A stretch of DNA of 64,000 nt, from positions 24,816,001 to 24,880,000 of the forward strand of contig NC_133024.1 of assembly GCF_048771995.1 (NCBI RefSeq). Reading direction: 5' to 3'. The notes beneath the pieces are model-generated. The model ran no database searches. It worked only from the letters and a program-made list of their open reading frames with translations, and was not told where the DNA came from. The DNA is from Taeniopygia guttata (Eukaryota; Chordata; Aves; Passeriformes; Estrildidae). Positions 1-64,000 of the stretch are shown here, piece by piece; within the stretch, counting starts at the first letter, position 1; every line of letters starts with the position of its first letter. The translations under genes were made by a program, and so were the position numbers.

Positions 1-247
1 CAGTGGTTTCATCATGGAATAGTGGGAGGTTCTTTAGAGCAACAGAAATAGCTAAAAGCTTCTATTCAGTTGCACCAGAGTTGGTCAAGTTGGATAATGG
101 TTTGGACCTGAAGCGTTAATGAAGCTCCTTGTAAACTTACACAACACTTTGGTGGGCCAGGGCCAAACATTTGTCATGCCTCCCTGTATTTTTGGTGACT
201 GGTATTTTGAAGTCCTTACTCTTTTTTCTTTTCTGAGAGGTAGAGAG

Positions 248-283
248 ATGCCTGGGCATTGGAAGCTCCCTGCAGCATGCTGA
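248..283 (+). promoter_or_regulatory. Upstream ORF overlapping the B3GAT1-like start codon
   Basis: ATG at 248 opens an 11-codon frame that ends at TGA 281-283, past the main ATG at 277 and in another frame. If the leader exon begins near 240 this uORF is in the mRNA and would lower translation of the enzyme. Purines sit at -3 of both ATGs. The leader boundary is inferred, not proven. Confidence 0.45.
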
Positions 284-388
284 GGAGACGTAACCTTCTT
301 ACCACGCTCCTGATTGCCTTGCCATGGGCTCTTCTCCTAACCTTGTGGCACCAGTACCCAACCACCCACTACCTCAGCCTGCTGAGAA
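277..388 (+). CDS. B3GAT1: B3GAT1-like coding exon 1
   Basis: Encodes residues 1-37 and the first base of codon 38: cytosolic tail, membrane anchor and start of stem. Ends at a perfect donor (GTAAGT at 389), phase 1. A pyrimidine-rich tract and AG near 236-239 suggest the exon begins about 240 with a short 5' leader. Confidence 0.92.
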
Positions 389-3274
389 GTAAGTACAAAA
401 GTTCTCCTATCAGTGTGCTGGTGGCTGTGATAACTTCTGTTGCAAACCCTCAGCAGAGATGCTTTCCCACAGGGAGGATTAAACAAAGACCTGCCCGCAG
501 GCCCCCTCGGAGTTTGCAGGAATAGAAACTGTTGTTAAGAGCATGTTAAACATGCACCTGGCTTTGGAGAGAGGATGCAGCACTAACTCTGTGCTGCAGG
601 CAGGAGGCAGCCTGATAGTCATTAGTCCTCTGTCATTGTTTTTTTTTTTCTTTCTTCCTTTGTTTTGTCCTAGAAGAGACAGACGAGAATGTGACCTCTA
701 AAGCTCTCCTTAATGGTACATCTGCACTGAGAGAAGAAGTCTTCCCATCATGCACTCGGCAGCAGCAAAGCATAGGGGCAACACCTAAAATCATCCAGAA
801 TTATGTGTACTCCAGGCCTCCCCCATGGTCAGACACCCTGCCAACCATCTTTGTTATCACCCCTACCTACACCCGGCCAGTGCAAAAAGCTGAGCTGACC
901 CGTCTGGCCAACACCTTCCTCCACGTGCAGAACCTGCACTGGGTGGTGGTGGAGGACTCTCCACGGAGGACCAACCTTGTATCCAACCTGCTGGAGAAGG
1001 CTGGGCTCAACTTCACCCACCTCAATGTGGAGACACCCAAGAGCCTGAAGCTGGGTCTGTCGTGGATCCCATCCCACACCCCGAGGGGGACACTGCAGAG
1101 GAACCTGGGGCTGCACTGGCTGAGGGACAGCTTCAGCAACACCGCACCACCAGAAGGCGTAGTCTATTTTGCTGATGATGATAACACCTACAGCCTGGAG
1201 CTCTTTGAGGAGGTAAGAGGCATAAAATTCCATGAGACAGAAAAGCAGGATCGAGCTGCAGAGCCTCTTAAGCCCAGTTGCACTTGTAAAGACCTCACCC
1301 ATTCTGCATGCAGTGGCAGCTGGGTATAGGGCAGATGCAAGCTGAAAGCGCAAAGAACATATTTGCTCTGCTATAGGCTGTGGATGTGAACAGCCACTCA
1401 AACATCATTGCCTCAGCTAGAGTTCTTCTTGCCAGGGACCACAGGATGCGTACCTGAGAATTTATACCTCTCCTCAGGGAGAGCTGACCTAATTTAAATA
1501 AGCACCAAAGACAAACGTCTGGCAAGGTGAAAATCTGCACTGTTGTAGGGGTGTGATGGTTACGGGATGATGGAAGAGTTGTCTGACTTTCTATCCACCT
1601 TTACTCCTTGGCTGCCCTTCAGTACTCCAAGTTCCAGCCACCACAACAGGGCTGTGCCTCTGGAATCACTGAAGCTTGCCCAGACTTCTGCTGGAGACCT
1701 GGCTTTTGTAGAGATGCCAAGCCTATTGTAAATTTGCAAAAATCCAATAAACTGTCTTGTCACCAATTTAAGCCAAACTGTACTAAGCCACCTGAAGAAC
1801 AGAATTATGCATCACAACATATTTCCAGTCTTCACAGTTGTTAGGTCTCTGTTAAGCTCATCCTTTTTTACTTACTTCCAGATCCTTTCTGACAATTTCA
1901 ATAAACCCCCACACTTCTAGGCAGTAGCCATGGATGGAAAAACAAGGCAGGAGGTAGGGGGAGAAATTGGAATAGATGAGGACAAAGATGAATCAGTCAG
2001 GGAGATTACTTGCATGAGTGTGAAGCTGGAGTGCATGGAGCTGGTAATAAAAAGCTAGAGGCTTGGTAAAAGTAGTATTTGGCATTTACAAAATTCTACC
2101 ATAACAAAAAGGTAAACGTTCAAATGGGATGAGAAAACCAGAGGTTTTCATTCTTCTGCGGGAGTGAATGTGGGCACAGAAAAGCAGCGAGTTTGCTGTT
2201 CAGAGAATTTGCCTTGTGCCTGTGGAAGCTGTAGCTCTTCAAGCAGCAGCAACTAGAGCTTGTGCTGCCGAGAGCAATGTGATTGTGTAGGAAGTCCGTG
2301 GGGGAGGACAGGTGCCAATGAAAGCAGAGCATGGAGCACTGAGGGGCTGGGACAGAGGTGGCGGGGTTGAATTCTCACAGCACTGTCTCTTTCTGGCACA
2401 CAGATGCGCTACACGAGGCGGGTCTCGGTCTGGCCGGTGGCTTTCGTTGGGGGGCTGCGATATGAATCCCCAAAAGTGAGCCCAGCAGGGAAGGTGGTGG
2501 GCTGGAAAACCGTCTTTGACCCGAATCGTCCCTTCGCTATTGACATGGCCGGATTTGCCATCAGCATCAAGTTGATTTTGGAGAAGCCTCACGCCAGTTT
2601 CAAGCTGGAGGGAGTTAAAGGAGGGTACCAGGAAACAAGTCTGCTGAAGGATTTGGTGACTATGGACGGGCTGGAGCCCAAAGCAGCTAACTGCACAAAG
2701 GTGAGTAGTACAAGAAATCTCAAAGATACAGTCTCCTTGCAGCGTCCTGGCTGCTTTTACAGCCTCCTCCCACACTCTTCCACCTTCCATTCTGCCTGCC
2801 CTGCGCTGGCACATGTCAGTGCCAAATGATGCTGGGACAGACAGATGGACAAAGCCGGCTAAATTCTTCACAAATGTGAAGTTGAGAGAGCACAGGAGCA
2901 GTGCTAGGCATTCTGTGTTAATAAAGAAGCTCAGATGTACAATTTGTGCCCAGATTGCTTCTCCAAAATCCAGGAGGGTTGGCAGAGGGTTGAGTCTGGA
3001 ATTTTGTTCTAGAATGATCCCTCCTCCTTGTCACTTTTTCATGTGTCTGTAAAGTGTCTCTCAGGATGAACCCCTTCCAATCACTTGCTTCAAACAGCTG
3101 TGAGCCTCACTTTTCACCAGTGGGTGAAGTACTCTCATAGTTTCCATGCTATTCAGCATGCCCTGAACTCTTTGTGCTTCCCTCTAGGTGTTGGTCTGGC
3201 ACACAAGAACTGAGAGGCCCACTCTGGTTAATGAAGGCAAGCGTGGGTTTACAGACCCCAGAGTAGAAGTATAA
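277..3274 (+). CDS. B3GAT1: B3GAT1-like beta-1,3-glucuronosyltransferase (4 coding exons, 344 aa)
   Basis: Type II Golgi glycosyltransferase expected to move glucuronic acid from UDP-GlcA to terminal galactose, making the HNK-1 precursor if it acts like B3GAT1. Exons join as 277-388, 674-1212, 2404-2700 and 3188-3274, all with GT/AG junctions and an open frame. Visible parts: cytosolic MLRRRN, membrane segment about residues 7-24 (LLTTLLIALPWALLLTLW), stem to about 90, PTY at 101-103, DDD metal/UDP motif at 205-207 (FADDDNTYS), catalytic Glu294 in GGYQETSLL, and WHTRTE at 320-325. Human B3GAT1 is 334 aa; the identity RPPPWSDTLPTI and the tail GFTDP-V-E are closer to B3GAT1 than to B3GAT2 or B3GAT3. 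The start at 277 matches the human N-terminus (MPKRRDIL). All key residues are present, so it should be active. It could be true B3GAT1 or a second, B3GAT1-like paralogue; the B4GALT neighbourhood (not that of human 11q25) favours the paralogue. Promoter and noncoding exons lie outside the window. Confidence 0.93.
674..1212 (+). CDS. B3GAT1: B3GAT1-like coding exon 2
   Basis: Residues 38-217. Follows a T-rich tract and TCCTAG acceptor at 668-673; phase 1 in, phase 0 out at donor GTAAGA (1213). Carries the stem, with an N-glycosylation sequon NGT at 51-53, the RPPPWSDTLPTI lead-in, the PTY nucleotide-binding start and the DDD motif close to its end. Confidence 0.93.
2404..2700 (+). CDS. B3GAT1: B3GAT1-like coding exon 3
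   Basis: Residues 218-316, phase 0 on both sides (acceptor CACACAG at 2397-2403, donor GTGAGT at 2701). Holds the acceptor-binding half: VSVWPVAFVGGLRYE, the RPFAIDMAGFA stretch and catalytic Glu294 in YQETSLL. Ends in the family NCTK sequon. Confidence 0.94.
3188..3274 (+). CDS. B3GAT1: B3GAT1-like coding exon 4 (last)
   Basis: Residues 317-344 and the TAA stop at 3272-3274. Begins after CCTCTAG with VLVWHTRTE, whose His and Arg contact UDP in this family, and ends in the typical acidic-Val tail (DPRVEV). Too short to stand out as an ORF; found by matching the family C-terminus. Confidence 0.93.
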   Translation: MLVWHTRTERPTLVNEGKRGFTDPRVEV

Positions 3275-4105
3275 GCAGAGAGCCAGCTCCAGGGTGTGAG
3301 TATCTTTGTCTTTATTTGTTTTAGCAAGGCAAATAATCTGTACCTGATTTCTTATTTCTGCTATTATTTCCTCAAAAACTGCATATGTGACTGCTCTGGT
3401 AATTCACCATGCCACCCTTTGGACAAGAAGTAGATTCTCATCTTTATGCACGTATGCTCTGTATTTCTTGCTCATTCAAGCCTCCTTGCAGACCATATGG
3501 GAGTTTTGCCTGACAGAGAGAAAAGTGACAGCAGAATCTCCCAGTTTCACTCATTATTAATGAGAAGCCAAATTCCTTGCCCCCGGACTCTTTCATCCAG
3601 CTGCAAACTCCCTTTGATGTGGGAGTTGTCCTACAGCATTCCTACAGGAACAAGATCGAACTCCTGCAGGCAACCTTTTGTCCTGCAGCCCTGCCACCTG
3701 TGCAGTGTTTCTTGCACCCCCTTCAGCTTTCATCCTGCAGGAACAGCTGTGGTGTGGGTGCAGCAGGGAAAGGCTAGTGGAATGCTCAGAGCACCTCAGA
3801 ACAGGAACCAGCAAAGCACAGCCTACACAGACTGTCTCAGTCTGAGGTGCTGGGTACCAATGCTCCCAGAGCTAGGAGAACATCTGCTGCTGAGGAGAGA
3901 CAGAGAATGCACTAGGGAGTGCCTTTGCAGCTCACAGAGCCAGGTTCAGCAGCAGGATGGGGGGTTGTGGCAACCACCATGGGTGAGGCAGGAATGTGTC
4001 AGAGATCATTGATGTGTTCTTAGAAAGAGAATGATGATGAAGAAGCGTCCAGATGCCATGCCCTCTGATCTCAATGGCAGATTCCTGCCCCAAAAGTCCA
4101 AAAAG

Positions 4106-4275
4106 AATAAAAACTATCCCAATTTCAGAGTACCCAGCTCTTTCTGAAATCAGTCATAACTGTGTCAGGACACAGGATGCTGAATTATTTAGTCCTACTT
4201 TGGAAGACATCCCAGGAGTGCTTTAAGTTTTGACCCCAATATACACCTCAGCTCAGCTCTACCAGTGGAAATAAA
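4106..4275 (+). terminator. Candidate poly(A) signals of the B3GAT1-like gene
   Basis: AATAAA occurs at 4106-4111 and at 4270-4275, about 0.83 and 1.0 kb after the stop codon. Either could end the transcript; brain B3GAT1 mRNAs can have much longer 3' UTRs, so this is only a candidate. Confidence 0.35.
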
Positions 4276-7200
4276 ACTTACAGATTTTATACAGGCAGTC
4301 ATGAGTATTTCAACTCCTGCACTGATCTCCTGTGTGCATTACTAGTAGCTGCACTCAGCATTGCCACAGCACCTCATCATCTCTGAGTGACAACCACACA
4401 AATAGAGCAAAGCAATGCCAGTGCCTGCACATCCAGCAGCAGACGGAAGGCACTGGAGTCAGTTATCTAAACACAGACACACGGTGCCACCATAGGGACC
4501 CTGGGGTAGCCTGCCTGTACCTCCTACAGGGCACAAACCCTGTACCATTTCTGACAGCTTTCAATTAATATTACAGATATCGTAGAAACTCATAAATGAT
4601 GCAAGATACCTGTGTTTAGGCAGCAGCTCCTCTTTTCACCAGTGCTTTTGTGAGATCCACTAGCAACAACAGGCTCATTTTGCACACTCACCCATGCTGA
4701 GTCTGCAGTTGCCTAAAGCTATGATTGCCCAAACTCAGCTCATAAGGACTCACAGACCACTTAACTGCAATGGAGGAATCACTCACTTTGTACAGGATGA
4801 GCAGACCTATAAAAACTCAGACAGATTAGACCCTCCTTTCCTACTTGCTGGAGGAGGGGCTGACTGCTCCACTGGAGATGCACAGTGTGGATGTAATGTT
4901 TTGACAAATGTGCTGTTTATGGATGGGCTCTTTTGTCCTCACCTCTTTCCCTGGCCAAGCACTCAGCCATCCTCCATAAGAAATGTAACGAGCCAGCTAT
5001 GGAGTCTCGTGAGAATGGCTTCCCATGAGTGATTTGTGTGGGAAAGGAAAGCAACCAGCCTAAAAGATCAAGACACAGCCACTGACTCACCAGCAGGACT
5101 TGCACCTTAATCCAAGCCATCCTCTCCAATGGTTTCAATCAGATTGTTGGCTGGATCAGCCCTGCAGATTTTTAAGGATCTTTGCACTTGCATTAGCAGT
5201 CAGTTTGACCACAGTCCCTTCTGCACCACTGTCTGTCATGTGGGGCAGCTGCTCTGACACGTCAAGGTAGAAGGTGGCATCTACTCCAGGAGACATATGC
5301 AAGTTAAATTGCTTGACAATCAATGGCAATCAAGCAAAATCGTTAGATTGCATTTCTTAAAAATTTAAATTGAGATCTCTGCTGAAGGCTTCAGTGTATT
5401 GGAAGTTCATACTCTCAAGGCTGCTGAGCTTCTGAGCATTGATAGACATGATCTAGATAAGCCAGTGCTGAGAAAAAAAAGAGGCAAAATTACTCCCCTG
5501 AGGATCTTCTGTTCTTAGACACAATAGGAAGAATTATTCCACCTTTCCCTCCTGGTAATTAGTCCTCCTTGAGGATCAGATCAAGCCAGTTAAGTCCAAG
5601 ACCTCCCAGAGCCCTCCTTCCCTTTAAATCCTGCAGATATGAGTCAGGCAGACATTGCCTGGTGTGGGATTTGCTACTCCCCTAATCTCTAATTGGACCA
5701 CTTGCATGGCTGCTTGCCACAGAGCAGCCCAAAGCTATCACAGCATATATCCCTGCCAACTGTATTGAAACACCTTTGAAACACAGGCTTTGCCTCCTGA
5801 GGAGATGGAGATTAATTTCACTTCATATTTTTCTTTCTTAAAGTCCTGAAAACTATCACAGAAGACTGGTGTTATAAAAACTACCTATTCTTATTGCCGA
5901 TTTTTATTTACAGGCATCCAAAAGAGAAGAATGTGCTTAGGTTAGCATAGGACTCCTGCTATTGTGAAATTTGGAAATAGAGAAGGTTCATCTGCATTTC
6001 ACAGCTTCCAGACAGACTGAATAGAGATCCTCAGATCTCATCATCCTACTCTTTCTTTAAAAAAATTATCAAAGAAGTTAAAATAATGACTTTAAATGCA
6101 GACAAAAAAAAAAACCTTTCAGAAACTTTCTCTAATTCGTAAATAAAATCTCCCAGCTAAGACGCTAGGGCAGATATAACAAGTAGCTCTTCAGCCATAT
6201 CCCTGCCCAAAGCCATGCACAATGTGGTTGAGGAACCTGTTCACTGATGCCTGCAAGGTGTTTGCCTGAGCCAGGGGGGATAGCCATGTTGTATTTACAC
6301 CTTCTTACCTCACTTTGTGTTTGTTTTGACAGAGGCAGAGGGCTGTGATTGTTCCTGAAGCTCATCAGCAACCATAGCAACTGTGCACCCTGCCTGTCCT
6401 GCCCAGCGCTCTGCTCCACTGCTGGAGGATGATAAACACCCCGAAATGTCACCACTCCAAACAGCCCCCATTGCCCAAAGTGGTGGTAATAAGGAGGGAC
6501 AGAGCTCAGGTGATGCCCTGAGATCCTCTCTACCTAGGAGAGGAGTGCTTCCCTTCCCCTCTGGGCCCTGTTTGTTAACCATTTGTTAAAACTTACTAGA
6601 TGTGATCTTCGTTCTCCGCTGTGCCAGCACAGAGGCTGAAATCCAGGATGGGTGCAGGTGCCTCCAAAGGTCTCTCCTGGCATCTTGCAAAACCTGAGCT
6701 TCAGTCCAGCAACTATGAACTGCAGTAATTCAAGGACAGGAGTTGTCACTAAAGCACAAACATGGACTTGTTGGCCTGAGGCTGGTGTGCTCTCAAAACA
6801 GCTTTAAAGCAAAGCTGGCACGAGAGTCTGTCCCTCTGAGGGATGCACTCCGATATGTACACAGATCAGCCTTCAGTGCTGGAGAGGAAGCTGTGCTGAC
6901 AAACCTCATTTGGGGTTTGGGAGTTCAGAAGGGATATGGTGCCTATCCCTCAGCTCAGATCTTGAACTGTGCCTGGTTAAGGTTGTTTTGGAAAACGCCA
7001 TCTGAGATCCCCAGGCACAGACCCCTCTGGATGAAGTTCCTCTCCTGCTCTGGGAGACGTGCAGGTACTGTACCTCAGAGGCCATGCCTCTGTGTCTTGC
7101 TGCAGAGAGCAGAAAGCAGGGGAAAGATGGGCAGACTTGAACGTGTTCAAGGCCTGGAAGCCTGCTGCAGCACCATCAGGTGCTCCAGGAGCCTCAAATC

Positions 7201-10200
7201 ATGTGCATGGCCTTGCTTCCCAGACCTCCAGAGAGGGAGGTGGGCAAGAAGTGCTCAGAGAAGAGGAACCCTCAGCCTGCACTCCTCTGCTGTGAGAACA
7301 TCAAGGAATGTGGAGACATTATCAGAAAACCTATCTTGAGCACATACAAGGACAACTGAAATAACAAATGTGGCAAGGTTTTCCAGCTGAACTTTGAAAG
7401 GAGTGTGTGGTGCTGTGAAGAAAGAGGAGTCAGTGTCATGTGGAAGGGTTTCCCTTTCCCTCAATAAAACAGGAAGACAGCCAGGTGGGAGGCAGCCTAC
7501 AAAACAGGAGGTGCAAATGAAGACCGAAGGAAGGATGCACTGGATTAAAAGCACAAGTGTTGGTACCATATGTGTGCGTGGGGAGTGGTGTCGCTGTGAC
7601 TTTTCCAGGAAGATTCCTTGAATGACCCAGAAACCCCTCTGAGCAGATCTTAAAAACCCTCTTCACTCAGGCTATGAGAAACAAGGCTTAAGGCATTCAA
7701 AATACATCAAGGATTTCACAGCTGGGAGAAAGTTATAAGAAACTGAGTCATCCCCTGCCCAAGGAATTCAGGGCTAGCAGGAAACTTATTTATTTGTTGA
7801 TTTATTTATACTAGAATTCTTCTCTGCCTATTCCTTGTTTAGTTTTGGTTTTTAGCTTAGGTCACATGACATATTTATGAAGAAAGAATATTTTCCTCCT
7901 TGCCTCAGAACAGTAGAGCTTGGTGTTCACCGATGAATGTCATATGTTCTGTGCTCCCTGGGGTTTCTTTACAATGGTATCTTGAACTGGCAAAATAATC
8001 AGAAACACAGCAAGGGGGGCAGTACAGCGAAGGAAATTACAGTTCTTTTATGCAACAAACGTGGGTGGCACTAAGTTTCTGGCTCCCAAGAAATCACACT
8101 GAGGTAAAAACATGAGCAAAGGACTGCCTCACTCAGCAGACAGTCCCCATGGGCTCTCAGGAAGCCTCCATGAAGGGGGCTCTTTGAAGGGCACCTGAGA
8201 GAGGGAGTTGGTCCATATTCCCTCAGTGGAGAAGGAGCAGCCACGCATCCTGCTATAGGAGGGGACCAAAGTATGGGAGAGGCACAGGGGATGAGATGCA
8301 GAGAGAGAGAGACAGAAGAAATCAAAGAATAGGTAACAACTAGAGAAATGGAGACTGTCCTTAGTGAGGCCAAGGCCAGGGCCTGGCTGGATGAACACAC
8401 CAGCAGTACACGGCCACCCTGCCAGCTGTCTCGTCATGAAGAAAATACTGAATGGGGTGAGAAAGCAATGTATTCTCTGGACTGTAGAAAGGTCCTTACA
8501 GAGCTTACTGGCACTGGATAGCATGAAAGAAGTCCAGCATCCACAGAATGCTTTTCACTCTGCATTTGTCAGAGCTTTTTGTCCTGCCCTCTGCAGAAGG
8601 TAGCAGGGCTTGCACTCCAGGGAGCTTTACTAGCCCATCCTGCCACCAAGCAGGTGGGCTCCAGTGCTTCTACCCTGCATTAACCCAAGATTAGGTTCCC
8701 TTCTTTGTGGTTTCAGCGAATGAGTAAGAGCAAGGGAATAAAGGAGTTGATTTATGATCCTCCATTTTCTCCTCTGAGATGGGCAAAGTTTCTGCCCGTA
8801 TGAACAGGAGGAGATGTGGTGATTAATTCTCTGGCCTTTAACTCACACAGGTCCTACATAGGGTTTAGGCACTGACAGTGAGTGTTTGTAGCAAGGATCT
8901 ATTCCCATTGCAACAGATCCCACCACACACATATTTTAGAGTTGTTCTCTCTACATCCTTACAACAAAGCAGAATTACTCTTCCTGTATGTACAACACTG
9001 TCAGTTCAGTCTTGGTCAGAATTGACTCTCAAGACCAGCCCTATTGCACTATCTCCATTCTTGCCCCAGCCTGGCCTTGTAGAGCAGACCTTCTGTGAAT
9101 CAAAAAGTTCTGTCAGTCACTACATTGTGCAGAACTGAGACCTTGTCTGGACAGCTGACATTCCAGGCTAGCAGACAGATGGACCTGTTCAGCACAAATA
9201 CTCTTTTCCCTGTAGAGCAGCCTGAGGACAGGAAGGACTGCTGCTGGCCAAGGCATATCAGATAAGGGTGAGTGAGTAACAGGCACCACAGGTTAAGATG
9301 GCTGTTTGCCCACAGAGCAGGGGAGCCCAGGACAGAAGCAGCTATCAGGGTTACAGGCTTCAGGGGAAGTGAGTGCAGTAAGGGGGGAAAGCCACAGATC
9401 AAGCCTGAAGTGTTTAAACAAGAGAAGGCATCCCACCGCCTGGTTTTTACTAGCATATTAGTACCTGATATTCATCCAACTCACCAACCAGTGAATATTA
9501 CTAACCTTTCCTGTTGCAGAAAATGCTATTGATGAGCAAAAGAGAATGTCAAGAAAGTACTTTTTAATGGTTATTTATTTATATTGAATGGTACTAGAGC
9601 ATTATTAAATATGATGTGAATAGTATGATATTGCATTGTCTTGTCTGTAGCCTGAGTCCTTACCCCTTTTCCGGGAAAACACAGTGGATCTATAATGGGA
9701 AAAGTATCTATTTTAAGTGTTCTCATTTCAAGGCTACTCATTTCAATTTTCCTCTGACCTACATGTTACAAGTGAAAGTCAAGCAAAAACATTTCAGGTC
9801 CGAGACTGCTGCCTGCAGTATGGAGATAAAGGAAACAGGAGACAGGAGAATATAGTCTAAACTCCACAGTCTCATGGCATCTTGAGCAGTCATTTTGGGC
9901 ATGGTGCCCATCCCTACTGAGATTGCTCTGTAAAGGCAATGACCAGGACTCAGGAGTGAGTAGTGGTCAAAGCATAGGGCAGGCAATCAGTTCTCCATCC
10001 CACAGGGAAGGGTGCCACAAGCTGTATTAGTGAAATGTCTGTGTGATAAGAGCCCACTATTGTCTCTTCCACAAGCCTGGGAGAAGTTTGGATATCCAGA
10101 AACGGTTTCTAAAGCTCTCACTAATTTATTCTATCCCTGGTCCAAGGTACATGACATCAGCTATCCAGGTTTTTTAACAGCAGGGCATTCACCTCTCAGA

Positions 10201-10888
10201 AACATGGAAGTACTTGTAAAACTCTTCTGAGGAAGCCTTGCTGAAAATGTAGCATACTAGGGAACAAGCCAAATTCATACCTGTGTAATAAAACATCACA
10301 TTCACAAAGGTGTTGCTAGAAGAACAATGTGAAGTTTACAAGCCAAGATCCTTCAAAAGGCTGAGAAAGAGCCGGTGTGGCCACAGTACTTGAAACATGC
10401 ACCTCACTAGAAAACACGGTGTCATGGTTTAAAAGCACCTCACTCCCCAAAAATGAGAGACAGCTCTGCTTGGCTGAAGGCATCCACCTGTAGAAGGACT
10501 AATGGTACCTTCCTCTTGCCTTAATGGAAACCCTGGGGGCTGAGAGAGCACTGGATAATGCACATTGAGCAGCACTGTATGAGCACCCAGCCTGCTATAA
10601 ACCACTGTCACACCAGCTGTTCCTCCCCTCCTCGGGCCCTGCATTTTCAAGGCAAAGCTTCCCAAAGCCACTTTGCTGCACTTTCAGTAAGGATCTACTG
10701 CAGCCCCCAGGAGACAGGGCAGGGAGGAGAAAGGGAGAGAAAATGAGCAAGCAGGGATGAATCTTATTAAACAGAGTGAGGCCCTCAGTCTCTCATCACC
10801 TTCAGTCCTGATTGGAGGTGAAACCGCACTTGGAGGGAGGGAAAGCCCCCTCCCTTGGAACAATCCACAAACTTAATTTCAAGCTCTG

Positions 10889-10980
10889 TTGAAGATGGTA
10901 TTTGGTTTGGTTTGGGTGGTTTTTGTTTGGGGTTTTTTTTGTAGGTTTTTTTGGTTTGGGTTTTTTGGGGGTTTTTTTGT
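10889..10980 (+). repeat. G/T-rich low-complexity tract (TTTGG-type)
   Basis: Irregular run of GGTTT, TTTGGG and T8/G5 blocks, with nearly no A or C. Similar tracts recur elsewhere in the window, on either strand (19549, 24880, 33644, 37195, 39126). Confidence 0.75.
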
Positions 10981-12450
10981 ATGCATTCCATTTAATTTCC
11001 CAGGGAGCTGTGTGAAAATGAGAAAGGCAGACCTTTGACTGTGAAGCCAGCCCAGTGCCTGGTTCTTACAGATCCAGTCTTACATTGTTTTCCTCCATTA
11101 CTGCCCTCAATAAATCTCTGTGCAAAGGTTGCTAAAATTTCCCCCCCCCACCTCCCTTCCACACTTCAGTGGAGACAGTTACATTTTTTTTTTTTTTTGC
11201 ATTTAAGCAATCCAATTCATTTTTAATTCAAAACACACCCTAGTTTCCACAGCTCTGTTTAAAACAGGAGCACTGTGACCTTGAAAAGGCTCAGACCTGC
11301 TGGCACCATGAAGTTCTGACCTGTACTTTGCTCTTCCTGGCTTTCTGGTGAGGAAAAGGCTCGTGATTTGGTTCATGATCCACTCATTTCAGTGCTGATA
11401 GTTTGAAGGGGAAGGAGAGGAGCTGTAGTTGGTTTGGAAGGTTCCTGAGGGAGACACAATCTCTCTGGAGATTGAGCTCTGCGAGCCTGCACAGAAACAC
11501 ATGCTGGCTGGCTCCTCTGCAGACAGCTGATCTGCCTAGCTGTATTTAGTTTTCCAGTCTGGAGAACAAATACACACACAGGTGAAAATACAGATTAGGC
11601 TAGGCTGTTTCCATCTGATCTGCTTCTTCTGCCCAAGAACTGGCACAGGGTGGCAATTTTTATAACTGAGCCCTGACTGCAAGTAAGTTAGCAGTCATTG
11701 ATGTGGGGCAGCTGTAATGGTCCAGCTGCTCCCTCTCCAAGACAGGGAGGCAGACATGGTTAGTCCAAATTCTTCCTACATTGAGATTTCCTACTGTGAC
11801 CCAAGGAGAGATTGCAAGAGAAACATAAAGCACTACTGGCCCTGAAACAATTGCCATCTGCAGCCCCAGGTCATACCATGAAAATCTTGATTCCTTTCTT
11901 TGTTTCACAGCTGATGCAGAGATTAATTCTTTCCTGTCCTTGGCATTGTACTTGCTGGAGCTATCAGCAGAACAGCGAGTGTTGCTTTGTTTTATGGAGG
12001 GGAAGGCAAGCAGGGTGGGTTTGCTGTGATTGCAGAGGGAATGGCACAAGGAGAATGTAAACAGTAGAGGCTCATTGTGGTGTACAAAAAAAGCAACCTT
12101 CGTGGCAACAGCATTGCATGGATTTCAGTACAGCAAGAGTTTGCCCAGGGAAAATAGATGTTCTCTACATTTTTTATTTAAAAACCCAATTAAGTTAAAA
12201 TTAAATGTGAAATGATGACAATTTGCATCTAGGCCTTAAGCAATCTGCTTTAATTGAATAATGGGTTGTTCTGCACAGGAGAATGACTGACATCAAGTTT
12301 CCCATAGATGTGTCCTATACATCTCAGTCCAACTCTGAAGCAAGAGTACTCCCAACTCCTCATAAAAGTAATATCACTCCCTCCCCCAATCTTCTTGCAA
12401 TGCCATCCCACTTGGAAGGCAATGCTTCATGAATTGCAGCACATGCTTCG

Positions 12451-12507
12451 TGAATCACAGAACAGGTAAGATTGGAAGAGACCACTGATTATCATCTGGT
12501 CCAACCC
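12451..12507 (-). mobile_element. CR1 LINE 3'-end fragment, left half (split by an LTR)
   Basis: Reads on the plus strand as TGAATCACAGAAC... GGAAGAGACCACTGATTATCATCTGGTCCAACCC, the reverse complement of the CR1 3' terminus. The match stops at 12507, where an LTR begins, and resumes at 13013 with CAACCC. Confidence 0.75.
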
Positions 12508-13012
12508 TGTGGGAGGATGGATTGTGAGAGAATAGAGATAGTGCTGAAGGCAATCTCGCCCCTGAGGAGTTGCAGCTGTACTAATTACCAAAGAGTAGGA
12601 ACAGCCCTGCCCTTAATACGGCACAGCTGTGTCCAGTAAGGATGGTCTGGTAAGGATGGGTGTTATAAAAGAGTGGGTTAGCTGGTTGGTGGAGAGCTGG
12701 AGTGTGTTGGCTGTGCTGCTGACGGGAGCAAGGGTCAGGTTGTCGTGCTAGGGACGGTGAGGGTTGGTATGTGCTCCTAGGGACAGAAAGGGTCAGGTGG
12801 TTGTAATAGGGACAGGAAGAAGTCAGCCAGCTGTGCAGAAGAAAAGGGGTCAGTGTTGTGAGAAGCTGCCCATGAGAACTCACAGAGAGAAGGTATGGAA
12901 GTCTTACAGTAAGATAACAAACTGCCAATGACAGTCAGTTCCCATCCACTGTTGCTTGGTGCCAAGCACTGATGCCAACAATTGGTGGCCTATATGAGGA
13001 TGAGTTCTGGCA
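12508..13012 (+). mobile_element. Solo LTR of an endogenous retrovirus, nested in CR1
   Basis: A 505-bp block starting TGTGGGAGG and ending TTCTGGCA, flanked by identical 6-bp direct repeats CAACCC at 12502-12507 and 13013-13018. The two sides of the CR1 rejoin exactly after removing the block and one repeat copy. A TATA-like TATAAAAG lies near 12664, and imperfect repeats of about 28 bp, each ending in a TAGGGAC-type motif, run from about 12725 to 12860. The 6-bp duplication fits class II (ERVK-like) integration. It carries no interior genes. The intact duplication suggests moderate age, younger than the CR1 host copy. Family name not determined. Confidence 0.75.
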
Positions 13013-13125
13013 CAACCCTCCTGCTCAAGCAGGGTCCCCTAGAGCACGTTCCTCTGGACTGTATCTGGACAGCTGCTGAATGCCTCCAGGGAAAGAGACT
13101 GGCAGCCTTCTGGGCAGCCTGTCCA
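13013..13125 (-). mobile_element. CR1 LINE fragment, right half
   Basis: Continues the CR1 split at 12507: CTGCTCAAGCAGGGTC, then text like the CR1 AGAGCA...GGACTG...CTCCAGGG segment in reverse orientation. The match fades after about 13125. Confidence 0.65.
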
Positions 13126-13517
13126 GTGCTCAGTGCTGTGCCTGCTCTGGGCTGGCTGCTGGGCCAGTGGCTGAGCCTGGGAGTGCAATGCTAAGCTCAA
13201 GGAGCCTGCTCCCCCTCACAGATTTCCTTTTAACCCTCTCCCCAGTGCAAATGTGGCCAATGCCAACTCTTCTTTGTAGCCGTGTAGGAATTTAATATCT
13301 GTAAAATGTCTTCCTCTCCTGCATTTAAGCAAAGGCAGGCACATGAGAGCAGACAAATGACTGGCAGCACAATCTAAGCCCCATCTCTACAAATTCAGGC
13401 AGAGAAGAGAGGGGCATAAAAGCTGAAATTTTTCAGGACAGCATGGCTGTGGCAGGAGACCTCTCACAGCAGCCAGGCTGCTGTGGTCCCTTTAGGCACT
13501 GGCTGAAGTGTATCCGT

Positions 13518-13740
13518 TCCATAGAATCGCCTAAAGCATCGCTTTGGAAAAGACCTCTGAGATCATCGAGTGCATCCTATGGCTGAACACCACCATGGCA
13601 AATAGCCCGTGGCACTGAGTGCCACGCACAGTCTTTCCTTACACGCCTCCAGAGACGGAGGCTGCACCACCTCCCTGGGCAGTCCATTGCAATGTCTAAA
13701 TTTCCATTCATCTCTTCCCTGACCAGTTTAATAACCAATT
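13518..13740 (-). mobile_element. CR1 LINE 3'-end fragment next to the CpG island
   Basis: CATAGAATCGCC, AAAAGACCTCTGAGATCATCGAGT, GTGGCACTGAGTGCCACG, CTCCAGAGACGGAGGCTGCACCACC and CTGGGCAGTCCATTGCAATG follow the reverse complement of the CR1 3' region in order. It ends only about 15 bp before the GC-rich promoter of the B4GALT3-like gene. Confidence 0.8.
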
Positions 13741-13855
13741 TAAAGTGGAGACAGCAGTCGGGCGCTCACCGAGGAGACGACACGGGGTGCAGCTCAGCAG
13801 CCACCCCATCCTTCTCCCTCCTCGCCCACAGCGGCGGCCGCTGGAGGGGGTGATG

Positions 13856-13874
13856 ACTACATCTCCCAGCATGC
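13856..13874 (+). promoter_or_regulatory. ZNF143 (Staf/SBS2)-type site, forward
   Basis: ACTACATCTCCCAGCATGC differs by about one base from the classical ACTACAAYTCCCAGCATGC promoter motif bound by ZNF143/THAP11. Its position in a CpG island close upstream of a start codon is typical. Confidence 0.75.
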
Positions 13875-13908
13875 TGCGCGGCAGCACGGCTCGGTCGGGG
13901 CCCGCCCT

Positions 13909-13927
13909 GCATTCTGGGAGCTGTAGT
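13909..13927 (-). promoter_or_regulatory. ZNF143 (Staf/SBS2)-type site, reverse
   Basis: GCATTCTGGGAGCTGTAGT; on the minus strand ACTACAGCTCCCAGAATGC, again the ZNF143/SBS2 motif. It faces the forward copy with 34 bp between them. Confidence 0.75.
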
Positions 13928-14081
13928 CTCGCCGGAAGGCGGGCGGGGGAGGGCGGGCGCTGCGCCTGTGCCACAGCGAGCCCGTGCCGCTGGCCCGGGG
14001 CTCCGAGCGGGGTGGCTTTGGCCAGCTCCTTCCTTCCTGCAGCCCGCACCGGGAACGGGAGGTTTGGCTCTCGGCGTCCTG

Positions 14082-14227
14082 ATGAACCCAGCTAGGGGAG
14101 CACGCTGCCGCCTCAGAAAGTTGGAGGAGAAGGAGGCGGTCTGCCCAGCGATGTAGCCCTGAGCGTGGAACGGCAGCCCTGGAAGGCAGCTCAGTCCTCA
14201 CCGCCCTGATCCCGGAGCATGGGCTAA
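14082..14227 (+). promoter_or_regulatory. Upstream ORFs in the B4GALT3-like leader
   Basis: ATG 14082 opens a 24-codon frame whose last sense codon is itself an ATG directly followed by TAG (14151-14156, a start-stop element). A second mini-ORF, ATG-GGC-TAA at 14219-14227, ends 5 nt before the main ATG at 14233. If transcription starts upstream of 14082, these would strongly limit or gate translation. Confidence 0.45.
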
Positions 14228-14232
14228 AAACT

Positions 14233-14470
14233 ATGTTCCTCTCCCGTATGGAAAGCCACTGTTTCCTGCTGTTCGTGTTTGTCTTCCAAGCGATATTTAT
14301 CCTGATCCTCTACGGAGGCGGACCGTCGCGGGTGTTCCGCGGGATTTTGGAGCCGCCTGGGGCGGGGGATTACTCGAAGCCGCACGACGTGTACACGAAC
14401 CTCAGCCTGTTCACCCGCGCCCCCCGCCAGGACGCCGCGCCCTACTGCTCGGCGCAGTCCCCGCTCCTGG
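14233..14470 (+). CDS. B4GALT3-like coding exon 1
   Basis: Residues 1-79 plus one base of codon 80, donor GTACGT at 14471 (phase 1). Start chosen at 14233 because MFLSRMESHC aligns residue for residue with the human B4GALT3 start MLRRLLERPC. Encodes the membrane anchor and stem; lies wholly in the CpG island. Confidence 0.88.
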
Positions 14471-17400
14471 GTACGTACCGAGCGCCGGCAGGGCTGGCAA
14501 AGAGCCTCTTCCACAGCACCCCTGACCCGGCACAGAGGTGCCTTGTGTCTTCTTCAAACTTCCAAACAGGTGTGCTCATGTACTTCCAAACAGGTGTGCT
14601 GGTGTACTTACACTGACAACATTTCCTGCTGTTAACAACCCGCGTTGTTTTTATTGCTTGTGTGAGGAAAAGTATTTTACTGGCCTACAAATTTCCAGTA
14701 TTGAGAGTTTTCTTACACAGATGTCAAGATCGTAGAGCAAGAGTGCAAACAGCATGGGAATATATCAAGTTAATGCCTTTTTTTTGTTTTTTTTTTTGTT
14801 TTTTTTTTTGCTTGGCATTCCTGTGTAAAATGACCCAACGATTTAGAAACTGATAATATTGACCTCTGACTTTAACTCCTGGGTTCTTTGTCTTAGCCTT
14901 ATATCTAGCCTGTAGTTCGATATAAATTGATTAATTGACTTGAAATCAGCTGAAGGAGGATGGCGCCTTGCTCTTCGTGGTGATCTTCTAGTCTATGATT
15001 GCTACACATCCTTTAGGCTTAGAAACTTCTCTGTTAGACTTAAAAGTCAGGTCACATGTTATTTTGTATTCACAGCAGAACCAAACCAGAGCTGATCTTA
15101 GGAGCAGTGTTCATCCAGCTGTTGCAGTACTAAAACACTTGATAAATTTTAAGTCAGTATAAAGTCAAACCTATAAAGCAGGTGTGTTGCTAGTAAAGTG
15201 ATGGTGCTGCTCAGGCAATAGTGAATCCCTTTGACACAGCCAGCCATGGATGGATTAAGTTCCATCAGCATGCACTTACAGCTGGTTTGGGGCCATCCCC
15301 TTCTTAGAGTACCGTGTAGTAAGTTACTCTGGTCAGCTTTTTCCATATTGCACAGGTTTCTGCATGTCTAGATGTTGTATACACCTAGCCCTGGACTGCT
15401 GTTCTGGGAAAGCTGATCACTACACATGGAGCCCAATAGGAGCAAATGGTTGAGCTTGATTCACGTGGAAGTTCTGTGGGAAGCCAATGCTCTTGTGTCA
15501 AGTTGCTTACTTAGGTTGGAGAACTCTGCTGAGACCCTTTGGATGAGCCTGCTCAGACTGCAATCTTTGTAATGATGCTTGTTCTTTTGAGATGTTTTTT
15601 TCCTTTCCCTGTTGCTTGCAATTAAATTAAATGCAGGATGTATGATGAAATTATAAGGTAGCTTTGAGTGTGTGTTTCAGCATTTCCTCAGAAATGGCTC
15701 TACTAAATCCTGAAATCCTGATAGCACAGAGCCTTTTTGGGTGTCATGGCCTCAGTGCACTGCAGCCCATTCAGCTCTGGGAAGCTGCAACTCCTTCCTT
15801 CAGGCTGAATTGTTTTATTTGAAAAGCACAGCAGAAACGTGACTGCACCTAATTTGTCTCCACTACTGATGAAAGTCCTCTCTCCTAAAGAGTCAAAGGA
15901 GACAGCTTTAGTGTCAAAAAGCAAGAACCAAACAATTCTGCAGCTTGCCTGCAAACCATCAGATAAGTAAAAGTAGTGACGTGTATAGAGGAGGCAAATG
16001 CAGAGTAAAATTACACTAATCTGTGCTCTGAGAGCTGGAAATCTTTTTAAGAACTCTTCTGCCCATCACTGAGAGTAGGGGATCGTCCTGCAGGCGGTTC
16101 TTCAGAGTTAAAACGGAAACATGATGTTAGTCACAGACAGAAACAAACAGTAAGCTGGCTGGGAGAAAAAAAAAGCCAACCATGAGGCAAAGTAACTGTG
16201 TAAGCTTTACTGAGTTGAGCATATGAGCCACTGTTGAAGTGAAACAGAGGTAATTTGGAGCCCTGATACAAATTCAGCTGAAGAAAAATGAGGTCTCTTC
16301 TTCAGCTTAACTTTTACTCAGTGGTATTTCCCTGTAAATATAGGATGTAAATTATTCCTTCTATCACTGCATGCCAACCTCTTCTGGGTGTTTTGATTTT
16401 TTCTTAACTGAGAAGCATGCTGTTTTCTGAGGGAGTTGTCCCTTCTTTTGTATGTGATGGGCATATATGAATTGAGATATAAATACTTTATAAATGTCTT
16501 GAATAATTGTTGCCATCATTTCTCATGAGGCTGATGTTTCTTGGAAGCATTATATTGCAGAGAGCAATGCCTTTTAATATTAATTTCATAAACTCTATTA
16601 AATGAGATTTCAAATCAATTCTTGAGGACTCAGCCTCCTGTTCAGAGCTGGTAATAAGTCACTGTGCCCACTCTAAAGTGTGTTAAAGTACCTGGAAGGA
16701 TGCCAAATGGCTTAAATGGTTTCTGCATCAGGGCTTTTATGAAGTGCAGCACTTTTTCCATTTATATATGTAGTAGATCATTTTGATAACTGTTTGAATG
16801 TTAATCAGCTTGCAGCTCATCTGTCTATTTCCTGTCTCCTGAATCTGCAGTAACTTGGTTCTTCCAGGGCTGTGAAGTTAGAATTAAAATATAACTGCTA
16901 ATCATCTCTGCCTTAGAGGAACTAGACTCCTGCTGACTAGTGGTACTTTTAAACACCTAGTGGTGTGCACTGAACGTTTTGTGACCAGCAACTTGAAAAG
17001 CATTGCAAGTATTCAGTGTCTTCACTAATATTGTGAATAAACTACTCAAGCTTCCTCAAAGGTTAAGGTTTCTACACAAATAACCCGTTGCCTGTTTCTT
17101 CCTCCTCTGTTTTAAGAAAAAGTGAAGTGTTTGTGTACCAGGGTTATACTTCATTAAACATAACTAAATAGCTTTTAAATTCAAAATCTGACTTCCTCAC
17201 ATTTCATGCAAGATGTCTTTTTTCAGTTCATCTTTTCTTCTCACAAGGAAAAAGTTCGGTGCTAGAAGAATTGGCTTTATTTTATTATTTCTGGTTTGGT
17301 TTAAAAGGGGTACCTTCCTTCATGCATGACATGGGCTGAACAAATTGGCTTGGCCCTCAAGGACTTTAATAGCTGAAAGTTCTGTCTGTAACTCTGCTGT

Positions 17401-20400
17401 TTATAATTTGCTCATGCTATGGACGGATTTTTTTTCCAAACCCTTCTTATAGTAGTTACTGCCTTTCACTCCCATCTGTCATAACCTTTTCATGAGCAGG
17501 ACCATCTGTTGTATTAAGTAGCTCCTGCTATATTTTCTAATGCTGCCAAAGTTTCTTCTCTTGGATTGAAAGAGAAATAAAAAGATGTAGGTGCTGAATG
17601 CTGAAATTTATTTTCAGGTGCCATTGAGGCAACCTTATATTCTATCATTAGAAACTGATGCTTAAATGAAAGTTGTTGGTCTGAATTTTTTTTTTCCCAA
17701 GCCCTGGTAGAATTACATGAATATGACTGTTAAATGTAGTGTGTGGTGCTGCAGTATCTGAGTGTAGCATTCACCCATGCTCCTGTTGTTCCATGTTCCT
17801 GCTGGTTCATCTTTTGTAAGTTCTGATTATTCTGATTGGGCTTGGTAATTACAGCTGCAAACTCTAAAAGCATAGAAGGGAGTTCAGAAGTGCTGGATTT
17901 ACTTCCATAAGGTGGGATAGGTATGGTCAAAGTCAGTGGTCACCTGACAGGCAAATATGTTGCCTAGGAAGTGAAGCAAGCAGAGAGTGCTGTCAGTGGC
18001 ACCAGCTGACAACACATGGAATTGAGACCTAACTCTGTACACTGAAGTTTCATATTCATTAAATGCCCTCTGTGTGATGGTACAGGCACAGAAACATCTT
18101 TGGAACCAGGCCATGGAAAAATTGTTTGGACACTTCAGGGTGTTAATTCTGTACCCTGCCTCAACAGGGATCCTGTGCTTCCTAGTATGTGTAAGATGGC
18201 TTTTTTCCTCCTTTTCCAAGGCTGTGCTTTGGCAGTTTTATTTATCCCTCTTTGGTCCAGCCTGCAAGTGCTCTGTTCACATTTGGGATTTAATTGGATT
18301 AGATTGCATTAGCCTTTTGTTAGTTGGACAGCAGGGAGACATGAAAGCCAGAATGTAGCTTGTAGCCAAGGAGTGTAGGGCAGCCAGAGGTTTTGGGGAT
18401 GTAAGTCACACTGATTTTTTTTTTTTTTTTTTTTTTCCTTCCCTTGTCATATTCCAGGTTAAGTTTCTGGGCTGATTTGTTTGAGCTGTGGAGCCAGGCA
18501 GCATGGGAGGACACTAGATCTTGAAAAACCTGGAAAATGCAAATGTTAACACTCCTAAATGGTATGCTTGGGTATGGAAGGAGAGGACAGGAGTGAAGCT
18601 ATTCACATTATCTTACTCATACCCTTACATTCAAATTAAGATCTTATTTTTTCTGGAATTTAAAGATTGTTGCTGCAGAATCTTACTCTGTAATACAGAG
18701 TCCCAATTGTTTCATAGAAAACAAAACCTGCCTTTGTGGGAGAATAAAAGGGATTAATTCCCTTTCTTATTTTTTCCTTAGAGCAGTGATCTATAGTTGA
18801 AATCCCTGAATATAATACTTCTTTAGCAAGCTCCAGCTGTCATCAAATCAGTGGTTAATGGTGCTTTAGGTTGAAAGATCTGATAATCAGCAAGTCCATT
18901 AATCTTAAACAGCAACATAAACTACAGGTTGATAACATTTTGGACTGAAACATGGGAGTCTTAAAGGTGGAAAGGGAAACTGCATGCACAGAGGTAGGAA
19001 ATACCACCATGAAATGTTCACTGTAAATGTGACCCAGGTTCATAGCCCGCACAAGGATTCTCTGAAGAAGCACTCTTCTGTTTCAGGTACAAATACATGG
19101 TGATGTACTCTGCTTTCCTGCTGCAGGTAACGCACTGGAAATCAAATTCTCCTGTATTTTACATAGTTGGAGAAGGACTGAAAAGTGATATTTAAGTGTC
19201 AGCTATTGCAAAATCTTGCTGACAAGCAAAAGTCAGGCATTCTTTTTAAAAACAAACTAATAGAAACCAATGAACAAAACCCATGCAGTGGGATTTAGAC
19301 CAGACGTTTCTGACAGCATGAGAAATGGGATCAGTGGCTCTTCAGACTGACCTTCAGGAAATGCCATTTGTGCGTTCCCTGAGGAAGGAAAGGAGGCACT
19401 TATCAAATACAGGTTTGCCCATCAGAAATGTGAGTTGTACCAACTTCCTCATGATAGTAAAATGTTCCCTGGCTCAGAATGGACACTTTGAATTTTATTG
19501 CAAATTTAGTCCTTAAGCCTTGTTACTGCTCTAAAAAATCTGCAACCTACCCAAAACCAACCAAACCCCAAAGACCCAAACCCCCAAAAGCAGTGGAGGG
19601 ATGTTGATTCCTTCTGTGTCAGTTAAACAGGATGTGGGTGTGGGCAGGCTCAATTTTTTTTGTTTGTTTTTGTTAGAATTGTAGCAAAGATTTGAATATA
19701 AGATGAAATGAAAGAAGTATATTCTGGGACTCACTTGCTCATTTAGTCTTAAAACACCTCTGCACCTTCTCCTGCTCAAATGAAAGCTCCTAAACACCAG
19801 GCCTAAATATTTGCTCTCATGCTTCATTATCAGAACGTTTTTGAGAGAATAATTTTTCAGTGATTTAAGAGGGAGTCTCACAAGATACTGAAAATCTGAT
19901 TTAGGACAGCCATAGTGTTAATTATCACCTTGGAAAGAAAAATCTTGTTTATAGCTATTAAAAAAACCATCAACTACAAACTAGCCTTGCAGACTTCTGG
20001 TGCAAAAAAATAATTTTGCCCTTGGTAGCACGGCCTGCAAAGAATTTTTGAATGGACCTGTCGTTTAAAATTGGCAGCTTCTAATTATGATCTGGGTGAA
20101 AGTTTTTCCCTAGTTCATTTAAGCATTGCATGGTAATCTTGTTCTGCATCTGTGTTTTATTTTCTTAAAAGTTCACAGTTGTAGAAAACCGTTAAGACAC
20201 ACTGATTTGTGTATAAATACAGGACTTCTGCTGCTTCTGGAAGATTTTCTCACTATCCAGGAGGACAGGCATTTAGATAATTGTAGAATTTGTTTATTTA
20301 TATTGTAACAATGAGGTTTGTGTTAAAATGGGTATTGACACTTTATATGGATTCTTTTTCACTTATGACTTGTCAGTATCTTTCCATCTGAAGAATGGAA

Positions 20401-23400
20401 GACTTAATGTAAAAATGCAGGGTTTTTTTTTAATTAGGCAGAAACTCTTGAAGATATCCAGTATATTTTGTATTTAAAAACAAAGTGCTGAATAGAAGAA
20501 CAGTCAATATTGTTTATTTTGCTATCCTGTGCCTGTTCCTGAGAATATAACATCTTTCTTCTTTCCCTGTTGTCATCTGCTTCTCTCAACATTTTGAAGT
20601 ACTGCCTGCTTATCACAGTGTATAAAATGAAATAATATAGAAAATTCAGCCATTGTGGCAAGTGATTATAACATCAAATAGAACTTGAAATGCTTTTAAA
20701 GGTAGAGCTGACATTTTCTAAAGCATTTCTATCCATCCAGGCTTTAAACTGTTTCTCCCCTGCCTGCTGAATATCCACTTGCACATCTTTGTCCTTGAAT
20801 CTCTTCTGAAAGAGGTTTAGAGAAATTTTCCAAATGGGTAGCAAAAGCAGATGTGTCTGTTCATCTTGAATAATTTCCAACGCTGTTTCTTTCAGCGAAT
20901 CCATTTATTCAAGGATCTCATCTAAGCAACACAAGACTGCAGCAGGCAGCCAGTCCCAGGGAGAAGCAGCTGTGCAGCAGCCCAGCGAGACTTGGTGGCC
21001 GTGCCAGGACTCGGGATGCCTGGCAGGCAGTGTGTCCTCCTGGTGCTCAGCTGGCCACCTCTCCCTGCTCCACAGCAAGTGGAGGGACAGGTGGCCCGCA
21101 GGCAGCAGTGAAATTTATCATGGAGCCACCTCTGCATGGGTGTGGGAATCTAGGGCTTCCCTCTGGCTGCCCTGGAAGGCCTGGGACCCTGGCAGGGGGT
21201 CAGGAACACCCCTGTACAGAGCCCCCAGAGACACTGCCTCTGATCTCTGTCCATGGAAAAGAGTTTCCAATCTTACAGGATGAATTACATCCTGTAATAT
21301 TTGATATAAGTAATAATTAGGTGTGGCACGGGTGCAAAAGTAAAATTTTAGGATTCTAGATTAGAGGTTCAAAGGGGACAAGATGGAGGAAATTGGGTGT
21401 GTCTTGTCCTTTTTCTCCTTCTTCATGCCCTCCATGTTTCACTGTAGTGTTGGCATTTTTCTATTGGTTTAGGCTGGGGACACGCTGTTCAACGTAGGTG
21501 ACAGATATTGGCACATTATTGTAAATATAGCACAGGTAGTTTCTGGTATATAATGTTTGTAACATCCCACTGGGGGCAGAGCCCCACACGCTGCCCTGCA
21601 GGACAGACCTGCGGCAGGGCAGCAGAACATGTTAGAGATAAGCAAGAATAAACAACCTTGAAAACAGCACAGACGAATTATGGCTTCTTCTTTGGCAGCG
21701 GGGCAGAAAGACAGAGACTTTCTACAATCTCGGAATCATCAATACCTACAGATTCTGACACACGGGTGTTGTTAATTCTCCTCTGGTGATACAGTAAAAA
21801 AACAGAACCCCGACGCGGAAGAAATGATGATGTCTGGCTCAGAAGGCTGAAGGATAGTTTTATTGAAACTATCCTATATTACATTGATATACTATTTAAA
21901 GAGATACTATTTGATTCTACATACTTACTTCTTACTTACCTAACTAACAAACTCATGACTCTCTGCTGAGAGTCCGAGAAACAGCTGGATCCGATTGGTC
22001 ATTGAACCCAAACAACCTTCACCAAATCCAATCAAGCAACCTCTTCAGGTAAACAATCTCCATACCAAATTCCACATGGGTTAAACAAAGGTGCAGAGAT
22101 AAAGATTGTTTTTCTTCTTCTGTCTGTGCTTCTTCTGAGAGACGGAATTATGTTGCTCTGTCCAGAGAATGTGAATGTCACGTGGTGGGGCTGCTGTCTG
22201 AAGGAGCAAATGTGGGTAGCTGATCTCATAGGTCTGAAAAAAGGTGGAGAAAGTCACTGATCTTACTACTTCTTTTTTCTGTCTCTCCTTACAGTTGGTC
22301 CATTAACCATCACCTTCAGGGTGCTCCCCAGTGAAAGGATGATCATGAAAAGAAATCCTTTTGTTCAGCCTGGTGGCCACTACAAGCCACCTCACTGCTT
22401 TGCCCGCTACAAATCCGCCATCCTTGTGCCCTACAGGAACCAGGAGAAGCACCTTCGCCATCTTCTCTACTACATCCATCCCTTCTTGCAGCGCCAGCAG
22501 CTCAGTTACACTATCTACCTGATTCAGCAGGTAAATCCAAGTCAAATGTGCCTGCTGGGAAGCTCAGCTACACCACTTAAGGGATGGGTTCTGAAGAAGA
22601 AATGTGACCCTTCTGATGAGGAAATACTGTTTTATGCATGGGCTGAGAGGAGGTCAGATAGCTGTCCCACTTCCATGATTTCTAATGACTGAAATACCGT
22701 ACCACGTGTCAAGATCATCATTCTGCTATTAATTGGTTCTGTTGAGGTTTTTTTTTCGTGGGGCTATAAATTTGTCACTAAGTGGTTACGCTGGTTTGAA
22801 AGTAAACCAGCAGAGGAAACGAACCCCCACAAAATCTTGAGGAAAATTTCAGGTCAGAATTACAATTTAATAGAAAAATTACAATAAATGCATTAATACA
22901 AAAACACTGGCTTAAAGTGACAAAGTCAGAGTATAGCCTGTCCCCTTGCTGGTGAGGTTGGTGGTCACAGTCTGATTAAGTGATGGCTGTAGTGTCAAAA
23001 ACGGTGGTCCTGTAGAAGGTCTGGTCCTCCTCTGGGTCCCTCAAACAGTGGTGGTGTCCCAAATCCCCAGACTGAGATTATATTTGGGTCAGGTTCAGGT
23101 GGTACCTCCCCCAGAGCAGGGAGCTCCACAATGGAGTGATGCAGCCCTATGAGGGACAGAGTATTTTTGGAGTCCTTGGTGGCTGTTGCTGCCAGGTGTT
23201 CTGCTGGTGCTGAGTTCGTGATGGCCCCTTAGCAGAGACCCTTCAGGATGGGTGGGACTGCTGCTTCACGGGAGGGAGGTACCACAGCTGAGTCACCGGT
23301 GTGAAGAAAAAGAAACATTATTCTGCCTTGCAGGGTTGCCTCTTTTTTCCTTATGTAGCGCCCAGCTGGAGCCTGAGGGGTGGCTGTGCCCTGGGCAGCT

Positions 23401-26400
23401 GCTGCAAGCAACCCTTCATTAAGAGTTTGTCCCAAAATGATGTGGAGGAAAGTAGAATACAGACTTTGGTTACACCCCACAGTAGTACTTTCATTTTGTA
23501 ACCCAGGACAGTGGTAACATGTATTTTCTTCTTTTTGAGATTTGCATGTGGTTTGTCTGTAGTTTGTCAGTGTGACTACTGAGCAAAACCTGGAGACTAA
23601 ATGCTGAAGTGCAGCTGTATATTCTTGGTCTGTATCAAATACAAACATGTGGCTTGGCCCTGCTGTGGGGCAGCTTGTGCAAGTCAAGCGGCCTTTTGTA
23701 CCTGACATGGACTGGTGTTGCAGAAGATCAGTGGCAAGGGAGCCAGTTTTGGATCCATCAGTTAAAACCAGTATTGGGAGGGCAAAGAAGCTTTTTTGTT
23801 GGACCAAGATCTTTTTCTCATTTGCAAGTTTTGGTAAACAATAGGGCAAAAGTGTTGCTGTGCAAATGTGCACCTGAGGATTGGCTTATGAATCTCTTGA
23901 AAGTCTGCCTTCTTCAGGTGCCAACAGTGCACAGCCCGTGACACAGCAAAGCTGACAGCTGTTGAGAATGTTGTGAAGAGGATGGCTGACATTTTCAAAG
24001 CTGAGGGCATAGAATTTGCAGCCAGTATTGATTCATTCATTTGAAATAAGGCTTTTGGACTAAAACAAATTTTAACTGAGTTATCTACCAACATCTTTGT
24101 TTTGGTGAAGAAACTTAGGTTTTCTTTTCCAGGTAGGGACCGGTTCATTTAACCGAGCAAAGCTGCTTAATGTTGGTGTCCGGGAAGCCATGAAGGATGA
24201 AGAGTGGGACTGCCTTGTCCTGCATGATATTGACCTGGTGCCTGAGAATGATTATAACCTGTACATTTGTGATGAATATTATCCCAAGCACATGGCCAGT
24301 GCCATGGATAAGTTTCAGTACACGTAAGTGCCTCCATTTGCTTTCTGTGGATGTATTCCAGTTGGTGGACTTTGTGTTAGAAAGTACGGGTGGGAACAGT
24401 GAAAGGCACAACCTTTGTGAGGTTTTCTGTGGGTTAGTTTTGCAGTAGTTACTTCCTAGAAAAGGATATTTTTGACCCAAGCATGCAATCTTGAATGTTT
24501 CCTTGCCTGTAGTTCCCTGTTCCACAGTTAGCTCTGCTTGGTAAATGACTGGCAGGTTTCTGTTTGACTGTTTGACTTTCCTTCAAGAAAAAAATATAAG
24601 GTGGGAATATTGGATCATGTGGAATATAATGTGGTAGGATACAGGTACTTCAAACTGATCCAAGATATAAATTTTGAAACTAATTTTACTTTGGTCAGTT
24701 TTGGGAGAAGGTGGTGGGAAACATGAGGGGAATGGAACATGATAGGAATTACACTGGGTTTACTGTTTTGGGGTTTGGCGTTGTCATGAGAGTGCCTGCA
24801 AGTATGCAATTAATGTATGTGTGACTTGGATCACACTGTTAGTTGTGGAGGACAGGCATTAGCCTTCAATAGTGTACTCTGGTTTTTGTTGGTTGGGTTT
24901 TTTTGGAGGGTGATGTTTGTTTGCCTGTTTGTTTTCTCTTTTAGTCTGCCATACAAGTCCTTTTTTGGGGGTGTGTCTGCTGTGACTCCAGAACATTACA
25001 TGAAAATGAATGGGTTTCCCAACACGTACTGGGGTGATGGTGGTGAAAATGATGACATTGCTACAAGGTACCAGTGCACAGGACAGACTTGAAATGGATC
25101 TAAGCTGGCAAGTGAAGCATAGCAGCACCCTAGGAAAGGAACCAATGACATTGTTCCTTAATGTGCTTGCAGTACCATTAAAATCCCAAATGCTGTTGGT
25201 ATTGGGAATGCTTAATGTCAGAATATGCTCAGAACCTGTGAATCCAGTCACTATGCCGGGAAGACAAAGCTTTCTCATTTCTGGGGAGCAGAATGTTATT
25301 TCACATCTTTGTGCCTTCAGTGCAAGGGGTTATAACCACTTGCAGGTGACAAGTGCCTCCACTGATGTTGACAGTCCCAGGGAGGGAAGGAATCTGCAAG
25401 GTTGTTGAATAAGAGGGTACTTAACTAATTCTCAGACAGTTGGGAATTTAAGTTAAGTGCATTTAGGTTGCTCCAAGTGTTACCTAATCACTGATACTTG
25501 GGATTAAGGAGCACAAGGAATTCTATCTTTTGTCTGCAGTGCTGGGTGATGGAGGAGCCTGTGTACCAGTGTGAGTCAGTGACAGAAAGAGTTGATGGTT
25601 TTTCTTGTACTTTGGTTGCCATGGCAGCAGCATTCTATAGTTTAGTTCCAGGTGCTCTGCCTAATGTGAATTCATCAAGTACAGAATCATGGCTGCAGCT
25701 TCTTTATTCATCTTTGGAATTGCAGTGTGCACCTTTATGATCCAGCACTGAGGCAGGCTCATGGGGAGTTTGTAAAACTAAACTGACCATGGAAGCTTTG
25801 TTATTTTTGTCTTACATAATGTGACAAGTTACAGGAGTTTTTTTCAAAGCAGTATTCATCTGGGAATTGAAAGCCAGATTTTCTAATATAGAATTCCTCC
25901 TTTGCCTTTCAGAGAAAGCAAACTAAAAGGTTGTATGGTTGTTTAGAGAGTCAGCATTTGTGAAAGGAATAGAAGGCCAGGAAAATAGATCTTTACATCA
26001 AGTACTACAATGCTGAATCTATTCAGCTGTTCTTAGTATAGTTTAAGCATCTAATTTGGTTTTTGGTACCTGGGGTAGACTCAGGAATGCACTTCCTTGA
26101 AGAGAATCCTGGAAGGCAAGTGAATTATATAGCTCCCAGAATAGCCCTTTCTGGAAGGGAATTAGGGCCTATGTTTTCACAGAAAACTCACACTAACGAT
26201 TAGCAGTGTTTTGGCCCAGATACATGGAGGCTGTGGACAATGCCTGTTAATGATTTATTCACATTCTGAAGTCTCAGCCTGCAGAAGTTAGGAATGAACT
26301 GGCTGTTCTTCAGTGACCAGCTGGGATCTGGATTTTAGGAGGTGCTCAAGCATTCCTTACCATGTAGCAAAAAAATTAATGATTTTTTTTTTTTTTTATA

Positions 26401-28899
26401 TTTTAATGTCTGGTTTTTAAAAATTCTGTGCAAAGATGATTTTTTTTTTTCTGGGATACTGCTTATTAAAAGCAGAGTTAATGAAAAAAACTGCCAGCTG
26501 CTACTTATAGTCACCAGACTGCAGTACTCTCTAACACAAGTTGTAGCAGATACCAGGATCTACATTTTATTAGAAGAAAACACTATTCTAATTGGAGCCA
26601 CTCATGTGTTAACATTTTCAACTACAGGAAAGTCTCTTGGACTCTTCTTAACAGTAAATTAATGTATTAACAATTCAGTTTTAGTCTTATTTGCAATGCA
26701 AAAACCCAAAAGCAAAGCTAGTTTAGTGTTCTTGCTTTTTTGTCTCTTTATGATTAAATGTGCCATAAGCTTATGTTCAGAAAACAAGAAACTGTCTAAA
26801 ACTCCATGTGAAATAATGGAACTATAACACTGTCAGTGAAGTGTTACAATCATCTGATGGCTCTAGCCTAACAGATATTTTCAATTCTGTAGCCTTTCAG
26901 CTTTATCACATTCCTGCTGTATCAGATCCCGATGGAACGCAGTCAAATGCTGCAAACATGCCAGTTAGATAACCTCAATTGGGCAAACATTCATTCTTAC
27001 ATTCACAGGAATTTTCTCTGCCTAAGGGCTGTCCTGTGATAACAGAGGTTTGGTAGCCCTAGCATTATTGAAGGCACTTTTTTTTGGCAAAGTAACATAG
27101 GTGCTATCAGCAGTGGGCTGGAGTTGCTTGAAAGTCACCCAAAATGCTGGGCTTAGAAGCTCTGTTCTGGAATTCTGAGCCTTCAGTTCCTCTTCTCTTA
27201 TCTAACTGTACTGCAGTCGAGTTTACATATGTTTGTCTGGTGCCTGTATTTATGCCTAATCTTTTATGAACCAGTCTAATCAGGCCATCTGAACGAATGG
27301 CACTTCTCGAAGAACAGAGAGGCTTAATCTGGTTTTGAAACTCAGAACTGGCTTCCTTTCAGAAACTGCAAGTTTGAGATCTTTGGGTTTTTTTTTTTCC
27401 TTAAAATTTAGGGGAACCTCTAGGCGAAAAGCTCTGCTCTTAGGAGGAAGTGCAATAATGCTCATTAGTCAGATTCAGGGGAACTACTCTTGAATGCTCT
27501 ATATGTTGTAGTTCATTCCCTGCTTGCTCTAATCCCCTTGTGCCCTGTCAAAGTGCACTGCAGCTGGGAGCTTTCTAGCCCAAGCCTGGCCTAGAGCCTG
27601 CTAGAGAAGATCATGTGGCCCTGTGCTGCTTCTGCCCTCTTGTTTTTATTGGATTAGCACTGAAAATCATCTCTGACCATAAGCCTGGAAGTGGCATCTC
27701 TATGCCCAAGCAAACAGTTTTGTATGTTGTTTTAAAGGATTCACTTGGCAGGAATGAAAATAGTCCGGACATCACCTCACCTTGGACGCTACCGAGTGAT
27801 GGACTACAATGAAGAGAGAGAGATCCAAGAGCCTTGGAGGAGGTACCTGGTGGGGCTGGGGGCTACTCTGGGCCTTGTGGCAGCTTGGCTGTTGCTGTCA
27901 TCTTCCCCAGCACAGGCTACATATGCCTCATGTCACTGCTGCTTTTGCTGCTTTAGGAAGGCTATTTAAAAGCAGCCCCCAGTCAGTTTCAACTGAATCA
28001 TTCAGTTCCTGTCTTCACATTTGAAGGGTTTTTCCTAGGTTCCTCTCTTTTCTTCCTATTGTGAAGGACACATGCCAGCTAGCACATCAGATTTAAACAT
28101 TAAATTGTACAAGGAGTAAAACTTAAAGAAAAAAATACTGCTTGCCTTAAAAATAGGGAGATTCCAGTTTAAAGAGGCACTGTGTTATAAGTTCCCAATA
28201 TTAAAACCTTGCTATTCAGTCTGTGTGGAGTTACGAGGTGCCATTAAAATAGTGGAAAGCAATATTCTAGTTTGAAGACATGAGAAAGGTGCTATGAGAG
28301 ACTTTATCAAAGACTGTTTTATATAGAAGAGCTGGAGGAGGGTGTTGGGTCAAGTATGGTAGAGGCTTCTCATAGCGACAGTGCAGATTTCTCTTTATCG
28401 TCTCAAAACTCAGGTTTCCATAACAACCCTGTCAAAAATCTACCTACAGCAGCCTATGTACACCGTGGCTGCAAACTTCTGCGTTGCACTCCCAGCTCTC
28501 TCTAAGCTACTGACAGCTTCTTGGTTTTTGGAGACTCTAGCTGCCACCTCACTGGTCTCCCTCCTCTGATCAGGGTCCAGTCCAAATCATCCTCCTTGTT
28601 TGGAACACTCAGTGTGAACTCCCTCTAATCTGTTCAGACTGTATAATGGGAAGAATTGTCTCAGGGCTTTTCTGCCCTCTGAAGACACTTTCTTCTGCAG
28701 CTTCAGCTGCAAATGTTACCTTCTTTCTTCTAACTGTATATATTCTTCCTCCCTCAGGCCTCCTTCCCAACACAACACCAGAAAAACATGGAAAGCTGAT
28801 GGAATGAATACATTACAGTTCAGGCTCATTTCCAGGATTAAGCATCCTCTTTATACCAAGATCACTGTGGACATTGGATATGTTCCTCCATTTTCTTAA
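14233..28899 (+). CDS. B4GALT3-like beta-1,4-galactosyltransferase paralogue with altered catalytic motif (6 exons, 344 aa)
   Basis: Type II Golgi protein of family GT7. Exons: 14233-14470, 22295-22530, 24133-24323, 24945-25067, 27738-27842, 28758-28899; exons 2-6 measure 236, 191, 123, 105 and 142 nt, as in canonical B4GALTs, and the frame is open. Membrane segment about residues 11-27; DYSKPHDVYTNLS (46-58) and YCSAQSPLLVGP (71-82) match B4GALT3. Retained: [10 protein letters not shown] (164-173), the DXD motif as DID (190-192), four fold cysteines (72, 114, 185, 204). Changed, in bovine B4GALT1 numbering: Arg191 to Gln129, Tyr289 to Phe228, Trp314 to Asp253, Asp318 to Asn257, His347 (metal ligand) to Tyr286. 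Exon 5 aligns with B4GALT3 without gaps, so the His change is not an alignment artefact. Normal galactosyl transfer is unlikely; it may be a pseudoenzyme or have new specificity. It could be annotated as B4GALT3 in birds; orthology is unsettled. Confidence 0.9.
18415..18436 (+). repeat. Poly(T) homopolymer, 22 bases
   Basis: Uninterrupted T run in intron 1 of the B4GALT3-like gene. Length is likely variable between individuals and prone to sequencing error. Confidence 0.85.
20674..20904 (-). pseudogene. Unrecognised protein-like ORF, 76 aa, antisense in intron 1
   Basis: The frame beginning MDSLKETALEIIQDEQ and continuing through FQKRFKDKDVQVDIQQ and FKAWMDRNALENVSS has the amphipathic, charged composition of a real helical protein, unlike the other chance ORFs here. 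Upstream the same frame reads LDEILE and then a TAA just before the Met, which hints that the coding similarity began further upstream and is now interrupted. No intron, poly(A) tail or neighbouring exon was recognised. It may be a retrocopy fragment, a stray exon or chance. Family not recognised. Confidence 0.3.
21141..21760 (+). mobile_element. Solo LTR of an endogenous retrovirus (class II-like)
   Basis: Ends in GATTCTGACA at 21760. A TATA-like TATATAAT lies near 21550 and a poly(A) signal AATAAA near 21648, giving a U3-R-U5 order on the plus strand. The left edge is ambiguous. TGTGGGAATC at 21141 is preceded by CATGGG, and CACGGG follows the right end (21761-21766), which fits a 6-bp duplication with one CpG-to-TpG change. 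Alternatively a start at 21333 (TGCAAAAG) is preceded by an exact CACGGG. No interior genes. The near-perfect duplication suggests a fairly young insertion. It resembles LTRs abundant in songbirds, from memory. Confidence 0.7.
21780..22182 (-). mobile_element. LTR fossil, minus strand
   Basis: On the minus strand it begins near TGACATTCACATTCTC (about 22180) and has AATAAA close to its other end (TTTATT at 21858-21863 on plus), the order expected for an LTR. The CTGAGAGTCCGAGAAACAGC and GAGATAAAGATTGTTT segments resemble songbird ERV LTRs from memory. Exact edges and duplication not resolved. Its edge lies only about 110 bp before exon 2 of the B4GALT3-like gene. Confidence 0.5.
22295..22530 (+). 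CDS. B4GALT3-like coding exon 2
   Basis: Residues 80-158, 236 nt, acceptor TCCTTACAG, donor GTAAAT, phase 1 in and 0 out. Holds the PPHC cysteine and the nucleotide-binding loop ILVPYRNQEKHL, in which the second Arg of the usual PFRNR/PHRNR motif is Gln. Also [18 protein letters not shown], close to the family [18 protein letters not shown]. Confidence 0.93.
22783..23418 (-). mobile_element. LTR fossil in intron 2, minus strand
   Basis: Starts on plus as TGGTTACGCTGGTTTGAAAG with an ATTAAA-type poly(A) signal on the minus strand near 22865. The ACACTGGCTTAAAGTGACAAAGTCAGAGTATAGCCTG and CTGGTCCTCCTCTGGG blocks resemble a common songbird ERVL-type LTR, from memory. The right edge is uncertain: TTCA at 23415-23418 is followed by TTAAG, against CTAAG before the left edge, an imperfect 5-bp duplication. 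Looks like a solo LTR. Confidence 0.5.
24133..24323 (+). CDS. B4GALT3-like coding exon 3
   Basis: Residues 159-221 and two bases of codon 222, 191 nt. Carries [10 protein letters not shown] and the metal-binding DID in HDIDLVPENDYNLY. Donor GTAAGT at 24324, phase 2. The acceptor CAG is followed by GTAGGG, so this junction also resembles a donor. Confidence 0.94.
24945..25067 (+). CDS. B4GALT3-like coding exon 4 with variant catalytic motif
   Basis: Residues 223-262 plus the junction codons, 123 nt, acceptor TCTTTTAG, donor GTACCA (phase 2). Encodes LPYKSFFGGVSAV and NTYWGDGGENDDIATR. In nearly all B4GALTs these are LPY-QYFGGVSAL and WGWGGEDDD: the donor-selecting Tyr is Phe, the substrate-binding Trp is Asp and the Asp proposed as catalytic base is Asn. 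Confidence 0.94.
25068..27737 (+). other. Intron 4 of the B4GALT3-like gene
   Basis: 2.7 kb without recognised genes. Contains poly(T) tracts at 26382-26398 and near 26440. Ends in a weak pyrimidine tract before the exon 5 acceptor. Confidence 0.8.
27738..27842 (+). CDS. B4GALT3-like coding exon 5
   Basis: 105 nt, the family-typical size. IHLAGMKIVR matches VRLAGMKISR of B4GALT3; then GRYRVMDYNEEREIQEPWRR, where canonical enzymes have the Mn-binding His (GHYKMVKHRGDKGNE). Tyr286 stands in the His position. Acceptor TTTTAAAG is pyrimidine-poor; donor AG|GTACCT. Confidence 0.88.
28758..28899 (+). CDS. B4GALT3-like coding exon 6 (last)
   Basis: 142 nt, acceptor TTCCTCCCTCAG, stop TAA at 28897-28899. 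Encodes TWKADGMNTLQFRLISR and HPLYTKITVDIGYVPPFS, the standard B4GALT C-terminus. It lacks the long proline-rich tail of mammalian B4GALT3. Confidence 0.92.
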
Positions 28900-29376
28900 G
28901 AGGCTGAAAACAAAAGCAGAGGCTGGCTGCCACATGAGCATTCAGCCAATCCTTCCTTTTCCTGTGGTGTCTGCCCCACCTGAGATTAACCCTTTTGCCT
29001 TTCACTTTTCTTCAAACTGCTCCAGATTTAGAAGAGGCTCTAGGAACAGGGTATGATGGCTACTAAACAGTCTGTGGCTTACTGTAAAAATTGTCCAAGT
29101 CACTGTAAAATGGACTCCTGAGCCATACCTCTGTGACAGTAAGCCAATCCAAGCTTTCTGGAACCTTTGTTCAGTAGCTGGATAGCTCTGTCCTGCTTTG
29201 TACTTAAGTGTTAATTGGGATGCAAGCCATTCTGTCAGAGTGGCCTCTGACGTGTTGTACTTTGAGAAGGTGTTAAAGCCATTTACGGTTCTATAAATAT
29301 CTTTTGTGAATTTGAGTAAAATACATGGAGTTATGTGTTTGGCGTAAGAGTTTTATAGAATACTGAATAAGAATGT

Positions 29377-29957
29377 AATAAAAGAGAAAGTTGCCCTGAA
29401 ACCAGACAAACCGGTGTTTAAATCCCTGATTTTTTTTTTCTGACCCAAACTGCCACTGTTGAAATTATTTTATTGTAGCTGCAAGTAATGCAGACTGAGT
29501 GGGACCTAAGACTGTCACCTAGTCTGACCTCCTGCTCAGAGCAGGGAAATTAATCTACTACTACAGCTGTTGCTCAGACATTAAGTATCATTTAAGGCTG
29601 AGCTGCCTTCAATATATAATACTTCTGAGAAATTAAATACTAGTTTTTCCTTGAAGTCAAAACATGTCAGCAGTGGAGCTGTGACCCTGACAGGACCCTG
29701 GCACTTGTAATTACCAACTGTGAGACTGACACAGTCAGCCCAAACCCTTGCCCTTGCTGTAAACTTACTTTCTCTGCCAACTCAATCTATAGCACTGTCT
29801 GCCAGGTGCAGTTGTTTTTGAGAGTGTGACACAGGGTATTTTGGCTTGTTACTCTGATATACAAAACTCCATCATTGAAAAGCTGCATCTATGCCACTAT
29901 AATTACAAATGTTTAGTTTCAGTCTCATCCACAACTGGAATAATGTCTTAAAATAAA
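29377..29957 (+). terminator. Candidate poly(A) signals of the B4GALT3-like gene
   Basis: AATAAA at 29377-29382 and 29952-29957, about 0.48 and 1.05 kb beyond the stop. Using the second would bring the mRNA end to within roughly 400 bp of the opposing B4GALT4 mRNA end. Confidence 0.45.
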
Positions 29958-30356
29958 CTCTGCCAAGCCTGGCTTCACATCAACATGTAAAGACAGTTAA
30001 ATACAATGCAGTAAATGCAGTGCTCTGCTCAAGACTTCTGCACAAATGCAGCAGCACAGTGGAACAGCTGGTTATCCACAGCCTTTCACCTGTTTCTTAA
30101 GCAAGACTCACAGATGATAATGGCCTGGGTATGTATACAAGTACACACTCTGCCAACAGTGTGGCCCAAAGCATTGAAGTATGTGGAGTGGAATTTCTCC
30201 CCCTCCAAGACAGCTGGCCACTGCCTTTCCTTCAGGGAGTAACAGGCAGCCTGCTGCAGAATGAGATTGATCACTGCCACAGGACATGGCAACAGTCCCT
30301 CAGCAGGGGACACTGTGGTGCAAAGGATGAGACACTCTGGAGTTCAGTGGACTGCA

Positions 30357-30362
30357 TTTATT
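30357..30362 (-). terminator. Candidate poly(A) signal of B4GALT4
   Basis: TTTATT on plus, AATAAA on minus, about 495 nt after the B4GALT4 stop codon. It would give a compact 3' UTR facing the B4GALT3-like 3' end. Confidence 0.5.
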
Positions 30363-30855
30363 GAGAAATTTGTAACATCTCCTTACCCATTACCATTACT
30401 GCCCTTCCCTCACACATGAGCAGTTTTTCCTTAGGCCAGAAAAAATTAACTCTTCTCATCAAGTTTGTAGCTCTTGAAGACTTATTGTGCTTTTAATGAG
30501 ACCACAAATAACTTTAGAAAGAGTTGCCAAACCAAGTATTTTTTCAGGGATTTGGTTCAAGTCCTTGGACCAGCCCAAACAAGGACACATTTTCTAATGT
30601 CCCAGCAAAAAGTGCATAGAAGAACATGAGGACCCGTCCCTTGGGTAAGTCTGTAACTCCTCAGAAAAGGAGGACTTGGTTAAGTCGTCACAAAAGGAAA
30701 CTCTCAACCGCCCAATGAGATGCTGTGAAGGAACACTTTACTTGCTCCTGTGCTACTGAAGGACTCTTCCAAGCAGGTGCTGGAAAGTCATCTGCTCTAA
30801 CAGCAGCCACAAAGGAGATCTGTTGCCATTCCTGTAACTTGGGAGATGCTGGCCC

Positions 30856-30997
30856 CTATGAGACCTTGGGCTGCATGCTGAAGTCCACTGTGATGTTGAC
30901 ATACAGTGGGTTGTGTTCCACGGAGAGCAGTTTATAGGAGCAGGAATTCAGCCCGTCTGTCTTCCATGTTCTAGAGACCTGACGGAGAAGCTTCATC
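30856..30997 (-). CDS. B4GALT4: B4GALT4 coding exon 6 (last)
   Basis: 142 nt. Acceptor TTTGTCCTCAG, then [21 protein letters not shown] and [13 protein letters not shown], near-identical to human, ending SMQPKVS and TAG at 30858-30856. Confidence 0.95.
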
Positions 30998-33900
30998 CTG
31001 AGGACAAAGAGGAGAAAAATCTTCACTGACGTGCACAGGAGTTTTGAGCTCTTTCCCAATGGTAGTAAATTTGGAAGCAAAGCTACTGCTATTTTTTATC
31101 TACTGGAAATATAAAGTCCTGTTCCTGTTTCCAGCACAATCATATATGGGGAGAAAAATCCTTCGGCTCAGTCTCTGAAATCATGCTTAAATGATACCTA
31201 TGTATGTGTAATTTTGGAAGTTTCTAGGGAACACCACCCAGTCAGTTCTAAGATCTCATGTTGAGAAAACAGCTACCAGCTGTGAACAACGTTGTCACGG
31301 GGTGGATGTCCCCCAGAGCCTCTGGGTACCACAAAAAGCCTGTTTGGCCTGGAGCAAAGAACTTGTCCCCCAGGTGCCTGGCTCAGCCACAGACCATGAC
31401 AGAACAAACCTGTTCTTGACCCACCTCTCTCGATTCTCCTCATTACCGTGGTCACGGTTGTGGAAGATCATCGTGTACCTGGCCACATCAGCAGGTGGCC
31501 TCACCACTTTCATCTTCTGCATCTCAACCCTGCAAGAAGGAGTAAGAAGTGTTGTGAGGAAGACAACACCTATAAACCAGCTGTTAATGAAAAAAAACCA
31601 ACAATTGGAGGCTTCATTTCTTGTAGATGCTGTGGAAGCAACTATAGAGTTGTAAAAGCTCATCTGCATCTCTTTCACAACCCATTTTGCCAGAGAAATG
31701 AAGCTCAGAGTTGCATTCCTGGAGAACAGACTTGGGGGGGGGGGGGGGGGGGGGGTGACAGATACATCTTTCTTTTGAACAGAAGCAAGTAACTACTTAC
31801 AGTAGAGATGTAGAGCTTTAAGCACACATTATACAACAGAGCACATTTATATCAGTATTGACTACTGTGTACTCCCTGTAGCAAGTCTCCACATGTTCTG
31901 CAACAAGTTAATCTCAACTTCTGCAATAAAACCCCTATACTTGCTGGTTCTCCAAAAATAAATTAAAAGCTTGTTTTCTTTTTTAGTAGCTGCCAGACAG
32001 CTGCAAAACTTTTATTTGTTCATATTAAGAGAATTTCTTTGAGGACAATGCCAGAAGCACTGAGCCCTGTGCACAGATTTAAATGTCTGACATCAGACAT
32101 TTAAATACTGATACACACCCCACTGCTCGCTAGTTGGAGCTTTTGACCCTACACATATCTGTGGAGCACAGCTTTGCCCTGACAGCAGAAAGGAAGAAAC
32201 TTTTTAACAAGGGAATTCTAGTTACTCATCAGCTGAAAGAGAACTAGGAAACCAAGATTTGAAAAAACTGAGCCCCTTAGAGATTTCCATGACTTTGTAG
32301 CAGTAAATTAGCAAAGAACAACAACGAATGATCTGAAGAATTTCTCTGTGATACACGCCTTAGGAGGGGCCCCAAACGAGACTATCACCTTTGTTCTAGA
32401 GGCAGATCAACAGAATGTGAGAGTCCCCAGCCCCGAATTCTGAAAGCACCGAAGGGATGCTGCCATCTGCTGACTTCCCTCGGGAGGGCTCCAAGGATCT
32501 CTGCGCAAAACCCCACCAGACAGCAAGCTTGCCATTACCTACCCCTGCAAATTCGGTCACCAGCCCAGCCCAAGGCACAAGCCAAGTCCAGCTGCAGAGC
32601 ACACACTGGGTCAGGACTTGGTTTCCCACCAAGACCTCAAGAGATGCAAAGTTACAAAGTGCCACACAAAAACGTCACTTATTTCCAACCCCTTTCAAAT
32701 GTCACAGAGACCCTCTGTGCAAATCCCTCAAGACCCTCAAGTAAATCTTGCTGTCCTGCTGCCCATGGGAAGCCAGGGGATAAAATAGCACCAAGCCACC
32801 CCCTAAACTATAAAAATCAGCTCCCAGGAGGTCATAGAGAACTTGGTGTGTCTAGGCAAGAGTAAGAAGGAAAAAACAGTTGTGGTTAAGGGACAGAAAT
32901 CCATACCTGAAGCAGACCTTTCAGATTTCTTCAGACAGAGCTGACCAATCTGCTGAACTGACACTGAGAAACACTTTTCATTTGGAAGTTCTTAACTTCT
33001 AACACACTTTTATCCCCTGTGCATTTACATAACATCACAAGGGATATAAATTTTATGTCACCGAAATGTATGTTTGCATATTTCAGCAGCAGAAAAGGAT
33101 AACAAGTTAAAAATGACAGAGTATAAACCAAGTTACAAACTGATAGGTTCTGCCAGCAGAGCTTGTGGAGTTGTGGGTTCTTATCTGCTGTTTGCTTGTG
33201 GTTTTTTCTGCATTTACTAATAGCAATGCAGGATTAGTGGTTTATTCCTAAGCAAAGGGCAAAAGATCAACATAGAAGTTTGGTTGACTTCTGTGTCCCA
33301 CTAAACCTCTCCAGCCAACAGGTTTTTCCTTCTTTGACAGGTACATCTGCAAAATGAATTTTCACAAGAGCAAAGGGCTTATACATATATGTGTAGCCTT
33401 TCTAAAATTCAAGTTATTTGCTATCTTCCCTATAATCTACATTACACAAATACAAACTAACCCCTACTTGGAGTAAATCCAGTAGTCAAAAATGCAAAAC
33501 ACCCAGTCCTACCAAAACACTCCCACATTCTAGCAAAGCACTGGAACTCCATACATTTGTGCTTCTCTGGCAAACCACACTCCAGGCTTCAATTATAACC
33601 AATTTCCAAGCAAGAATAAAACTGCTGTGTGTCTGAGACAAAACCAAACCAACCCAACCAAATAACTTAACCCACACCCCCAAAAGTGGTGTGAGGAAGA
33701 GGATTGGGCATCAGACATACCTAACCCTTGCAAAGAGGAAACTGCTCACAGAACTGCATCTTGGACTTCACATCTCCACTGCAGTACTGTTCAGTGCTGT
33801 TCTGAGTGAAGGCCCCTGGGGTGTTTTGCTCTTGGAGGCTTAGTGTGAAGTTGGGTCAATTTTTAAAATTTCTTAAAACTAGTTCTTCATTGTTTACCTG

Positions 33901-36900
33901 ATTCGAAGGTCATCATCTTCTCCACCCCAACCCCAGTAGCTGTTAGAAAATCCATTCACTTTGGAAAACTGATCTCTTGTAAGAGCAGTTACACCTCCAA
34001 AATATCCCCGGTACCGTAACCTAGATGTACAAGAAGAGAGAATGAAAAATTAAAAGTCAAATTTCATCAAAAATGAAAACATCACCCTGATACTCCAGAT
34101 CTAGACTTGACTTTCATAGGGTTAAGGGTGCACAGATCCTTAAAAGCCAGTCCTGTTCTCTTCCTCTTTTCACAAAAAGATGGTTATTTGCTTTAGGCCA
34201 GAAAAAAAATTACCTCTCTAACTGTGAGAACAGAGTCTTATTCAGAAGCTTCTCTCTCTTTACACAATTCCCCTGCCAGACAAGTAGATGCTTCCTTTCA
34301 GGGACTCTCAGGTATAGAAAAGCAACAAAGCTATGCACTAATGTAGTGGAAGCTCTGCAATAACAACAGCAAGCCATTGATTATCTCAGAGCTGAATCTG
34401 AAAACCTTGGAAAGAAATCAGCTCACTAAATGTCTTAGGCTATTCTGCTAATTGCTTTCTACACTACAACACAGCCTCTACTATCTTACCCCAGCCCATT
34501 GAGAGGTGATGGGCACATGGCTGCAGATTACATTTGTACATGTATGTGAATCTAAACAGATTAACAAATTGCCAGGGCTAGGAAGTAGTCATTGTGGCAT
34601 TGGACATGCCAGACAGTGCTTATTGTTATTTCTGGCTTACCATGAACATAATTTTAAAAACAACAAAGGAGAAAATAAACACAAGACCCTCAACACAACC
34701 TCCCTCGAGACTATTTTTCCTGGCTGATTTTTGCTCACAGCATCACAGAGGAATTTTGAATGTCAAAGAGACCCCTAGAGATCACGTAATCCAACCCCTC
34801 TGCTCAGATCAAGGTCTGCTGGAGCAACTTGCTGAGGAACATGTTCTGTCAGATTCTGAGCATCTCCAAGGATGGAGACTCCACAAGCTCTCTGGGAAGC
34901 CTGTTTTGTATGTGACCATCCTCACAATAAAAAAGGAACTTTTTTTCATATATTTAAGTGGAATTTCCTGTGTTTTAGTTTGTGCCCATTACCACTTGCC
35001 TTTCACTGAGAAGGGTCTGGCTCCGGAGTCTCTACTCCCTTCTGTCAGGTATGTATACATGTTGCCAAAATCTCCCTCTGCCTTCTCTCTGCTAAACAGT
35101 CCTAGCACACTCAGCCTCCCTCACAGGTCAGATCCTGCATTTCCTTAATCATGTTCTCAGGCTCTCCTCAGACTTGCTCCAGTGTGTCCCAGAACTGGAC
35201 ACAGTACTCCAGGTGTCATCTCCTTGGTGCTGAGTAGAAGGGAATAATTGCCTCCCTCAATCTGCGGGTAACTCCCCCCACAAGATGCCTCTGGCCTCTG
35301 TCACAAGGGCACACTGCTGGCCCAAGGTCCTTTCTGGTAAAGCGGCTTTCCAGACAGTTGCTGCACCAGCAGCTATTGGTCACAGAGTTATTTCTCTCCA
35401 GGTGCAGGACACTGCATTTCCCTTTGTTGAACTTCCCTGTTCACATTCCTGTTGGCCACATTCTCCAGCCTGACAAAGGCCCTGCTACATAAACCTACAT
35501 AAACCAACCCTGTGAATTTCTGTCCTCTGAAAACCTGCTGAGGTGCAATCCGCTGCATCTTCCTGGTTACTGATGAAGACTCTAACTAGTATCAAACTCT
35601 GATGTAAACCACTAGTGACTGGCCTCCAGCTGGACTTTGCTCTACTGATAAGAACCCTTTGAGCCCAGCAGTTCTGGCAGTTTTAGCTCATCTCACTGTC
35701 CACCTACCAGTCCATACTTCATCACTTTGTCAGTGGGGCCATTATGGGAGACAGTGTTAAAAGCCTTCCCAAGATAAACATTATCCACTACTATACCCTC
35801 ATCCAAGCTAGTCAAAGTCAGAGAAGGCTATCAGCTTGGTCAGGCCTGACTTATGAACAGATTTGTTCTGTCTCCTTTATCTCCCCCCGTGGCAGAGACA
35901 AGCCACAAGGTAGAGGAAGTTCCATCAAGTTTTAATTACACATTACTACTTGAGACTTCTGCCATGGATACTCCAGAAGAATGCAGTAAACAAATGGAAT
36001 GGACAGCAAGGAGGTCCCAATAAACAGGAACAGCAGGACAGAGCCCTCCCCAGCCCTGCTTTCAGGACAGTCACCACCAGGACCACATCCCATTCCAGCA
36101 GCCTGACAGTTTGGGAACTGACTTCCCATGCACACACCCCACTGCTCGCTTATTCACCCCTACACCACTGCAGAGGCAGACACTAAAGCAGCCAGAGCTG
36201 GGGTGCACTGGGAGAAGTAGGGCCAGCAGGACAAGGGGAGGATTCTCCTCCCCTATTCAGCCCTAGAGAACCCACATCTGGAGTGCTTTGTTCAGTTCTG
36301 GTCTCCACAGTTCAAGAAAGACAAGGAACTGCTGGAGAGGGTCCAGCAGAGGCCACAAGGATGATGAGGGGTCTAGAGCATCTCTCTTATGAGAGGAGGC
36401 TGCGGGAGCTGGGCCTGTTTAATCTGGAGAAGAGAAGACTGAGAGGGGATTTCATCAATGCAAATAAATCTCGGCAAGGTGGGTGCCAAGGGGATGGTGC
36501 CAGACCCTGGAATGGTTTCCACTGACAGGATGAAGATTAATGGCCATAAACTAAAACACAAAAAGTTCCACCTCGACATGCAGAAGGACTTCTTTCCATG
36601 GAGGGTGGCAGAGCACTAGCACAGGCTGCTTAGGGAAGTTGCCTCTCTGAAGGCATTCCAAACCCACTTGAGTTCCTGTGTCACCTGCTCTGGGTGACCC
36701 TGCCTTGGCAGAGGGATTGGACTGGATGATTCCCAGAGGTCCCTTCCAACCCCATCCATTCTGTGATCCTGTAACCAGGACAGTGCTGGTTACTCACTCA
36801 ACCCTCCTCAGGCAGCACAGAACTGGCAGGGCCCAGGCATAACTTGCTCCCAGCTGACATCACCTGCAAAAATGCACCTCTGTAACAACTCCTGTAACCA

Positions 36901-39900
36901 TCCTTCCCTGAGGACAAGGGAACATCAACTCCTCTGGAATTCTTAAAATTGACTGAAGAATACATACAATAGGAATGGTCAGGAGGAAAAGATGTTGTGC
37001 TGGTCTTGAGGAAAAACCTGAATTAAAATAGAAGAGTTTTCCCAACTTTATCTTCAAAGCTTTAATATATGTCTTCTGTCTAAAAGAATTCAAAACTGAG
37101 CTGTAGCTTATGTAGCTAAAGATAAGGCACTGGATCTCCAAAGGCACACGGCTGCTGAGATTACTGCACACCGCATCACAATAGAATATAGCCCCTGGAA
37201 GAAAAATAATTCCCCCCATCCCACCCCAGGAGACTAATAACACCCCAAAACCAAAAAACAGACAAACAAAAAAACACCTCCCCCAAATAACACCCCAAAA
37301 CCAAACCAAAACATAAAAATATCCCACAAAACACAAACCAACCCACATTTCCACCCATTTTAATACAGAACATGGATGGGTTCAGTTTTCTCTACCTCAT
37401 ATGAGCAACATGTCTCAGTATGCTCACCTCAGTTGTAGCAAAACACTGAGGTCACCCAACTAGGATTTCATCCTGTGGTATCAGCTCAGTTCAAGTACCA
37501 TTCTTAAGCTCAAAATACGAATTCCTTCAGACATGCCTTGGAAGCAGAGCATTATTAACCCCACTTCATGGATGTGTAAACACAGGCAATGATACAGAAA
37601 AAGTATTAATTATCAATTCAAGTTGAATTATCAAATTCAAGCCACAAGCATTCCAGTGGAATACTCTGCAAGGCTCTCCAAGTGCTCCAAAAGCCTGTCA
37701 CAAACCTAGTAGGTATGTACTTGTTCCAGTTTTCACTAAATGACTGGAAAGTGAATATTATTCTGTGTCAGTATTGGCACATCCCACCTCTTTCTCATAT
37801 ATTTAACAAAGGAAATGCAGAAGCAAAGCAGAGCTTTACTTCAAAGTACTTTGAGATCAGCTTTTGAAAAGCTCACTTCTAATCAATATTTAGAGTGACG
37901 TGACATTAACTGAATCTTGAAAGAAACAATTTCAATGAAAACACTTTTAGTCATTAAATTCACCAAGCTCAGGAGCCTTTTCTCTCTGACATGGACTGAA
38001 CTTGACTTTTCACTTTGAACGATTTATATCACATGACCACTTAGGGGACTCATTTAAAAATCAGAATGATCCTGTGTTATACACTGTTCAGTCAAATAAT
38101 TAAAGGACAGTCCTATGCCTTGGCAAATTCCCACAATATGACATTACCTCTTCAACAGAAGAAGTGGCAAGTCTGTTACAATAAGATCACACCTTCAAAT
38201 CACAGGATCAGGAAACTTGCAAATGTGTATCTAGCTCTGCCAGAAGGTCTCTGCACGACTTCTGGGACATTGCTTTCCTCTCAAAACACCCCTTAATTGA
38301 ACTCCAGAAACCAGAACAATGACAATGATCATTTGTGCAGGTGACCACAGGGCTGACTGCAGAGGTGTCTGTCCAGTTCTGTACTCCAGAGAGGTGAAGT
38401 GTCACCATCTGAAACCTCATGTCATGAGGAAAAGTAGATACCAGCACACCGCTCCATCAGAAGGGGAACATTATCAGTAACATGGCATTTCCCTGTAGGC
38501 ATTCTTTCCATATTCCTGGTTTCCTACCTGTATCCAGTATTGTTCCTGCCAACTACAAGGTGCTTTGGTTGTGTGTCACACATATAAATGTTAAAGTCAT
38601 TTTCTGGCACCAGATCCACATCATGGAAAATGAAACAGTCCCAGTTTGCTTCTTTTAGGGCCTCTAGGTATCCTACATTCAGCAGTTTGGCTCGATTAAA
38701 TTTGGTGTTGCCAGCCTGTGGAAAAGAATGGGAAAAAACAACTCTGAAGAAGGTACCACAGCTTTTGAACCAGAGCTGCTCCCGGGCATTTGTTCTGATT
38801 GCATGGTTTGCAACCACACCCATGTGGTTTTTCCAGCACCTTGGGAGCAGTAACTGCACAGAGTGCCCCATCACACTGGCACAGCATCAGAGTGGCCAAC
38901 GGTGCAAAGTGTTTCTCCAGCCTCTATTCATCACAAACACACCCAGCCAGGGCCAGGAAAGCCTGTATTTAGCTGGGTACCACAAGTGTGACTGTTCCAT
39001 GGCTTAACAGCCCTTCTGCACCAGTCCTGGAGTTACCATCAGGCTCCATGGCAGAAGAGGTACCAGTAGTCTAAAAACTGGTGTTCCATACAACTTTGTC
39101 AGTAAGGCTCATGGAAGTTCTTTGTAAAAAAAACAAAACCAAACCAAACCCCCTTGCTAATTAGTCTCTAGATGTCAGAGCTCTTGCCATGAATGATTTA
39201 TGCCTGTCCCCTCAGCTTGGAGGACAGCAATGCTGAAAGAGTTCCCTGTATTTCCTCAGCTCACACATAAGTGGCAGAGTGGGTTTGAAAAGCAGGTCTC
39301 TTCATTTTTACCTCCTGCCTATAACCTGATGATGCTGTTGCAGGGGACATACTTCTAGCACAGAACTTCACCTTTTTACCAGTCTTCATTGTTTGCTTTT
39401 GCTGTAAGTTACTTAGTATTCGCTTTTCAAAATCAAATTTTTCACCTCTGAGGTGCAAGTTTATCCATACACACCTGAAAGGTTTGTAAGCTTATGTCAG
39501 CATTCAGTTTGGAGCAAGACATGTGCTTATCTTGCTATTTTCATTTTTTACCTGGCTGCACACTGTACCAGTCTGCAGAAGGCTTTCTGCTCTTGAGGAC
39601 AAAGTGAGGATTTGCCTCAAATTCCCACTTGGGAACAAGAGGGCCAACCCCAGCCCTCCCAGACACAGACAGGACAGTAATTTTCCAGAGCAAGGAACCT
39701 GTGTACTTGAAAGAATAATTTTTAAGAAAATGTTTTCAGGATAAACTGCTTGGAATTCTAGCAAATTTTCTAGAAGGTGCCTGGACAGAAAGAGGGTCAA
39801 TGGAAAAAGAGAAAGAAGCTGGCCTCCGCAGGCTGAGAGAAGGTGAGCTGCAGGGAAAAGCTGTTGTATATAAAGCATGTTTTAGTGCTCTAAAAAGTCA

Positions 39901-42900
39901 CACTTTGCTCTAAAGTAGGATTTGTTCACTAAAACAACCATCTGCTCCAGAATGAAAAAGATTTATGGGATTTATGACTCCATACCTGCAGTCTGAAAAA
40001 TACAATACAGTGCTGATTCTGAGAAATTATGAGATGGATAATCAATTGCATCCATCCTCTGGAGAGAAATAATTTTCCAGTAAAAAATTTAGATACAATT
40101 CACCCAAAATCAGGTTGTCAAACTTCTGAATGGGTTTTATTTTTGTGTGTGTTTTTTTTTTTTCTTAAAATGTCCCGTATATAAAAATACCCATGACACA
40201 GTCTTCTCCTGGGGATGAAAACATAGGTTATTTAGTGAACAGCACAAATCAGATGTGGTACAGGTACATTTGAAAAACATCACTTGTGTCGAGTATCAAA
40301 CCCAGCTAAGTTCAGGACAGCCTCTCCCATCTGCTTAAGTTCTCTTTTCCTCATCCATGCAAGCCACTACAACAGCCAAATGCCTGCTGACACAGCTTTC
40401 CACATCAAACATACTGAACAAACAGCAAAATTTACTCATCTTTTATTGAGGACAGAATTGTCTCCCTTTCTTTCTATGGAAGAATAATATTAACCACAAG
40501 ACAAATTTATGTTGGGAAAGAAATTTAGGGATTACAAACTCGCATTGTTTTGAGTGCAGCACTCATGATGCATACATTTAGAGGAGCACAACTTTAGAGA
40601 TGTTAAAAGCTGCCCATAAAGAAGAAATCTGGAGTAAGCCCTCCAGTGGCTCACAGAAAAAGCTACAAAAGGCCCATTTCATCTATCTCCAAAGCAGACT
40701 GTGTATTTTAACAGTTACATCCTGTTTGTCTTTCCTCAAAAGAGACTTAGAACTACTAACGACATCACAAATCAAGAAATAAAATGGATTTGCCCCAGAA
40801 GAGTTTTGCTAGACCCACTTTCCAATCTTTGGGCGTGCCTATCTACATGGAAAAGGTATGTGAAAGCTTCCACCCTTCCAAGCACAATCTCTGAGAGAAC
40901 AAGTTCAGACGCGACACTGCTCTGCTCATCAGACAAAACTTCCATACTTCTGAATTACTTTTTGCTAACATGACAACAGCAATTCTCCACATATTTCAAT
41001 AAGTTAAAAAGATATGCCCATTCTCCCAATAATTTATTCCTAACCACTGCTTCCTGCTAGAATAAGCCAGTAAATATAAGATTATACTGCATATTAATGC
41101 AGAAAAAAGCCCTCATTTTTCAACTCTAGAGGCCACATGATGACTCTAAATAGTGAAAGAACAATTCATTCCAAGCAAAAATATCATGCTGTAACTTTTA
41201 TTGCTGTTCTGCTGAGACATTCAGATGAGCAGAAGCATAAGAGTGGAAGCTTTCACATAGAAAGCACTGTCTCATACTGATTAATTACTCTAGGCTCTTT
41301 AATCAGGAGGGAAGAGGAACTGTATTAATTTATCACCTTTTTCTTCTGCTGTCTCAAATGACTTTTTGGAGCCAAAGCAGAACATATAAGTAAACGACAG
41401 TAATAGAAAGAAAACATAACAGAAGATCAAGAAAAAGACAACATACTACAAAAGAGAAATATATAATGCTTTTAACACATGCAATTGGAACATCAGCACC
41501 TTGATGAAAGACAATGTGGCACAGGTCTGCTTAAGTTTTAGCCACTGAAACAGCATAGCTAGAAATGCAATTTAAGAACTTTATAAATCTTTCAGCAACC
41601 AAGTGCCCTTCCATGACAACTACTTCTCACCACACTTGCTGGGCAAATAAAGCAGCTACAAACAGCTGCTGTTGTGTTTAGCTTGAGAAAGCAGAAGTAA
41701 AACCATACAAAACACACAACTTACTAAGCACAAGAGCCTGATGGGAGAGAAAGGCTAAAGACAAACTGAGGCCTTCTATCCAAACTCCAAATGTGAAGAC
41801 AGAACAGGCCAGCCTAGTTACATGTGTGGATACTGCAAGAGGAGTCAGTTGCATTAGCAGCCCAAAAGATGCTTACCTTGCATGCTAACTCAGAAACACC
41901 AAGTTACTTAGACTGAGAAATTAACACCAGCTAAAGGCACTGCCAATACTCCCCAGCCCTGAGATCCAGGAATGCCACCAGCAGTGGCTGCAGGCACTGC
42001 TGCATCCCTCAGCAAGCAGAATTGTTGGAAGCAGGCTTGGAGGACTGATGTCAGATAGCAGAGGCAGCAGAAGCCTCTCCTCAGGCTGCAGGGCACAGCC
42101 ATCACCCTCACCCACACAGCTCTGCACAGCTGCCTCACCTGGTGAATGACATAGATGCCATAATCCAGCTGCTGCCTTTGCAGGAAGGGGTGGAGGTGCT
42201 GCAGGAGGTATAGCAGATGCTTCTCCCGATTGCGATGTGGGATAAGGATGGCCACGTGCTGCAGGGCTGAGCAGTCCATAGGGTGGTACCGGCCCTTGGC
42301 TACCTGAGGGTTCTCCTTTTGCACCTCTTCCAGTGTCACAGATGGTTTGAAGGAGAGTTTGCTGGCACCTCCTGTAAGAGAAGCACAAGAACCTTTCCTG
42401 AGTCATTTCAGGTTGTGGCTGTTCCAGTCACGTAATGAGGCACTATGTAATCAGTGTAAGAAACCCAGGTTCAAGCCCCAACTGGCTTCCCTGCCCTTCC
42501 AAGACAAAAGCAGTACGACAAGGATTCTATGCAGGCAGTGGAAGGAGAGGATGTCAAGCATGTTAGTTGCTTAAACTGACTGTGAAGTAGTGGCAATAAA
42601 ATAAAAATATTTTTTTAAAAACCCTAGAGAGGTTCTAAGCTACTGCGGAAGGATTGTCCAGGAATGACTGCCAGGGCAAAGCAAAGGAGAAGAAAGTGGA
42701 ACAACTGTGGCTATCAGAAGTCATCAGTACCTAAAGCACAAAAAAAGCACAACAGGATTAAGGCTATAAATTAGTAAAATAAAAGATAGCAAGGCTTTCT
42801 GTAGCCAAATAAAATTTTCATCCCTTCTCTTGCACTGAGCTATAATCCCAGCTCCTCTGCACTCAGCAAGCCCATGAAAAAGTACAATACAGACAACTGT

Positions 42901-44165
42901 GAAGGCTACAGCCATTGCTGCATTTACTTAATCAAATGTGTCTTGGGGTCAGGGTGAGGGTGTGCAGGGAGACAGAAGGTTTTTGTACTACATCAGGGAA
43001 CAAGGAAGAATGTAGCTTCCGAAACAAACCCCTAATCAGATTCACAATAAGGAAGAGAAAGAAGATAATTACATGATACTGATAATGAAGAAAATGACAT
43101 GATAATGATACAAAGCAGGAGCCTGGTGTTGCTAGCAGTACCAGCCCAAGAAAAAAGTAGAACAATAAAAATGCCCAAACCAAGAATGCAGTCATCTATT
43201 TAAACCTTCTGTGCTAATAATTAGTGCTAACTCCAACAGAGTTGTGAAGTCCTTCAATTGTCAATATAGAGACACAAAAGTATATTTAATAATAAAAAGG
43301 CAAACTGTAATTTGATTTCTTAAAAAAGAAAAAGATGCACACGTAAGCAAGGGGAAAAGAAAACTTCCTTTGTTAATCCCCATTGGCAGGCGTCTGGCCA
43401 CATCCAGGGAAGGGCTTCAGCACATACAGCAGTTGTTGGGAAGACAAACGCTGCCACCATGAACATCCCTCCTTCCTCCTTTCCCTGAGCTTTTACTGCT
43501 GACCATGATGAATGGCACAGTCAAAGAGTATGGAATACCCCTGCAGTCAGCTGCAGTTAGCAGTCTGGGCTGTGTCCACTCCCTGCCTCCTGCCCACCCT
43601 ACTGAATTTTAGGGGGCCAGGACAGACAGAGACAAAGCCTCACCAGAGTGCAAGCACTGTTCAGAGTAGCCAAGCTACTGGTGTGTAACCAAAGCTGTTT
43701 TATTGACAAATGCAGAGCGCAGCACCAGCTGCTCTCCCAGCCAGACCCAGCACAGGCACTCCCTCACCCAGGAGTGCTGCCTGCAACTGGCTGTATTGGG
43801 TTCACAGGAAAGCTATCCAGCTGGAATATGGCTAGGAAGCCAGCAGCACTACCGTGGATTGACCTGGCAGAGAGGAGAGGAAAACACCATCACTTACGCA
43901 GGTACGGAGACAGAGCTGGGCAGGGACTCTGAAATGACTTCACCATGGGAACATCTGCAGTGGATTCAATCTTCTCTTCCTTCTGACTCTGCTGCAGGCT
44001 AGTTACCTTCCTGAAAAACTCCACCATGCTCTTAGCTTTAGGAATTTCCTGTCTGGTGTCCACTAAGTAACCGAACGTGGTCCATAGCACCATCACAAAT
44101 AAAGTGACAAGCACCAACACTTTGAACTTATACAAGAGGTTAAAAACATTCAAGCCCAAGGCCAT
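30856..44165 (-). CDS. B4GALT4: B4GALT4 beta-1,4-galactosyltransferase 4 (6 coding exons, 352 aa)
   Basis: Golgi enzyme that transfers galactose from UDP-Gal to GlcNAc; the mammalian protein prefers 6-sulfo-GlcNAc (keratan sulfate chains) and also acts in glycolipid synthesis. Exons in transcript order: 44165-43898, 42371-42139, 38715-38528, 34020-33898, 31529-31425, 30997-30856 (268, 233, 188, 123, 105, 142 nt), all GT/AG. Membrane segment about residues 14-31; [11 protein letters not shown] (35-45) matches human IQEIPKAK. Active-site residues intact: PHRNR (134-138), [13 protein letters not shown] with DVD at 199-201, YFGGVTAL (236-243), WGWGGEDDD (259-267), metal His294 in YTMIFHNRD. The start has an ideal context (GCCATGG) and aligns with human MGFNLTFHLSYKF. 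Human length is 344; the extra residues include a different C-terminus (SMQPKVS against WFGA). Should be fully active. Confidence 0.96.
31425..31529 (-). CDS. B4GALT4: B4GALT4 coding exon 5
   Basis: 105 nt. [20 protein letters not shown] then [15 protein letters not shown], with the metal-binding His294 and the GNE motif. Donor AG|GTGGGT, phase 2. Confidence 0.95.
31734..31755 (+). repeat. Poly(G) run, 22 bases
   Basis: Uninterrupted G run, poly(C) on the B4GALT4 sense strand, in the intron about 205 bp before exon 5. Rare at this length, and length calls here are unreliable. Confidence 0.9.
33644..33664 (+). repeat. CCAAA-type short tract
   Basis: AAACCAAACCAACCCAACCA in B4GALT4 intron 4, one of several such patches in the window. 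Confidence 0.6.
33898..34020 (-). CDS. B4GALT4: B4GALT4 coding exon 4
   Basis: 123 nt. [20 protein letters not shown] and [20 protein letters not shown]: the canonical catalytic motif, with donor-selecting Tyr, Trp and all three Asp present. Useful control for the altered motif of the neighbouring paralogue. Confidence 0.96.
34738..35866 (-). mobile_element. CR1 LINE fragment, about 1.1 kb, minus strand
   Basis: Reverse-oriented CR1 3' half in B4GALT4 intron 3. Landmarks in order: GATCACGTAATCCAACCCC, CTCCAAGGATGGAGACTCCAC, CAGAACTGGACACAGTACTCC, CACACTGCTGGC, GTGCAGGACACTGCATTTCC, GTTGAACTTCC and TATGGGAGACAGTGTTAAAAGCC, all matching CR1 reverse-transcriptase region text. Many differences, so old and inactive. 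Confidence 0.85.
36196..36772 (+). mobile_element. CR1 LINE 3'-end fragment, plus strand
   Basis: Starts near AGCTGGGGTGCACTGGGAG; GGAGTGCTTTGTTCAGTTCTGG, GAGAGGGTCCAGCAGAGGCC, TATGAGAGGAGGCTGCGGGAGCTGGG and the terminal GGATTGGACTGGATGATTCC...CCATTCTGTGATCCTG follow CR1 to its 3' end, with a piece of the middle missing. Opposite orientation to the CR1 330 bp to its left. Confidence 0.88.
37195..37345 (+). repeat. C/A-rich low-complexity tract (CCAAA-type)
   Basis: About 150 bp of CCCCAAAACC, AACAAAAAAACACC and similar blocks with little G or T, in B4GALT4 intron 3; the complement-like counterpart of the G/T tract at 10889. Confidence 0.75.
38528..38715 (-). CDS. B4GALT4: B4GALT4 coding exon 3
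   Basis: 188 nt. [37 protein letters not shown] with the DVD metal motif, and [13 protein letters not shown]. Acceptor CTTCCACAG is missing only one pyrimidine from ideal; donor AG|GTAGGA. Confidence 0.96.
42139..42371 (-). CDS. B4GALT4: B4GALT4 coding exon 2
   Basis: 233 nt. [20 protein letters not shown], then [20 protein letters not shown] and [18 protein letters not shown], with the UDP-binding PHRNR. Phase 1 in, 0 out at donor GTGAGG. Confidence 0.96.
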
Positions 44166-44235
44166 GGCTTTCCGTGATCCACAAACAGCTTCCTCTGCTC
44201 TGATGCCGAGGCAGGTCACTGCATATCCAGTGGGT
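43898..44235 (-). CDS. B4GALT4: B4GALT4 first coding exon with short leader
   Basis: Coding from 44165 to 43898 (residues 1-89 plus one base), donor GTAAGT. The exon probably begins at 44235 after GTGGTTTCAG. Its leader contains a two-codon uORF, ATG-CAG-TGA (44224-44216). Encodes the membrane anchor and stem to SPYLR. Confidence 0.88.
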
Positions 44236-47200
44236 CTGAAACCACAGCTCCCAGTAAGAACATCACAGTAGGGAAGTAAAGCTGGAGGTAGGGAGGGTTG
44301 CCACACTTCCTGCAGTTTTGAAATTCATGGAGCCATAGTATTGTTTGCTCTTCAAATGTCACTTTAATATGACTTTAACCTGGAAGACAAAAAAAAGAAA
44401 AAAGGAAGTAGAAAATTAGTTTCTACCACCTCCACTGCTACACCTTCACAGATTCCATGAAAACAGGTAATGACAATACACAAATGGAACAGCAAGTATT
44501 AACAACTGGTCAGAAACCAAGACAATGATCTTTGGTCTTAGGTCAGCCATAAATCAGCTGCATGATTTTATGCAAATCACTTTCCCGTTTTGTTCTTCTG
44601 TCTCAATCTTTCTTTTTTTTTTTTTTTTCAGATCAGAAAATGCAACCACTACCCCATGTTATGTCCGTGTACAGTGCCTGGCAATACACAGGTTTTATTA
44701 CTTCTGTTCCTACCAAAATTAACAACAGCTGTAAAGAAAGAGATTCTGCTGGCTATGAGTAAAGCCCATCCAAAATGAAAACCACATGAATCTCTGCAGA
44801 AATAAACTGTTTTCTTCTGAAAGAAGAAATAGTATTATTGATGCTATGTTTTCTGCACAATACAGTATGAAACCCACAAACCCTGACTGGTATCAAAAAT
44901 CATTATTCTTTATCTGCTGCCTCTCAGTACCACCTTTTGGGTCTTTGTCCACTATTCTCCCTCTCACACACACTTGAAGGAGGAAAATCTTCCTGCTTTT
45001 TAAGGGAAAGGTTCAGTTTTTCAAAAGTGTTATGTATGTAAGGAGCCAATGTTTTATTCCACTTCCTGCCCTCTTTCAAGGGCTCCTCTTTCACTGCCAG
45101 AGTTACCACTCTACTTCTTTTTGTTGTTATTAACATGTCATAGCAAAGAAATAATGAAATTTGAATAAAAGAGAGCTCTGATATAGAAAACACACAAGAA
45201 AACTGCAGCTTCTGAGAAGAATAAGGACTGAGGCTAAATGAAGCAAAGTCTGTGATTAAAGACAATGCACAGGCTAGATCAAAGAGAAGAAACAAAAACT
45301 TAAAAAAGGTTATTTCATACCAGCCTTTGAAGTACCTGAGACCCTGGAGATATATCACAGGCACAAGGAGTACAGTAACTCCACATTTCCACTAGTTTAG
45401 GCAAAATTCTGAAGAATTTTGCTGAATTTCCATGGGAATGTGTATGGGAGTCTGACCCAGGACTACCAAGATGAACTCCCAAGCTTTCAGGGTTCACTGG
45501 GAATTACCAGCGGCTGTCCCTCCTGGCAGGCAGGCACTTCATGGAAAAGCCAACCTGCTCTTCCCATTCACATGCAACACACAGCAATGCTCTAAGTAAA
45601 GGGACTCAGAAAAAAGACAAAATTTCCACCCTCTCCCACCAGTTTACACCCTGCAATAGCTGCACACAGGAAATCTGTGATAAGCTCATCTGAGAGCAGT
45701 GTGGACCCCATGGATAATATTAGCTTGTAATTATTAAATCAAAGACCTTAGAATTTGCTTATCTAAACTCTACCTACAAGTTTCTATGGAATGATCTACA
45801 TTGCTGCCTTTCATGGCCTCTCAGCTACGATGCAGCATTCATCAGATGAAGCACTTTCCCCAAAGGGTGTAATTTTCTCCAAAACAAACCAAAGGTATGA
45901 CTGCACAAAGTGCATGCACGAGGAGGGAATTTCCTTCTCCATCATCCAATCCAAGTGCACCCCAGATTAACCCGCGCTGAAAAGGACAACATAGAAGTTA
46001 AAACACTGAAATTAACATGCAACCAATTACTATCAAAAGGTGTTTACTATATTCACAGCTTCCCACTTTCCCAGAAATAGACTACAATCTTTAAAAAGAG
46101 TTAAAACAGCTGCTCACCACTGGTACTCAGATTAGTGCAAATGGGTTCTCCCCCATAATAAATTATTTTGTCCACAAATAAAGTTAAAATTAACTATCCA
46201 TGGGAAAAGACATAAAGAAACACCAGGAGGCAGACAGCTAGGTTAGTCAGAAAAAGCAGCTTCTGAAATATTTTGGTTTTGTTAAAATATCAGGAAGAGC
46301 TTGCAGGTGTAAAATTGCTAAGGTACTAGGATGTTAAAATTATGGAAAGAAACTATGAACTTACTGCACCAACCTTATTTCTACTTTCCTCCACTCCTAT
46401 TCCAAATCTCACACATACGAATTTCCTTTGTCAGATTCGCAATATTTTAAAAGTAGTTACTACTAAAAGTTCACGTTACTTGTCTCTGACAAATCTTCAC
46501 ACTATTCTACTGTCAGTGTGAATAATTTCCTATAATAACTAAACTCACATCTCCACTGGCTTCTATTGCAGCAACAGAATGCTGCTCCTGCTTAAAATAC
46601 ACTTGAACAGGACAGCATAAATATGCACACACAATCACAACCATTGTCACCTTCAGCTCATCACAACGCTCATGCAGAAGGGCAATAAGTCACATTTCAG
46701 AAACCTGCAGTTTGATTTTTTGATGTTATCTACAGAGAATACAGCGTGTATTTCAAAATGCAGACACACAAAGGTATTTTGGTATTTTAAATGGAAGAAC
46801 ACAGATGAATCAATTTACACAGTAAGTTACCCTACATTATTACGTCAGAAGTTAAAAGGTTGTTTGCCTGGATTTTTCCCCTGAAACATGAGAATGGCAC
46901 GTGCACAGAAAGGCAAACCTGATTTTACCAACAGAGAAGGAAGAACTGTACCCTTATGAATGAAGATGACACTGAAGACCTGTCAATTTTATGACTCCTG
47001 CAAAAGACAGAACTTGGGAACTTAAGGGGACAATGACTGAGAATAAAAGGACAAGCAAGAAGTTAAGCCTCAGTAAGAACCTGCCTATCAGAGAAACAAA
47101 AAAAACCTTGACCATTGCCCCTCTGGAGGGTGCTGTGATACCATTTCACACTAAGGACTCTTCAGTTAAAAAACTCATCTTTCACCAGCAAGCCTGAAGT

Positions 47201-50200
47201 ACCTTGGTTGCTAAGTCAGACAGCAAACCCAGAGTCAAGAAGACCAAAGCTTGGACCTTGTTAAAGAAAAAAAAAAAAAAGTTAGGCTCAGGGCCTGCTG
47301 CTAAAAAGCCATACTTGGAGAAGTAGTATAAAAGCCAGAGTTATAATACATAACATAAATTATTAAGGGAATAGTCTTAATCAAATACTGATTAGAATAG
47401 TCATGCAAAACCTACCGCAGCCTTAATAGTCTTGATAGTAACAACTGAGGCAGAAGAGACATTCAGTAGCTGAGTCCTTTCCACATCCTTAACAACCAAG
47501 TCCCCTGACCCACTGATCAATTTCCCATCTTTCTTTTGTTCCTTATGTAGCTAATGAAGCACAACTTTTCATATTTGATATCCCTGGATTATGGCTGATA
47601 TATTGGTTGGGGGTGGTGGTGAAAAAAGGCCACCTAGTCATACATTATACTATGTGCAAACAAAAATTCAATACTGAACAAATCTTGCTAGAAACAATAG
47701 TATCTCAGAAGCTGGAAACATAGTTCTTTTTTTCCTGTACTTCGTAACTCAGGGTGACCAACCCTCAAACATGGGTGGAAGAACACTTGTGGTGCAACTA
47801 AACTCTTCTCATAGCGCTGAAACCTGATTCTAGTTGTGTGTGACCGTCATAAAACAGACCAAAGAAACTTTCATAGGAAACAAAGTGCAACTTTCTTGTG
47901 AAAAAAAAATCTCAGTGAATCTAGTTTAGAAAGTTATTGCTGACTTGAAGGGCACAGCCCTACAGACCACAAGGTCAAAACCACCACAGTACCCATTTCA
48001 AAATGCATAAAATGCACTTTTTTGCATTTCAAAATGCAGAAAAAAATTAAACAGAACAAAGCCACAGTTATGCAAATATGGCGTAAGTCAGAATTCTAAA
48101 ACTGATGGAAAAGGTGAAAGGTCTCCATCTATATGCAGATATACTTGTATCTAGACAGATGCTGTAACACAATTCTAAATAGTTCCCTGATCATGTTGAG
48201 GCACAAAAATAGTGCATGTTCTGCCTTCCCCAATATCACACCTGTACCAAGAACTGTCTCTGTGCTCTGCAGCTTGTCTGGCTAGCCTGCTATGTGTTTT
48301 GAATCACATGCCAAACACTGCTTCTTTGTTGAAAGGTTCCTAGCAATGCTCATAAGATACTTATCTGAAGGAACCCATCCAGGACACGGAGCTGTATGAC
48401 TCTTTCAGGAGCAGGGGCGGTCAGTTCTCATCCTTGAGCCTGATGGCACAAACATGAAGCCCTAACTTGCCCTCTTCCATCCAGGTAGTCCAAAACAGTA
48501 AGCAAGGTTCCAGCATGGACAAGACTTATTCTGAAGCAAACTAGGAAGATCAGAACCCATCCACACCCATCTGGTGTTTTCCCAGCAGAAACACACATGC
48601 ATTGGAGTCCGACACAACGTGCAAGCACAGAATGAGCAAGCAACACACGTACAATCTGGTTCTCCTGATTGAACCCAGTAGCACTACCAAGCTCAGAAAT
48701 GGCCAGGAACACTGGACTAAAGGCTGTTCTTTTTCATTGACGTAGAATTCCTAGACAAAGTCAGTATCAGCCAGAAGACTGAGAACTGATAGCCCTGATC
48801 TAGATATATGTGAAGGAAAGTAACCTTATGAACAAAATTTGGTAAGTAACTGGAGTTGATAAAAACTCATTATGTTCCAAACACTGATTTTTCCCTGATA
48901 CATTTTTAGATAAAAACTGCCATTATGATAATCATTGCTAAAGCCTAGATTACTTATAAAAAAAAAAAAAAAAAGTTATGTTTAACAGTATAAATAATCA
49001 GTGAGAACATGGTGCCTAAATTTTACTTTTCATATGTTCACATTTACAACTATTCACCCTGTAGGGGTGAAAGATATTTTCATCAGATGAAAGCAAAATT
49101 AATTTTTAATTTACACAAACCATCTTTCTGACTACCTGTTTCACATGGTTGAATAAGGACAGATTTCCTACACAGGATTTTCTAGAAGCCCCTGCAAGCT
49201 TCTCAAGCTCATGCACAAATTCCAAAGGTAGCAGAACAGGTTCAGCAGCAACAAACATTCACTTCAACCTAACTCTAAAAACTGTAATAAATTCAAGCAG
49301 GAAATGAAGCATGACAGAGTTCCCTGAGACTGGATTTAATCAGCTCTGTACTAAACAGACAATTATTTGTTATTTTATCTAGGCCAAAATCAAAAGCAGC
49401 AATGGGTTAGCTCTGGGTACATCAGGAAGTGTAGCAGTCTTCTTCATGAAATCCACCAGGAAGGAATTAAAATTCCTGACAACCGGCAAGGTAGAAAGAT
49501 CACTGTACAGCATCAGCTTTTCTATGCAGGATAGTTCACGTCTTCAAGTTTTACAAGAGTCTATACCTACTCCTTTCACAGGCACTTCCTTCTTTTCAAC
49601 AGATTAGTTTGTCAGTAGGGCGTTAAGCCAATAGCTTTTAACACTTCTTTTACGTGACACTTTCATAATCCTATTACCTCTTCCTATTTAAAACCCACCA
49701 ACTGCACTGAGAAATGGAGCTATTTCAAAATAATAACAAACAACAAAAAAGATAAATCAAATCCTCAAACAAACTATCTTTCCACTTCTCAGAATTCCAA
49801 GCCAAATAAAGAAAGCACATTAAACCACTCACTGCTGCTGTCACATCCCTCCTTCCAGTCGAACACTCACTCCAAAAACTTACGGAGAGCATTTCACAAG
49901 CAGCAGACACTTTTCATCCAGGAAACCCCACAACATAAAGAAACCTCTGTTACCTCTCACAGGCTGCAGGAAAGAATCAGCTCAATATCACAGGATGTGA
50001 AAAAAAAATTTAAAAAGGAAAAAGAAAAAAAAAAGAAAGAGCAAACACATCCCACTTTTCCTCAGGCCAAAGAGGCTCCGTGGTGCTGTCCCACATGCCC
50101 CTCCCACAGTTCATGAACGAGCCCGAGCCCGGGATGGCAGCCAGCCTCTCTCCTTTCCTCCCAGCACAGCAGAACCAGGACACAGGCACTCGGTCATACC

Positions 50201-51536
50201 GGGACAGAAGCAATACAGCTCAGAAATAACTCCCACAACAAACCCCTCCATTAGAAACAAAGGCTCAAGCCTTTGCTCCTAAAAGAAAACCACAATCTAT
50301 CAGTGCCCTTTTGGCATCTTTTCCATTTGGAGATTTAAACATTAGAGATGTCATTCTTCCTATACTCATCAAGCTGCCCGCTCTCTTGTCCATATCTGTG
50401 GAGAAGTCTCAGTGCTCCCACTACACTCCTCTATTATCACCTAGTCATACCCATTGATGACAGTCCCTAGTGTCTACTTTATGCAAGCATTTACTTTATG
50501 CAAACAGCCTGGCTCACTGACCCTTTTCATGAAAAGCAACTTCCTATTACTTAGGTTGTCCCTCCCTGGTGCTTTTTCTACCACTCTGACCTGTAAAACT
50601 CCTCTAGCAACCCCACAGGATCAGCTGGATCGAAACAGAGGTGTCACTTTGTCATCTCACCCATCTGGGGCTCCCTCAGACTATCAGGAATGCAGCATTG
50701 CAACGACCTGAGTACACACAGGGTACATGGGAAAGGTGGATTGAAGTACAGGATAGGAGAGAAAGTACAGGTACAGCCTCATGACAAAGTGTTAAATCTC
50801 TTGTAACTCAAACCTGTTTGAACTCTTTGGGCAATACATGCATTCCAAGCAGGTTGGTATTTCAAGGTTTCCCCAGTCAGTGGCACCTCCTCTGTGCTAC
50901 AAAGGTCTTCTCTATTTTCAGGACTGCATAAGAATTTTGGGGGAAAGCTTCCTCATTTCAGACACCCAGTAGTGCAGAAAGAACCTTTAGCACTACTGCA
51001 TGTTTCACATGTTTCAACTGGTCAGTCACAAAGCCAGACCACTCTGGATCTCAACTGTCACCATCTCATCTTTCTCTCTGGTTCAGTTTCTAAACTATAA
51101 TTTCTGTGCACCAGCACAAGCTCTCAGGAAAACATGGAGCTAGCTGGATTAGGAAGCAAGTAGAATTTCTAGCAACCTTCTGTAATCCTTTGTCTATGCT
51201 TCCCACTGAAAAATGTCAGAAAACCTGATATGACAACCAGCAGAGAAACAGTAGTTCAGCTTTCAGTTGACTGGGAATGGTTATTTTAGGAGAATGATAA
51301 CAGATTTTTCCAGGCCACGATAGGTAACATTCTACAAACTGCCTGGAACAAGGCAATTGTAAAGAGGAAATGTTAAAAAGAAACAGACCAAGGTACACCT
51401 GTGGGGCCTGATTACATTAACAGCCACTGCCAGCTAAAATACTCCAGTCATATCCAGAATACAAAGAGATATACAGATGCTGGCAGCTCCAACTCCCTGA
51501 ATTACAAACCAGAAAAAAAAAAAAAAAAAAAAGAAA

Positions 51537-52095
51537 TGCTGTGGTTTAACCCCAGCTAGCAACTCACACCACACAGCCACTCCCTCAGCTCTGCACCAAC
51601 AGTTGGATTGGATGGGGGAGAGAATCAGAAAAGCAGAAGTGAGAAAACTCACAGGTTGAGATAAAAACCATTTAATAGGATATAAAAGGAAGAAAATAAT
51701 AATTAGAATAACTGTGGCAATAATGATAGTTAGAATATACAACAGACATGATGCAGTTGCTCACCAATGCCCAGTCAGAACCTGAGAGTTGCCCCTGGCC
51801 AGCCTATCCCTCAGCTGATACACTGAGCATGATGCCCTATGGTATGGAATTTTCCTTCAGCCATTTTGGGTCAGCTGTTCTGGCTTGTGCCCCCTCACAA
51901 ATTCTTGTGCCACTCCAGCATTTTCACTGGCAGAACATGGGAAACTGAGAAGTCCATGACTCGGGGTAAACACTACTCAGCAGCAACCAAAACATTCCTG
52001 TGTTATCAACTTAATTCTCATACTAAATAAAAAAACACACCTCTGTACCAGCTACTGGGAAGAAAACTAACCCTATCCCTGCTGAAACCACGGCA
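51537..52095 (-). mobile_element. Solo LTR of an endogenous retrovirus, minus strand
   Basis: Minus strand begins TGCCGTGGTTTC... (52095) with TAGTTTTCTTCCCAGTAGCTGGTACAG and ends ...GGGGTTAAACCACAGCA (51537). The start and inner segments match the plus-strand LTR at 62478 (TGTCCTGGTTTTGG, TCTTCCTAGTAGCTGGTACAG), so both are the same family. No primer-binding site adjoins it, so it is a solo LTR. No clear flanking duplication. About 559 bp. Confidence 0.75.
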
Positions 52096-52791
52096 ATAAC
52101 CTGGTTATTTTAGCTTACATAACTTACTGTCTCCAGGAGTGTGGGCATCACAGAAGAAGCAATTGCAACGATGTAAATGAGGAAAGGCTTGGCAGATAAA
52201 TACAATAAACCATTACATAAAAAGAAAACATCACAGCAGAAAAGCACTGAAAAAGAACTTTCTATACATTTTTAGCTCTGACATTCTCAGGACAGAGAAG
52301 AAAATGGGAGTGTCTCATTATCTTGCATATCCCTAATAGGGACATCATTGTTCTTCCACTCCACGTTACCCTGAACAAGGAGTGCTATTCCCGTGTTCCA
52401 GCCTGCTCTTATGATCAATAAGATGAGCAACTGTCTCCACAGGGAATGCATTAGACAAATGCAGCAGTCCCTAAGCACTGGCATGTGTGAAGTCCATTGT
52501 CCTTTGAATGTGTGCTCCAGATTTTCTGGCTGCTAGGCTCTCACTTTACCACTCTGGAACAGAAGATGGGGGAAATAAAGACTCAGAGGTCACTTACCAA
52601 CTGACAAGGCAGATTCAACCTGGAGAAAATTATTTTGTTGTCTATTAAAAATTGAGTAGGATAGTGAGAGGCAAAAAGTACACTTCCCCTCCACTTCCTT
52701 CTTCCCAGGCTCAACTTCAGTCATTCATTCCCACCTTATCCACTTCCCAACCCACAACAGCGCAGGGGGACAAGGAATGCAGGTCACAGAA

Positions 52792-53375
52792 TTATAGAAT
52801 CATCTAGTTGGAGAAAACTTCTATGATCATCGAGTCCACCTGCTAACCCAGCATTGCCAAGTCCACACTAAACCGTGTCCCTAAGTGCCACATCTGCAAG
52901 ACTTGGGAATACTTCCAGAAACAGTGACTCGACCACTTCAAAGGGCAGCCTGCTCCAGGGCTTGACAATCCTTTCCATAAAGAAATGCTTCCCAATATCC
53001 AATCTGAACCTCCCCTGGTGCAGCTTGAGGCTATTTCCTCTTCTTCTGTTGATTGTTACTTGGGAGAAGAGAATGACCCTTTTCAGGTAGTTCTAAAGAT
53101 AGGTCAGGTCTCTCCGGAGTCTCCTTTTCTCCAGGCTAAACAACCCCAGCTCCCTCCGCTGCTCCTCAAAGAACTTTTGCTCCAGACCCTCCACCAGTTC
53201 TCCTGCCCTTGTCCAGGCTTGTTTCAGCACATCAATGTCCTTCTTGTAGTGAGGGCCCAGAAATGGACAAAGGATTCATGGTGTGGCCTCACCAGTGCCA
53301 AGTACAGGGGGACAATCATTACCCCAATCCTGCTGTGCACACTGTTGCTGATCCAGGCCAGGATGCCACAGGCTG
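52792..53375 (-). mobile_element. CR1 LINE 3'-end fragment, minus strand
   Basis: TCACAGAATTATAGAATCATC, TGATCATCGAGTCCACC, CCTAAGTGCCACATCTGCA, GGGCAGCCTGCTCCAGGGCTTGACAATCC, CTTCTTGTAGTGAGGGCCCAG and TGGCCTCACCAGTGCCAAGTACAGGGGGA follow the reverse CR1 3' region closely for about 580 bp. Better preserved than the other copies here. Confidence 0.92.
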
Positions 53376-55569
53376 CAGCTTCTTTCAAGGCATCTCTTCC
53401 TGCTACAACATGGGACTGACTACTACACAATCGGGGGAGAGAGCTCTCCCCAGCCATAGCAAATGAGTGGGTGCTATTCCAATCCTGCAGTACATTTGTC
53501 ACTTTCCTGAGGCACAGTGAACTCTGGTACTACGCTAGGAAATGCAATCTAGCGTCTCTAGGCCAAGAAACACATTTATGAATGGCCCCTCTTGTTACAC
53601 AACTACAGCTGAGCCACTGACCTCACTGTAAGACACGGCACTGTCAGCCCGAGACCAGCCAAAGCAACAGAGTGAGGGATACAGCAAACAGTTCTGGCAC
53701 AGCCCACTGCTCCCTAATGCTTACCCCAGAAATATCTGTTAAGCAATATAACACTTTTTAAAAACACCTTCCCGTCCAAGATGAGTGGAATATCCTGAAA
53801 AAACACATGATAAAACAGATCTCTGTGAACACAGGAACCTCATGTGTAATGGAATGCTCAGGTCACGACTCAACTCGGCAATACTCTGCCTTTTTCTGGC
53901 AGCTGTGGCCTTGCTGGAGTGGCATCAGTCAGTATAGATGACAGATGCCAGAGGCCTTGACACTTTACAAAAACACTTCAACACATTCCTGGTCAAATTC
54001 CTCACTCAACTCTCTCCTACACAGTATACTAACATCTGAGAAAACCACTACATTACAATATCATATATTCTTATTTCAGCTTCACAATACATTTTTTAAA
54101 ATGAAAATGCCAACCACAGATAGCTAAAGCAATACAGAAGTAGTGTAGACCTGTGGCTACTTAATACATGTAAAATTTTCAGTTTACAGGTATCTATGAA
54201 CAAAGTTAAAATAAAAAGAAAATCAATAGAGTTGTACATGTATTATGAAAGCATAACTAAGAACAGTTATTTGTTTCTCATGAAGGTGCTTCAGCAAAAG
54301 AACTGCACCAAAGACATTCCAGCTAAAGTTTCCTTAGATATGAACAGATTTATTTCTTTACTACTTTTGCAGTTTTATCCCAGTAAGGATTACAAATTCT
54401 CAGGGCCTATTGCAAAGATATCCATCAAAAAGCTGTGCAGACAGCATGACTTCATCAAGCTATTAAATGTATAGGACTTTTTCCATGTTAAAACACAATT
54501 TACAACTATGCCTGCTTTCAACCAATCTACAGATGGATTTTTATGGAGTAGAAAAGTTTCAAACATACAATTTAAGAGCTCTACCTAAAATCCCTAGGAA
54601 GTGATATGGCCTAGAACAACATGTTGGAGCTTAAAATGAGTGCAACATTGCAACAAGAAATTTTAATCAAGTGCTTGCAGAAGAAATTTGAAAAACATAC
54701 TCCTGAGAGTCAGGATATTATTAAACCTTTTGGACAAGCAGCTCAGTAAAACTTCAGGCAGAGGGAGACGGCTTATCACTCTTACACTCAGTTACTAATT
54801 TCCTTCCCCCACCTAACCAGATCCTGCTTGCGAGTTGTGACTGGGCTCCTCCTCTCCTACCTTCGCAGGACTAAAGCGCTCCTGTCTCCCCAGCTCTCCT
54901 CACCTGAGCAGCAGACAGGCTCTCTCTCCTTCCAGGAAGAAGAGAGGTCGAGAGGGATGTTACCTAACTCAGAAGCAGAGCAGGGGGAAATGGCTCCTTT
55001 CCAACCCTTCACTTCTCATTACTGTGCAGGTCTAACCCCTTTCCATCTCACTGATGAACAAAATTAGATGCAAGAGTTCAGAAGTCAACTACAGGACTGA
55101 AGACTGAGGGGAAGCACAAAGATCAGTGCTGATGATGCTCCACCAACATCAGATCCAAATACATTGCTATTACTTGTAACTGCAAACATTTACAATCACC
55201 ATTGTATCCGTTTAAAAGGATTATCTGAATTACAATGCATGATAACTTTATCCTACTATTCACTGCCTGATAAATAAATTTTTACTCAGCTGTTGCTCTC
55301 AGGACACCAAGATGACCCAATTGTAGCTGTAAGGCATGTTACTTGTAGGCGTGCCAGAGCACTTCAGACAGAAAACAAAACACTTATAAAACACCCTAAA
55401 TATGTTGAAACCCATAAAGAAAAAAAGTGAAGGAAGCACTCTCCCATCATTTTAAAATATTTTCAAGGTCCCATTTGTATGCAGGGCAAAACCTCCAGTC
55501 TCTGAAGCAAAAAAAAACCAGCCATCCCAGCAGCAGACCTGCTGGGTGACTTTTGAACTACATATCTGC

Positions 55570-55595
55570 AAAAAAAAAAAAAAAAAAAAAAAAAA
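55570..55595 (+). repeat. Poly(A) run, 26 bases
   Basis: Uninterrupted A run in the B4GALT4 5' intron; no recognisable retrocopy upstream of it on the plus strand. Confidence 0.85.
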
Positions 55596-56682
55596 GGGTT
55601 TTTAACCAAATTCTTGCATCATTGAACTAGGCTACAGAATCTCAAGGCACACCTCCTTCAAACTAACAAAAGCCAAGTTCACCAAACTCATAAAGCTATC
55701 TTACACTTAAGATCATACAATAGAAAGCCAGCAATCAAGCATGCCCCATTTCTATTAATTTCCTACATATTATTTAAAAGAGAAGGATGTGCCAACTCAA
55801 AACCAAAGAGAAAAACAAAACCCCAAGCTTTTCAAAGTTGAAGTAGCAAATATCTTACTTCTACCTGAAACATATTTGTGAAAATGAAACACAGCTTTTA
55901 CAGAAATGACAAGGAAATACCCACATAAATTAAAAACATGATCAATCATACCTAAAGGAAGTGTTTATCAAGAAAACTCATTACATTATCTCAGGAGCAT
56001 TATCTTGGATGAAAGGTGATACTTCACATTGTTAAAAAAAGGTTCATGAAACATTATCCAAGCTGAGCAGAGAGAAAGAATAATACAAAACCCAAAAGCT
56101 GTGCTTCTACGTATTCTAAATTTAATCAGTGTTTGTAATTAACAACAGAAGATCTAGAGAATGATCACTGAGTTGGCAAAGAAAAAAAATACTTAGAGCA
56201 GCTCATGTAGCTACCAACTTCATTGATAAAAACTGTAAATGTTTAAGCTGAGGACTGCAAACTGATCCCAAAGGTTATTTCTTCAGGTTCTTTTAATAGT
56301 AGCTATCTCAAAGACATCAAACTTTCACCTTCCTTTTCTCTAAACCTCTCTGTTGAAAACTGTCTTGTAAACTGTCTCAGCTGTCTCTTGGGAACTTCCA
56401 CAGCTGTTAAATGAAGGGGTAGGAAAAATGTTAAATCCACAAGAGATATTCATTGTTAACGCTTTGAGATAAACAAGCATTAGTAACAAACTGAATACAC
56501 ATATTCTCCTTTTTGACTATTACTACCAAAATGCTGTAAAATTCTTAAAGTCTGCAAGGTTTCAAATCTTATCAGAGCTCTACTTTTAAAGCATTTATAT
56601 TATGATTCAGAAATAAAACCTTCTGGATTACTTGTGCTAGTAGCCCCACTTCTGCTCCCCCTCAACACCTGGAAACACATTT

Positions 56683-57050
56683 TACAGAATCACAGAATTA
56701 GCTTTGAGTCCAACCTGTGGCCTCACACAACCTTATCAACTAAGCCATGGCACTAAGTGACACTTCCAGTCTGTTTTTAAACACCTCCAGGGACAGCGAC
56801 TCCACTACCTCCCCAGCAGCTCGTTTCAATGCCCAATCACTCTTTTTATGAAGGATTTTTTCATCATGTCTAGTCTAAACTTCCCCTGGCACAGTTTAAG
56901 ACTTGTCCTGTCACTGGTTTCCTGGGAGAAGAGACCATCTGGCTACAACGTCCTGTCAGGCAGTTGTTTCCATCATCACCTGGAGTATTTTTGTCAAACG
57001 ACAGTTTCTGTGAACCTGTGCAAGTCTCCTTTCAAGCCCACTGATCACTA
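56683..57050 (-). mobile_element. CR1 LINE 3'-end fragment, minus strand
   Basis: ACAGAATCACAGAATTAG, TGGCACTAAGTGACACTTCC, CACCTCCAGGGACAGCGACTCCACTACC, CTTCCCCTGGCACAGTTTAAG and TCCTGGGAGAAGAGACC match the CR1 3' region in reverse, more diverged than the copy at 52792. Confidence 0.85.
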
Positions 57051-57379
57051 TTCTGGCTCTTCCAAATTAACATCTGGAGCAGCAAGTGAAATAATTTATG
57101 TCCTGTCAGTGAGAAAGTGTTTCGTGAAGAGCATCACTTGCCTGTGCTCCGGTTTCCACGTGTGGAGAAAATAACATCCGGTACTGCATTTACTTTAACA
57201 TAAAACCATCCAAAGCCGTACTTAAAATGCAAAAACCAGTGCACTGCAGACGTCCTCCTGACTTACAATCCCCGAGCCCGAGTACATCAACTACTTCCAC
57301 CGGGCACGTAATTTTTAAATATGTAACTATTGCCAATTATTTCAGTAAAGCGATGCTATGATGCACATTATGCCCCGGC

Positions 57380-58080
57380 AGACTTACTTGCCCGATCATA
57401 CCCTCAAATCCTGCCTGTGACGTTCCATGAGGGGCTCCCCACACGCACGGGGACTCGCTGGAAGTCCTGAGCTGCACAGGACGACCCAGTTTCGGCCAGG
57501 GACCAGACGCTCCAAGTCCGGGGAGGTGCAATGAAACCAACACCCTTCGCCTTTGGCTAACGAGCCCAAACCGAAGCACCGGCCGGGCACTCGTTATCCG
57601 CGGCGCTCCTTTCCACACCCGCCCCCGCGGTTCCACCGCTCGCCCTCAGGGCGGGCAGCCCCTCACCGACGGAGCTCGTACTTACGGGGCCCGCGCCTCC
57701 CACCGCCCCCGGGCCGCAGGGGCACGGACAAGCTGCCGGCGTGGATTCCGGTGCCGCAGGGACAGGGACAGGGACACGGCCACGCTCCCGCCGCGGCCCC
57801 CGGCCCGCCGCCCACCCGCTCGCTCGCGCAGGCGCCCTGGCGCCGCCCGCCCCTCCCCGCGCTCCCCTCGGCGCCCCTCCCGCCGCCGCTGCCGCCGCTG
57901 CCGCGGCCGGGCCATCCCGGGAGTAGCGGGCCCGCCGCCCTCAGCCGCTTGTTCGCTTTGCGCTCCCCGAGCAAACGCGGCAGGCACGGCTCTGTCAGCG
58001 CCGCTCGGACCGTGCCGGCGGCTCGGCACGCCCGCCGTGGTGGTGGCGGTGACAGAACTGTGCCAGCTCTTGCTATTTAC
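57380..58080 (-). promoter_or_regulatory. CpG-island promoter of B4GALT4
   Basis: Strongly GC- and CpG-rich block, densest at 57600-58040, with CCG/CTG repeats at about 57878-57906. It is the only island upstream of the minus-strand B4GALT4 coding exons and contains consensus splice donors on that strand. Open frames here (e.g. 57553-58260) are the usual stop-poor artefact of GC-rich DNA. Confidence 0.75.
57686..57830 (-). other. Candidate noncoding first exon of B4GALT4
   Basis: A perfect donor (C|GTAAGTAC) lies at 57685 on the minus strand inside the CpG island. An alternative donor, CAA|GTAAGT, is at 57387. Either could join to the acceptor at 44235. The transcription start is not visible, so the right edge is only a guess. 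Confidence 0.4.
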
Positions 58081-58207
58081 GGGAATGCTGAACCGCCTGG
58101 GTTTTGGTTTTGTTTTTGTTTTTTGGCGCTCCGAGAGTTTGGGCATCGCAGCATTTGCGTGGCTGGTGCTCCCGAGCAGCTGAGTCTCACTTCCTCTCAA
58201 GACGCAT

Positions 58208-58305
58208 CTCTGGGAAGATGTCCCTGCCCGTGGCAGGGGGTGGAGCCGGCGAATCTTTAAGGTCCTTTCCGACCCGAGCCATTCCGTGATTCTGCGGCTC
58301 TGTGA
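58208..58305 (+). mobile_element. CR1 LINE 3'-terminal stub, plus strand
   Basis: CCCTGCCCGTGGCAGGGGGTGGAGC, ATCTTTAAGGTCCTTTCCGACCC and CCATTCCGTGATTCTG form the last ~100 bp of CR1. It sits at the outer edge of the B4GALT4 CpG island. Confidence 0.88.
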
Positions 58306-61300
58306 TATTTAGCACTTCTTTACAGTGAAAAATTAAGTGGGGCTCCGCAGGAGTTGTTAGTGATAAAGAACTTAAAATGCCTGCTTCCAAAACCTTGCTT
58401 CTCAGGAACGGGAATGTTGTTCCCCTCCCTGAAGTGAAATCACAACAGGGCTTTTGGCGTCGAACTCTTTAAGAGTGCAGAAAACCCCTTCAAGTTTGAT
58501 GCCCGCATGCATATGGCTGAAGGTGCTGTTACTAGGAAGTTAATATTTGAAAAAGCCTCAAAAATCAAAGGTGTTTTTACCTGTAGTACGCATTAGATCA
58601 CTGTATGGATTGACCAAAGTTCATATTGCTGTAACTTAGCATCAATTGTTTAATCATGCAAACATTTTCAACCTAACCGCCCGTAACTGCCAAAAAGGCC
58701 AATTACTTTAAATTATGTGATCAAACAACAAAGCAGTTTCACTGACCATAGCAAGGAAAGCAAAATGGGAGGAGTGGGGATGACCATGGTGCTGCCCTGC
58801 TCTAGAGCAAACCTGCATATGTGCCTGCCAGGAGCTGGAATACACCACCCACACCTCATACAACTGCATCCATGGGGTATCTGCTGTGAAGCACTACAAA
58901 AGTCCTTCAAAAATAGGGGAAAATTAATTTTCTTTTTTGTGGAGAAAAGTTACTTCTGTTGAAAGAAACAGACAGTAGAAAGTCTCTGCTTAAAAGTGTA
59001 GAAAATCAAATAAAGGCAAAACAATAAAATTGTCAAAAATTAGATCTGAGGGAGGATGAAGGATAGTATTACATTCCTTCTGTTTGTAAATAGTAAAGAA
59101 TGTTGATAATCCAAAATTAAAAGGGGTGTGAGTAGTTGTGCAGTAACAGCTGTATGAGTGCCCCCTTTCCTAATGGCATCAGTCCCACCTATCGATAGTT
59201 TCAGTCAAGTTCAGTGATGTTATCTAACTGTCAGGTCCAGATGCTACCTCCTGATTGTAAACAAATCTGCCAGAGTGCATTGGTCTCAAATACAGTATGT
59301 TTCTGTTAGTGCTGTGTCAGTCAGCACTGTAGATACAGAAGACACTGCTGAGAGAGTGACCCACAGTGTTAGTCATTATTTGACCCAGCAAGAGTGCATT
59401 GGCATTATCACTTTGTCAGTTCACCCTCATACCGCAGATTTAACCAGCATGTATCTTAAATCCCAGTGCATGCAGCAAATCATTCATCCTACAGACCAAC
59501 AAAGAGAAAGAAGCAAATAATGAGACCTGAAATTACTGTGGTGGTGGTCTCATAGGATAGGGAAGGGAGAGATGAAATGGCCAAAGGTATGTGTCAAGAT
59601 GCTAGAAACGAACTGCGTTAAGCCTTGTGTGGACTTGCAGTCATCAGGAATACTGTGTTGTAGGGGTCTAAAGGATGTATGGGAAACTTGGCCTATGCCA
59701 GGGATTACAGGTAATGTGGGAAACATTCTGAGAAGAGCAATTAACTCTGTTTATGACCCACAGAACACTGCATTTCTATAAAAGTCTCTCTGTGTATTGT
59801 CATCCACAAACATTCTTATCTTGCAAATTTAACACTTCTATAACTTTATTTAACCAGATTTCTTTTCTTTGGACTAAATGTTATGCCTGTTCCAAAAAAT
59901 AAAACCTTGTGGATCTCATGGGAACAGTTTGAGAAAGGCCCTGAGTTTGGGGTCTCCTTCAGTGATCTATCTTTATTCTTTTATTAAGCAAACCTTACAT
60001 TTTCCCCTACCTCAAATATTCAGGTTGTCTTAGGTGTGCTCTTTAGTTGATGGTTTTAATCTCACTTGTAGAATATGACAAGGACTGAATGTAACCTACA
60101 CAGAATACCAACCATTGTTGACTCTACACTACTTGCAAATGTAGAACATTTGTGTATAACATCCCAGTGACTCAAGGTTTTCAGTGGGTAAAATGATAGT
60201 TTTTAAATGTTTGAAAAGGAGCAAAGATCATTAGTTGTGGATATAATGCCATCCAATAAATAATTATCTGTAAATTTAGCAGGAGGTATTTCAGTGGAAT
60301 GCTGCATCACAGAAGGTCACAGTACATGGCATGCTGAGCAACATTATTACACTGAGGTGATGAAAAGAATTTTTTTTCCAGTCCGGAAGCAGCAATGATA
60401 TTAACAGCAAACCTGATACCTCATCAACTTGCCTAGCACAACATAAAAGGTTTCCCTAAGAAATCAAATCCCTCTCAGCAGGTTGTTAATGCTACTAGTT
60501 TATCTCAATGCTGTGCCATAGAAATGGCAGAATTTCTGAGCAAACAGAATTGGATCATGGGTCATTTGGGTCTGATTGTGTTAATGCTGCTATTTGTTGA
60601 GCTGCAGTAGGTTTTGAAGCCCTGCAGGTTAGTTTCCTATTCACAAAGACATCAGTGACTTGAAATAAATTTGTTTATAATACATACTTTTAGAAGATGC
60701 TTAGAAGACCTGTTTTCTTGGACACAAAATCCACATTGGGTGCTCTTAGGGTAAATTTAAATTATTGTTCCTGTTCTGGGTCACCTGTTTATGTCCCAGA
60801 TGTTGTGGAACAATAGCCCTGGAGTGAAAGGATAGAGGAGGTGTTTGATAAAATGAAAAATTGAGGAGCCAATAAGACAGAAAAAGGATTTGAAACAGGA
60901 GGGAGAATGAGCTGCAAAAAGGGTCTATGTTTTCTCAAGGACAGCAGGAAACAGACATGAAACATAGCAGAAGTGAGAAGTAGGTGAAAAGGGCATTAAC
61001 CTAAATAACAGAAAGGAAATGAGATATGGAAGGAATAAATAGGAAAATCAAATATACTTACAGCATAGAAGGTTTTATACTGTTAGTGTTTGCTGGGGGC
61101 AAACTGGTGTTGCATGACTCAGTAGGAGTGTTTTATCTAAGACCCTGCAGCAGTTACACATTTAATCAAAGAAGGGTCTTTTTGAGCCTGGGCCTGTGTA
61201 CTTCGATGGTCTTCTCACACACGTAATCCAATGATTTATGATAAAGTCCCAAGCAAGGAAATGTTAGAAGACTGATGACTAAGGGGGGTTTCACAAAACC

Positions 61301-62477
61301 TGGCAAGGAAGGTCTTACCTTTCCCATTCTGCCTGACCTGATCCTTGCTCCTCAGAACTAGTTTCCTTGGCTCAATCTGGACTACAGTTTCCTTAGGAAA
61401 GCAAGGACCCAAACATTCATGCAGCTCTCTGATGAATTCAGTGACAAAAATACAACATGCTATGGACTGCACACAAGGATCCTGGCAGACAAATGCAAGT
61501 TATTTCTGAAATATTATATCAAGGGTAGATGGGTATAAATTGTCACACTGTGATAGCTCTGGCCACATTAACATTGCCTTGTGAAAATAAGAAAGGAAAA
61601 GATAAGACACCTAAGTCTCCATACCATTTTATTGAATTTTGTAGGCGTAACAATCAGCACATAATATGATAGGGAGGAGGGTGTGTAAACCTTTAAAACA
61701 TCCAACCAAAGGTGTACTCAAGTCATTAGCCTAACTTTTATAAATAGTGCAAAGTTACTTCTAGTCAAAATGGACAGCAGCTGTAAGGTTCATCTGCATG
61801 TATCTGGACTTGAAATGCTGTTCAGATTTGTGACTGAGAAAGAAGGAATTTCACCCCTGTTGAATTAGCACAGATCTGTCTCCTACCATACTGTGGTTTG
61901 TTACACAGTTCCATCAGCTAAGATCTCCTGGGCATATTTCACACAAGTATCAGGTTTCTCTTGGAGCAGGCATCTCAGGCCTCAGAGACACCTGGACTGA
62001 GGATAAGAACAATTTGTCTTCTTAAATATTTCACTGTTTTGTTTGGGCCTTTTTTGCAGCTGATCTGGAGCACTGGAATTTGCTTTGGCAGATTTCCTAG
62101 TACAAGGTGTGGATTACAGAGTTTCAGACAGAGAACTACAGACACAGTCTGCTGGTACAGCTGGGCTGTCACTGGTCATTTCTGTGGCTAAAGGGGAAGG
62201 ATCAGCAAAGCTGAGGTGTGAGGGCAGTGAGGCAGACACAATCAGTCTGTTCACTGAGCAGCAGCTGTGATCCAGTTTGTAGATATGGAAATTATGTGAG
62301 GATGCTGCTGAGGCAGAAGGAAGGAAAGTGAATGCATAAGGCACAGACCCTTATCTGCTGGCAGGGAATGAAGAGGGAGAATTCTTTGTCAGAAACAAGC
62401 CAAATCACACTGATAAGCCAAAAAGACTTTATCAGAGCCCCTTCCAGACATTTGTTTTAAAAGTTAAACAGAACAGC
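58306..62477. other. Intergenic stretch, nothing recognised
   Basis: About 4.2 kb of AT-rich sequence. The open frames are short and without family resemblance; no CR1 or LTR text was recognised. It separates the B4GALT4 promoter from the retroviral fossil. Confidence 0.6.
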
Positions 62478-64000
62478 TGTCCTGGTTTTGGCTGGGATAG
62501 AGTCAATTTTCTTCCTAGTAGCTGGTACAGTGCTGTGGTTTGAATTCAGTATGAGAATAATGTTGATTGTACAATGATGTTGTCATTGTTGATAAGTACT
62601 GCTTACCCTAAGTGAAGAATTTTTCAGCTTCCCTTGCTCTGCCAGGGAGCAGGTGCACAAGAAACTAGGAGGGAGCATGCCCAGGATAGCTACCCCAGGC
62701 AGGCCAAGGGGTATTCCATACATAGAATGTCATGCTCATTATACAAACTGCAAGAAGCTGGCCAAGGAGTCACTGTTGGCTTCTAGGGGATAGGTTGGGC
62801 ATCAGTCAGTGGTTGGTGAGCAACTGTATTGTGCATGACTGTTGGCTTGTTGACTTTTCTTATATTGACTTTTATTTCTCTCTCTTTCTGTCATCTCTGT
62901 TTTTATTACAGTTATTACTAGTTGCATAAATATCTTACTTTATGTCAATCATTAAGTCGTTCTTATCCCAACACACAGATGTGACCATTTTCCGGTTCCC
63001 CTCCCCATCCCTCCGTGGGGTGGGTGGGGCAGTGATTCTGGGTGGTACTTCGTTGCCAGCTGGTGTTACGCTGTGTCAATATCCTTTTTGGCACCCAACG
63101 TGAAGCACTGAGCATTGAGGTAAGGACAGATCTGACCAGAGGACATTAAAACAAATTTGTTATAAGCATTCACTGCATTGGTTTAACAACCAGTGCTCAC
63201 AACATTGATTTATTTCCTCTCAGTGTCATTGAATTTGCTCTCGGGGCTGTATTATGCAATGCTTTACTTGCAGCATGTGTTCCCTCTCTTGGCCTTATCA
63301 CCTTTGAGGTCTGGGCTAAGGTTATCATTTTATTGTACTTTGCAATGCTGGCTTGTGATATGATAGAATTACTGGTTGCAAGACTCATCTGGTTTGTGTA
63401 CTCAGCATTGCATACCTCTGTTCTTCGAGAGCCATCTGTTGGGAACTACCAATAATCACACCTTTTTTCTTTCCTCCTCCAAGAGACAACCTATGGAGGA
63501 GATATCCTTCCACACTTTACCCTTGCCTGCCAGGCTAATTACATTAGTATTTGAGGATTTTGAAATTTGTGAATGTTCTTGGGATGTTGAAACCAGCATG
63601 GTCCTCTTTCCAGGAATGTTGAAGATGTTCCAGGTCATGTTTATGGTTAAACAACAATTTAAGAATAAGACCAAGAGAATTCCCTGAGTTTGGATAGTTA
63701 AAAGAAGCAGGATATGTGGGATAGCATGTGGTAAGTACCTAGGACAGTGAGCACTTCCGGTGTCTTGGAACCACTTCCCTGAACAAGTGCAGAATAAATA
63801 TTTGGGAAAAGTATGCTGTTACCCTGTCAATTCCAGACAGACACAAGTCACAGAGGTGTGCTGGGGCCTGGCCCGTGCCCACTGATCCCTGTTCAACACT
63901 CTTCAGTACCTCAAGGGGATGATATGGTCTGGATCTGATGGCAGTGTTAGGCACTGCGGCTATGCCAACCCCAGTGACAGGGACTGCAGCTGAACCAGAG
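62478..64000 (+). mobile_element. Endogenous retrovirus fossil, 5' LTR and start of interior (runs past window end)
   Basis: 5' LTR at about 62478-63078 (TGTCCTGGTTTTGG to CTGTGTCA, about 600 bp), then a primer-binding site at 63089-63106 (TGGCACCCAACGTGAAGC), close to the tRNA-Lys type used by class II (ERVK/betaretrovirus-like) elements. Interior leader sequence follows to the window edge. Related to the minus-strand solo LTR at 51537. The rest of the element and its 3' LTR would lie beyond 64000, so wholeness and age cannot be judged; the leader is not obviously degraded. The 6 bp before the LTR are AACAGC. Confidence 0.75.

Follow-up and report, generated by a model that had tools for sequence, protein, structure and literature searches.

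A sauropsid-wide B4GALT3-like paralogue as a probable pseudo-glycosyltransferase with a predicted non-catalytic role

Catalytic residues of B4GALT1 and their fate in the zebra finch gene

The active site of B4GALT1 has been dissected in sufficient detail to serve as a reference for the gene described here (residue numbers throughout are those of bovine B4GALT1). Trp310 of the enzyme (bovine 314) flips into the pocket, touches the UDP-Gal phosphate, anchors the acceptor and is called crucial, and closure of the lid brings Met340 and His343 (bovine 344 and 347) to the Mn ion; replacement M340E lowers the activity by 94%, H343A abolishes homomers, and Tyr285Phe (bovine 289) leaves the activity unchanged (available text of PMC6198961). 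Furthermore, D318 and D320 are described as essential (PMC4202792, in excerpt), and metal site I is formed by D254, H347 and M344 (PMC7565966, in excerpt). The Trp loop has been called strictly conserved in B4GALT1-7 and their animal orthologues (PMC6198961, same text), a statement that the sauropsid B4GALT3-like proteins contradict. None of the open-licence papers listed in our literature searches describes this paralogue as inactive or as a pseudoenzyme.

The window analyzed here is a stretch of 64,000 nucleotides of Taeniopygia guttata DNA. It contains a gene of the B4GALT family at 14233-28899 on the forward strand, whose six exons (238, 236, 191, 123, 105 and 142 bases, stop codon counted in) join into one intact frame of 344 codons, with GT/AG borders at all five introns; the open frame over six exons and the consensus splice sites had been stated in the initial annotation. 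Exon 1 (14233..14470) encodes the cytoplasmic tail, a hydrophobic segment that by eye is a candidate type II anchor, and the stem; exon 2 (22295..22530) opens the catalytic domain; exon 3 (24133..24323) carries the core [10 protein letters not shown] and DID, which represents the DXD motif; exon 4 (24945..25067) carries SFFGG and a degraded Trp loop; exon 5 (27738..27842) encodes the lid, where two of the three metal ligands are lost; and exon 6 (28758..28899) supplies the C terminus and the stop codon. Both GT7 domains are recognized in the joined protein well above the curated cut-offs, namely PF13733 at 190.5 bits (cut-off 27) and PF02709 at 79.4 bits (cut-off 23). Just upstream of the gene lies a GC-rich stretch (GC 0.66-0.75 in windows over 13800-14199). 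Nine rows of tandem repeats were found in the window, some of them intronic and none relevant to the gene; no repeats of at least 40 bases were detected in 14000-44200, and the window gave no match to Rfam and none to NCBIfam, as expected for a bacterial and archaeal library.

Key residues are gone from the Trp loop, the metal site and the lid of the window protein. The family Trp loop WGWGGEDDD is replaced by WGDGGENDD through W314D (codon GAT, 25036-25038) and D318N (AAT, 25048-25050) in exon 4; the metal site retains D254 and has lost its other two ligands through M344V (GTG, 27796-27798), the third metal ligand, and H347Y (TAC, 27805-27807) in exon 5; R191Q (CAG, 22441-22443, in PYRNQ) lies in exon 2, and F360P (CCT, 28759-28761) in exon 6, all on the forward strand. 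The DXD motif (D252/D254), F226, R228, E317, D319, D320 and R334 are kept, as are the four conserved cysteines examined (134, 176, 247 and 266), which we take to be paired. Thus, the five residue changes listed by the initial annotation (at 314, 318, 289, 347 and 191) and the retained DXD and cysteines are all present in the sequence; the range given there, 24945-27842, covers the changes at 289, 314, 318 and 347, and R191Q falls outside it. Among the residue roles assigned in that annotation, which we compared with the available text of PMC6198961, PMC4202792 and PMC7565966, the exception is Y289F (TTT, 24961-24963, in SFFGG), which is not evidence of inactivation because the corresponding Tyr285Phe is neutral in B4GALT1 (PMC6198961). 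Given that W314, D318, M344 and H347 have all been replaced, it is very likely that the window protein is dead as a beta-1,4-galactosyltransferase.

A separate paralogue and the history of its losses

A protein search with the window protein yielded 759 relatives, of which the best 120 were examined by listing; the nearest named relatives among the matches listed are from oscine passerines, and the orthologue records are mostly named 'beta-1,4-galactosyltransferase 3' or '3-like'. In a 69-row tree, however, the B4GALT3-like proteins form a single clade of 39 rows (support 100/98) that is distinct both from the 13-row clade containing the B4GALT3 rows and from B4GALT4. The 39 rows come from cartilaginous fishes, ray-finned fishes, coelacanth, amphibians and sauropsids; the 20 sauropsid rows form one clade (100/100), which splits into lepidosaurs (95/83) on one side and turtles with archosaurs (92/81) on the other. 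A 268-row FastTree tree built without the catalytic columns likewise has a branch (support 100) that separates all 52 sauropsid rows from the rest, and another that does so for the 121 B4GALT4 rows; B4GALT3 needs one change in this tree, with a weak support of 45. Taken together, the trees indicate that the window gene is a separate paralogue of jawed vertebrates, the third member of the vertebrate B4GALT3/B4GALT4 group. Identity with B4GALT3 itself is ruled out, given that the B4GALT3-like rows fall outside the B4GALT3 clade. True B4GALT3 with an intact site was also found in birds and squamates.

The tail-to-tail neighbour in the window, B4GALT4 (30856..44165, reverse strand, six exons joined), is canonical: it keeps [10 protein letters not shown]344 and H347, which allowed us to use it as an internal control, and its exons 4 to 6 (123, 105 and 142 bases) are of the same size as those of the B4GALT3-like gene. 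Records of the two genes show longest contigs of equal length in Dromaius, Varanus, Rhineura, Sceloporus, Carettochelys and Aptenodytes, which we read as linkage conserved across these six. Mammals are missing both among the best 120 of the 759 protein-search matches and among the best 120 of 1941 hits of a profile search in which 8000 candidates were scored, so that the gene is likely absent from mammals. Skipping of exon 4, seen in P0012, P0013, P0019, P0020 and P0026, was considered as a special feature of the B4GALT3-like gene and dropped because three 311-aa B4GALT4 records without PF02709 (P0200, P0217 and P0219), compared by size and domain content rather than by isoform alignment, suggest the same skip there.

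Retention of individual residues was counted in a single alignment, in which 265 proteins were combined with both window proteins and bovine B4GALT1, with gaps set aside for each column, so that the denominators differ; the sauropsid rows comprise birds, a crocodilian, turtles, tuatara and squamates. W314 is kept in 0/46 sauropsid B4GALT3-like rows as opposed to 34/34 anamniote, 53/53 B4GALT3 and 118/118 B4GALT4 rows, and H347 in 1/46 as opposed to 31/32, 52/53 and 120/121, respectively. The sole sauropsid with H347 is the gecko Euleptes (P0023); the coelacanth (P0107) keeps W314 and has Tyr at 347, and the orthologues seen in sharks, ray-finned fishes and amphibians keep both residues. Similarly, Y289 is kept in 0/46 sauropsid rows (45 have Phe), 32/34 anamniote, 53/53 B4GALT3 and 118/118 B4GALT4 rows. 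The other losses are less complete: M344 is kept in 14 of 49 sauropsid versus 32 of 32 anamniote rows, R191 in 7 of 49 versus 33 of 34, and D318 in 15 of 44 versus 34 of 34. Of the five changes whose sharing was to be examined, the losses of W314 and H347 are thus near-universal in sauropsids, and D318N is not fixed even among passerines, two of which (P0003 and P0006) keep Asp. Canonical sequence in close relatives, singled out beforehand as the observation that would point to a decaying gene, was sought among the sauropsid rows; W314 appeared in none of them, so that the pseudoenzyme reading was not refuted. Much of the remaining site persists in sauropsids: D252 in 40/52 rows and D254 in 44/52; the cleft-floor residues F226 (52/52), R228 (51/52), E317 (41/43), D319 (43/45), D320 (44/45) and G292 (46/46); and the cysteines 134, 176, 247 and 266 (45/48, 48/49, 52/52 and 52/52).

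To place these changes in time, we used a tree built with eleven trait columns left out and including 31 of the 52 sauropsid, 29 of the 34 anamniote and 14 of the 53 B4GALT3 rows. On this tree, W314 requires one change and H347 two, positions 289 and 360 require three each, and R189, R191, D252, D254, G315, M344 and D318 require four to six each. The loss of W314 thus maps to a single event at the sauropsid stem, after which the other catalytic residues appear to have been eroded repeatedly. The sauropsid stem is some 280-320 million years old.

With respect to expression, one record (P0010) contains a full-length ORF of 361 aa that is 94% identical to the Tympanuchus row and derives from two contigs of at most 2349 bases; its only source tag is lgn, which we take to denote assembled sequencing reads. 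Because the same frame occupies 14.7 kb in the window, P0010 must represent either a spliced transcript or a retrocopy, and it suggests that the B4GALT3-like gene yields a spliced transcript.

Selective constraint and competing explanations

In the catalytic domain, the window protein is 61-69% identical to its squamate counterparts, compared with 78-82% for B4GALT4 of the same or near species, and the ratio of B4GALT3-like to B4GALT4 distances has a median of 2.10 (range 1.01-3.26; 55 pairs from the same or near species). Indel columns against the window number 0-4 per row (1-4 in squamates), the exception being one turtle isoform row with 27. When the window coding sequence was evolved neutrally in simulation by substitutions only, 0.2 substitutions per site reduced identity to 66% and the stop-free fraction to 0.003, and 0.3 substitutions per site left 55% identity and stop-free frames in 0/300 runs. 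Thus, identities of 61-69% together with open frames are not expected without selection, as judged against neutral simulation, and the inference that the remainder of the protein is kept by selection at the protein level is supported by these comparisons. Because the evolutionary rate of the gene is roughly double that of B4GALT4, part of the signal described below may reflect general relaxation.

Site rates show where the constraint has been lifted. We ranked 268 sites using 31 of the 52 sauropsid rows; the controls were 29 of the 34 anamniote rows and a sample of 29 sauropsid rows of B4GALT4. The mean rate percentile of 18 catalytic sites is 0.66 in sauropsids (P 0.0082 that a random set is as fast) versus 0.27 and 0.30 in the controls; it remains 0.66 (P 0.0072) without one long row and is 0.68 (P 0.0020) in 16 non-avian rows and 0.58 (P 0.105) in 14 bird rows, which is not significant within birds. 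The effect is stronger in an eight-site subset from the lid and Trp loop (0.79, P 0.0004, versus 0.33 and 0.26); a nine-site cleft-floor subset has a percentile of 0.41, which is not significantly low (P 0.17), versus 0.24 and 0.29, so that the floor, too, has lost some constraint. When sites were ranked without preselection by rate excess over both controls, the top 20 comprised N353, N356, D350, K352, E354, P355 and I363 of the lid, W314, G315 and D318 of the Trp loop, the metal-site residues H347, M344 and D254, the UDP-site residues R189 and R191, and five others, L141, P139, L140, E384 and H194. Consistent with these rates, 17 sauropsid rows have a mean pairwise identity of 0.38 (lid) and 0.64 (Trp loop), compared with 0.84 and 0.97 among 16 B4GALT4 and 0.57 and 1.00 among 12 anamniote rows. 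The N-terminal 30 residues, including the anchor, have a mean identity of 0.79 in sauropsids, 0.59 in B4GALT4, 0.84 in B4GALT3 and 0.50 in anamniotes, which span a greater time depth, so that constraint on the anchor is evident and is not unique to this paralogue. Within these alignments, then, the fold core, the cysteines and the membrane anchor are still constrained, and the lid and the Trp loop have been released.

Several other explanations have to be weighed against this pattern. That the changes are an assembly or annotation artefact of one bird genome has a practically negligible probability, because an error in a single assembly cannot explain the absence of W314 from every one of the 46 sauropsid rows, drawn from many records, that have a letter at this position. 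A slowly decaying gene without function would account for the roughly 2.1-fold faster evolution relative to B4GALT4, for the repeated erosion of catalytic residues and, if it was lost there, for the lack of mammals among the best 120 matches of either search; we regard decay as highly unlikely in view of the full-length frames in birds, a crocodilian, turtles, tuatara and squamates, the 287 member sequences in the cluster around the falcon row, the scarcity of indel columns, the identity of the anchor region, and the near-total loss of open frames in simulation at comparable divergence. There is also a known bird Gal-beta-1,4-Gal enzyme, beta4GalT(Gal), cloned from pigeon, which presumably belongs to another family, GT92. 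Similar genes have been reported for zebrafish, Xenopus, anole, zebra finch and turkey, a spread that overlaps that of the B4GALT3-like gene, and none in the chicken genome (available text of PMC3602017); the galliforms Tympanuchus and Phasianus have the B4GALT3-like gene, chicken is not named among the matches listed, and identity with the pigeon enzyme has only a very slim probability.

Two alternatives remain. The initial annotation had offered, besides a selected pseudoenzyme, a transferase with a new donor or metal dependence, and an altered pocket with a changed donor, acceptor or metal, or one that turns over slowly in the absence of the Trp lid, would be in keeping with the largely retained cleft floor (F226, R228, E317, D319, D320 and G292), with the near-fixed F289 and with the rate of the bird catalytic sites, which is not significantly above average. 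This possibility is weakened by the variability of positions 314, 315, 318, 344, 347 and the lid among sauropsids and by a deletion within the Trp loop in P0015 and P0034. Moreover, with the cut-offs set at 90% for sauropsids and 85% for anamniotes, new common residues were confined to three catalytic-domain sites (217, 289 and 300) and a single anchor site, a result that argues against re-tooling of the pocket. Because the codon of R359 is split across the exon 5/6 junction, the conservation of this residue is confounded and was given no weight as a sign of acceptor binding. On balance, we consider neofunctionalization of this kind unlikely. A lectin-like pseudoenzyme that binds GlcNAc-ended glycans or cargo without transfer appears quite unlikely as well: the acceptor-side residues F280 (41/52), Y286 (42/46) and D319 are largely kept, and those that hold the acceptor, namely W314, F360 (0/44) and I363 (1/45), are lost, with the proviso that positions 360 and 363 differ in anamniotes and B4GALT4, too.

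A predicted non-catalytic partner and its known parallels

We consider it probable that the B4GALT3-like gene encodes a sauropsid-wide pseudo-glycosyltransferase that is kept for a non-catalytic role, perhaps most plausibly that of a Golgi partner protein. The selected pseudoenzyme of the initial annotation is well supported by the loss of W314 in 46/46 and of H347 in 45/46 sauropsid rows combined with protein-level constraint, and retention for some non-catalytic function seems likely. According to this proposal, the Trp-loop tryptophan and the lid histidine would have been lost at the sauropsid stem. Since these residues close the donor site and hold Mn, transfer from UDP-Gal would most likely have ceased with them; the retention of the DXD motif, R228, E317 and D319 in many sauropsid rows implies that nucleotide binding may remain. 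What was left is predicted to be a folded pseudoenzyme resident in the Golgi membrane that acts through binding; its likeliest role would be to serve an active Golgi transferase as heteromeric partner, stabilizer or specificity subunit. We put forward this partner step, modeled on Fam20A/Fam20C or Cosmc/T-synthase, only tentatively, with B4GALT4 as a candidate partner by family and linkage only.

Several observations count against the pseudoenzyme reading, in particular the fairly fast lid already present in anamniotes (whole lid 345-365 at percentile 0.64, versus 0.86 in sauropsids and 0.47 in B4GALT4), the sauropsid rows that keep D318, the nucleotide binding that may remain, and the P values for the bird-only catalytic sites and the cleft floor. 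With regard to dimerization, the evidence is mixed: the rim salt-bridge residues E317 and R334 (41/47 sauropsid rows) are kept, and, since B4GALT1 homomers depend on H347, the loss of this residue speaks against a dimer like that of B4GALT1. A bolder version, which we consider somewhat unlikely, is that living sauropsids possess a non-catalytic B4GALT subunit, derived from an ancient transferase that was killed around the origin of sauropsids, that acts as a switch for the acceptor choice of an active transferase or for its assembly in the Golgi, and that mammals lack this gene. Its proposed functional likeness would be to alpha-lactalbumin acting with B4GALT1.

If the pseudoenzyme reading is correct, a single gene presents a before-and-after case, active-looking in sharks, fishes and amphibians, and dead-looking but constrained in birds and reptiles, through which non-catalytic roles of Golgi glycosyltransferases become directly testable. 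By the same token, the label 'beta-1,4-galactosyltransferase 3' on the bird and reptile genes is misleading for the modeling of glycans.

The closest point of comparison is the anamniote B4GALT3-like protein itself, such as Xenopus 'beta-1,4-galactosyltransferase 3-like 1' (P0037), which is orthologous by the tree, similar in length, anchor and fold core, and 63% identical to the turtle protein (P0014); it differs in the retention of W314, M344 and H347, and its activity is assumed. B4GALT3 and B4GALT4 share the same pair of Pfam domains and fall in separate clades, with the site intact save in isolated rows. Among 15 PDB sequence matches, the best is bovine B4GALT1 1pzt (E 3.9e-85), which has Ala at 314 in the alignment and thus also lacks W314; we take it to be the structure of the W314A mutant. 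There, a single change was engineered, whereas the sauropsid protein has lost metal-site and lid residues as well. Mechanistic parallels come from other families. Cosmc (GT31) is a chaperone 27% identical to its client T-synthase, lacks DXD, and is reported to bind neither Mn nor UDP-Gal (available text of PMC5493369); its client is known, whereas that of the B4GALT3-like protein, in which DXD is mostly kept, is only proposed. Finally, Fam20A is a pseudoenzyme that activates its active paralogue Fam20C as a heterodimer (available text of PMC5865150); these are kinases, and the activation that is shown for them is, for the B4GALT3-like protein, only proposed.

Glycosyltransferase genes of the window

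At the start of the window, two open frames on the forward strand (634-1329 and 2371-2829) match a B3GAT-type glucuronyltransferase of the GT43 family (PF03360), with B3GAT1 as the top match in a PDB sequence search (E 1.3e-52). Because of these GT43 matches, the window seems, as far as the sequence indicates, to carry a row of three Golgi glycosyltransferase genes, namely the B3GAT-type gene, B4GALT3-like and B4GALT4.

Other features of the window

Within intron 3 of B4GALT4, the conceptual translation of positions 36200-36800 appears, by eye, to resemble a transposable-element relic. The open-frame listing further contains long, overlapping, Arg/Ala/Pro-rich frames at 57430-58260, one of which gave no match in a Pfam search; judged from the sequence, this region is perhaps the promoter or first exon of a further gene.

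B4GALT3-like relatives in fishes

In the alignment (bovine B4GALT1 numbering), the Latimeria B4GALT3-like protein (P0107) retains W314, yet positions 347 and 315 are occupied by Tyr and Thr, respectively; these two changes possibly reflect independent, incomplete erosion of B4GALT3-like or else a wrong gene model. The site of the Polypterus B4GALT3-like protein (P0074) is canonical except at positions 289, which is Phe, and 320, which is Glu. Furthermore, in the 69-row tree of B4GALT3-like, B4GALT3 and B4GALT4 relatives, five proteins (P0095, P0096, P0100, P0101 and P0106), four of them from sharks or rays, form a small clade (support 99/98) that falls outside both B4GALT3 and B4GALT3-like.
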